Shown piece after piece: positions 1 through 64,000 of a stretch of DNA of 64,000 bases (the first letter of the stretch is position 1; each line of letters starts with the position of its first letter). A program made the position numbers and the translations under genes. The DNA is taken from contig OX459104.1 of NCBI GenBank assembly GCA_949775045.1, positions 18,363,819 through 18,427,818 on the forward strand, in the 5' to 3' direction. The DNA is from Metridium senile (taxonomy: Eukaryota > Cnidaria > Anthozoa > Actiniaria > Metridiidae). The notes beneath the pieces are model-generated. The model did not search any database. It worked only from the letters and a program-made list of their open reading frames with translations, and was not told the origin of the DNA.

Positions 1-89
1 ATATCAACAGCTCCTTATATATTTCCTACACAAAACCAAAATCAATATGAGCAACCAAGAGCACCTTGTCCTTGATATTGTTGTCTAAC

Positions 90-2087
90 CTGTATTTGTT
101 TGACCGTCATGTCTTTAATCACTTCTGGTTTGATAGCATCGATGACTTTAGGGTCCAGTTTAGGTATGTCAATGGTAGAAAGACCCTCTGAAAAACAAAA
201 CACGTTACAACAAGACAATGATACGAGCCTCAAACAAACAAAACACATTTAAATTGATAAATTGTATTTCGTTCATACCAAACCAAAACGCTAAACGATT
301 TAGTACGAGCGTAAATACCCATTCACATCGTAAAATATATCAAAATGATTTGATGTGAGTGCTATAATTCATTCGCAGTCAGTCGTATTACAAGAAAACA
401 AATAGAACAAAATGCTAAACGATTTAGTACGAGCGTAAATACCCACTCACATCGTAAAAGATATCAAAATGTGCGATTTTCATGGTCCCTGAAATTCAGT
501 CTTTCATGCATGCTGGTAAGTGACCATGCTTCTTTAATATATCAGATATTTATGTTCATATTTTCTTTATTGAGACTTACTCTGTACAAAGCCCAGTTCG
601 TGGACTTGTGCCTTGTCCCAAGTATCAACCCCTTTTGCCCAGGCCTTCTTTGTCTGTACTATTAATGCTTTGAGTTGTTCGTCTGTCCACCCGTCAAGCT
701 GACCAAGTTGTTTAACTGCCATCCTGAACAATAGACAGAACAATTGTTAACGTTTTCATGAACAGTTAGCTGTGCACAAACTATTAACATTAATGACGTT
801 GATTGGCTGAGAAATAAATAAACGGATGGATGGATGGATGAATGGATGGATGGATGGATCGAAAGAATGAATGAATGAAAGAATTGATGGATGGATGGAT
901 GAATAATTGATTGATCGAATGAATGAATGAATGCTATAGCACACTTCACATATAGGTCTAAATGCGGTAAATCTTACTTGAATGACTTGGTTGGTATTTG
1001 TGATATATCCACTTTGCTCAGCGCTGTTCCAAGATTACCAAGACTCATATAAAGATAGTCGATGCTGCCACTGTTCTTAGATAAGAAGTATTTTATCTTG
1101 GGCTTGAGAACTTGGAGCTAGAAGACAACAATAGGTCAGCGTGGTGTTTACAAGGGTTGGTATTGTGATGCTAATTTGCCAACCATTTTCACAATAGATT
1201 TTTTAACTTTCTTTTTTCTAATAACAATGGTTGGTTGGCAAAACCATAACAAAATACGTCACTGTACGTCCACCTATAGATTTGTTAATTTTCTTTGTTC
1301 TAATAACAATGGTTGGTTTGCAAAACCATAACAAAATACGTCACTGTACGTTCACCAAAATGAAAATGGTGATGATAATGGTGGTGATGAAGATGACGGT
1401 GGACATTAAGACGGTGATGAAGATGATAGTTATGACAATGTTGATGGTAATGACGATGATGATGGTAATGATGATGATCGTGATGATGCTGCTGCTGATG
1501 ATGATGCTGATGTTTATATAAATGATAATGATGTTGTTGACGATGATAATTATAACAATGATTATTTTCATATATACCTGCTGTTCGGTCCACCCCTTGT
1601 ATTTTCCCAGGGCTGCGATGACGTCAATGTTGTCTATGTTTAGTTTTTCAAGGTCTGATGGCTGTAGACCAAGCACAACTCGACCCAGTTTCTTGAGATG
1701 CGCAGCCGTGAATTTGGTGACGTTATTATTGACCAGAAACTAAATAAAAATATCCATGTGCGTGAGCAACTTTATTCATTCATCCATCCATTTATTTATT
1801 CAGTTATTTATTTATTTATCCATTTATTTTTTTCCATCTAATTATTATTTTTTTTTTATCTTTCGTTTTATGTATTTATTAATTTATGTATTTATTAATT
1901 TATGTATTTATTCATTTATTTATTCATTTATTTATTCATTTATTTATTCATTTATCGATTTATTTATTTATTCATTTATTTATCTATTTATCTATATGTA
2001 TATTTATATATTCATTTGTTTATTTACATATTTATTCATTCACATATTTATTTATTTACATATTTATTTATTTATTTATTTATTCAT

Positions 2088-2130
<43 letters not shown>

Positions 2131-5100
2131 TTCCTTTATTTATTCATTTATTTATTTATATTTATTTAGGTGTTTACTTATTTATTTATTTATAAAGAAA
2201 TACATTAAAAACCCATTTGTTATCTAAGTTCTCTATTGCATGTACCTGTTTGGCCTTGGTAGCCATAGCCTTCAACTGCTCCATGTCAATATCAAGGTCC
2301 TTGCCCCAGACTCCAACCGCGTCTTCAAATGCTGCTTTGCTAATCTTCATGATATCACTTACACCCAGTCCTTTTGCTAAGGAACCGAGCTCACGGAGCT
2401 GCTCACCAGTCCACTTTCCAACATCTAATATATAACGACAATATCGTTTGAGAAAATCGTTTTTATTAACCATTGAAGCACACTTTAGTGTATCACTATT
2501 TAATGCACCTTAATTCTATTGTGTTCTTTTGCTGTTATTTTACTATTACACTTTATCTGATACACTTTGTTTCGCGGGTTAATTAGAACAGTTTTAAGTG
2601 AAATCGTACACTACTTAGACTCTTATTCATTTTTTGACTTCATCTATGACATTAATCTATAATGATGATAATGATAATGATGATTATGATGGTGATGATG
2701 ATGATAATGATTGTAATGATGATAATAATGATTATGATAATGATGAGTCTGATGATGAGTATGATGATGATTATGATGGTGATGATTATGATTATGATGA
2801 CGATGATAAAAGTGATGATGGTGATAATATTTATAGATAACCCAATCACAGCCCATCTTACCACTTTCCCCGAAAGCCTCCTTGGCCGCGGTCAAAAGAG
2901 CCTGGGCCTGGTCCTTGTCAAACTGTATGTTGTTGATATCATCTACTATTTCTTTCAAAGCCTCGCCGCTGATTCGCCTCAAGTCACTAGCGTCCAGTCC
3001 CTTGATAGCTGGGCCAAGGTCTCGCCACTGTTTACTAGTCCACTTACCGACATCACTACAATAACAAGACAATGTTTTAGTCTACTTCATGGTAACACCA
3101 TTTTCAGGTTTTGTTTTCAATGCAGACGAAATTCAAAAAAGGTTGACGAGGCGAACCGCGATTTGTGATTGCACGATCGATAGGGACTGTTGGTAATACG
3201 AATTCCTTCTTATTCCATTCTAAATTACCCAAATAGGTGTATGTCTATAATTCCTATCCATCTTGGAATGACCTATCGCCTTGGACAACCTTTTTGAAAT
3301 AGGTGTATGCCTATAATTCCTTTCTGTCTTGGAATGACCTATCGCCTTGGGCAACCTTTTAGAAATAGGTGTATGCCTATAATTCCTTTGTAATTTTGGG
3401 CAGTTTTGAATGTCTGTAACTCATTCAATATCCAACCAAAAGCACCAAATCCCAGGAATCTTACATATCTTGATCTGCCCTTTTACATTATGAGGTTAGT
3501 ACCCAGTCTTTTACTTGACTTGGCATTGGCCAATTAAGAGTACATTACACGCTATCGAGGCTTAGGTTGGTCGAGGAGGACTGTGAACTAGTCTATTTCT
3601 ATCTGTAATGACTCACCTCTGTTTAAAGTGTTCCTTTGCAAGTCTAGCCAGTTCTTTCAGCTTGTCCTGTGTAAAACCCTTTGACCTCGCTATGGTGTAG
3701 AGATTTTGAACAAATGCATCTTGGGATATTTTTCTCAAAGCACTAGTACCCAGTCCTGCCACGAGATTGCCCATGTCTTGGATATGTGTAGCGTTGAGGA
3801 TGTCGATACCTGATTGTGTCTAGGTATGGAGAGAACAGATGAATATGGATGGATGAATGGATTAACGGATGCATGTATGAATGAATGAAAAAAAAAAGGA
3901 ATGATTAAGTGAATGAATGGATTGATGAATGGATAAAAGAATAAATTAATTAATTAGTGAATGGATGGATGGATGAATGCATTGTTGGATGAATAAATGA
4001 ATAAATAACCTTATAAAATTATCCATCTGTTCAAACCAACCTTAAAGTATTCTACAGCAGAATATGCACGAGCCTTCAGTTTGTCTTCTGGTATTCCAGT
4101 CTCCTCGCCAAGTCGTCGTATAGCTATTTGAAGAACCCTAGTTGGTAATCGTTTTAGTTCTTTATCTGTAAGTCCTTGTACAAATGAACCGAGAGAGTTG
4201 ACATCCAGCTCGGTGAAGTTAGAAAAGTCGAGGTTCTCCATCTCCCAGTACTCTCGCAGACGAACAAGGACCATAGCGACCTGAGGAAGAGGGCATCATC
4301 AGCATCATAATCACATCTTCATGCACCATCTTCATTATCTTCATTATCATCACCATCACCAACACCATCAAAATCATCATCACAATCATCATCATTATTA
4401 TCACAATCATCCTCATAATCAACTTTCATGCACCATCTTCATTTTCATCGTTATCACCATCACCATCAATATCATTATCATTATTACAATCAATATCATC
4501 ATCATCATCATATCATCATCACCATCTATATCATTATCATCATCACAATCATCATCATATCATCATCATCATATCATCATCATCAATATCATCATCATTA
4601 TCATCATCATCATCACCATCAATATCATTATCATCATCACAATCATCATCATATCATCATCATCATCATCATATCATCATCATCATCATATCATCATCAT
4701 CATTATTATCATCATCATCATTATCATCATCATTTATACCACCACCATCATCATCATCTACGTTTTTACGCTATGACGTCATTACACTTCATCAACCAAT
4801 ACCTGTCCTCGGTCCCAGTCCTTCTGTCTTCCCAGCACGTCCAGTGTGTCTTCAATGCCTCTGATTGGTAGATCTCTTAACTCTTCTTTAGCTATTCCCA
4901 GTACTACGCGGCCTAGTTTCTTCAGGTTTAAGAAGCCCCAGTTTGGGGAGTCTGAGTCTGAGTTATCAGTATCGTTGATGTTTCCCCATTTATCACGGAC
5001 CTTCTTGGTGATCTCGATGACCTAAATATGATCATTACTATCATCACTATTATCATTATCATCATCACTATCATCATCATCACTATTATCATTATCATCA

Positions 5101-5208
5101 TCATCATCATCACTATAATTATCATCATCGTCATCATCATCATCGTCATCATCATCGTCATCATTATCATCATCATCGTCATCATCATTATCATCATCAT
5201 CGTCATCG

Positions 5209-5252
<44 letters not shown>

Positions 5253-8200
5253 GTCATCGTCATCATTATCATCACAATTATCACTATCATCATAAGTCCT
5301 ACATCGTCATAATCATCAACATTAAGATGTTTTTCAGCATTAGAAGACTGTTGAATTGATGAACAAATTTACGGACGATTTTCCCCTCCTGCAGAGTGAA
5401 AAGAACCAAATACCATGTAGCTGAGGTGCCGATTTTTGTCAAGTTATCACAGAAAACCGTCGAATCGCTAAACCCTTGTTGCAAGGGAGAGAACAGCAAA
5501 ATAAAAAAACTCATTTCGCACTTGATCCATGGCGGAGATTGAAGTCTAGCTTCGACGGTAAAACACTAAATCCACCAAGTTATTTACACTAATATTTAGC
5601 GTCAGTAGTTCTTACGGCTATAAGCTGATCTCCCAGGAAGCCGACGGTGCGCTATTTTCCCCCTCTAGGATTCGGAATACTCCGTTTTACGGGTATTAAA
5701 GCTACTCAAAGCTACACTGATTGGAAAGAAGTCGAAACAAGTGTGAGGCCACTGGGCATCAAACTCGCGACCTCTCGCTTTGAAAGCCAGGCACTAACCA
5801 ACTGAACAATTGTTTGTTATTGAGAGGGATGGGTTACCTGTGTCTTGTCCCATGGTATAGCACCAAGTTTATCATTAACGAGAGTGATGGGTTACCTGTG
5901 TCTTGTCCCATGGTATTGCACCAAGTTTATCCAAGTTCTTTATATACAGTTCTATGTCTTCATCATCAAGCTCTGCTCGACTCAGTCCCACAGCTACTTC
6001 ACCAAGACGAATGAAGTCATTCTTACCCGACTTGTCTTTCTTGTGCTGGCGACAAAGACCGTTAAACAATCAACAGTTAAAATAAAAAATCAATGTGAAA
6101 TACGCTATAGAAGCACACATTACAATACATACTAACCCCTCATGATTTTAAGCCGCGTGGCTGCAGTATTCGCCTTCAATAGCGGTCCGTACATGTAGTT
6201 AATTGTAAAGCGCTTTGGGATGATGTGAAATACGCTATAGAAGCACACATTACATTACATACTAACCCCACTTGATTGTAAGCCGCGTGGCTGCATTGGT
6301 CGGCTTCAATAGCATAAAGCTCATTGTAAAGCTAATCGCGCGGCGTAAAGAGCATTTGGACAATGTAAAACTCGCTGCATTAGCACACTTTACAATAGTA
6401 ATCTCACCATTTTAATAAGTTCTCTGAGAATTGGTATTCCAACCTCTTTAACAATCTTTAGTTCAGGGAAAGCAGCATATACAACACTCGATGTTAGTCT
6501 ACCGATGTCTGAAGCGAGGAAGCCATCCAAAGCGTAAGTAAGCGATATTAGATCATCTTCATCTATGTTTACAAGTTTTCCCTGGAATCAACAAGAAAAG
6601 TTTGATATAAGTAACGGAATGTTTGTTGTTTGCCTCATGTTTGTCTTTTTTCTATACCTGCAGTTCATCTTTAACTTTGTTGACAATTTCTAGGGCCTGA
6701 AAATATAACAGAAAATCAATGCCTTGCGCAAAATATCCTATTCATAATGTCTTCTGGTGTTTTTTGTTTTGTAATAAATCACAAATTATGTTCATATTAC
6801 CATCATATGCAGGCTTTAAAGTGTGGATTTTCTCGCACCCATTTACTGTGCGACTCGCCGTACCGTAGTCCCTTACAAAAACGTTTGATGAATTTTTGAC
6901 ATTATTTTAACATTTTTTCATCTCAATCGGGCCAATTACAGACATCAAAGTTTCTAAAGTATCCGCCTCTCGATATAAACTCCGCCTCTCGATATAAACT
7001 TGTACCTGATTGGTGCGATGAGATGAAAAAATGTCAAAATAATGTCAAAAATTCATTAAAAGTTTTTGTGACTACGGTACGGCGAGTCGAACAGTGATAT
7101 CTTTTCTAATACATTTGATTTACCTGATCGATCTCTAGTTTGACACCTTTGAATGCCTTCACGCCCTCTTTGACAGATTTTTTCAACATCTGCTTCAGTT
7201 CCGACGGTAATAGACCCCCTGCGATGTTCTTCAACTCTTTGAGGTTTGCCGCTGTCCATTTTGCAGGCTCACCTAGTGATTCGATGGCTTTCTTTGCGAG
7301 TTGACGAGCACGGCCTGGAGACCAGTCTACCTCACTTAGGGCACTGGAAATATCCTATGGGGGAGGTAGAGAGTTCATGTTTAGGATACTCACCTAACCC
7401 TAATCCTAACCCTTCGCCATCTTGAAAGGTACGTAGCCGGGATATTGCATCGAAGCGAGACGAACGTTGAGCTTGCAATGATAGATACCTTTTACAGCGC
7501 GGCACAGGCCTTACCGTGGCCACCTAATCAAAGTATTGTACAAGTTAACCAATCAGAAAGCGAGAATTTGACCTTAATATAAAAGACACGCCGAGTGTCA
7601 AACGGTAAACACTTTGAAATGTTCAAAGCGAAGACAAGAGTGAAAAACCTCCCAGTATGTTTAAATTTGAAAAGGTGTAGCAAATAATTTGAAAAGAGAA
7701 ACTTTTGAACGCTAAGCTAACTTGTACAAAACTTTAATTGAGTGGCCACGGTAAGGCGCGTCGCGCTGTAAAACCCTTGTGAGATAGTTAACCACGTGTA
7801 TCTATCATTGCAAGCTCAACGTTCGTCTCCCTTCGCTGCAAAGTCCCGGCTACCTTTCAAGATGGCGCAGGGAACTGTGAAGGAGACTATTTCATCAAAA
7901 TTACAGTGCGAATCGAAAAACCATGGGCACCAAGAAATATTTTAGAAATCGTTTATTGTTCGTTGAACAACTCACAAACAACTCTAACTACAAAAAGTTT
8001 GTCATACTACACATCAGCCAAACATCTTGCGGTGATATAGTTGTTTCTGAGTTGTTCAACGAACAATAAACGATTTCTAAAATATTTCTGGGTGCTAACG
8101 GTTTTTTGATTCGCACTAGTACTGTAACGTAACAGTCGGAAATGAAAAACTATCAGGCTCAACTAACCTTAAACTGTTTGGTCAGCAGTTTTCTTAGATC

Positions 8201-8388
8201 TTCGACATCCAAATCTTTAACTAGCGGCCCTAGTTTCTTGATGTCTTCCGCTGACCATTTAGACAGATCGGTTCCTAGTTTAGTTGACTTGACCTTGTCT
8301 ATCAGTGCGCGTGCGTGAGGGTAGTTGAACTTGGCTGCCTTGGATATTACACTAATGGACTTGGAGATCTATAATAGATGTGGACATC

Positions 8389-8468
<80 letters not shown>

Positions 8469-11400
8469 CAAGACAGACAGACAGACAGACAAAAAGACAG
8501 ACAGACAAAAAGACAGACAGACAAAAAGACAGACAGACAAAAAGACAGACCAAGACGCATCAACAAAAAACAGAGTGAAAGAAAAAGAGCAAGTTATTGA
8601 AGTGATAGCTAAAAAATCGATCTACGAGATAAATAAGTAATTAAGAAAGAAGTAAATCAAGAAAAATTAATGTGAGGAAGTTGTTGTAAGGAAGAAGGAA
8701 AATCAAACACAAAGATTTAGACAAATATATTTTCAAAGAGTATGCTAAACATATTATAGTGCTGCAGATTCTTACCACTTCACCGGTCAGTTGGAGTAGT
8801 TCTTCTATGGGCATTGCCTGTATCAAATCACATAGTTTACTAAGTACAGCATCATCCCACTTGGACAAGTCATCGCCATACGCCTTCTTGGCAGGGACCA
8901 GTAGAGCTTTACGTTGGTCATCGTTTAGTTTGGCTGAACATAAGTACTTTGTCCTGGACAGAGAACATGGATTATTGTAGTATACTATCATTATCATGAC
9001 CATAGGCATCATGACCATCATCGTCATCATCACCATCATCGTCATCATCACCATCATCTTCATTATCATCTTAATCACCATCATCACCATCGTCATCATC
9101 ACCATCAACTTCATTATCAACATCATCGTCATCATCAACATCACTTTCATTATCATCTTAATCACCATCGTCATCATCATCATCATCTTCATTATCATCT
9201 TAATCACCATCATCACCATCGTCATCATCACCATCATCTTCATTATCACTTTCATCATCATCACTATTATCATGATCATAACCTTAATCATCATCATCGC
9301 TTTCATCATAACCATCATCTTCATTACCATCATTATTATTATCATCATCACTATTATCATGATCATAACCTTAATCATCATCATCGCTTTCATCATCACC
9401 ATCATCTTCATTACCATCATTATTATTATCATCATCACTATTATCATGATCATAACCTTAATCATCATCATCGCTGTCATCATCACCATCATCTTCATTA
9501 CCATCATTATTATTATTATCATCATCACTATTATCATGATCATAACCTTAATCATCATCATCGCTGTCATCATCACCATCATCTTCATTACCATCATTAT
9601 TATTATCATCATCACTATTATCATGATCATAACCTTAATCATCATCATCGCTTTCATCATCACCATCATCTTCATTACCATCATTATTATTATCATCATC
9701 ACTATTATCATGATCATAACCTTAATCATCATCATCGCTGTCATCATCACCATCATCTTCATTACCATCATTATTATTATCATCACCACTATTATCATGA
9801 TCATAACCTTAATCATCATCATCGCTGTCATCATCACCATCCTCTTCATTACCATCATTATTATCATCATCACTATTATCATGATCATAACCTTAATCAT
9901 CATCATCGCTTTCATCATCACCATCATCTTCATTACCATCATTATTATTATCATCATCACTATTATCATGATCATAACCTTAATCATCATCATCGCTGTC
10001 ATCATCACCATCATCTTCATTACCATCATTATTATTATCATCATCACTATTATCATGATCATAACCTTAATCATCATCATCGCTGTCATCATCACCATCA
10101 TCTTCATTACCATCATTATTATTATCATCATCTTCATCATCATTATCATGCATCACCATTGTCCCTACTTTTACGCGAAAAATCCCAAAACAGGAAAGGA
10201 AGTTTGAAGTTTGGTCGAGTGAATTAGTAGCTTTTCTTGTCTCCCTCTCTCGCCTCACTCCCCACTCGTCCGTTCATCGTCCCCTTATTGTCTCGCGGTC
10301 AGAGTTTCACTTGATCGAACTTTAACTCGTTTCCTCGGAGTTTTTGCATAAAAGTAGGGACTGTTTTGCAGTCAACACAAACACGTTCAACCAAAATATG
10401 CAAGAATAATCAATAACAAGAGAAGAAATCCCTTGCAAGCTTTAGAGTGTGGACTGAAGCTTCGGTTACGACAACGATCTTTGAAATAGTTGTATATCTA
10501 TTAAATATTTAGATTATTAATTTTTTAAGACTGAAGTGAATTCTTTATCGGCAAATACAGGCACGCGCTGGCTGTTCAATGAACGAGAAATTTTAAATAC
10601 AAGAAATTTCGAGTTCATTGTCCAGTCAGCAAGTGACTGTATTTGCCGATAACGAACAAACGAAAAGTCTCAAACTCTTTTAATATTAAAATTGAGTTCG
10701 CTGAGCGTGCGTTATCGACGATTAACAGCACTCCACGTGATCGATTTGAGCCAATGGGGAACTCAGATTTTGTACAGTGCACGAAACTTTAATATTAAAT
10801 TATAGATAACATACAGTTCCTTAAAGCTGTCAGCGGCCATCTCCATGAGTTCACCTGACTCCAAGCCAACAAACAACTGCTTTAAAGCAGCAAACGCTTC
10901 TTTGCCCCAGGCCTCCACGTTCCTGCCAAACTTCCTAAAGGCTGCTTTAGTGAAGGCTGCTAGCTGCTCTGGGTCCCAGTCCTCTGCCTGTCAGAACAAT
11001 AACCGTAAAAATTAGGTCTTTCGAGCTGGTTCAAACCCTCGGTTTCGTCTAGTGTTTGGACTGATCTACTCTCGAATTCTCCCAAACGCATCTCGTTATT
11101 CATAAGCGCGTGAAAACCCTCATCATCACCATCACCATCATCATTATCACCACCACCACCATCATCATCACCACCATCATCATCATAATCACCATCACCA
11201 CCACCACCACCACCACCACCATCATCACCACCATCACCATGACTACTAATGCTCTACTTACAACAAGATCGTCTATGTTATCAAAGAAGGTCTGTGTCTT
11301 GATGCTCGATACCAGGCTTTTCAGGTTTTGTGACGTAAACATTGTAAACCTCTTCACCAAACCCTTGAATTGACCTGACGTCATACCAGCTATTGAATCC

Positions 11401-14400
11401 TGACACGAGATACAACAAAACGAAACTCATTATTACACGAAAAAACGGAGTAGATAAAGCTCAAAATATTGAGTAAATAATGCATTTAGGATGACACTTT
11501 ATAGTGAGTAAACCCACCTCTATATAGTGATTAAAAGTAAGGTTAAACTCATCTAGTACATTTATGTTACTCTTACAGCGCGACGCGGAGTCATCACAAA
11601 GGTGCCGACACACCATTTGATAGCGAGTGTGATTGTCTGGTGGAAACGGTAAGGTGCATCGCGCTGTAATAATGAGTTGGGTTTACTCACTATAAAGTGT
11701 CATCCTCAATGCAATGATATATTTTTAGTTGTATCTACTCAGCTGTTTTTGCAAAGAATTCAAACTCAGTTTTACAAAAATATCAAATTTATATTCAAAT
11801 AGGAGCATTTTTTCTTTCCTTTTTCCAACAACATTTAAAGAAAGCTTAATGTAGAACATTCAAGAGAAATAGGGTATAACAATTGCTATTTAATTGCGTG
11901 AGAAACAAGGCCGCAACGAGACGCATCCACAGTACCTTCAAAGCACAAAGTATATCTTGTGGGACTTGTTTAAGTTCGTTAACTGTTGCTTTAGCAAACT
12001 CTGATGCACTTTGTAGTTTCTTTTGTATCTCAGTGGAAAGCTTCTTGAAGCCTTCAACGATTCTAATGCAGAAAGAAAAGACGTTAGAACCTATGCATGC
12101 ATTCACAAGATAGAAAACTAATCAAAACATTTTGTTAAACCACTACCTCTACGTTAAATATGTATGGCCCACATACTGATTAAATATGTTTACTTATCTA
12201 TCTACTCATAATACTTGTTTACTGAGTGGGAGGGCCGTACGAGAAAATATTTGGCTCGTGGTTGTACAAATGACCAAGACCCAAATATTTTCCCGTACGG
12301 CCCAACCTAACTCAGTGAATGCGTTTTTTATCATATGACCTGTATTTTGCCCGTATTTTTTTGTGATGTTTCGAGTAGCAGGTCCGTACGTGTTTGTACG
12401 GACCAGGTTAAAAATGCCGTACGGACCTCATCACGTGACTTTTTCAGAAGGTTTCCTTAAAAGCGCACACCTGGCAAAATACGGGTCATATGATAAGATA
12501 TATTATTATTGTTATTCCATCCATGTATCATTGATAACAATTAATACAAATGCTTTACATACTTCTGGTTGATACTCTGCCCAAACATCTTGACATAATC
12601 TACACAACAAATTAAATACAAAATATATTAAGACTTCTTCTTCATCATTTGATTAGACACATACCACACCACACCACATAGTCACACCACACCACACCCA
12701 TCCCAATATGGAACCAGTCCATTTCACTTTACTACACTAGAGTAGTGTCCCCTTATCCTTCACTCATTTGATTAGACTACACCTTCATACTTTCTCATTT
12801 GAATAAGCCACCCCTTCTCCTGCCCAAACCACGCCCATCCCAATACTGACCCAGTTCACCAGTAAACGTGTACTTTACTACACTAGAGTAGCGCCCCCAA
12901 GGGGTAGACCACCCCCTTCCCCTGCCCCCACCACGCCCATCCAAATACTGACCAAGTCTATCAGTAAACTTGAACTTTACTACACTAGAGTAGCGCCACC
13001 CAAAGGGTAGAACACTCCCTTTCCCTGCCCCTGCCCCCACCACACCCATCCCAATACTGACCAAGTCCATCGGTAAACTTGCACTTTACTACATTAGGGT
13101 AGTACTTTGCTGTGCATTTCCATCTTGTGGTACTCAAGAATCCTTCACTGCCGACACCGCAAAGAAAGTGACACTCACTTGGAATGCCAAGCTTTGAACA
13201 ACAGTTGGCATTTTGACTGTCTGATGATGAATACAACAACAAAATATAAACCATCTGAAACCGTCTTAGCATCAAAAGAACTAAAAACATTGTATTGACA
13301 CTGTACTGCTTGTTTGTTTATTTGTTTGTCTGTTTGCTCGTCTGTTTGTCTGTTTGTCTGTTTATCTGTTTGTTTGTTTGTTCGTTTGCTTGTTTGTTTG
13401 TTTGTTTGTCTGTTTATTTGATTGTCTGTTTATTTGATTGTCTGTTTGTTTGTTTGTTTGTTTGTCTATTTGTTTGCTTGTTCGTTTGTCTGTTTGTCTG
13501 TATGTCTGATTGTCTGTTTGTTTGTCTGTCTGATTATCTGTTTGTCTGTTTGTTTGTCTGTTTGGTTGTTTGTTTGTTTGTTTGTTCGTTTGTCTGTTTG
13601 CTTGTTTGTTTGTTTGTCTGTTAGTTTGTTTGTTTGTTTGTCTGTTTGTCTGTTTGTTTGTCTGTTTGCTTGCTTGTTCGTTTGTCTATTTGTTTGCTTG
13701 TTCGTTTGTCTGTATGTCTGATTGTCTGTTTGTTTGTCTGTTTGTTCATTCAATCTAATCGTCTGTTTGTTTGTGTGAAGCACATGATGACCAACCCCGT
13801 TGGCTACCACCATTTCTAAAATAGACATACATGAATGTTTATTTCAATCAAGTGTTGATTGGTGATCACTTACCAGTCTCAAGAGGAACAACAATAATGA
13901 CTGCAGAGAAAACAAACAATATTTGGTTTATTCACAGGAAAGTATATAAAATATGCATGTTATGGGCCATCAGAAAACTGTGGCTTGTATTAAATATTTT
14001 ACACTCAATCTGACCAAGTTTACAGCTTATGCAAATGGCTGTCAAGCCTCACTCTGACTCATGTTGCTTTTGTTTTATTAACTACAGTGATGCCTGTGAG
14101 TGAAGTACCATCCGCTCGTGAGTAAGAGTACTCGTTTTGGCTCGCTGCTTGCAATTCACTCGTACTTAATGAGGCTTGTTAATCGCTACACTCCTAAGTC
14201 AATTAATGATAGGCTTGCTGGTGATCTACATATATTTAGCTGTTGTGTAAGAAAGGTCTAGTATATATTCAGTAGCAAGTTAGTACATCACATTCACACA
14301 ACTCTCAAATCATGCATGTTGAACAGGTTCTCTTTTAAATCTGTAATTTCCCATTTAAATCTGTACTAATGCCATTTGAGTCGATGTGTGCTAAACACAC

Positions 14401-17400
14401 AGATCAACCAATCAGAGTATATTATTTCTAAAGTGAACTTCTCTGATTGGTTGATCTGTGTGTTTAGCACACATCAACAAAATTTGCATAAGTACAGATT
14501 TAAATGGGAAAGTACAGATTTAAATGGGAAAGTACAAATTTAAATGGGAACCTGTTGTTGATTTTGTTCCATTATTTTCAACATCATCACTATCAATTAA
14601 TGTTCTGCTGATATTCGTTCACTGAATGATGCAACTATACAATAATAAAATGGTGATTTCTTTATACAGCGTTTTGAAAATACGTTGGATACTGAATACT
14701 GAATATAGTGTATCCCAAGACCCAAAGGCATTGTGGGTCCCATTAATATGAAATTGAAAGTCAATATACAGCAATCTACTCCCTATATATGTAGCTAGAG
14801 CGGAAAAAATAGAACCATGAACAAAATCAAATTGTTAGTGTGTAATAGTTCTTATTTAGCGACCATTACTTACTATCAAAGACAAGTAAAGTTGTAATGA
14901 GGTGTTGTTCCCTTTTGTATTTGATGTTTCTGGTTGAGTGATACTGACTAAATAGTCACTAAATAGAAACTATTAGTTACTCAAGTACATTAAGGCCTGG
15001 GATAACAAGAGGACTCACTAAAAACTAAAATATAACCTTTAACTGCCTTAATGTTCCTCGATAAATTTTATTTTTGGTTATATGATGGAACTCAACGACC
15101 TTAACTTTTCTATGGCCTTTTTTGATAATTAGTGACGTCACAGCCTAGGTCACATGACTAAACATAAAAAGCTCTCTCCAGTGGTGGAGAAAGCTCCTGA
15201 AACAAAATTTTCGGCAACAAAGGATAGTTCTCACTAATAAATATATGATACTGTCTTAGCTGACGACCTTTGACTTTTAGGTAACAAGATAAATGGGCAT
15301 ATGTGAAGTCACGTGACCTTTTTTGCATAACAACCCCTTAAAGCAGTTTACTTTTTCAACGAGCCAAGACACTGTTGAAAAGCAATGCAGAAGAGAAATA
15401 ACTTTAAGTATTTACTTCTCCGATACGTTTTGAACTCACTACCAGAGGAATATTTGAAAATTTGAATATCAAAAAGTCACGTGACCCACCATGTAATCAG
15501 TGGTTCTGCCCAAAAGCAACACAAAAAGATCCAACCGAATGGAATCAAGGTAATCTGAAAGTTTTGTTGCCTTCTGGGTTGTTTTCACGAAAAAATCGAA
15601 AATATTTCGTTTTATCTGAAATTAGGCCTGTCCCAGGCCTTAATGTACTTGAGTAGTAACTATTTTGTTTTTATTTCATGGTTCCAATGTTTTCGCTCTA
15701 CTATATTGTCACAAATACACTAAAAACAAAATACATAATTAATCACATGACCAAGAATGTCCTTCAGTCTTGGAAATATGCAGTACTCAGTATTATTTAA
15801 TGTTTTTTGAACTTGCTGTAAATATTGGAGTGAAATGTCTGTAGTATATCGTGACATTTGAATAACTGACATGTATGTTTCGGCTGTCGTCTTCAGTGTG
15901 AAAGTACAATATGTAGATGTTATATCTAAACTCAGCTATTTATATAAAAGACAAATGGGTTAAAAGTATATTTCAATTTGTAAATATTTTTTAATTTTTT
16001 TGACAAACATTCTTGTAAGGTCATGTCTGCGTGTAAATATTTAGGTGAAAATATTATATAGATACAAACAAAATAGCACGAAATAACATTTTTCAATAGT
16101 GTATTAAATATAGTTCTTATTTAGTTACTATTAGTTACTATCAAAGACAAGTAAAGTTGTAATGAGGTATTGATTCCTTTTGTATTTGATATTTCTGGTT
16201 GAGTGATACTGACTAAATAGTCACTAAATAGATTAAACTACTAGTTGAAGGTTATAATGACAATAAATTACTTTTTTTCTATATAAGACTGTTTCTACTT
16301 TGACGTCTTTGTATTGTATAGCAGAAAGGAAGCACATTGAAAACCAAAACAGCCCTTAAAGCAACAGAACATCCAAACAACAATATGATAATAAAAAATA
16401 TTGTAATACAAACGAACAAGCTTGTACTTGCTGAAGCAATTGTCAACAACCAAAGAACAAAGTTCCATCAACTTCCTAACAGTTTAACACGAAGACACAA
16501 AATATCAGCAAAAAAAATCATGTTTTTTCAAGAGTAATGTTCAATACAAATATTGAGAATATTATATTATTCTGGAAATTACAATTACGGAATTAATTAA
16601 GTCAACAAGTCAATGCAATTATTGAAATACTATTAATTACATAACATAGCAAACTGAACAAGATTGAATATGATTGACAACGTACGATTTAATAATTTTA
16701 ATATTTGTCGAAAATCAATAATCGAATTATATAATATGTGTTGGTACCTATTCTCGGGCACCAAAGCAAATTACACGAAAATAATGCGATTCTGTTGAGT
16801 TTTTTTTTTTTACTTACCATGTTAATAATATTCACTGTATTAGACACTTTTATAAGTATTTTGGTGTAAATATATTATTTCGCAAACAGACATTTGAGTG
16901 AAGTTTATTCATGCACTCGGAGTACTTATTCTCGGGCGCCGAACCCATTCTCGGGCAACCGAAACTTATTCTCGGGCGACCGAAAAAAAAATCCCGAAAT
17001 AACATATAAAATACTTACAATTAACGCAAAGACCGTTCTATTTACTTTTTATGTTCAATTTACTTTTTATTCTTCGTGACATGGTTTTTAAAGCTATCGT
17101 TTTCAACGTTTTGTGTTCATCCGTGAGTTGCTATCTTGCTACGTCTTTTCGGTACTTCGTTCAACGACAACACAATACGATAATTTTTAGAGATTGAAAA
17201 CTGAGTTTGAAATCACCTTGAGCTACTTTTACCAAAGCGGATTGAAAAGAAACAGCTGAAAACTTTCAGATCTTTGGCTGCCCGAGAATAGGTTCACGGG
17301 ATTGCTGTGGTGAGAATACTTATGGTTTGCGGTAATTGAGTGAATACAGCGACCCAAACAGTTCCATGGGATTCAAGATGGCCGGTTTTACGGTTTTACG

Positions 17401-18262
17401 TGAAAAGTTATGACTTTCAAACCGGATTTTCTGCTATTTTTTTCCTTTTTTCTGAATTATAATCGAAAATTCGAATCAACGGCAATGGAAGCCGGTAAGT
17501 TATTCTATTGTAAACTTGTGATTTTACATAGATTTAACACAAACTTTCAAGACTTTCAATGAAAACATGCAAACATCAACAAAATAAACACGAAGGAAAA
17601 ATATCAATGTTGTCATTTGTGTATTAATATTATTTTTTCGTGGTGCCCGAGAATAGGGACTGCCCGAGAATAGGTACCAATACCTAATACTTATCGATTT
17701 TTCGCAATTTGACATATTAACGTACGTTTGTGGCAGGAGATCAAAAAATGTGTACATCGCAATAAATATAACACTTCTCAATTAATATTGATGTAGCTAG
17801 AAAAAGTGAAACTCCTAGAGTTATAATAAGCCCTAATTTGTCCTAAAAAGACAAAGAAAACTTGTCTAAAAATAATTATGACAGGTCGTGTTTAATATAT
17901 TTCAATTTTGCGCAATTTATATTGACATTATAACTTTTGAAATCGTACTTTGCCTCATTACTAATTATTACTTGATAAAACACTTATTCAGAATGTAAGC
18001 TTATTAATAAGAGAGTTAAATGTATTTTTAGTGTGTTTGCAGTGTTTTTTTTATACAAGTTTCCAAGTAGTTTTAGAGCAACGATTTTGGCGAAATAAAC
18101 ATAACAAATTTGAAGATGCTATGCCCCAAAAATCGAAAAATATACCACTAAATTGCACGATAATACATAGAATATTAAGATAGAATATCCGAATAACGAT
18201 ATTAAATACTTACAAGTTAAAATCAGCAGAAAAAATCCCGTAATTAAGCTGTTTTGACCCAT
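90..18262 (-). CDS. Mesothelin/stereocilin/otoancorin-like secreted helical repeat protein, 22 exons, 3' end outside window
   Basis: Exons in coding order (minus strand): 18214-18262, 13874-13900, 13179-13220, 12563-12599, 11936-12062, 11262-11399, 10815-10987, 8776-8953, 8168-8368, 7124-7354, 6658-6696, 6408-6581, 5896-6045, 4803-5021, 4041-4280, 3617-3819, 2862-3055, 2246-2424, 1578-1739, 978-1117, 581-723, 90-187. All have GT/AG borders and phases join without a stop, giving 1048 codons. Exon 1 starts MGQNSLITGFFLLILT, a signal peptide; a CC pair follows in exon 3. Most later exons of about 50-80 codons carry one unit of the type W(S/T)xxxLxxLGxLVxGLxxxDLxxL, for example KWTSKQWRDLGPAIKGLDAS in exon 17 and KWTGEQLRELGSLAKGL in exon 18, with GWTxEQ-like turns. 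This matches the ARM-like superhelical repeats of the mesothelin superfamily (cell-surface or extracellular-matrix proteins). Family assignment is by pattern only. No TATA box is obvious upstream. The C terminus (GPI or TM anchor in relatives) is not in the window. Confidence 0.72.
290..471. repeat. Direct duplication of a 58-bp intron segment
   Basis: The block starting GCTAAACGATTTAGTACG occurs at 290-347 and again at 414-471 with few changes (period 124), inside the last in-window intron of the mesothelin-like gene. Confidence 0.8.
822..933. repeat. GGAT/GAAT tetranucleotide microsatellite
   Basis: Tandem TGGA and TGAA units in the intron between exons 20 and 21 of the minus-strand gene. 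Confidence 0.9.
1363..1560. repeat. GAT-type trinucleotide microsatellite
   Basis: Imperfect GAT/GGT repeats ending just before exon 19. Reading frames here are low-complexity only. Confidence 0.9.
1771..2192. repeat. TTTA/TTCA tetranucleotide microsatellite
   Basis: More than 400 bp of TTTATTTATTCA-type repeats filling the intron between exons 18 and 19. Confidence 0.95.
2480..2620. repeat. Interspersed repeat related to the block at 20340-20935
   Basis: Shares CTATTGTGTTCTTTTGCTG, GATACACTTTGTTTC and GGGTTAAT in the same order with the repeats near 20.4-20.9 kb. Confidence 0.65.
2661..2835. repeat. GAT microsatellite
   Basis: Trinucleotide GAT/AAT repeats directly after exon 17 in the minus-strand gene's intron. 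Confidence 0.9.
3231..3390. repeat. Three-copy tandem repeat, unit about 65 bp
   Basis: Unit begins AAATAGGTGTATGCCTATAA and contains GGAATGACCTATCGCCTTGG; the third copy is truncated. Intronic. Confidence 0.85.
3839..3998. repeat. ATGGATGA-type tetranucleotide repeat
   Basis: Degenerate TGGA/TGAA repeats between exons 15 and 16. Confidence 0.85.
4297..4765. repeat. CAT microsatellite
   Basis: Nearly 470 bp of CAT/CAC triplets in the intron between exons 14 and 15. Confidence 0.95.
5032..5296. repeat. CAT microsatellite
   Basis: CAT/CGT triplet array directly next to the acceptor of exon 14 of the minus-strand gene. Confidence 0.95.
5828..5926. repeat. 58-bp tandem duplication of the exon 13 end and its splice donor
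   Basis: GATGGGTTACCTGTGTCTTG occurs at 5828 and 5886. Each copy holds the last bases of exon 13 plus donor CACAG/GTAACC. Only the copy at 5891-5895 keeps the frame; the distal one would add 58 nt and meet TAA. Confidence 0.85.
6106..6400. repeat. Two copies of an interspersed SINE/MITE-like repeat
   Basis: Each copy carries GTAAGCCGCGTGGCTGCA and an ATTGTAAAGCGC motif. Related copies lie at 39540-39665 and, inverted, at 62995-63110. The GTAAAGCGC...CGCTATA ending is common in invertebrate dispersed repeats. Confidence 0.75.
6846..7094. mobile_element. Palindromic MITE, about 250 bp
   Basis: Terminal inverted repeats pair CGACTCGCCGTACCGTAGTC on the left with GACTACGGTACGGCGAGTCG on the right and continue about 70 bp inward. 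No coding capacity. It sits between exons 10 and 11. Confidence 0.85.
7412..7868. mobile_element. Inverted-repeat element related to the copy at 43412-43646
   Basis: Arms contain GCGAGACGAACGTTGAGCTT on the left and the complementary arrangement near 7811-7830. Ends carry CGCCATCTTGAAAGGTA and ACCTTTCAAGATGGCG. A telomere-like stretch CCTAACCCTAATCCTAACCC precedes it at 7390-7409. Confidence 0.8.
7901..8124. mobile_element. Nested palindromic MITE, 224 bp, with an empty site elsewhere in the window
   Basis: Ends TTACAGT/ACTGTAA, with long arms containing GAAATCGTTTATTGTTCGTT and its complement. The flanks are contiguous at 43658/43659, which shows the sequence before insertion. Confidence 0.85.
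8388..8555. repeat. CAGA tetranucleotide microsatellite
   Basis: Pure CAGA repeats passing into AAAAGACAGACAGAC repeats; directly upstream (minus sense) of exon 9's acceptor. Confidence 0.95.
8990..10150. repeat. CAT-triplet array with an 87-bp higher-order repeat
   Basis: The landmark CATGATCATAACCTTAATC recurs at 9271, 9358, 9445, 9535, 9622 and 9709, so the unit is 87 bp (once 90). About ten copies. Long reading frames on both strands here are I/M-only translations of the array. Confidence 0.95.
10160..10371. mobile_element. MITE, about 212 bp
   Basis: Left end GTCCCTACTTTTACGCG pairs with right end AAAAGTAGGGAC; arms are about 60 bp with mismatches. Confidence 0.8.
10430..10500. repeat. 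Fragment of the 26770-27057 element
   Basis: Shares TTTAGAGTGTGGACTG, a TTCGG tract and a TTTGAAATAG end with the element in the ShK gene. Confidence 0.6.
10545..10800. mobile_element. Dispersed element with internal inverted repeat; second copy at 54877-55040
   Basis: TTATCGGCAAATACAG at the left is repeated inverted at 10638-10653. The right part (TTGAGTTCGCTGAGCGTGC, CCACGTGATCGATTTGAGCC) recurs in the liprin-alpha gene. Confidence 0.8.
11105..11240. repeat. CAT/CAC microsatellite
   Basis: Triplet array ending shortly before exon 6 of the minus-strand gene. Confidence 0.9.
11441..11752. mobile_element. Terminal-inverted-repeat element, about 310 bp
   Basis: GATGACACTTTATAGTGAGT on the left pairs with ACTCACTATAAAGTGTCATC on the right. 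Half of a related copy lies at 39311-39475. Confidence 0.85.
12215..12502. mobile_element. MITE-like element; second copy at 31885-32195
   Basis: Inner palindrome built around GAAAATATTTGGCTCG and CAAATATTTTCCCGTACGG, followed by TCGAGTAGCAGGTCCGTACG. Both copies show the same order of blocks. Confidence 0.8.
12680..13112. repeat. Tandem repeat of about 95-110 bp, four units
   Basis: TTTACTACACTAGAGTAG recurs four times, each followed by a C-rich block and CCCATCC-AATACTGACC. Intronic, between exons 3 and 4 of the minus-strand gene. Confidence 0.85.
13311..13765. repeat. GTTT/GTCT tetranucleotide microsatellite
   Basis: Tandem TGTTTGTC-type repeats over about 450 bp between exons 2 and 3. 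Confidence 0.95.
14324..14553. mobile_element. MITE, about 230 bp; second copy at 55306-55493
   Basis: Core arms GTGTGCTAAACACACAGATC and GATCTGTGTGTTTAGCACAC. The outer ends carry tandem GTACAGATTTAAATGGGA units. Confidence 0.9.
14820..16236. repeat. Dispersed repeat interrupted by a nested MITE
   Basis: GACAAGTAAAGTTGTAATGA and GACTAAATAGTCACTAAATA occur at about 14880-14966 and 16140-16230; a third, partial copy lies at 25220-25350. It occupies the long first intron of the mesothelin-like gene. Confidence 0.75.
14972..15663. mobile_element. Non-autonomous TIR element, about 690 bp
   Basis: Ends TTACTCAAGTACATTAAGGC and GCCTTAATGTACTTGAGTAG are inverted copies. The interior has no recognisable transposase. 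Confidence 0.8.
16741..17680. mobile_element. Non-autonomous DNA element, 940 bp, with repeated CTATTCTCGGGC motifs
   Basis: Perfect ends TTGGTACCTATTCTCGGGCA and TGCCCGAGAATAGGTACCAA. The CTCGGGC motif recurs near 16930-16980, 17280 and 17650 in mirrored orientation. No transposase reading frame. Confidence 0.85.
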
Positions 18263-18680
18263 CTTCAGTTGTGTGTCACACCGCCCCGAATGAAGAAAGG
18301 AAGACCACGGTCAAGTAACCTGGTAAAGAGCGTCACGGTCATGTCACGCTATTGTCACGAAGTCACAAATTAATTCCATATTAGGGCAATGATAATAAAG
18401 TCTACAGCTGCACTTCGGACTATAAATATTTAATGTACTTTTAATAGCATCTGATGTTTTTATTATAACACAAATGATTTTATCGGGGAAAAAATATAGT
18501 CCTAACACAGGAAGCCCAAAGTACTTTAGTTGGTACTGACCGCTGTACAAAATGACTAAGGCGCAAGATATTTTTTAGCCATATTTTTTATGCCCATAAA
18601 ACGGCTTTTCTTTGGTTTTCAAGCTTTACTGATATATTTAAAGGTCAGGCTTTTTAGACGGCTTTCAAATGGCCGGTACT

Positions 18681-18984
18681 TACAGCGGTCAAACGACAAC
18701 GGATGCGCGAAAAAAAAACACAAGTAAAATGATCTACATAAATACGATGGAGTAGACGAGTTTCATCGCTATTTTCTAAAACTGAATACAAAAGGACAAA
18801 CTAATGGTAGCTTAACAATATAACAAAGTTTATGTACACGAAAATTAAAGCTTATATATTCAGGGAATTTCTAAGAAATGAACTTCAAACACTGTAGTAC
18901 GAAACTCCTACTGTTTACAATGGAAAATTTATTGCTGTATATATAAATTTTGCCACACATGCGTAGTCGTTTGACCGCTATGTT
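18681..18984. mobile_element. TIR element, CAGCGGTCAAACGAC family
   Basis: ACAGCGGTCAAACGAC at the left and GTCGTTTGACCGCTATGT at the right. Another copy is at 34243-34568. It lies just outside the first exon of the minus-strand gene. Confidence 0.85.
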
Positions 18985-19002
18985 GTATGGACTAGTTTGA
19001 TC

Positions 19003-19233
19003 TAATGACACGTAATTATTTTTCAATTTCGTTTTTGTGGTGTAATGGTTTGTAGCCAAAGGTTCATCTACCCCCATCATCGGTCACAAGTGGGCAGTGA
19101 TTGAACAACGGCTTGGTCTATCAAAACATCATTAACCTATACAGCCACAGACAAAAACAAAACATAAAAACCCGAACAGTTGGTAAACAATTGACCATAT
19201 ATAGCTGTCCTTTAGAAGGTTAACGGTTTTGAG
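19003..19233. repeat. Interspersed repeat; second copy at 24908-25144
   Basis: Both copies carry GTAATGGTTTGTAGCC-like, GTTCATCTACCCCCATCA and GTGGGCAGTGATTGAACAAC in the same order. Class unknown. Confidence 0.85.
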
Positions 19234-19626
19234 CTAACTAGACTTTTAAACTACTTGACAATATTTGTTTTTGAGGCTATAGTATGTTTACTGGCTGCCA
19301 GTTTAGTCAAGTAGCTACAACTTAAAAGGAGACACAACATGTATCCAGACTATTCTAAAAAGACTATAAAACTGGTTTCAAAGCCACAATATGTACTTGC
19401 TCACGTGACAGATTTACTTAATTATAAAAATAGATAACAGTCTTGCATAGCTGACCACATGAGTCAAAAATAACGTTTTATTATTACTGTATATGACGTC
19501 AATAACAACAATAGCCAGGTTAAGTTCATTGAACTGACCCGAGTCCGTTTACAAATAACTCTTTTGATTGTACACCACAAACAAAATATGTTGGAATAAA
19601 GAAATAACTATAATTATGAGTTAAAA
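19234..19626. other. Intergenic DNA, nothing recognised
   Basis: AT-rich unique sequence between repeats in the divergent intergenic region of the mesothelin-like and ShK genes. No exon-like pattern seen. Confidence 0.5.
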
Positions 19627-19960
19627 GCGCATTTGAACATATTTCACATAGAAAGTGCACTATATAAATTCCATATCATTATCATTAATATACATTGTAA
19701 AGCGCATTTGAACATATTTCACATAGAAAGTGCACTATATAAATTCCATATCATTATCATTAATATACATTGTAAAGCGCATTTGAACATATTTCACATG
19801 GAAAGTGCGCTATATAAATTCCATATCATTATCACTAATATACATTGTAAAGCGCATTTGAACATATTTCACATGGAAAGTGTGCTACATAAATTCCATA
19901 TCATTATCACTAATATACATTGTAAAGCGCATTTGAACATATATATTAGATTCCATATCA
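19627..19960. repeat. Tandem repeat, about 77-bp unit, four to five copies
   Basis: Unit contains AAAGCGCATTTGAACATATT and GCACTATATAAATTCC, the AAAGCGC...CTATATAAAT motif of many invertebrate dispersed repeats. The repetitive reading frame across it is not a gene. Confidence 0.9.
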
Positions 19961-20339
19961 TTTATCACTTAATATATCTATTGACAGTAATACGTATTAT
20001 TATATACCCATTTGTACTTATTAGGACTTGCATGGTGTTACTGTAATTGAACATCGCTATCCAAACCATTTAAAAATGGTGTATTAAATCGCCATCCGGA
20101 CATGCTATTCAGTGTTAAAAGAAACTTGGTTCGAGTACCCCAACCTGTTATTGAAAGTAAACATCAAATATCTCACGTTAAAAACTGACTGGAACGCTGA
20201 AAACACATACCAATACTTGTTAACAATGTCAGTTGAATGTTATAAACACTAAAAGCGTGTAATAACATTTAGTTAGATTCGAACTAACTGAGTAAACTAG
20301 AGTGAAGACACGGCTAAACCCGTGAAATAGATATTAGAC

Positions 20340-20935
20340 TAATACACCTTAGCAGTCTTTAATTCCATTGTTTTCCGTTGTGTCTATTTGACTATTACAC
20401 CTTGACTATTTAATTTTGTTTCACGGGTTTAATGTCTCCACTGTAACTATAACTAAAAAATGGAGATACTCTTTAATGCATCTTCCATTGTGTTCTTTTG
20501 TTGTTATCACACTTTAACTAATAAACTATGTTTCACGGGTTAATGAGAACAACTCTAACCCGTGAGACACTGCGCACTTTAGTGTTCACTCTTTAATGCA
20601 TCTTAACTCCATTGCGGTTCTTTTTGGGGACGGACCATTTGATATTTGGTGGGGGGAGGGCTGTTTTGTCGGTGCCCGATATTTTTTGGGGAACACAGAT
20701 GTTGCAGATATTTTTTGGGTAGTACTCAATACTTTTTGTTCGTGCAACAAAGGCTGCTCGATATTTTTTTTCGAGTTTAAAAGCTTAACTTGCTCGATAT
20801 TTTATTTGGATTCAGCCCCCCTCCCCATCAAATATCAAATGGTCCGTCCCTTGTTGTTATTTGACTATCACACTTTAACTAATACACTTTGTTTCACAGG
20901 TCAATGAGAACAACTCTATATACATCTTACACCTA
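20340..20935. repeat. Degenerate repeat block interrupted by a MITE
   Basis: CACTTTAACTAATA and TTTCACGGGTTAATGAGAAC blocks recur on both sides of the MITE at 20627-20856; related to 2480-2620. Confidence 0.75.
20627..20856. mobile_element. MITE with GGACGGACCATTTGATATTT ends
   Basis: The left end is mirrored by AAATATCAAATGGTCCGTCC on the right, next to G-rich and C-rich tracts. It is inserted within the repeat block at 20340-20935. Confidence 0.85.
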
Positions 20936-21208
20936 TTAGAACTATCTAATTAGGTAATAGAGATAACAGCATTTAGTACTATTTAGTTCCTGAATTATGT
21001 TGCATGCATGCTCTAATTAAATTGTACTCTAAAAAAAACAATAGAGAGTATAACTGATAATTTTTAGTACTTGCATCAGTAGTGCTAAGTATTAAGTATT
21101 GTCTTAAATACAGTGTTCATTCGTTCATTCATCTATTCATTCATTTACTGATTTATTCATTCTTTCGTTTAAGAATATTAAAGTTGTCCTTTAGTAGCAA
21201 TTTGGAAG

Positions 21209-21423
21209 GTATAAGAGAGTAGGTTTGAGGCCATGTACTACTGTATTTATTATTTTGATCTTGAGCTTTCGTCGGACGCTGACATCACTCTTATTCCACT
21301 CGCATAACTATGTAAATTTCGAATAATTTTTCACTTTATCTTCTGATGATGTCGGCGTCCGACGAAAGCTCAAGATCAAAATAATAAATACAGTAGTACA
21401 TGGCCTGAACCTACTCTCATAAT
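21209..21423. mobile_element. MITE, about 215 bp, near the ShK-gene promoter
   Basis: Arms of about 75 bp: ATTTTGATCTTGAGCTTTCG is inverted as CGAAAGCTCAAGATCAAAAT. Confidence 0.9.
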
Positions 21424-21424
21424 A

Positions 21425-21570
21425 CATTCATTCGTTTATTCTGACATTCATTCATTCGTTCATTTATCTATCTATCCATCCATCCATCCATCCATCTATC
21501 CATCCATCCATTCATTCACCCCGACATCCAATTCGATTCATTCATTCACCAATTGATCCATCTATTCATT
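21425..21570. repeat. CATT/CATC tetranucleotide repeat
   Basis: ATTCATTCATCCATCC-type repeats, about 250 bp upstream of the ShK-gene TATA box. Confidence 0.85.
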
Positions 21571-21813
21571 CATTCAAGATTTAAGTGTTCCCATATCATT
21601 TTTTCTACGTTGCTTCCTGTTTTCACGCGGTTTTTGTTTTTGTTTTGTTATTTCTCTATAACATAACTAGTTTCAGTAGTTTTTTTACAAAACGGTTAAA
21701 GTCTGACGTCATTAGTCTATGCTGGAATATTTTTCGTGGTATTTTATTACAAGATGGTTATGGCTTGACCTCGCCGCTATCCAAAGAATCCCCTAGAGTG
21801 CTTACTTGAATGG

Positions 21814-21822
21814 TATATAAAG
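21814..21822 (+). promoter_or_regulatory. TATA box of the ShK-module gene
   Basis: TATATAAAG lies 76 bp upstream of the ATG at 21898. An ATG-free stretch of about 50 bp follows as 5' UTR. Position and sequence fit a core promoter; the start site itself is inferred. Confidence 0.6.
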
Positions 21823-21897
21823 CCTTCTTGGCAGTAGTACCGTTCATATCAGTTCTGTCTATTACGTGAAGAAGTCACAGCAAACGACTTGACAACA

Positions 21898-24800
21898 ATG
21901 AAGCTGTTTTTGTTTAGCGTATGCGCTTTGTTGTTCGCACTTAATGGTAAGTAAAGATCTTGTCTCCTTTTTCATGAACAATCCTTTATTGTTGACCGGC
22001 CTCACCATATCAGTATGTCTCTGTTCTTACTACTGTGGCATGTATTTATGTAACAGAGTTGTATTGTATATTGCAGTTTATTACTCGCGTTTTTAATGAC
22101 ATTTGATGGCACATTTTTGATCTAGTACATTATATATTTTTAAATGCGTGATAAATGATGGTTAAACTAGTATATAGGCTGCGTCGGATTTTTTAGGAAT
22201 TAATTGTAGAAAAATGTTAGAGGTTGAACTAGTGTGGGCTGCGTCAGTAATCTAGCAAAAAGTGTAATTCATACACGGCCGTAAAAAGAATGTTACTTCT
22301 GAGCTATCAGACGTTTATCCAACGTTGTAGTTTTAACAGTTTAAAAACCGTTCAAGAGGAGTATTTAAGGTGATATAAACTTTCTTAATTCCTAAAGACA
22401 TTTATTAAAAACGCCTAGATATTGAATTTGGCCATAGACATTAGAACAGTGACTTTTTTAAAGGGATGACACAATAATTTGTGTAGCAGATTTTTTCCAT
22501 AAAAAATTTACGAGTTATTTTGATGTTAGAAGTATCGTATTTCAATCTTTTCAAGGAGTTGATTGTTGAAGCAGTCTTTCGTTATCATCTCTGATCTGCA
22601 TGTGAGACCCGCGTACTCCATACAAATATCCATTAACAAACTATATATTGATTCACTGCAGTAGAAATAGTATCCCGGTAAACTGAACAGCTCTATGATT
22701 ACTGACTTTGTATTACACCCTTAACGCTGAGTGTTACTGAAGTTTAGGACGTTAATCCTTTGTCAGAGTAAAAAGTTGTAACTAAAAGAGTATTACTTTA
22801 ATACTGACGTTTAAGACTTAATCCCTTGTTGAAGTAAAAATGGTACTGACTTATGCACCGTATAAAAGAGAGTGTTACTTACTGACGTTTAGGACGTTAA
22901 TCCTACGTCTGAGTAAAAATGGTAACTTATACATCGCATAAAAGAGAATGTTACTTACTGACGTTTAGGACGTAAAAAATTCGACGGAGTAAAAATGGTA
23001 ACTTCTACACCGTATAAAAGAGAGTGTTACTTACTGACGTTTAGGAAGTTAATTCTTTGTCGGAGTAAAAATGGTAACTTATACACCGTATAAAAGAGAA
23101 TGGTACTTACTGACGTTTAGGACGTTAATTCTTTGTCGGAGTAAAAATGGTAACTTACACACCGTATAAAAGAGAGTGTTACTTACTGACGTTTAGGATG
23201 TTAATCCTTCGTCGGAGTAAAAATGGTAACTTATTCACCGTAAAAAGAGTATACTGACTTGAAAACTAATAAAACCTGTAGAACAGACTTACATATTTTA
23301 CATATTCTATCTCTTTTGTTATAAACACTGACGCAGCAGTAAAACAGTGTAAGTGACTGCGACATATCACGATGACGACGCCCCACATATGTGGATCATT
23401 TAAAAAATGTTCAACCTTATTTTAAACGCTCGGGTTTAAAGCTACATGAAAATGTTTTATTCTCACAAAAGTTCAAAGTTTTGTAGCGACTTTATTAAAC
23501 AATATTTCATAAGCATTTATTTTAGAGACTTCTATCTCATAAGCATCTATTTTAGAGACTTTCATAAGCATCTATTTTAAATGCCACGCTTTCAATGACA
23601 AATATCAGATATCTTCATATCAGATGAATGCGATAAACTCCTTGTTATTTTTACCATAGTCAATGCCGTGCCCAGTTCTACCAGACATAGGCTAGACCAA
23701 TGCAATGTTTTTTGATATCATTTTGGTGTTTCATTGTGTGCGCGCTTTTCGCATAACAGTATGCAGTGTTAATACGTGCCTCAATGTTAAGTCATGTTCC
23801 TGTAATAGAACCAACAGGCGCTCTTTTGAACTGCCCTCAGAGAAAAAAGCCCCACTGCAACCTATTTCAACTTTGGTTGACTTTATTCTGCTGCATTTTA
23901 GTATATCCTATAGCCTTATAAGGCTATTAATGTATAGCAGGTTTGTAGACTCTTTGAGAAAAGAGGCACCCTTAGGCGTTTACACCCATGAAAGTAATGA
24001 CCACTCTCCTTAAAATCCATGTACTATTGGTATCTCAATCAAGAGGCCTTTAAACCAATTACTTTAGATTGTAAACAGTGCACTTTAAATAGCAGTCCGT
24101 CAACTAGTATTTAATTTATGAAGTATTTCATTTGAAGGTAACTGAATCCAGGGAGTAATAGAATGAATATCTGTTTCTTTCTTCTACGATACAAGGCTGG
24201 CTTCTTTGCGTGTCGCTAGCCTGCTTAGCTGCATGGCTCTGCATGGGAGACGGGGGAGGGGGAGGGGTAGAAGATGAGGGCATGGGAAGGGTAAAAAGTC
24301 TCTCTCTTTCCTCTTCCCCTCCCCTCCCCTTGAGAGCCTGGTCAACACTTAGCTGCTAATTTTTCATCGTTTCCATGTCTTCCCCCTATTTCTTTTTTAT
24401 TACGCTCCACATGGAAACCAATGTAATTGCGTTGAAGTGGCCAGCTTAAAGGAGTAACTACAAGCATCCGATTAGCTCAGTGGATAGAGCTTCGGCTTAC
24501 TCTGCGGAAGGTCTGAATTCAAACCCTGGCCGGACCATTTCTCAGGGTCTTTAAATAATTGAGAAGAAGTTGCTGCCTTTGTTTCTTTAAAATCTACAAA
24601 TGGTTAGAACTTCACGTCCTCTAGAATAGAACCTAGAATAACGACGTAAAAAAAAAAATTAACAACATTGAGGGACATAAAAGAACTGCGTGTTCAGACA
24701 TGGGTTATATGGTGGCAGCTTAATGCGCCTTGATATACCTTCAACTCAAACACGTTGAGTAAGCGCATTGAGCAGTTCTGGAATTTAGCAGTTATTATTA

Positions 24801-27582
24801 TTATAGTCTCCCATGCAGTCGTGATAGTACGTCTCCCTAGCGCGTGTCATTTAACGCTGTAGAAAGAGCAAATTATGCTCAAAAATGTATGGAATAAGTT
24901 TAATTTATAATGACACGCAATTATTTTTCAATTTTGTTATTGTGGTATAATGGTTTGTAACCAAAGGTTCATCTACCCCCATCAACGGTCACAAGTGGGC
25001 AGTGATTGAACAACGGCTTGCTCTATCAAAACATCATTAACCTATATATACAGCCACAGACAAAAAAACAAAACAAAAAAAACCCGAACAGTTGGTATAT
25101 AATTGACCATATATAGCCGTCCTTAAGAACATTGACGGCTTTGATATATACTTTAGTATAAATCATTATCACCAGCCATTAAATTAGAGCGCTAATTAAC
25201 TGATTATATCCATCAAACAAAATCAAATTGTTAGTGTACTGTAATAGTATTATTTAGTGACTATTAGTTATTATAAAAGACAAGTGAAGTTGTAATGAGG
25301 TATTGTTTCCTTTTGTATTTGATGTTTCTGTTTGAGTGATCGATACTGACAAATCGTGTTGAAATAAAGTCAATGTATGTCATATGTAAAACTACTGCAA
25401 TTTCTCCTGACATCCATATCTTAAGCTGAACTTTTGCACTTATACTAATTTTGAGGTGCTCTTTCTATTTCTGACGTGACCTGCATTGATATATTCATTT
25501 ATCTATTAATTATATCAAATAATGAAATTTGTAACACCGTAACAAACGTGTTTGTTTACTCCGACGAAGGTCTAAAACTCGAAACGTCAGTAAGTTAAGT
25601 CAACATTTTTTACGGTGTTACAAATTTCATTCTATTATTTATCGTTTATATCAAACACCGACGCAGCCTATACTAGTTTACTCGCTAGTTTCCAATTATT
25701 TGATCTATATCTATTGATCTATCCATTGATCTATCCATTGATCTATCCATTGATCTATATCCATTGATCTATCTATTGATCTATCCATTGATCTATCCAT
25801 TGATCTATCTATCCATTGATCTATCCATTGATCTATCTATCCATTGATCTATCTATCCATTGATCTATCCATTGATCTATCCATTGATCTATCCATTGAT
25901 CTATCTATCCATTGATCTATCTATCCATTGATCCATTGATTGTTCCTTGTAGCCAGTGCAGCACTAGTCGACCTTGAGGAGCTGTTCCAGTCAGGACGTA
26001 GCCCTGCCAGCGATTCTAGATGGAAGTACCTCGGCGCTCACAAGGACAGTTCCCAGGACAAACTGCCGAGATATCTAATGAACGAACTGAAGACGTATGT
26101 CGACCAATTGGAATCAGAAGACCCTATTTTGGATCTCCATGATCATGATAGTGAGGTCGCTAAGGAGTTGAAAAGGGAAATCGAGTCCATTAGGAAAGCT
26201 ATGCTTGACGAAGAACTACAGAGCAACGATCCCGTAAAGCTTAAACCTGGACAGAGTCATCCAATAGGTAAGTTATGGCGTCGAGAGATAGAATAAATGT
26301 ACCACGGGTATGTGCTGCTGGTTAGGGAAAGGTCTTGATCTGTTCAAATGTGCATTTACCCCAGTTTATTTTTAAAGAATTTAGAACTTGAACAAAAGAT
26401 GATAGGTCTTGTTTATCTTGGTTACGGTACAGTGGAACCCCGTTAATCCGGCCACCGAAGGGACAGCCCAAAGTGGCCGTATTAACGGGTTGGCCGCATT
26501 TTAAAGCAGGTAGATATTATAGAAAATTTATGGACATGCATTTCGTCGGGACCTAAAAAACTGGCCGCAATAACGGGGTGGCCGTATTATGCGGCTGGCC
26601 GTAAGGCGGGGTTCCACTGTACTTATTTATTTTATGAAACATTTCAAACACGGCGTCACGCAACACGGCTAACAATACAACACTTGTGGCGTGACAAGGA
26701 AGAGAACAACAAATCAAACAAGTTCACTCACACGGTGGTCCTGAGAAAAATCCCTTGCGGCAATAATATATACCTATTGACGCAATCAAAGACACAGTCC
26801 ACACTCTGAAGCCTGCAAAGGATGTCGGTATTTCTTCTCTTGTTATCAAATTATTCATAGCATATTTTGGCCGGTTGTACGTGTTTGTGTTATATGACCA
26901 TAACAAGTTGTTGCAGTGGTAGATGATGAAACGAATATTTCTTGAAAAACGTGTAATAAATAACAAATCAAGTCAATATAACCGACATCCTTTGCAGACT
27001 TTAGAGTGTGGACTGTAGGTTCGGCTGTGACGTCAACGATTTTTGAAATAGGTGTAATCAAACAAACTCAATTCACATGTACATAACCCATGCCCGAGCC
27101 GGTAGCTGTATCATATAAGACACCCATATATCGATGAGAATTATAGAGAACGATTAATATAGCCTCAAATAGGCGTCATTTTGGGTTTTGGGGAGAAATC
27201 GGGTTTTGAGTTTCCTGTGTCTAGGCCCAATGCTTCTCGCGGGTTTCACGACAACACAGGAACCCCAAATCCGATTTTCCCCAACACACAAAAGAACGCC
27301 TGTATTGCAGGCTACGATTATTATTACCACCACTCCCCCCTACGGCATGCAAGACACCCATATATCGATGAGAGAACGATTGATATTAATTGAAGTAAAT
27401 GTTCTCATTGTATGACGTGTGCAGATTGTGGAGCGTTTGGTTGCTGTTCTGACAACTCGAAGGCAGACGAAGAAGGAGAAGAAGGCTGTGCAAGTACGTA
27501 TCTTATGATAATGATGATGATGATGATTATGGTGATGATGATGATGGTGATGATGATGATAATAGTGATGATATGATGATGG

Positions 27583-27625
<43 letters not shown>

Positions 27626-29335
27626 AATTGTGATGATAATAATGATGATGATAATAATAATGATGACGACAATAATGATGATGATGATCGATGATGGTGA
27701 TAGGTATAATAATATTAATGATGATAATATCCACTAATACTCCATGTTCTTCTATAGGGAAATTATGTGAGGATATCTTCAAAAAAACGTGTGGTTCGTT
27801 CTCTTTTGTATCGAAGAAAAAAATGTGTCGTATGGCTTTCATCAGCAGGAAATGTCCGTATACTTGCAACACTTGCAGTAAGTGCCTTTTAGGGGGGGGG
27901 GGGGGGGATTATATGTCCACGTAATACAATAATAGCTTGAGAGGAGAGGGGAGGGGAGGGGAGGGGAGGGGATACATTTCAGCTTCTCTATATCTAATAT
28001 GATGTGTGATAAAATAGTTCTACAATGTTTTCTCGTGACATATAGTGAATATCCCACTCGTCACTTGTATTTTCTTTGCATACACACTCGCCTAATTGCT
28101 CTTGTGTATACTACAAATAAAATATATTCAATCTCCAATAGTTTGACAGGCTCTTGTGAACATTAACAACCAAGTATTTGAATGTTAACCCTTGAATGTT
28201 AACAACCATGTACAACCATGTATTTAAACATTAACAACCATGTATTTAAACATTAACAACCATGTATTTAAACATTAACAACCATGCATTTAAACATTAA
28301 CAACCATGTATTTAAACATTAACAACCATGTATTTAAACATTAACAACCATGCATTTAAACATTAACAACCATGTATTTAAACATTAACAACCATGTATT
28401 TAAACATTAACAACCATGCATTTAAACATTAACAACCATGTATTTAAACATTAACAACCATGTATTTGAACATTATCAACCATGTATTTGAACATTATCA
28501 ACCATGTATTTGAACATTATCAACCATGTATTTGAACATTATCAACCATGTATTTGAACATTAACAACCATGTATTTAAACATTAACAACCATGTATTTA
28601 AACATTAACAACCATGTATTTAAACATTATCAACCATGTATTTAAACATTATCAACCATGTATTTAAATATTAACATCCAAATTTGTATTTGAATATGTT
28701 CTGCAGAGGATATGGCTGCACCTCTAACCGTCTGTAAAACTCAGTACCCGTCTCAGTACTGTTGCTGGGATGGTAGAATTGGCACAGGACCTAACGGACA
28801 AGGCTGTAAACGTAAGCGAGCATGTTATTGTGTTTATATGATAATATGGTTTATACGGTATTATATACAATATGAGCGGCTGTTCTGTATAGGATATACA
28901 ACGGCGATCACGAGTCGAAGACGAGGGACTATATATCTCAAATAGATCGGACACGAATATTGTATAGTACTTATGAAAGTCAGACATTATTTCTTTCATA
29001 TTTTACTAAAAAATTGTCAAGATAAAAGTAAATCTGGTCGAGAAAATTCAAGATAAAACTTATGCAAATCACTGACGATCATATATCTAAGATACAACCT
29101 CGGCGTCACGGAAGTAAATTATTTTGTCAATTTCTCATTAATTATTCATGAATTTTATAAGATAAACATTTTGACTGTTTGCTGTTGTTATTTGTTAGCA
29201 TGCCTAGACCTCTACAGACCAGTATGTAATATATACAAGAAGGTTGGTGGAGGTTGCCAATCAAACTCCTGGCGAATCAGAACTTTTATGAACAAAAACT
29301 GCCCACACACCTGTGGATACTGCTCAAAAAAATAG
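21898..29335 (+). CDS. Secreted protein with two ShK modules and two CC/GC cysteine modules, 264 aa, complete
   Basis: Exons 21898-21946, 25953-26267, 27425-27493, 27758-27877, 28707-28811 and 29199-29335 join in phase 1 throughout and give 264 residues plus TAG. Residues 1-20 form a signal peptide (MKLFLFSVCALLFALNASAA). Residues 21-121 are acidic, Cys-free and helix-prone, resembling a propeptide. Module 1 (122-145) has GCC-x-D...GC; ShK 1 has cysteines 148, 156, 168, 177, 181, 184; module 2 (about 185-219) has CCWDG, GPNG and GC; ShK 2 has cysteines 221, 229, 239, 254, 258, 261. The CC..D..GP..GC modules resemble cassettes in papilin-like extracellular proteins (inference). Each module is one symmetric phase 1-1 exon. 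ShK folds occur in ion-channel-blocking peptides but also in many enzymes and matrix proteins; the long multidomain layout does not by itself indicate a venom component. The stop codon directly abuts a GTAAG donor, so the 3' UTR is probably spliced. Confidence 0.85.
22725..23250. repeat. Minisatellite of about 76 bp with a decayed hammerhead-like motif
   Basis: Seven to eight units containing TTACTGACGTTTAGGACG and GTCGGAGTAAAAATGGTAAC. The minus strand reads TTTACT-CCGACAA-AGGA..TCCT-AAACGTC-AGTAA, matching the dispersed family described at 25520-25695. It lies in intron 1 of the ShK gene. Confidence 0.85.
23260..24469. other. Intron 1 of the ShK gene: no gene recognised
   Basis: Contains a short direct repeat (TCATAAGCATCTATTTTA, about 23510-23580) and purine/pyrimidine-rich blocks near 24240-24340. 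A 102-codon open frame at 23705-24013 has no splice context or recognisable motif and is not annotated. Confidence 0.5.
24470..24620 (+). mobile_element. tRNA-derived SINE
   Basis: An A-box-like TTAGCTCAGTGGATAGAGC and a B-box-like GGTCTGAATTCAAACC are followed by a non-tRNA tail (GAGAAGAAGTTGCTGCCTTT). The stems are degraded, so this is a SINE and not a working tRNA gene. This tail style recalls anthozoan SINEs. Confidence 0.75.
24908..25144. repeat. Second copy of the 19003-19233 repeat
   Basis: Same block order as the first copy with scattered substitutions and short A-tract expansions. Confidence 0.85.
25520..25695 (+). repeat. Hammerhead-like dispersed repeat, copy in ShK intron 1
   Basis: Contains TTTACT-CCGACGA-A-stem-GAAAC-GTC-AGTAAG at 25555-25595 and then GTTACAAATTTCATTCTATT, ACACCGACGCAGCC and ACTCGCTAGTTTCC. 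Relatives: 30240-30665, 39726-39868, 49165-49330, 50575-50860, 60908-61052 and the arrays at 22725 and 32625. Confidence 0.85.
25696..25942. repeat. CTATCCATTGAT minisatellite abutting the exon 2 acceptor
   Basis: 10- to 14-bp units of ATCTATCCATTG fill the end of intron 1 up to about 10 bp before the acceptor TTGTAG of exon 2 of the ShK gene. Confidence 0.95.
26428..26621. mobile_element. pogo/Tc1-like MITE, 190 bp with TA target duplication
   Basis: TA-CAGTGGAACCCCG at the left and CGGGGTTCCACTG-TA at the right. The CAGTGGAACCCC terminus is typical of pogo-superfamily MITEs. Confidence 0.85.
26770..27057. mobile_element. TIR element, about 290 bp
   Basis: Left ACAGTCCACACTCTGAAGCC and GCAAAGGATGTCGGT are inverted on the right as ACCGACATCCTTTGC and AGAGTGTGGACTGT. 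Confidence 0.85.
27117..27385. repeat. Direct repeat flanking a small MITE
   Basis: AGACACCCATATATCGATGA occurs at about 27117 and 27350. Between them lies a palindrome with AAATCGGGTTTTG / CCAAATCCGATTTTCC. Upstream of ShK-gene exon 3. Confidence 0.75.
27505..27720. repeat. GAT microsatellite
   Basis: Triplet array filling the intron between exons 3 and 4 of the ShK gene. Confidence 0.95.
27892..27976. repeat. Poly-G tract and GGGGA repeat
   Basis: About 16 consecutive G, then GAGGGGAGGGGAGGGG units; potential G-quadruplex DNA just downstream of ShK exon 4. Confidence 0.85.
28180..28685. repeat. 22-bp minisatellite, over 20 copies
   Basis: Unit ACCATGTATTTAAACATTAA-CA with point variants (GCATTT, TTTGAACATTATC). 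Runs of identical variants suggest recent local amplification. Ends just before ShK exon 5. Confidence 0.95.
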
Positions 29336-29615
29336 GTAAGCAGGCTAGCCCTTTGGGATTCCTTTGTTGACGCGTGCGGGATTCCTGTGTTGAGATATTT
29401 GGCAGCGAAGAAATGGGGAAGAGTTAGGAGAAGAGAGCTCTTTTTTTGGCTGAACCTACATAACACTCAGTTGATGTAATGTATGCACAAAATCTATTGT
29501 ATTCTATTGTCGTTCTATCTATTGTATTACGTGTGATGCATTGTATTTTTATGAATACATTACATCAACTGCTTGCTACGTAGGCTCTCCCGTTCTTTTT
29601 TTCTCCTCACCACAG

Positions 29616-30150
29616 GAAGCCCGATGAAAAGAGATATAAGAGATGCCAGCGGAGGAGGCTAATGATTTCCGTTCGTTCTTTCATTCTAAGTTATACCATA
29701 TCCATCCATCCATCCATCCATTAATTAGTGAATTAAAACATTCATTCATTCTTTCATTCATTTGTCCGTCATAAGACTATCTGTCCGTCATAAGACTAGC
29801 TGTCCGTCATAAGACTATCTGTCCGTCATAAGACGATTTGTCCGTCATAAGACTATCTGTCCGTCATAAGACTATCTGTCCGTCATAAGACTATCTGTCC
29901 GTCATAAGACTATCTGTCCGTCATAAGACGATTTGTCCGTCATAAGACGATCTGTCCGTCATAAGACGACTTGACCGTCATAAGACGACTTGTTCGTCTT
30001 TCTAGCATACATACTTATTGTTCTTTTCTTTATCTTGTTGCAGTTCGATCATCCAAGTTGCATGCTTTGCCGGTTTTACTGGATTTGTTTGTTTGTTTGG
30101 GTTTTTGTTGGATTTTACTTATAGCTGAATAAAGACGCTTAATCAAATAT
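29616..30150 (+). other. Probable spliced 3' UTR exon and poly(A) signal of the ShK-module gene
   Basis: A donor GTAAG directly follows the stop codon at 29335, and CACCACAG at 29608-29615 is a good acceptor. AATAAA at 30128-30133 is the first convincing poly(A) signal. The exon would contain the 19-bp minisatellite at 29766-29998. This is an inference; transcripts would settle it. Confidence 0.5.
29766..29998. repeat. 19-bp minisatellite, about 12 copies
   Basis: Unit GTCCGTCATAAGACTATCT with variants ending GATTT or GACTT; lies in the presumed 3' UTR exon of the ShK gene. Confidence 0.95.
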
Positions 30151-30239
30151 ATCTCGTTCTTACTGAAGCTTGTTCTGTATTTACCATACAAATCACAACA
30201 TTATCTCACTATCATCACATTATTATATCGATAGTTATT

Positions 30240-30665
30240 ACAATGAAATTTGTAGGACCGTATACGAAAAGTGTTGACTTAACTTTACTAAAAGTAAACG
30301 GCGGTGTTACAAATTTCATTCTATTACCTATCGTTTAAATCAAGAACCGACGCAGCCTACATTAGTTTACTCGCTAGGCTAGTTTCTATTTCTATTTCAA
30401 ACAGTCAGTTACAAATGTCATTCTATTACCTATCGTTTATATCAAACAAAGACGCAGCCTATACTAGTTTACTCGCTAGTTTCTATTTTTTACGGTGTTA
30501 CAAATTCCATTCTATTACCTATCGTTTATATCAAACACCGACGCAGCCTATACTAGTTTACTCGCTAGTTTCTATTTCTTACGGTGTTACAAATTTCATT
30601 CTATTGCCTATCGTTTATATCAAACACCGACGCAGCCTATACTAGTTTACTCGCTAGTTTATATT
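30240..30665. repeat. Hammerhead-like family: partial tandem copies
   Basis: Four repeats of GTTACAAATTTCATTCTATT...ACGCAGCCTATACTAGTTTACTCGCTAG split below 20 bases: landmarks CGACGCAGCCTA and TTTACTCGCTAGTTTC. The ribozyme-like core is lost in this cluster. Confidence 0.85.
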
Positions 30666-30892
30666 GATATTTTTACATCATTTGCTTGTTATCATTCACT
30701 TTTTTATTTTCGTTTCTTGATAAACAGAATCGAAATATGGCGTCCAATTCTAATAACTATTGTTCTTGACTGGCTAGTTTCTCATACATGTGAAAACTCC
30801 ATATGCATTGTGCTTCAACCTGAACCCGAGGCTAGTCAGTCAAGAACAATAGTAGTTAAAATTGAACGCCATCCGTCATCATCGTTGTCGTC

Positions 30893-30933
30893 GACGTGGT
30901 CATCACCACCATCATCATCATCATCATCACCAT

Positions 30934-30995
<62 letters not shown>

Positions 30996-31009
30996 CCACC
31001 ATCATCATG

Positions 31010-31041
<32 letters not shown>

Positions 31042-31139
31042 CCATCATCACCATCATCATCATCATCATCATCAAAAGCATCATCGCAATCATCATCCTT
31101 ATCAATATCATCGTTTTAGTCGACGTGTTCACCACCACC
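30893..31139. repeat. CAT microsatellite
   Basis: Nearly pure CAT triplets, intergenic between the ShK gene and MAM-trypsin paralogue 1. Confidence 0.95.
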
Positions 31140-31159
31140 ACTAGTTCAATTCGGTGAAT

Positions 31160-31640
31160 ACATTTATTCCAGGGTCGTGACGAGGGGTGTTGGATCAGGG
31201 ATTACATGCTTGGGATCGGGGATCACATAGTCCAAATCAGCTGGAATCAGGGATCACAGAAGAAGGATCAGGCCGATATCGTATGAATAAATTCAGAGAT
31301 CAGCTAGAACATTTTTTGTGGGATCAGGGATGAGAACATTTTTGTGGGATCAGCCAGATCAAAATACGCGAGCTTTTGGGATCACAGAAGAGGGATCAGG
31401 ATCGTATGAATAAATTCAGGGATCAGAACATTTATCAGGGATCAAAATACTCTCCTTTTGGGATCAGGGATCAAAATACTCTCCTTTTGGGATCAGGGAT
31501 CAAAATACTCTCCTTTTGGGATCAGGGATCAAAATACTCTCCTTTTGGGATCAGGGATCAAAATACTCTCCTTTTGGGATCAGGGATCAAAATACTCTCC
31601 TTTTGGGATCAGGGATCACATTTTGTATAAAAATCGGGAT
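31160..31640. repeat. GGGATCA-based minisatellite, 29-bp core unit
   Basis: Degenerate GGGATCA repeats converge on six clean copies of a 29-bp unit (TCAAAATACTCTCC...GGGATCAGGGA) at 31440-31615. Confidence 0.9.
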
Positions 31641-31884
31641 CAATGACGAGAAAACATCCCTGGTCACCACTCTGACTATTCGCTTACACATGCACTGCTT
31701 ATTCATGCATTCTTGCATTCCTATCTACATCCCAGTTTGTCATCGTTTTTATACCAACTAATACATTCATTCATTTACCTATTCACCCTTTCGACACTTT
31801 ATATCTATCTATTTTCCATTTTCGCATTCTACGACAAAAGTTGATGAAAATGTTTAATGTACACATACTAAGTACTTATATATT

Positions 31885-32195
31885 GACTGAGTGGGATGGC
31901 CGTACGTACGGGAAAATATTTGGCTCGCGGTCATGACATACGGACCTCGCGCGTACAAATGACCAAGAGCCAAATATTTTCCCGTACGGCACGACCTAAC
32001 TCAGTCAATAAGTTTTTTATCATATTACCCACTCTTTTTCATTTAGCTTGATTGATTGAGGAAGCCATTTCGAGTAGCAGGTCCGTACGTGTTTGTACGG
32101 ACCAGGTGAAAAAAAGCCATACCGACACCGGCATCACGTGCTTTTTCCGAAGGTTTTCTTAAGAGCGCGCGCCGGGCAAAATACGGGTCACATGA
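31885..32195. mobile_element. Second copy of the 12215-12502 MITE
   Basis: Shares GGGAAAATATTTGGCTCG, CCAAATATTTTCCCGTACGG and GAGTAGCAGGTCCGTACG. Confidence 0.8.
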
Positions 32196-32620
32196 TTAAC
32201 AGTCTTAAGCTTAAAAATGTAATAATATCTTTATCTAATCAACCTTATATACAAATATACGGTGGATTTACAATAAACAGAAGAATAAAACTTGAACTAT
32301 AAAAAATGATATACATAATATGTCTATTATTATGGTAAATTATGAGAGCATGTGAAAGCACCCCGTGAACGTGGGCCGTATCCTTTTTAAAATATCGAAG
32401 TTGGCGCTGTAAAAGCAAAAATGTCCCAAGCATTGTAACATGATCGTTGACTATACAAAACTGATTTCCATCTGATTCAACAATAAGGGCGAATGTTTAT
32501 GCGCTAAAAGCATCATAACACTTCTTTTTGTAAACACGATATAAGTGGTTGTTGACTTGTTCAGCTGCAGTTCTTGTTATAGTTTTGTTTACTCTATTTG
32601 ATCTCACTACGAATAAACAA
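32196..32620. other. Intergenic DNA, nothing recognised
   Basis: Unique AT-rich sequence with no exon-like signal. Confidence 0.5.
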
Positions 32621-32624
32621 TAAA

Positions 32625-33195
32625 CACGATAACTAGCGGTTAAACTAGTGTGTACTGCGTCGGTGTTTCTAATGAAACAATTGGAGTAAAAATGTACGAT
32701 AACTAGCGGTTAAACTAGTGTGGACTGCGTCGGTGTTTCTAATGAAACAATTGGAGTAAAAATGTACGATAACTAGCGGTTAAACTAGTGTGGACTGCGT
32801 CGGTGTTTCTAATGAAACAATTGGAGTAAAAATGTACGATAACTAGCGGTTAAACTAGTGTGGAGTGTGTCAGTCTTTCTAAGGAAGCAATTGGAGTAAA
32901 AATGTACGATAACTAGCGGTTAAACTAGTGTGGACTGCGTCGGTGTTTCTAATGAAACAATTGGAGTAAAAATGTACGATAACTAGCGGTTAAACTAGTG
33001 TGGAGTGTGTCAGTCTTTCTAAGGAAGCAATTGGAGTAAAAATGTACGATAACTAGCGGTTAAACTAGTGTGGACTGCGTCAGTGTTTCTAAGGAAACAA
33101 TTACAGTAAAAATGTACGATAACTAGCGGTTAAATTAGTGTGGAGTGTGTCAGTGTTTCTAAGGACACAATTGCAGTAAAAATGTATAATAAATA
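32625..33195. repeat. 68-bp minisatellite upstream of MAM-trypsin paralogue 1
   Basis: Eight units containing ACTAGCGGTTAAACTAGTG, GACTGCGTCGGTGTTTCT and GGAGTAAAAATG, segments of the hammerhead-like family. Alternating unit variants (CGTCGG / TGTCAG) show higher-order structure. Confidence 0.95.
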
Positions 33196-33514
33196 TAATA
33201 GCAGATTGTTGACTGCGGTAGTGTTTCTGATTGAACGCTATACAAATGCCGTATGTTTAGCTATCTACACGTCAATTACTAAACGGAGCGTACTAATAAT
33301 TCTTTGTGCTGCGGCATAAAGTAATTATTTGTTCTGTTTAACGAATATATGTTTTTAGTCATCTGTTCCATTAAGTGTATCAACACCATTGTCATCAACA
33401 AAGGAAATTGTTATATCAGCTGTGAAAAGTTCTTCACCGACCGCTAGCTAGCTGGTCTATATAGCTTGATATACAATCACTTGGTCGTACTATAGCAGCG
33501 TACATACTCTAACG

Positions 33515-36500
33515 ATGATATCTCTACTCGTGTTGTGTCTGGCCGTGACGGCCTATGCTGGATCAGGTACGTTAAGGGGAAAATTGGGAGGGAGGAGAGA
33601 GAGAGGGAAGAGTAATATTGTATAGTCGTCGGGAATGTTCAAAACGTCCCCTACAAAATACTGAGAGTCCGGAAAAAGGGCGTGGTTAGTGCGATTGAAC
33701 CCCCTTAAAGATACCAAACAACTCCCCCAACTAAGACCCTGTCTAATCGATATAGAAATTAAAGTTAATTTTTGTCTTACTATTTTTCCTGTTTTAGTTG
33801 ACTTCATCTGTGACTTCGCTAATAGCAAATGCGGAATGGTGCAGAGGACTGACGATGACTTTGACTGGTCAATGGGATGGGGTGAGTGCTTCATAGTTAG
33901 CTACTATCGACTAGAGCGGTCAAATGCCCGTCTTGTTTTTTTTCCCATGTGATTTGGCCAATCAATTTACTCTAAAATGTGGTACAAAGAAAAAACCCAG
34001 AATATTCAATAGTCAAAAATAGAGCGAAGCGCCATCACAGCGCTCCCGGCAGTCTCAGCGATCATAGCGTTTGTAGTTGGAACCAGGCTTAACAATTGAA
34101 CGACAAACAATAGCTGTATATATTAGTTCCCAGTGTATTAGTTGTTTTAAAGCCTTGCCTTCCAAAGAAGCGTTCTAGTGGAGGGTTTTGGACAATGGGG
34201 TTCCTGTGTTATCTTTTAGTTTACTGCGGATACGTACATGCAAACACAGCGGTCAAACGACTACGCATGCGTGGCAAAATTTCACAGCGGTAATTTTGCC
34301 ATTGTGAACATTAGGATTTGCGGATTTGAAGTCGATTTATAAGATATAAGATTGAAGTTTCGTGTACACAACTTTGTTATATTGTAAAGCTACCATGAGT
34401 CTATACTTTTGGATTTTTGTTTAATTTTTTTTTTTTTGTATTTTGAGAAAAAAGCGAAGAAAGTCGTACACTCCATCGTTTTTGATAGAATCCGTACGAA
34501 TGTCAGATTTGTGTGCTGGATCATTTTACTTTTTTTTCGCGCATGCGTGGTCGTTTGACCGCTGTGTTATCCACGTCTTCAATTCAAGTTACCTTGGTAG
34601 TATTTTTATCTTATTGCAGAGGATATGTACATTGACAACTACTACGCTTTTGCCGGTGATAAAGCTAAGCTACAGACTCCTTACAAATACTCGTTTGACA
34701 ATGGCAACAAGTGTCTTAGCTTCACATACCATCTAGATGGACCCAATGTTGGCTCGCTTAACGTCTATGTAGCTGGTCAAAAAGTCTGGTCAAAAGTGGG
34801 CGACCAGGGCCCTGCCTGGCATAAGACTTTGTTTAGAATCCCTGTCACACAAGGCTCACACAAGGTACTTACACGAGCGTTACGATCACTTGTGAAAAGA
34901 GCAAAATCGCATAACATATAATATACTCCAAAATTACAAGTGTCATCCTGAGTTTTGGTGTGCGGTATTTCTATAATTAAAACCGCAAAAGATAGCAATT
35001 ATATTTTCAAGTTTTATTCTATGATACGATAGATTAACATATTTCTCTGCTGTGACATTACTTTAAAGATCGTTCTTTCTTGTGAAAATTAGAATTGTAC
35101 GAACACAATATATTCCAAAATTACAAGGGTCATCCTGAGTTTTGGTGCGGTATTTTCACAATTAAAACCGCAGAAAAAGAACAGTTTTCAAGTTCTATTC
35201 TGTGATACGCTATTTTTACACATATTCCTCTAATCATTTCATTCATTCATTCAATCTTCCATCTTTTCATCCATTTATGTACTTACTTACCTCCCCTATT
35301 ATCTGATGTCTTGTGTTCCAGGTAATCTTTGAAGCAGTAGTCGGCAGCGGTTCGTACACTGACCTAGCGCTCGATGACGTCATGCTGGAAACCTGTCAAT
35401 CAACAGTCAGTAAGTCCTGTCACATTATCATAATATATGCATTATAAACTAGCATTAATGTTATAAAATATTTTCATTTCAAAATGTTTAATTTTTTTAA
35501 ATATTTTTTGAATTGTTTTTTTTCTTTTTATCTTTTAGCACCAGCTCCTCCAACACAAGGTCCTACTCCACCACCCCCTACACAAGCCCCAACCCCACCA
35601 CCCCCACCACCCCCTACAGCAACACAAGCCCCACCTCCTCCTGTCACCCAGGCACCTACCCAACCCCCATCAGGTAAGACCTATGCCCATGTGATGTAAG
35701 TTTTGATTAATATGGTGCATGTGTACTCATTGTTGAGAAAGACTGTTAGTGTTTGTTCTGGTGTTTGAATAGAATGAACCAAGGTGTAAGTCATGATTGT
35801 AATAAACCTGATCATTATGAATGGTCTGTCTGTCCAGGTTCTTGTAGTTTATATTCACTATGGTGTATTTTACTGGCTAGTTTCCATATATGTCATATAT
35901 TGTTGATATTATAAATGGTCTGTCTGTCCAGGTTCTTGTAGTTTATATTCACTATGGTCTATTTTACTGGCTAGTTTCCATATATGTCATATATTGTTGA
36001 TATTATGAATGGTCTGTCTGTCCAGGTTCTTGAAGTATATATTCACTATGGTGTATTTAACTGGCTAGTTTCCATATATGTCATATATTGTTGATATTAT
36101 AAATGGTCTGTCTGTCCAGGTTCTTGTAGTTTATATTCACTATGGTCTATTTTACTCGCTAGTTTCCATATATGTCATATATTGTTGATATTATGAATGG
36201 TCTGTCTGTCCAGGTTCGTGTGGTGTTCGTCCCAGTACCAGGATAGTAGGTGGTACAGATGCTAACCATGGTGACTGGCCCTGGCAGGCTCTTCTACAGT
36301 ACGCCCCAACTGGTGCCCAGTTCTGTGGTGGTGCACTCGTCCATCCACAGTGGGTGGTTACCGCGTCTCATTGTATGGACAGTGTAGATGCAGCTAATGT
36401 TATTGTCAGGTCAGAAAACTATAATAATGATGACGATGATATAATATAATATGATGATGATAATAATGATGACGATGATATAATATAATATGATGATGAT

Positions 36501-36888
36501 AATAATGATGACGATGATATAATATAATATGATGATTATAATAATGATTATGATGATTTTTCTTATATGATTATGATGGTGATATGATGATATAGTATAA
36601 TCATGATGATGATGATGAAAATTATATAATGATGATAATAATGATAATGATGATTATAATAGCGATTATGATGATAATGTTGATGAAAATGATTGTGATG
36701 ATGATATTGCTTATATGATGATGATGGTAATGATACATATATAATTATGATAATGATGATGATGATAATAATGATAATGATAATGATATGATGATCATTG
36801 ATCATAATGCTGATAATGATAATGATGATTATAATAGTGATGATGATAATGTTGATGATAATGATAATGATAGTATTGATGATAATGT

Positions 36889-36922
<34 letters not shown>

Positions 36923-38446
36923 AATGATAATGATAATGATAATTCTGTTTTAGAATGGGAGCCCATAAGCGAACCAAAACAGTTGGCACTGAACAAGACA
37001 TCAAAGTCAGTAAGATTATTATGCACAAATCTTATCAGAGTCCTAAACAGTACAGCAACGATATCGCTCTTTTGAAACTCGCTCAACCTGCTAAACTAGA
37101 CAGTCAAGTACGTATAACGTTAGAAGAACAGACAACCATCAGTCTCGACGGTTTCTCTTGACCACTTGTCTGTCTGTCTGCCTCAGTGCTTGTTTGTTTG
37201 TCTGTTTGTGTGTCGGCCGTTTGACGTTTGAATCTGTAGTTGTTTATTAATCTCGAATGCGTTACGTTTACAATTGGCGGTTATACGGTTTTAACGGTTC
37301 CTTATAATAAACGAGTATAAATCTGTTCAGTAAAAGTACAAGAAAAAGTAAAAGAAAATATAGATAAGTACTTACAAGACAAGTTGTTTCCGTTGAACGT
37401 TTCTACAGACTAACTAATTATTCAAAAACAGTAAGTTAAGTTAACGTAAAATACAAAAGACGCGAATACTAATGAAAAAACAGAGCGTAAAAGAATGTCT
37501 AACAAAAACAACAAAAAACAGAACAAAAGAAGAAATAGCACTAACAGTTTGTCTGTTTGTCTGTTTGTCTGTTTGTCTGTTTGTCTGTTTGTCTGTTTGT
37601 CTGTTTGTCTGTTTGTCTGTTTGTCTGTTTGTCTGTTTGTTTGTTGGTCTGTTGGTCTGTTGGTCTGTTTGTTTGTTTGTCTGTTTGTCTGTTTGTCTGT
37701 TTGTCTGTTTGTCTGTTTGTCTGTTTGTCTGTTTGTCTGTTTGTCTGTTTGTCTGTTTGTCTGTTTGTCTGTTTGTCTGTTTGTCTGTTTGTCTGTTTGT
37801 CTGTTTGTTTGTTTGTCTGTTTGTCTGTTTGTCTGTTTGTCTGTTTGTTTGTTTGTCTGTTGGTCTGTTGGTCTGTTTGTTTGTTTGTCTGTTTGTCTGT
37901 TTGTCTGTTTGTCTGTTTGTCTGTTTGTCTGTTTGTCTGTTTGTCTGTTTGTCTTGCATGTGCAGTAAATGATTTTATATTTATATTTTATATTTAAATG
38001 ATTTTATCTTACTAGCTGCAAGGCGTTTTTTCAATAAACATATCTATCTATCTATCTAGATACACAAACCTTGTATGTCTACCCGAATCTATCCCAGATG
38101 TTTCTGCGAGCTCAAATTGCTGGATTACAGGTTGGGGTACCCTTAGTTCAGGGGGGTTACAACCAGAGACTCTACAACAGGCATCAGTACCAATCGTGCA
38201 TCAGGATACGTGTAAAGCCTCCTATCCCAACCAGATCGACCCTAGTATGATATGTGCTGGTCTGAAACAAGGTGGAATCGATGCTTGTCAAGGTACGCAG
38301 ATATATGATGATGATGATCGGTGATAACGATGATGACAATATGATGATGATATAGTAATACTAGCTAGTCATTCTCATGATGAAAATCACACATCTTTTT
38401 CACAACTACTATAATCATCCTCCTCCTCATCATTATCATCATCATT

Positions 38447-38490
<44 letters not shown>

Positions 38491-38747
38491 TTATATTTTT
38501 CATCACGTCACCGACCTCTCCATCACCTGATCAGATCGCCATCGTGGTCTGATATATAATCTATCTATTTCATATACCTGCTCTAGGTGATAGTGGTGGT
38601 CCTATGGTGTGTGAGACCGCTGGTCGGTTCTATCTCCATGGTGCTACTAGCTGGGGTTATGGCTGTGCTGCTCCTGACAAGTATGGTGTCTATGCACGTG
38701 TCAAGTACTTACACACATGGATAAAAACACAGATGACAAACAACTGA
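33515..38747 (+). CDS. MAM domain plus trypsin-like serine protease, paralogue 1 (452 aa)
   Basis: Coding exons: 33515-33566, 33798-33881, 34620-34864, 35322-35409, 35539-35673, 36214-36409, 36954-37118, 38060-38292, 38587-38747. Residues 1-17 are a signal peptide; 18-156 a MAM domain (start [16 protein letters not shown]); 157-201 a Pro/Thr/Gln linker; then a protease with activation site R211-IVGG. The triad is His254 (TASHC), Asp303 (SNDIALLKL) and Ser402 (GDSGGP). Asp396, six before the serine, equals chymotrypsin Asp189 and predicts cleavage after Lys/Arg. Probably an extracellular or digestive/gland protease, with MAM as adhesion module. Oddities: exon 2 is 48 nt shorter than in paralogue 2, removing 16 MAM residues; the exon 7 donor used by paralogue 2 is altered here, and the only in-frame GT I find is AAC/GTTAGA after 37118, so that junction is less certain than the rest. 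Confidence 0.82.
34243..34568. mobile_element. TIR element, CAGCGGTCAAACGAC family, copy 2
   Basis: ACACAGCGGTCAAACGACTA left and GTCGTTTGACCGCTGTGT right; inserted in intron 2 of MAM-trypsin paralogue 1, 51 bp before exon 3. Confidence 0.88.
35800..36213. repeat. 94-bp minisatellite carrying splice acceptors; last unit is the real exon 6 acceptor
   Basis: TCTGTCTGTCCAGGTTC recurs with CCAG at 35834, 35928, 36022, 36116 and 36210, exactly 94 bp apart. The fifth is the acceptor of exon 6 (starts 36214). The copied exon starts run into stop codons within the unit. Confidence 0.95.
36410..36945. repeat. GAT microsatellite
   Basis: Whole intron between exons 6 and 7 of paralogue 1 is GAT/AAT-rich, with a 41-bp sub-repeat near 36420-36540. 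Confidence 0.92.
37186..37455. other. Intron 7 of paralogue 1, left part
   Basis: Unique sequence with a short GTTTGTCTG stretch and no recognisable element. Confidence 0.5.
37546..37955. repeat. GTCTGTTT octanucleotide microsatellite
   Basis: About 410 bp of TGTCTGTT with two symmetric islands of TGTTGGTC, pointing to an internal duplication. Confidence 0.95.
38305..38500. repeat. GAT/CAT microsatellites
   Basis: Two triplet arrays of opposite polarity in the last intron of paralogue 1. Confidence 0.9.
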
Positions 38748-38945
38748 TTGACAAATAATTGACAAATGATATATTAATAGATGAATGACAACTGATTGAC
38801 AATTGATTGCAGTTGATAGATGATTGGCAACTGATTGACAATTGATTGCAGTGAAAAGATGATTGACAACGCATGAGATAAAAAGATGATTGACAACAGC
38901 TGATTGCACTAGATAGATAGATGTTTGACAACTAAAGAATTGGTT
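38748..38945. repeat. 3' UTR minisatellite of paralogue 1
   Basis: Units of GATTGACAACTGATTGCAGT, degenerate; homologous to the cleaner array at 46839-47100. Confidence 0.85.
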
Positions 38946-38981
38946 TATCATTGTCGACAATTTCATGTGATTAAATTACTA

Positions 38982-38987
38982 AATAAA
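38982..38987 (+). terminator. Poly(A) signal, MAM-trypsin paralogue 1
   Basis: AATAAA lies 235 bp after the stop codon, beyond the GATTGACAACTGATTG minisatellite that occupies most of the 3' UTR. Confidence 0.55.
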
Positions 38988-39310
38988 CGTCTTTATAAAT
39001 GAATCACATTAAAACTATCAACTAAATAATCCCGTGTTTTTGTCATTATTTCTTTTTTGCTGAGTAATAAAACGAGCGAGGAAAGGAAAATCACTAATTA
39101 TAAGTGTCGGTAATCTACAAATAAGAAACAATCATTCTATGGACTTGAGCATTCAACCATATATGTTCGTAAAAACACTATGAGAGTCGATTTCATGCTC
39201 TACATATACTTGTCGACGAGGGTATGTCCGCGTAGATTAACCACCACATGTTTGAACGAGAGCTTTTTACCGCGCAACAAATTTGATGTAGCGAATCGTC
39301 TCGTCACATT

Positions 39311-39475
39311 TACTACAAAAACGGCTGAGTAGATACAACTCAAAACATTGAGTAAATCATTGCATTCAAGATGACACTTTATAGTGAGTAAACCCAACTC
39401 ATCATAACGAGTAAACGTAAATGAAGATGTACCATTGAGTAACTGTATTCAATATATTGAGTAAAGCTTGACTTT
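39311..39475. mobile_element. Half copy of the 11441-11752 TIR element
   Basis: GATGACACTTTATAGTGAGT and TAAACCCAACTCAT match one arm. Confidence 0.75.
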
Positions 39476-39539
39476 AACTTAAAAAAACCGTTGGATCAAC
39501 GCGTTTCGAAAAATGCCGTTTTAAATTTGCAGTGTAGGC

Positions 39540-39665
39540 GCACATTTATATAACACTTTACTAATTCCTCTTGATTGTAAGCCACGTGGCTGCAAAGTAC
39601 GTCTTCGATAGCGGTTCGTACATAATTGTACAGCGCATCGAGACACATGAGAAGTACACTATCGA
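39540..39665. repeat. Copy of the 6106-6400 dispersed repeat
   Basis: GATTGTAAGCCACGTGGCTG and a GATAGCGGTTCGTACATAAT block followed by GTACAGCGCATCGAGAC. Confidence 0.75.
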
Positions 39666-39725
39666 ACAAAAAGTCGGGTTCAGGCGAATTCAGTGAATAT
39701 ATATACAAATCAAAATAGAAAAAAA

Positions 39726-39868
39726 CAGCGAGTAAACTATAGTATAGGCTGCGTCGGTGTTTGATATAAACGATAGGTAATAGGTGTCTGGTAAAAAAGG
39801 TAAATAGGTAAAAAAATGTTGACTTAACTTTACTGACGTTTCGAGCTTTAGCCCTTCGTCGGAGTAAA
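39726..39868 (-). repeat. Hammerhead-like dispersed repeat, best-preserved minus-strand copy
   Basis: Minus strand at 39829-39867 reads TTTACT, CCGACGA, A, GGGCTAAAGCTC, GAAAC, GTC, AGTAAA. Flanks GGCTGCGTCGGTGTTTG match the family. Confidence 0.88.
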
Positions 39869-39869
39869 A

Positions 39870-40430
39870 AGACAGAATATTATATAAATCAAATTATCCT
39901 AAAGACTACGATACTTGCATACATACTGCTATTAAGAAATGCACGATATAGATAACCCCGCCACATGATGTTGAAGGTCTGATCCACGCCACACCCTATT
40001 AAAACGTGCTTAAAAACTTTTAAAGATTTACTTAATCAGGCAGTAAACGAAGGGAAATATGCTGCGGGTATAAGCAATATGATTGTTGTGCATTCTGCAT
40101 GGGTATAACTAATCAAACATCGTCAGTTTTGGTCATTTTGCATGAGCTATAGTCCATCAAAACTAGTCATTGTTGGTCCTTTTCAATTGGCCAGTCGTGA
40201 GTTGCTCCTATTATATAACTGATATCATTAACGAAGGCACTCAGAAGATATCTACCAAGTATTTACCCAGTAGGCTGACGAGACAACACGACAATAAAAG
40301 ACAAGATTGTTCAGCTTTGCGTTAGTTTGATCTAGTAATGGAGCGGTGATCGTTTTAACTATCATTACTGTATTAACAATACCAATATTTAGATGATACT
40401 GCTGATGACGTCATACAGGTGCATAACTAC
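39870..40430. other. Intergenic DNA between the two protease genes
   Basis: Unique sequence without exon pattern; the last part holds the presumed promoter of paralogue 2. Confidence 0.5.
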
Positions 40431-40432
40431 AG

Positions 40433-40440
40433 TATATAAC
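40433..40440 (+). promoter_or_regulatory. TATA box of MAM-trypsin paralogue 2
   Basis: TATATAAC lies 50-57 bp upstream of the ATG; a perfect CRE-type palindrome TGACGTCA sits upstream at 40406-40413. Use as promoter is inferred. Paralogue 1 has only a weaker TCTATATAG near 33457. Confidence 0.45.
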
Positions 40441-40489
40441 ACCACTAGTTAACACCCATATAGTAGCATTTGGCTTACCATCAACTGCT

Positions 40490-43400
40490 ATGGTCATGTT
40501 GCTTGTTTGTCTGCTTACCTTGGTCTCGTCTGTCTATAGTGCTACAGGTTTGTGTATTCAACGTTTAGTAGCATGATTAATCAATAGGCATCGAGAACCT
40601 AGAACGGCATTTCACTAGAACATGGATTAATTGTGTTTGCGTATCTGAAGATAGCGTAGATCTAAGACCGTTTCTGCAATAAGAATATTAAACTAGCAGT
40701 TTAAACAGAGTTAAACGTAGACTATATACAACACATAACCTTTGTTATAGACAATAGACCCTGCGCTGTAGTCCGTTATTTTCAGTGTTTCAGCAATAAG
40801 GATAAGATCGATGCAATAATAATATAACTTGACTGATACCAAATGAGGTCTATGTATATACATCAAGGCAGCAAAGTCTACTGTTGCCATGATTATATTT
40901 AAAACAAATAGATTAACTAAGAAAGGCTTAAAACTAAAATACGTACTTTTAAATTTATTTCATACACTAAGTAATTCTTAAATTCATTTCCAATTGAGTT
41001 ATTTGATATCCTATTTTAATGGGAATAAATCAACCTCACGTGATCAATTCAAATTCTGTCTTGTATTTGTAGTGTTCAACTGTAACCTTAACTTTGACGA
41101 CTGTAACCTGGTACAACGCACTGATGATGATTTTGATTGGACGAAGCACTACGGTATGACTCCAACTGACTACACTGGACCATGGACTGACACAGACGGG
41201 TGGGGTAAGTAAGATTGGACAGACACACACGGGTGGAGTAAGTAAGATTGGACAGACACAGGGGGTGGGGTAAGTAAGATTGGATAGATACAGGGGGCGG
41301 GGTAAGTAAAATTGGATAGATACAGGGGGTGGGGTAAGTAAGATTGGACAGACACATGGGTGGGGTAAGTAAGACTGTAAGTAGAGACGGTATGGGGTAG
41401 TGTAAGTAGAGACGCTGAGGGGGTACTGTAAGTAGAGACGCTGAGGGGGGTAGTGTAATTAAGTAGAGATAGCATAGGTATTGTGAGTATAGACGTAGAA
41501 TGGTGAAGTTTGTTTGTTGTAGGTGATTACATGTATACTGATGCACGAGGTAAGACAGCGGGAAGTAAAGCTAAACTAGACACGCCATCATTCTCGTTTA
41601 GTGGTGGTGGTAAATGTCTTAGTTTTTACTATCATATGCATGGGTACAACATGGGTACCCTCGCCGTGTATGTGGGCAGCCAATTGGTATGGACAAGAAC
41701 TGGTGATCAAGGAGACCGCTGGATACTAGCATCGCTAGCTCTTCCTGTATCAAGTGGATCTCACAAGGTGACAATCGATACAACATGTACATATTGATAC
41801 TATCATTATCATCATTATAACGCATCGAGGTCTTTAGATGCGTCTAAAAACAAATATTATTATTATCATCATCATCATCACCACCATCATCGTCATCACC
41901 ACAATCACCATCATTACCACGACCACCACCATCATCATCATCATCATCATCGTCATCATCATCGTCATCATCATCATCATTACTATCATCGCCATCATTA
42001 CCACCACCACCACCATCTTCCTCATCATCAACATCAAAATAATGCAATATAGTCATAGCATCATTGTTATCATTATTATAACCAACAGCATAACAATCAT
42101 CATCATTAACAGAGAGATGTTTTTAAAAACATATATCAGTTATTGATGTGATAATTCAACGCTGTACTGTATGTTATTAGATTATGTTTGAGGGGACTAT
42201 CGGTAACGGCGTGCTATCTGACATGGCTATCGATGACATCATTCTACAGGACTGTTCAGGTACTATTATACATTACCCCAAATAGACCGTGTAACAAAAA
42301 TCCAGGAAAACCGTCTCTCAACTGAGAGTTTCAGAAAGGTCCTGGACTTAATGTAAAGCTTTTCAAGTCTTAGACAAGACACTTGACTTCAGTCATAGTC
42401 GGCTTTGTCGACCAAGATTCATACGTTGAAACCAGGGTGTTATTGGTTTTTAACATTTGACTGCATGCTGCGATTGTATAGCATCACATCCTTATTTTAA
42501 TAAGGATGTGACATTACATCTCCTATTGCAAGTTCACTGTCTCCGTTTACTTACGCCATCAGGATCAGTGTTCAAACTACAAATAAATTACAGAATCTTA
42601 AATAGTACAAAGTGCGTATAAATGTGTTAAATAAACAACTTATTAAGATAATGAAAGTTTGGCATTTGTCCATTGAACGAAATAAACCTTTGAGGTTGAA
42701 AGCCTTGTCCTATTTATATAATTATTAGCTTCGCTGCTTATTCAACGACCATTATAAGAATTGATTAAAGGCAGATTTGTTGTATTGTAGTACCTGCTAC
42801 GCAAGGTCCACCCCCTCCACCCCCCACAGCAACCCCTAGTCAGCCAGCTGTTACCACTCTTCCTCCACCACCGCCAACACAGGCTACCCAAGCACCGCCA
42901 ACAGGTGAGTTCAAACTTATAATGTTTGCTGATAAATGCACAACATTTTTGTTGACAATTGATGTTTCGTTGTTGTTGTTTGTTGTTGTTACTGTTACTC
43001 GTGAGTTTTTGCAATATTGATTTGATTTTCTCAACGTTTGCTTGTCAAAATGTTTGCAAAAACAACCAATGCTCGCCACGTAGCTTTTAATTTTCTCTCA
43101 GTCGGTTATTGCATTCTGTCAGTGTTTTGGTCAATTCAGAATTCTAGATCTCCTACTATTTTGTTCGATAAATTACCATGATTAACAATTACCTTATAAA
43201 GAAGATTTTTCAAATTGTTTAAAAATTAATATCGCTGGTAAGAAATGCTAGTACCAACGAACAGGATACCGTGGACCGGGCAGATGGTGAAAAACTGGAC
43301 CGCGCGCTAGCCAATCACAGCGCGCGATTACTAGGATACCGGACCGAAAAAAATTAAGAACATTTACTCTTCGTATTGTTCGACTCTTGGCCACTTTTGC

Positions 43401-46400
43401 TATCGAATAGCTAGTCCCCTTCACAGTTCCCTAAAAAAATATAGTTGAGCAAAATTGAATGGTAGCCGGGCCTTTGCATTGAAGCGGGACGAACGTTGAG
43501 CTTGAATCATGATAGAAACACGTCAATAATTGTCCCGCAAGGTGTTAAAAGGTCTCTATCATTGCAACTCGCTCAACGTTCGTCTCGCTTCGATGCAAAG
43601 GCCCGGCTACTTTTCAAGATGGCGCAGGGAACTGTGAAGGGGACTACTTCATCAAAACTAACGTAACAGTTGGAAATGAAAAACTATCAGACTCAACTAA
43701 CCTTAAACTGTGAATGGGACTATTGTTTCTGTGTTCTTTTGTCCTCGTTTTTCTCATCTTTACTTCTCCCATTCCACAAGTGCTTGCCTAACCGTTCTTT
43801 CATTTTACAGTACTTTTGCTGAACTATCTTTTTGATAATAGCCAATAGAATAGAATTCATAACACGTATGATGCTCATCTTATGATTAATGGTCTGTCTG
43901 TCCAGGTTCGTGTAGTTTATATTAACTATGGTCTAGTTTACTCGCTAGTTTCCATATATTTGTATGTCATATATTGTTTTGATATTGTTATAATCAATTC
44001 TAGATCTGTTCGCTCTTTTGTCCGCCATTATTATGATAAATTTGACACCGCAAAGCATGCGCGATGATGACCAGAAAAGACCGCTGTAACAAAATACCGA
44101 CTCAACGAAATGGCTCTAATTTTTTGAATGTGTGTTCAGGTTCGTGTGGTGTTCGTCCCAGTACCAGGATAGTAGGTGGTACTGATGCTAACCATGGTGA
44201 CTGGCCCTGGCAGGCTCTTCTACGTTACGCCTCCAGTGGTTCCCAGTTCTGTGGCGGTGCACTCGTCCATCCACAGTGGGTGGTTACCGCGTCTCACTGC
44301 CTTGCTAATTTAGCTGCTTCACAAGTACATGTCAGGTGACTATGATAATATATAACGCACCTTCTGATTGGCTAAAGTCGTACACACATGTCAGGTGACT
44401 ATGATAATATATAACGCACATTCTGATTGGCTAAGGTGACTATGATATAAGATATAACGCACCTTCTGATTGGCTAAGGTGACTATGAAAATATATAACG
44501 CACCTTCTGATTGGCTAAAGTCGAACATGTCAGGTGACTATGATAATACATAACGAACCTTCTGATTGGCTAAAGTCGAACATGTCAGGTGACTATGATA
44601 ATACATAACGAACCTTCTGATTGGCTAAAGTCGAACATGTCAGGTGACTATGATAATACATAACGCACCTTCTGATTGGCTAGAGTCGTACATGTCAGGT
44701 GACTATGATAATATATAACGCACCTTCTGATTGGCTAAAGTCGTACTTGTCAGATGACTATGATAATATATAACGCACCTTCTGATTGGCTAAGGTGACT
44801 ATGATAATATATAACGCACCTTCTGATTGGCTAGAGTCGTACATGTCAGGTGACTGTAATAATATATAACGCACCTTCTGATTGGCTAAGGTGACTATGA
44901 TAATATATAACGCACCTTCTGATTGGAAGTATTTAAAGCATTTCAAAACTCTTTTCGATTGGTTTAAAGTTACATAATAACAGCTAAATATGTAAAGTGC
45001 CTTTTGATTGGCCTAAAATACAAAATAAAGTCTACCGCGAAGAAAGTATGTATTGTGTTATAACGCGCACTCTGATTGGCCAAACATTTACTGACGTATA
45101 TTTCACGAAAGTAACGAGACTGCTGGTGCGATTCTGATGTTATTTTTGATAATTAGGATGGGTGCACATAAACGGACGAATGCAGTTGGAACAGAGCAAG
45201 ATTTTAAAGTCAGTCAAATAATCATGCACTCCTCGTACCAGTCCCCCAGGTCCTACAGTAACGACATCGCGCTTGTCAAACTGGAACGACCCGCTATACT
45301 TGACAGGTAATACCTTAGGGGAGGTAAGAACGTAACTTAGGGGGGAGGTGACGGGATGTCTTACAGTATTCAAGCTGGAACGACCCACTATACTTGGCAG
45401 GTAATACCTTAGGGGAGGTAAGAACGTAACTTAGAGGGGAGGTGACGGGATGTCTTACAGTATTCAAGCTGGAACGACCCGCTATACTTGACAGGTAATA
45501 CCTTAGGGGAGGTAAGAACGTAACTTAGGGGGGAGGTGACGGGATGTCTTACAGTATTCAAGCTGGAACGACCCGCTATACTTGACAGGTAATACCTTAG
45601 GGGAGGTAAGAACGTAACTTAGGGGGGAGGTAACGGGATGTCTTATACATATATATGGTCTGCAATTGCTACGTGGTAAGGGGGAAAGGGGGAGAAATTC
45701 ATGACATGACAAATTAGAAGACTAGATATATATGTCCGTTTGTGTCTGTCTGTCTTTTTGTCTGTTTTTAGATACACAAACCTTGTTTGTCTACCCGAAT
45801 CTATCCCAGATGTCTCTGCGGGCTCCAGTTGTTGGATAACAGGGTGGGGTACCCTTAGTTCAGGGGGGTCACAACCAGAGACTCTACAACAGGCATCAGT
45901 ACCCATCGTGCATCAGGATACGTGTAAAGCTTCCTATCCCAACCAGATCGACCCTAGTATGATATGTGCTGGTCTGAAACAAGGTGGAATCGATGCTTGT
46001 CAAGGTACGCAGACAGATGATGATGATGATGATGATCGGTGATAATAATGATGATGATGATCGGTGATGATGATAATATGATGATGCATGGTGGTGGTGG
46101 TGATTATGATGGTGACAATATGATGTTGATGATCGGTGATCGGTGATGATGATGATGACAATATGATGATGCATGGTGGTGGTGGTGATGATGATGATGA
46201 TGACAATATGATGGTGGTGGTGGTGGTGGTCGTGATGATGATGATGATGATGATGATGATGACAATATGATGATGGTGGTGATGGTGATGATGGTGATGA
46301 TGGTGGTGATGATGGTGATGATGGTGATGGTGACAATCTGATGATGGTGGTGGTAATGGTGGTACTTGATGTAGATGATGATGATAATTATGATGCGATT

Positions 46401-46838
46401 GTCATCCCCATTATCACACTCATTATGATCGTCATTACTATCATGACCATTAATATCAATACCATCATCAGCATTTTTATAACGTCCTTATCACTATTAC
46501 CATCATCATCTTCCTCACGATATTAAATCATAATTTCTTATTTTGGGGATTGTAGCTGTGATTCTCATTTTACCTTAATTTGTCTGTTTCTTGATCATTC
46601 TGGCGAGCAGCCATTGGTCAATTGGGATTCTTATTTGACTGTCACAATCCTAAAGTTATTTCATATACCTGCTCTAGGTGATAGTGGTGGTCCTATGGTG
46701 TGTGAGACCGCTGGTCGGTTCTATCTCCATGGTGCTACTAGCTGGGGTTATGGCTGTGCTGCTCCTGACAAGTATGGTGTCTATGCACGTGTCAAGTACT
46801 TACACACATGGATAAAAACACAGATGACAAACAACTGA
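40490..46838 (+). CDS. MAM domain plus trypsin-like serine protease, paralogue 2 (455 aa)
   Basis: Coding exons: 40490-40547, 41073-41204, 41523-41767, 42181-42259, 42791-42904, 44140-44335, 45157-45306, 45772-46004, 46678-46838, all phases closing. Signal peptide 1-19 ([19 protein letters not shown]), MAM domain about 20-171 with a full-length second exon (contains [15 protein letters not shown]), Pro/Thr linker 172-209, then the protease: activation at RIVGG, His262 (TASHC), Asp311 ([10 protein letters not shown]), Ser405 (GDSGGP), specificity Asp399. Exon order, sizes and phases mirror paralogue 1, so the pair arose by tandem duplication. The last exon is identical in DNA to that of paralogue 1 whereas the MAM exons differ strongly. 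Three of its introns (after exons 2, 6 and 7) begin with minisatellites built from copies of the exon end and donor site. Confidence 0.87.
41205..41460. repeat. 32-bp minisatellite made of the exon 2 end and splice donor
   Basis: The real donor GTAAGTAAGATTGG at 41205 is followed by copies at 41238, 41270, 41302, 41334 and 41365, each preceded by a GACACA..GGGTGGG copy of the exon end. Confidence 0.93.
41800..42125. repeat. CAT/CAC microsatellite
   Basis: Triplet array filling intron 3 of paralogue 2. Confidence 0.92.
42260..42790. other. Intron 4 of paralogue 2: nothing recognised
   Basis: A short imperfect palindrome around CACATCCTTATTTTAATAAG at 42486-42505 is the only structure noticed. 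Confidence 0.5.
43412..43711. mobile_element. Inverted-repeat element with a one-sided tail shared with gene 1
   Basis: Ends AGTCCCCTTCACAGTTCCCT and GGGAACTGTGAAGGGGACT; arms contain GGGACGAACGTTGAGCTT. The tail 43647-43711 matches 7889-7900 plus 8125-8177 of gene 1 with very few mismatches. Confidence 0.88.
43886..43990. repeat. Single decoy-acceptor unit in paralogue 2
   Basis: ATGGTCTGTCTGTCCAGGTT followed by CGTGTAGTTTATATT matches the 94-bp unit of paralogue 1, so the seed unit predates the gene duplication or was exchanged. Confidence 0.85.
44336..44935. repeat. Minisatellite made of the exon 6 end and donor (about 55-60 bp units)
   Basis: The real junction ATGTCAG/GTGACTATG at 44335 is copied many times (next at 44395), joined to TATAACGCACCTTCTGATTG. 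Several sub-unit variants lack the ATGTCAG part. Confidence 0.93.
45307..45640. repeat. 94-bp minisatellite made of the exon 7 end and donor
   Basis: GACAG/GTAATACC at 45307 (real) recurs at 45401, 45495 and 45589. Each unit copies 26 nt of exon end (CTGGAACGACCCGCTATACT...) preceded by a CTTACAG acceptor-like site. Confidence 0.95.
46013..46515. repeat. GAT/GGT and CAT microsatellites
   Basis: Triplet arrays of the last intron of paralogue 2, homologous in position to those of paralogue 1. Confidence 0.9.
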
Positions 46839-47100
46839 TTGACAACTGATTGACAACTGATTGACAACTGATTAATGCAGCAGATAGATAGATGATTGAC
46901 AACTGATTGACAAATGATTCCAGTAGATAGATAGATGATTGACAACTGATTGACAACTGATTCCAGTAGATAGATAGATGATTGACAACTGATTGACAAC
47001 TGATTCCAGTAGATAGATAGATGATTGACAACTGATTGACAACTGATTCCAGTAGATAGATAGATGATTGACAACTGATTGACAAATGATTCCGGTAGAT
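46839..47100. repeat. 3' UTR minisatellite of paralogue 2
   Basis: Unit of about 43 bp with GATTGACAACTGATTGACAA and CCAGTAGATAGATAGAT, five to six copies, directly after the stop codon. Confidence 0.93.
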
Positions 47101-47193
47101 AGTAAATCAAATTGATCACCGGATTTCGATTCGGTTTGTGATTGACTACTAATTGTAATATTATGCATGTCAATTTTTAAAATTGATTGGAAG

Positions 47194-47199
47194 AATAAA
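47194..47199 (+). terminator. Poly(A) signal, MAM-trypsin paralogue 2
   Basis: AATAAA about 355 bp after the stop at 46838, following the 3' UTR minisatellite, at a place equivalent to the signal of paralogue 1. Confidence 0.55.
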
Positions 47200-47760
47200 C
47201 ATTCGTCATATCGTCGTTCATAATAGATATATCTATTGATTACAATGTGTCTATATAATAAGACGGTGTAGTTTCCCCGGGCGTACCTTGTAGGGTCCTT
47301 TTAGGGTTCTGGTTCAAAAATCAGTTACGTAACATAATTTCGTACCTATAAGAGTAATATTTACTCTGTTTTGTTGCTTTGTTGGGGTAGAAATCGACAA
47401 AGATTTATCAGTTATTTTTATCTGTGCGTACCTTTTAGCTAGGGGTCGTTTTCAAAATCTCCACCAATCACCCTTACCACTTGGACAAAGGGAGTACCCT
47501 CCCCCCCCCCCCCCCCGGGGGGGAGCAACAGTACCAGGTATGCTCGTCGTATCTAGATCTCTTAGGGGTAAAAACCAGCGATTTGGTATCTTTTTCAAAA
47601 ACAAAGCCAGGTTTCGAATTCTCTTGTTCAGTGTTTTAATGCGTTTTAATTAATCTCCTTGGGGTTAAACATCATCCATATCATGCTACGCCCTTGTTAA
47701 AGTACTTCCGGTATCTCTGCAGTCTTATTTAAAGGAGTGGTTTTGAACACGACGAGGACA
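47200..47760. other. Intergenic DNA with a C17/G8 homopolymer block
   Basis: Otherwise unique sequence; the run of C then G at about 47501-47524 is the only landmark and is prone to assembly error. Confidence 0.5.
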
Positions 47761-47764
47761 GTAT

Positions 47765-47990
47765 TCACTCGAATAAGCGCCGCGGCGCTTATTAAATTTT
47801 CTCCATCTCACTGTCCCCTAGTCTCCTTCGCAGCCGTTTTTAGTGTTGGGCATCCTGTGTCACTAAAAACGGCTGCGAGGGAGACTAACTGACCCCTTGG
47901 AATTCTTGATCAGTACTACTAATATTGTAACATTATAGCGTTAAAATGCGGCGCTTATTCGAGGATGGCGCTTATTCGAGCAAATAGCAA
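47765..47990. mobile_element. MITE with nested palindrome
   Basis: Ends CTCGAATAAGCGCC and GGCGCTTATTCGAG enclose an inner pair TCCTTCGCAGCCGTTTTTAG / CTAAAAACGGCTGCGAGG. Confidence 0.85.
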
Positions 47991-48574
47991 ATACGGTTTA
48001 CCAAATACTTTTGCTCTTGCGAACTCGGCAAATTTGAGCAATTGAGTATAATATTGCGGCTAAATAAATATATAAACTGCACGAAAAATTTGGTCGGCAA
48101 TATGGTCATTGCGGTATTTCGGCATCAAGTGGTTGGTTTTGAATTGTTACAGCTGCTATTAGTTGTGGAATCGGTCAGCCGGTTTTGATCTACAAGAGCC
48201 AGCTCGATAATAAACTCAGGAATAGCTAGTAGCTGATTAATAAAATATGAGAATAGCAAACGGATGTCGTTTGTGGTTAGGAATAGTTTTATTACTTTTG
48301 ACTGGGAATATAACCGCATAGACAGCCCTTTATAGACTGGTGGGAGTCTAGTTCGTTAAGAAACCTTTCAAGCAATGAAATATATGTCTAAATGTTATAC
48401 AAGTCATGATCTATCTAGCAAAATCAACTTCAAGCTACGACCCTGGGTACCAGACAATGTTTCACTTTTTGCTTTGAAATGTGTAGATCTGACTATTTGA
48501 CTTTTAATGGATACAGACTGATTATAAACGCTGAATTGAATACAATTACAATTAAAACGCGCTAAATGCAATTA

Positions 48575-48740
48575 TTATATATCCTATTCAAACTCGTTTT
48601 CTTATTGGTCGAGAGCACGTCACGTGGAGGGAAATAAATCGATCTATTCCCCTCGTGAGAGGGGAATAAATCCACGTAAATAAAAAAAAATTCAAAATGG
48701 AGAGAAAATGTTTCTTCGTTTGAATAGGGTATATAATAAA
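48575..48740. mobile_element. MITE, about 165 bp
   Basis: ATATCCTATTCAAACTCG is inverted as CGTTTGAATAGGGTATAT; the middle has CCCCTCGTGAGAGGGG. Confidence 0.8.
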
Positions 48741-48888
48741 ACACTTAATGACTGGTCCCGAGGGAAACAGTTAGTTTTGTTTCCCGAGAATCTCAATGTT
48801 TCTCTCGGCCGGAGCCTCGGGAAACATTGAGATTCTCGGGAAACAAAACTAACTGTTTCCCTCGGGACCAGTCATTAAGTGCTTAATA
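48741..48888. mobile_element. Near-perfect long hairpin element
   Basis: Arms of about 65 bp (CACTTAATGACTGGTCCCGA ... TCGGGACCAGTCATTAAGTG) separated by CTCTCGGCCGGAGCCT. Directly adjoins the preceding MITE. Confidence 0.9.
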
Positions 48889-49021
48889 GTAAATCAAGAA
48901 AGCACTATGGTTGCCGGAGTATACTGGGACTAAGGATTGTTGAAATTGCGAGCTCCAAAATAAACCTTTCTTTTTTACTGTTTCCCCATTCCTTGACCAT
49001 TTCGTTTCCAGCCTTTTCATC

Positions 49022-49128
49022 TGTTTCAACAATCCCGGTCAATATTGATTCTCTTCATTCCAGTCTACCTATCACCTGATGAAGACTAGCAGTAGCAGTC
49101 GAAACGTCGCGGTCTAAGCCTACGCCAT
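49022..49128 (+). repeat. Second hammerhead-like motif with intact CTGATGA box
   Basis: CTGATGA at 49076, stem GACT/AGTC, then GAAACGTC at 49101. Stem I pairing in the flanks is poor, so it is probably a remnant of a retroelement 3' region. Confidence 0.5.
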
Positions 49129-49164
49129 TCGTGAGAGAAACAAATTATCTCATATCCACGATGA

Positions 49165-49330
49165 ATTGATAAATGGAAACTATCGAGTAAACTTGTATAG
49201 GCTGCGTCGGTGTTTGATATAAACGATAGGTAATAGAATGAAAATTCTAACACCGTAAAAAATGTTGACTTAACTTTACTGATTTTACGAGCTTTAGCCC
49301 CGGGGCTGTAGCCCTTCCTCGGAGAAAAAA
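49165..49330 (-). repeat. Hammerhead-like dispersed repeat, degenerate copy
   Basis: GGCTGCGTCGGTGTTTGATA and AGCCCTTCCTCGGAG present; the core carries a CCGGGGCTGTAGCC insertion. Confidence 0.85.
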
Positions 49331-49558
49331 ATGAATTAATGACTATAAGCATAATTTTATATTTTTTTCTGTTTCTTTATTTTCTATCGTTTTCAAGGAA
49401 GACTGTTGTAGTTATTCGGTTAACGCAGCAAATCACAGCAATTGCGGCTCGCTTCAAGATGTTCAGTTAATCTATAGTTAATAGTAGGGAGGGCATCGCT
49501 ATTCAGATTTAAATTGATTTGATGGATTTGTACGTAGGATTTCTGAATCAGTAAAACC

Positions 49559-49650
49559 GATACAATTGACTCTCTCGTAAGCGACCACCCTCGGATCAGA
49601 AGAAAGTGGTCGCTGAAGGGAGTGGTCGTTCAGAGAGAGTCAGCTGTATT
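49559..49650. mobile_element. Short MITE, about 90 bp
   Basis: ATACAATTGACTCTCTCG and AGAGAGAGTCAGCTGTAT are inverted; GCGACCACC / GTGGTCGC pairs inside. Confidence 0.75.
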
Positions 49651-49899
49651 AAGCTATAATCTACAGAAGGCTGGCCATTTTTGTGAAGTATATCTGTCAC
49701 GTGATCAAGTATATATTGCGTCTTATAACCAGTTTTACCTTGACCTATTCTGGATACACTTTGATAAACTCACAGATACACTTTACTTGCTTCCTTCATT
49801 GGAATATTACATTACGTACCGTCATCTTTTTATGTATCAAGAAATACAATACAATACAAAACAATATTTGTTTATTTTCTCATATATATAAATAAAAGT

Positions 49900-50570
49900 T
49901 ATAAAAACATGGGGGAATGTTAAGAGGTGTACGGCACAAAGCGGAATGCTTCTTTAACAATAATAATCATGATAATAGTAATGATAATAATAGTAATAAT
50001 AATAATAGTAATAATTATAACTTTTATTTAAACACGATAAGTTTAAATCTAAACTGTTGTGGTCTTGTCACCACTTCTCGAGTGTTCTGACAATCCCAAG
50101 TGCTTTATATTATAACTACATACAGCACAGAAAGCAAGTCTTATATTTCTTTTATAAAATAGACAAAATATAGATTGATACATATTTGATCAACATGCAA
50201 ACGCGCGCGCCGAATGCGTTTATTATGCACGCGATTTAACCAATCAGAATGCTAGGTTTGTAATAGTCATTTTATAATGGCTATAAGCATTATAATAAAC
50301 AACCTAAATGCTAGTCTATACTTTATTTTCTTAATGCTCTTGAAGAAAATAAATTACATACGACTTTTAACAAAAGTAGAATTTTTTTGTTTTGTTGCAA
50401 ATAATGCTAATTATTAATATTGTAATTGGCAATATTGAATGATTTAAGTGTGCAAGGCATTGCAAGAATTTGAGTGGAGTACCTCAGAACAATAGCTACA
50501 TCGTCCACTTTAAACATCGGGGGGAAATAATCTACTTTAGTCAGACAAATAAGATTGATAAGATATTGAT
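49900..50570. other. Intergenic DNA with an AAT/AGT microsatellite
   Basis: TAATAATAGTAATAA repeats at about 49960-50020; remainder unique. Confidence 0.55.
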
Positions 50571-50574
50571 ATAA

Positions 50575-50860
50575 ATAGAAACTATAGCGAGTAAAATAGG
50601 CTTCGTTGTTGTTTGACATAAACGATAGGTAATAGAATGAAATGTCTAACTGACTGTTTAAAATAGAGATAGAAACTATCGAGTAAACTAGTATAGGCTT
50701 CGTCGTTGTTTGATGTAAACGATAGGTAATAGAATGAAATTTGTAACTGACTGTTTAAAATAGAAATAGAAACTATCGAGTTACTAGTATAGGCTGCGTC
50801 GGTGTTTGATATAAACGATAGGTAATATCATGAAATGTGTAACACCATAAAAATGTGAAG
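50575..50860 (-). repeat. Hammerhead-like family, three tandem partial copies
   Basis: GAAACTATCGAGTAAACTAG and GATAGGTAATAGAATGAAAT recur three times; ribozyme-like core absent. Confidence 0.85.
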
Positions 50861-51658
50861 CTTTTAAGCTTAAAAAAACCTTCAATTTATAACTGCATGC
50901 GTCATACAAGCCAAAGTTGAAATTTTTTACGGTGCCATATGCAAATTCTATTTTATAGACCATCAATGATAAAAAAGTTTTTTAGTATAAATGTTTAAAT
51001 GAACAATTCAAGCTCTGCGTCATTGGGGACAAAATATTTTGACAAACAAGAAATAGTTATTAATTACATGTTATTGAGTTGAAGTGAATTGAAGCCATGT
51101 TTGAACATGATGATATTGATGCCATGTTAAACTCCAATGATTTTACACTGCGCAAACTCAATACAAAAACAACTTTCTTCTATAATAAAGCTAATTCCCA
51201 CATGACAAAGTCAGGGTTAATAATATGTATATTATTTGTATAAACATGTGAAGTATTTTCGCTGTTTTTCTGCATTTTTGAGTGTTTTTTTTTTTACAAG
51301 GTGAAAATAAATTACGCAGGTGGTGGGGGTGAGTAGGCGGTGCGCATGGTATTATGGGTAGGTTGTATGATCTTGGTCGGTATTGCAGATTTCGTGTTCA
51401 TTTGTAAGGCGACTGGTCGTGAGAATCTCGGCAAAACCGACATAAATAGGCACAGTTTAGATACAAAATGGACTGCTTTGGATTCTAGAAAGATTAATCT
51501 ACTAAACTGCACTTCGACAATGTGTTTCTGTCCACCGAGGAGCTGTATTTTGACGGTTTTACGGACGGGACTGTGTTGTGTTGGTCTTGTCATGTAAGCA
51601 AGTCTTCATCGTAAAGTCTGGTTGCTCGTAGGCTTCGCTGTCTACTGCAAGCTTCACC
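50861..51658. other. Upstream region and probable 5' UTR of liprin-alpha
   Basis: No TATA box or repeat recognised. Sequence becomes less AT-rich after 51300, compatible with a 5' UTR or promoter region. No second gene seen. Confidence 0.45.
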
Positions 51659-63757
<12,099 letters not shown>

Positions 63758-63800
63758 GTATACGATGACAATCTTGCTGTCAATGTTGTTAAAAAATAAA

Positions 63801-63985
63801 ATTACTGCGGTTTTCGTCTTTCTGCGAACTCAGACATTCTAACGTCTAGTCGTGAAATACGTTTTTGGCTGCTGCTAATTACTCGGCACCTGTTATGTCT
63901 TTGATTGACGGCAGACAAAAACGTATTTCACAGCTAACCGTTGGAATGTCTGAGTTTGCAGAAAGTCAAAAAGAAATGCAGTAAT
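63801..63985. mobile_element. MITE, about 185 bp
   Basis: ATTACTGC + TTTCTGCGAACTCAGACATT at the left and AATGTCTGAGTTTGCAGAAA + GCAGTAAT at the right. Lies just after the last liprin exon in the window. Confidence 0.88.
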
Positions 63986-64000
63986 AAATCAATATTTGAG

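What the first reader, a model, noticed from the sequence alone, without database searches (positions are those of the whole stretch)
41195..45640. Minisatellites seeded on splice donors in MAM-trypsin paralogue 2
After exons 2, 6 and 7, the authentic exon-end/donor junction is itself the first unit of a tandem array: donors at 41205, 44336 and 45307 are copied at 32-bp, about 55-60-bp and exactly 94-bp spacing. Three independent arrays in one gene that each include a real 5' splice site is more than expected for random minisatellites. They create rows of decoy donors, and the exon 7 array also copies 26 nt of exon preceded by an acceptor-like CTTACAG, forming potential pseudo-exons. Possible causes: replication slippage at junctions, or selection or drift on splicing variation.
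Basis: seen in the sequence. Interest (0 to 1): 0.82.

Follow-up and report, generated by a model that had tools for sequence, protein, structure and literature searches.

The report
Repeats grown from splice sites
In a digestive-enzyme gene that looks like a sea anemone's, three stretches of repeated DNA copy the points where the message is cut and joined; the same kind of structure is known in lancelets and in one human gene, and it is a natural test of how cells choose the right cut site.

Summary
The window carries two tandem MAM-trypsin genes of a hexacoral, probably near sea anemones. In paralogue 2 the donors of exons 2, 6 and 7 (41205, 44336, 45307) each lie in the first unit of a tandem array, with about 22, 11 and 31 nt of coding exon in the unit. 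A fourth, weaker case: in paralogue 1 a 94-bp array (35809-36221) ends in the exon 6 acceptor. Random placement of the window's 36 minisatellites reaches four such overlaps in 4 of 3000 trials; stricter counts give 30-40 of 3000, one looser setting is not significant, and the test is post hoc. These match 'mirages', tandem duplications of exon-intron boundaries described in amphioxus, and resemble the human ABCA7 VNTR, whose first bases are a real donor. So this is a new member of a known kind, in a group for which my searches listed no report. Best explanation: tandem duplication across a junction leaves an intact exon-side copy, which exon definition selects, so the array is nearly neutral. 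All 20 decoy-donor isoforms tested stop directly after the exon, so protein variety is an unlikely use. No RNA data or genome-wide count were available.

The parts
40490..46839 (+). MAM-trypsin paralogue 2, nine exons, 455 aa
   Evidence: Spliced ORF with GT-AG borders; PF00629 and PF00089; hexacoral homologues
41073..41204 (+). Exon 2, whose last 22 nt are in unit 1 of array A
41183..41374 (+). Array A, about 32-bp units, gene-model donor at 41205, five downstream copies
41376..41500 (+). Degenerate continuation of array A (about 26-bp units with GTAAGT-like sites); end set by eye
44140..44335 (+). Exon 6, whose last 11 nt are matched in array B units
44326..44926 (+). Array B, 12 units of 55-59 or 41-43 bp, gene-model donor at 44336
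   Evidence: TRF reports 44393-44926
45157..45306 (+). Exon 7, whose last 31 nt are in unit 1 of array C
45276..45645 (+). Array C, 94-bp units, 3.9 copies, gene-model donor at 45307
35809..36221 (+). Array D in paralogue 1, 94-bp units, 4.4 copies; its last unit holds the exon 6 acceptor (first exon base 36214)
   Evidence: exon part 8-9 of 11 nt in the four decoys
43886..43990 (+). Single relic of the array D unit in paralogue 2 intron 5, with decoy acceptor and 10 of 11 nt of the exon start at 43906
33515..38748 (+). MAM-trypsin paralogue 1, comparison gene without junction-spanning arrays at its exon 2, 6 and 7 donors

Best explanation
These are 'mirage'-type minisatellites: chance tandem duplications whose unit happened to cross an exon-intron border, later amplified. 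Shown here: each unit set carries the splice site plus a piece of neighbouring exon, the exon-side unit is the one that gives the open reading frame, and the extra units lie on the intron side (downstream of donors, upstream of the acceptor in array D). Inferred: such a duplication is nearly neutral because the original exon edge stays intact next to the exon and exon definition chooses the competing site nearest across the exon, so the extra copies leave with the intron. Decoy use would bring an immediate stop codon, so errors would be lost as truncated or decayed messages, keeping the array silent rather than useful.
For: Junction-spanning units at three donors and one acceptor. Coding frame intact across paralogue 2, with TASHC, DIAL and GDSGG present (their role as the catalytic triad is recalled). 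Decoy donors match the consensus CAG|GTAAGT (recalled) at 6-7 of 9 positions against 7 of 9 for the three true ones, so this crude measure of site strength cannot pick the true site. Introns beside exons 2, 6 and 7 are 318-1235 nt, above the 250 nt given for exon definition; in five minigenes with two identical strong donors and 365-nt introns the upstream one was used exclusively (PMC9225289). All 20 decoy-donor isoforms tested end directly after the exon. Paralogue 1 has no junction-spanning array at the same three donors, so the arrays arose after the genes parted or were lost there. In both paralogues a further array starts at or a few nt before the stop codon, which fits tolerance at another edge of constrained sequence.
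Against: No RNA was available, so use of the first donor is inferred from frame and homology. Random placement gives about 0.48 overlaps against 4 seen, so tolerance alone may not explain the number. Exclusion of the edge unit from homogenisation, reported in amphioxus, is mixed here: the functional unit is further from the copies in A and D but not in B and C. In ABCA7 retention of one unit is seen in about 2% of transcripts, so silence is not complete there. In PMC9225289, before filtering for equal strength, the downstream donor was favoured in about 60% of human events, weakened donors in longer exons led to exon skipping, and the cross-exon preference is weaker for acceptors.
Confidence: 0.72

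Rival explanations
1. Splice junctions are preferred birthplaces of minisatellites, for instance because donor-side sequence or co-transcriptional RNA-DNA hybrids there promote slippage.
For: 4 of 36 minisatellites span junctions of two genes against 0.48 expected (4 of 3000 trials reach 4); 3 of 5 inside paralogue 2 against 0.59 (94 of 10000); 4 of 7 inside the two gene bodies against 0.81 (P 0.0036; one wholly coding repeat dropped). Several amphioxus genes show the same kind of structure (PMC3087553, PMC3902484, passages).
Against: Post hoc choice of gene and few events. With up to 200 nt of exon overlap allowed the excess is not significant (361 of 3000); with a 10-nt minimum array D drops out (3 seen, 30 of 3000); with TRF's own start for B, 3 are seen (40 of 3000). 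Five minisatellites in the liprin-alpha-like region span none of its exons as far as a rough scan could map them, which is weak evidence. An acceptor array (D) argues against a donor-only cause.
Confidence: 0.15
2. The arrays are kept because decoy donors tune expression: a share of transcripts is diverted to stop-containing forms that decay.
For: All 20 decoy isoforms tested give immediate stops. In human ABCA7 retention of exactly one unit occurs, adds a stop, and stop-containing transcripts rise with cycloheximide (PMC5954066).
Against: In ABCA7 one-unit retention does not change with array length. Donor windows in the copies are not clearly the most conserved part of the unit (rank 5 of 24, 14 of 42, 39 of 86, with 8 of 12 B units used). 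The paralogue does not share the arrays.
Confidence: 0.07
3. The arrays produce protein variation through decoy donors or pseudo-exons.
For: Decoy donors, acceptor-like CTTACAG and exon copies are present.
Against: All 20 decoy-donor isoforms and all 3 array C pseudo-exon isoforms tested are cut short.
Confidence: 0.03
4. Assembly artefact: units multiplied or collapsed by the assembler.
For: Arrays are hard to assemble; no reads were available.
Against: Units differ from each other and the arrays end in unique sequence. Copy number may be wrong, but a junction-spanning unit would remain.
Confidence: 0.03

Closest known systems
Amphioxus 'mirages' (BflGb6, BflGb9, Adh3 and others; passages of PMC3087553 and of the lancelet PGBD5 paper PMC3902484 seen; the original Adh paper not held)
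   Same: Minisatellite-like tandem duplication of an exon-intron border, at donors and at acceptors, many units with AG/GT signals, ordinary splicing reported to be kept
   Different: Described there in cephalochordates with RT-PCR support; here a hexacoral, three donors in one gene plus an acceptor in its paralogue, without RNA data. Main units here are 31-94 bp against 10-160 bp there
Human ABCA7 intron 18 VNTR (PMC5954066, passages and one results section seen)
   Same: 25-bp array whose first two bases are the real exon 18 donor; a donor one unit downstream is used at a low level (about 2%), giving a frameshift and stop
   Different: The unit is described as starting at the GT, so no copied exon piece is stated; hundreds of units in some alleles, polymorphic, disease-linked
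Intron gain from tandem arrays or AGGT duplication (Zhuo 2007 recalled, its title met only as a search phrase; PMC4974935 search listing only; PMC10809524 and PMC2812944 passages)
   Same: Tandem duplication of splice-site-bearing sequence
   Different: There duplication helps make a new intron; here the intron already existed and grew at its edge

Membership tests
Mirage (tandem duplication of an exon-intron border) | Repeat unit spans an exon-intron border and includes exon sequence | tested here: met
   About 22, 11, 31 nt of exon at A, B, C; weaker at acceptor D (11 nt, 8-9 matched). Borders come from the gene model, not from RNA
Mirage (tandem duplication of an exon-intron border) | Units head to tail, on the intron side of the border | tested here: met
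Mirage (tandem duplication of an exon-intron border) | Many units keep AG/GT-type splice signals | tested here: met
   GT kept in 6 of 6 full units of A, 11 of 12 of B, 4 of 4 of C
Mirage (tandem duplication of an exon-intron border) | Copies homogenised, edge unit left out | tested here: inconclusive
   Functional unit further from the copies in A and D, not in B (8 of 12 units used) and C
Mirage (tandem duplication of an exon-intron border) | Regular splicing of the mRNA is kept | not testable with these tools
   No RNA; open 455-aa frame agrees
Mirage (tandem duplication of an exon-intron border) | Copy number differs between alleles | not testable with these tools
   One haplotype only
Intron gained from a tandem array | The intron is absent from relatives and both borders come from repeats | tested here: not met
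   Paralogue 1 is also interrupted after exons 2, 6 and 7 (its exon 7 border is broken), and the paralogue 2 acceptors lie outside arrays A, B and C

The most novel reading that the evidence does not exclude
Exon-intron borders, donors above all, are preferred seeds of minisatellites in this animal's genome, so that introns grow from their own splice sites (intron 2 is about 93% donor array) and the spliceosome must pick one true site among up to a dozen near-identical ones by position alone.
Probability: 0.15. Interest if true: 0.72.

Novelty: new member of a known kind. Interest (0 to 1): 0.42.

Why it matters
If first-donor use is confirmed by RNA, this gene is a natural test of splice-site choice: six, twelve and four similar donors in a row, where sequence strength can hardly decide and position must. 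It would also take 'mirages', described in lancelets in the papers I could see, to a cnidarian, and support the view that introns can lengthen cheaply by duplication across their own edges. It also warns gene annotators that rows of good donors near an exon need not be alternative sites.

Tried and rejected
Tested and dropped: pseudo-exons in array C (34 nt, out of frame, poor acceptor); amphioxus as the source (the top-listed named relatives are mostly sea anemones and stony corals); selection on donor motifs (no clear signal); edge exclusion as a general rule (mixed). A mobile-element origin from phages or plasmids was not pursued (array C alone against phages, no match).

Literature searches bearing on a cnidarian report. 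No listed title or abstract start was one, but lists were capped (20 of 25, 12 of 659, 12 of 146). One search returned no paper; one search returned two, on lancelet PGBD5 and an abalone kinase. Searches were for intron gain and donor choice. The library lacks most subscription papers. Earthworm metallothionein intron repeats (PMC12783039, passages) were looked at and not seen to span a junction.

Counting choices: 58 merged repeat loci, 36 kept as minisatellites (period 10 or more, not dominated by short units), 22 dropped as microsatellites. Array B was given its first unit by hand; one search repeats the main test with TRF's own start. In the gene-body test one wholly coding repeat (35553-35605) was dropped, leaving 7 of 8. 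The liprin-alpha-like exons were mapped only by a composition scan; that scan also scored two of the five arrays themselves (59697-59925, 62280-62566) as candidates, which I set aside as repeat by-products, so 'none spans' is weak there.
Full report
What is there. The window holds two MAM-trypsin genes in tandem. Paralogue 2 (40490-46839) has nine exons with GT-AG borders and an open frame of 455 residues; Pfam finds MAM and trypsin domains. The top-listed named relatives are hexacoral proteins, among them Actinostola, Exaiptasia, Porites, Pocillopora and Acropora, so the animal is a hexacoral, most likely near sea anemones. Paralogue 1 (33515-38748) has the same nine-exon layout, with one broken border.

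The arrays. Array A starts with the last 22 nt of exon 2 and the donor at 41205, and repeats at 31-33 bp five more times. Shorter, degenerate units follow to about 41500, so about 93% of the 318-nt intron 2 is built of copies of its own donor region (the end was set by eye). Array B starts with the last 11 nt of exon 6 and the donor at 44336 and has 12 units at 41-59 bp; four of the 11 later units have lost the exon part but kept a donor, and one has AT in place of GT. TRF alone begins B one unit late. Array C starts with the last 31 nt of exon 7 and the donor at 45307 and repeats at exactly 94 bp three more times; each unit also holds a GAG|GTAAGA that matches the consensus at 7 of 9 positions, like the true donor. 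The ends of exons 6 and 7 align with protein in 8 of 8 homologues, so there the coding exon is the likely source; the end of exon 2 aligns in only 3 of 8 (4 gapped, 1 not covering it), so for A the direction is less certain.

A fourth case. In paralogue 1 a 94-bp array (35809-36221) ends with the exon 6 acceptor; four decoy acceptors lie 94, 188, 282 and 376 nt upstream. The exon piece is short, 11 nt, matched at 9, 9, 8 and 9 positions, so this case is weaker than the donors. One relic of the same unit sits in paralogue 2 at 43886-43990 with 10 of 11 positions of the exon start. All four cases follow one rule: the functional unit is at the exon side. That rule is forced by geometry and is not evidence of seeding.

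Chance. TRF rows merge into 58 loci, of which 36 count as minisatellites. Four span a junction of the two genes by 8-40 nt. Random placement with at most 40 nt of exon overlap gives a mean of 0.48 and reaches 4 in 4 of 3000 trials; with 1-40 nt, 6 of 3000; with a 10-nt minimum, 3 are left and 30 of 3000 reach it; for paralogue 2 junctions alone (3 seen) 6 of 3000; for arrays of 100 bp or more 0 of 3000; inside paralogue 2 alone 3 of 5 arrays, 94 of 10000, or 3 of 4 with the continuation of A merged, 53 of 10000. With TRF's own start for B, 3 are seen and 40 of 3000 reach it. Inside both gene bodies 4 of 7 against a mean of 0.81, P 0.0036. If up to 200 nt of exon overlap is allowed the mean rises to 1.9 and 361 of 3000 reach 4, which is not significant. 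The gene was chosen because of its arrays, so these numbers flatter the claim. In the liprin-alpha-like gene (about 51.6-64 kb) five minisatellites span none of the exons that a rough scan suggests; that scan gives no exact borders and is weak evidence.

What the decoys would do. Decoy donors match the consensus CAG|GTAAGT (recalled) at 6 or 7 of 9 positions against 7 for the three true ones. Extending exon 2, 6 or 7 to any of the 20 decoys tested (6, 11 and 3, the AT unit included) ends the protein after 65, 275 or 325 residues, that is, in the first codons of the intron. The three array C pseudo-exons are 34 nt, out of frame, behind a 41% pyrimidine stretch, and end the protein after 334 or 364 residues. 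Decoy acceptors in paralogue 1 also bring stops, after 203 or 226 residues. A role in protein variety is therefore unlikely; a role in lowering expression is possible but untested.

How the true site could be chosen. For competing human donors of near-equal strength with introns above 250 nt on both sides the upstream donor is preferred, and in five minigenes with identical strong donors and 365-nt introns it was used exclusively; without the strength filter the downstream donor was favoured in about 60% of events, and weakened donors led to exon skipping in the larger constructs (PMC9225289: abstract, first part of the results, acceptor section and passages seen). The introns beside exons 2, 6 and 7 are 525/318, 1235/821 and 821/465 nt. 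Exon definition thus predicts the observed reading frame with no special device. That cnidarian splicing follows the human rule is an assumption.

Known kind. In amphioxus, minisatellite-like tandem duplications of exon-intron borders are called mirages; both ends of introns are affected, many units hold AG/GT signals, and RT-PCR suggested ordinary splicing (PMC3087553, passages). Lancelet PGBD5 shows similar repeats (PMC3902484, passage). In humans the ABCA7 VNTR begins with the exon 18 donor, and retention of one unit is seen in about 2% of transcripts (PMC5954066). The arrays here meet the structural features of a mirage; splicing and allele variation could not be tested. They are not gained introns, because the paralogue is interrupted in the same places.

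Verdict. The most likely account is tolerance: tandem duplication across an exon edge harms little because the exon-side copy stays intact and exon definition selects it. Whether junctions are also preferred birthplaces is open, and a genome-wide count would settle it.

Noticed in passing
36954-37120: Paralogue 1 exon 7 has no canonical donor at the codon-correct end; the nearest GT a few bases on would shift the frame. Pseudogene, polymorphism or sequence error cannot be told apart.
   Followed up: partly
38745-38870 and 46831-47102: In both paralogues a tandem array (11-, 39- or 43-bp units) begins at or 5 nt before the stop codon and runs into the 3' UTR: an array at another edge of coding sequence.
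   Followed up: partly
36427-36940: Paralogue 1 intron 6 carries a long ATG-type microsatellite starting 17 nt after the donor, where paralogue 2 has array B.
   Followed up: no
25700-25933: A 28-bp array ends about 10-20 bp before the probable acceptor of a coding exon, next to it but not spanning it.
   Followed up: no
51600-64000: A liprin-alpha-like gene (name recalled from the protein pieces; Pfam found no domain in the two pieces tried).
   Followed up: partly
1300-12100, minus strand: Several open frames that resemble the stereocilin/mesothelin repeat family by eye (recalled; not searched).
   Followed up: no
29195-29332: A ShK domain (E 1.9e-07).
   Followed up: no
30408-30665 and 50596-50843; 22802-23249 and 39832-39870: Minisatellites whose units look alike at distant places, perhaps parts of dispersed elements (by eye).
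   Followed up: no
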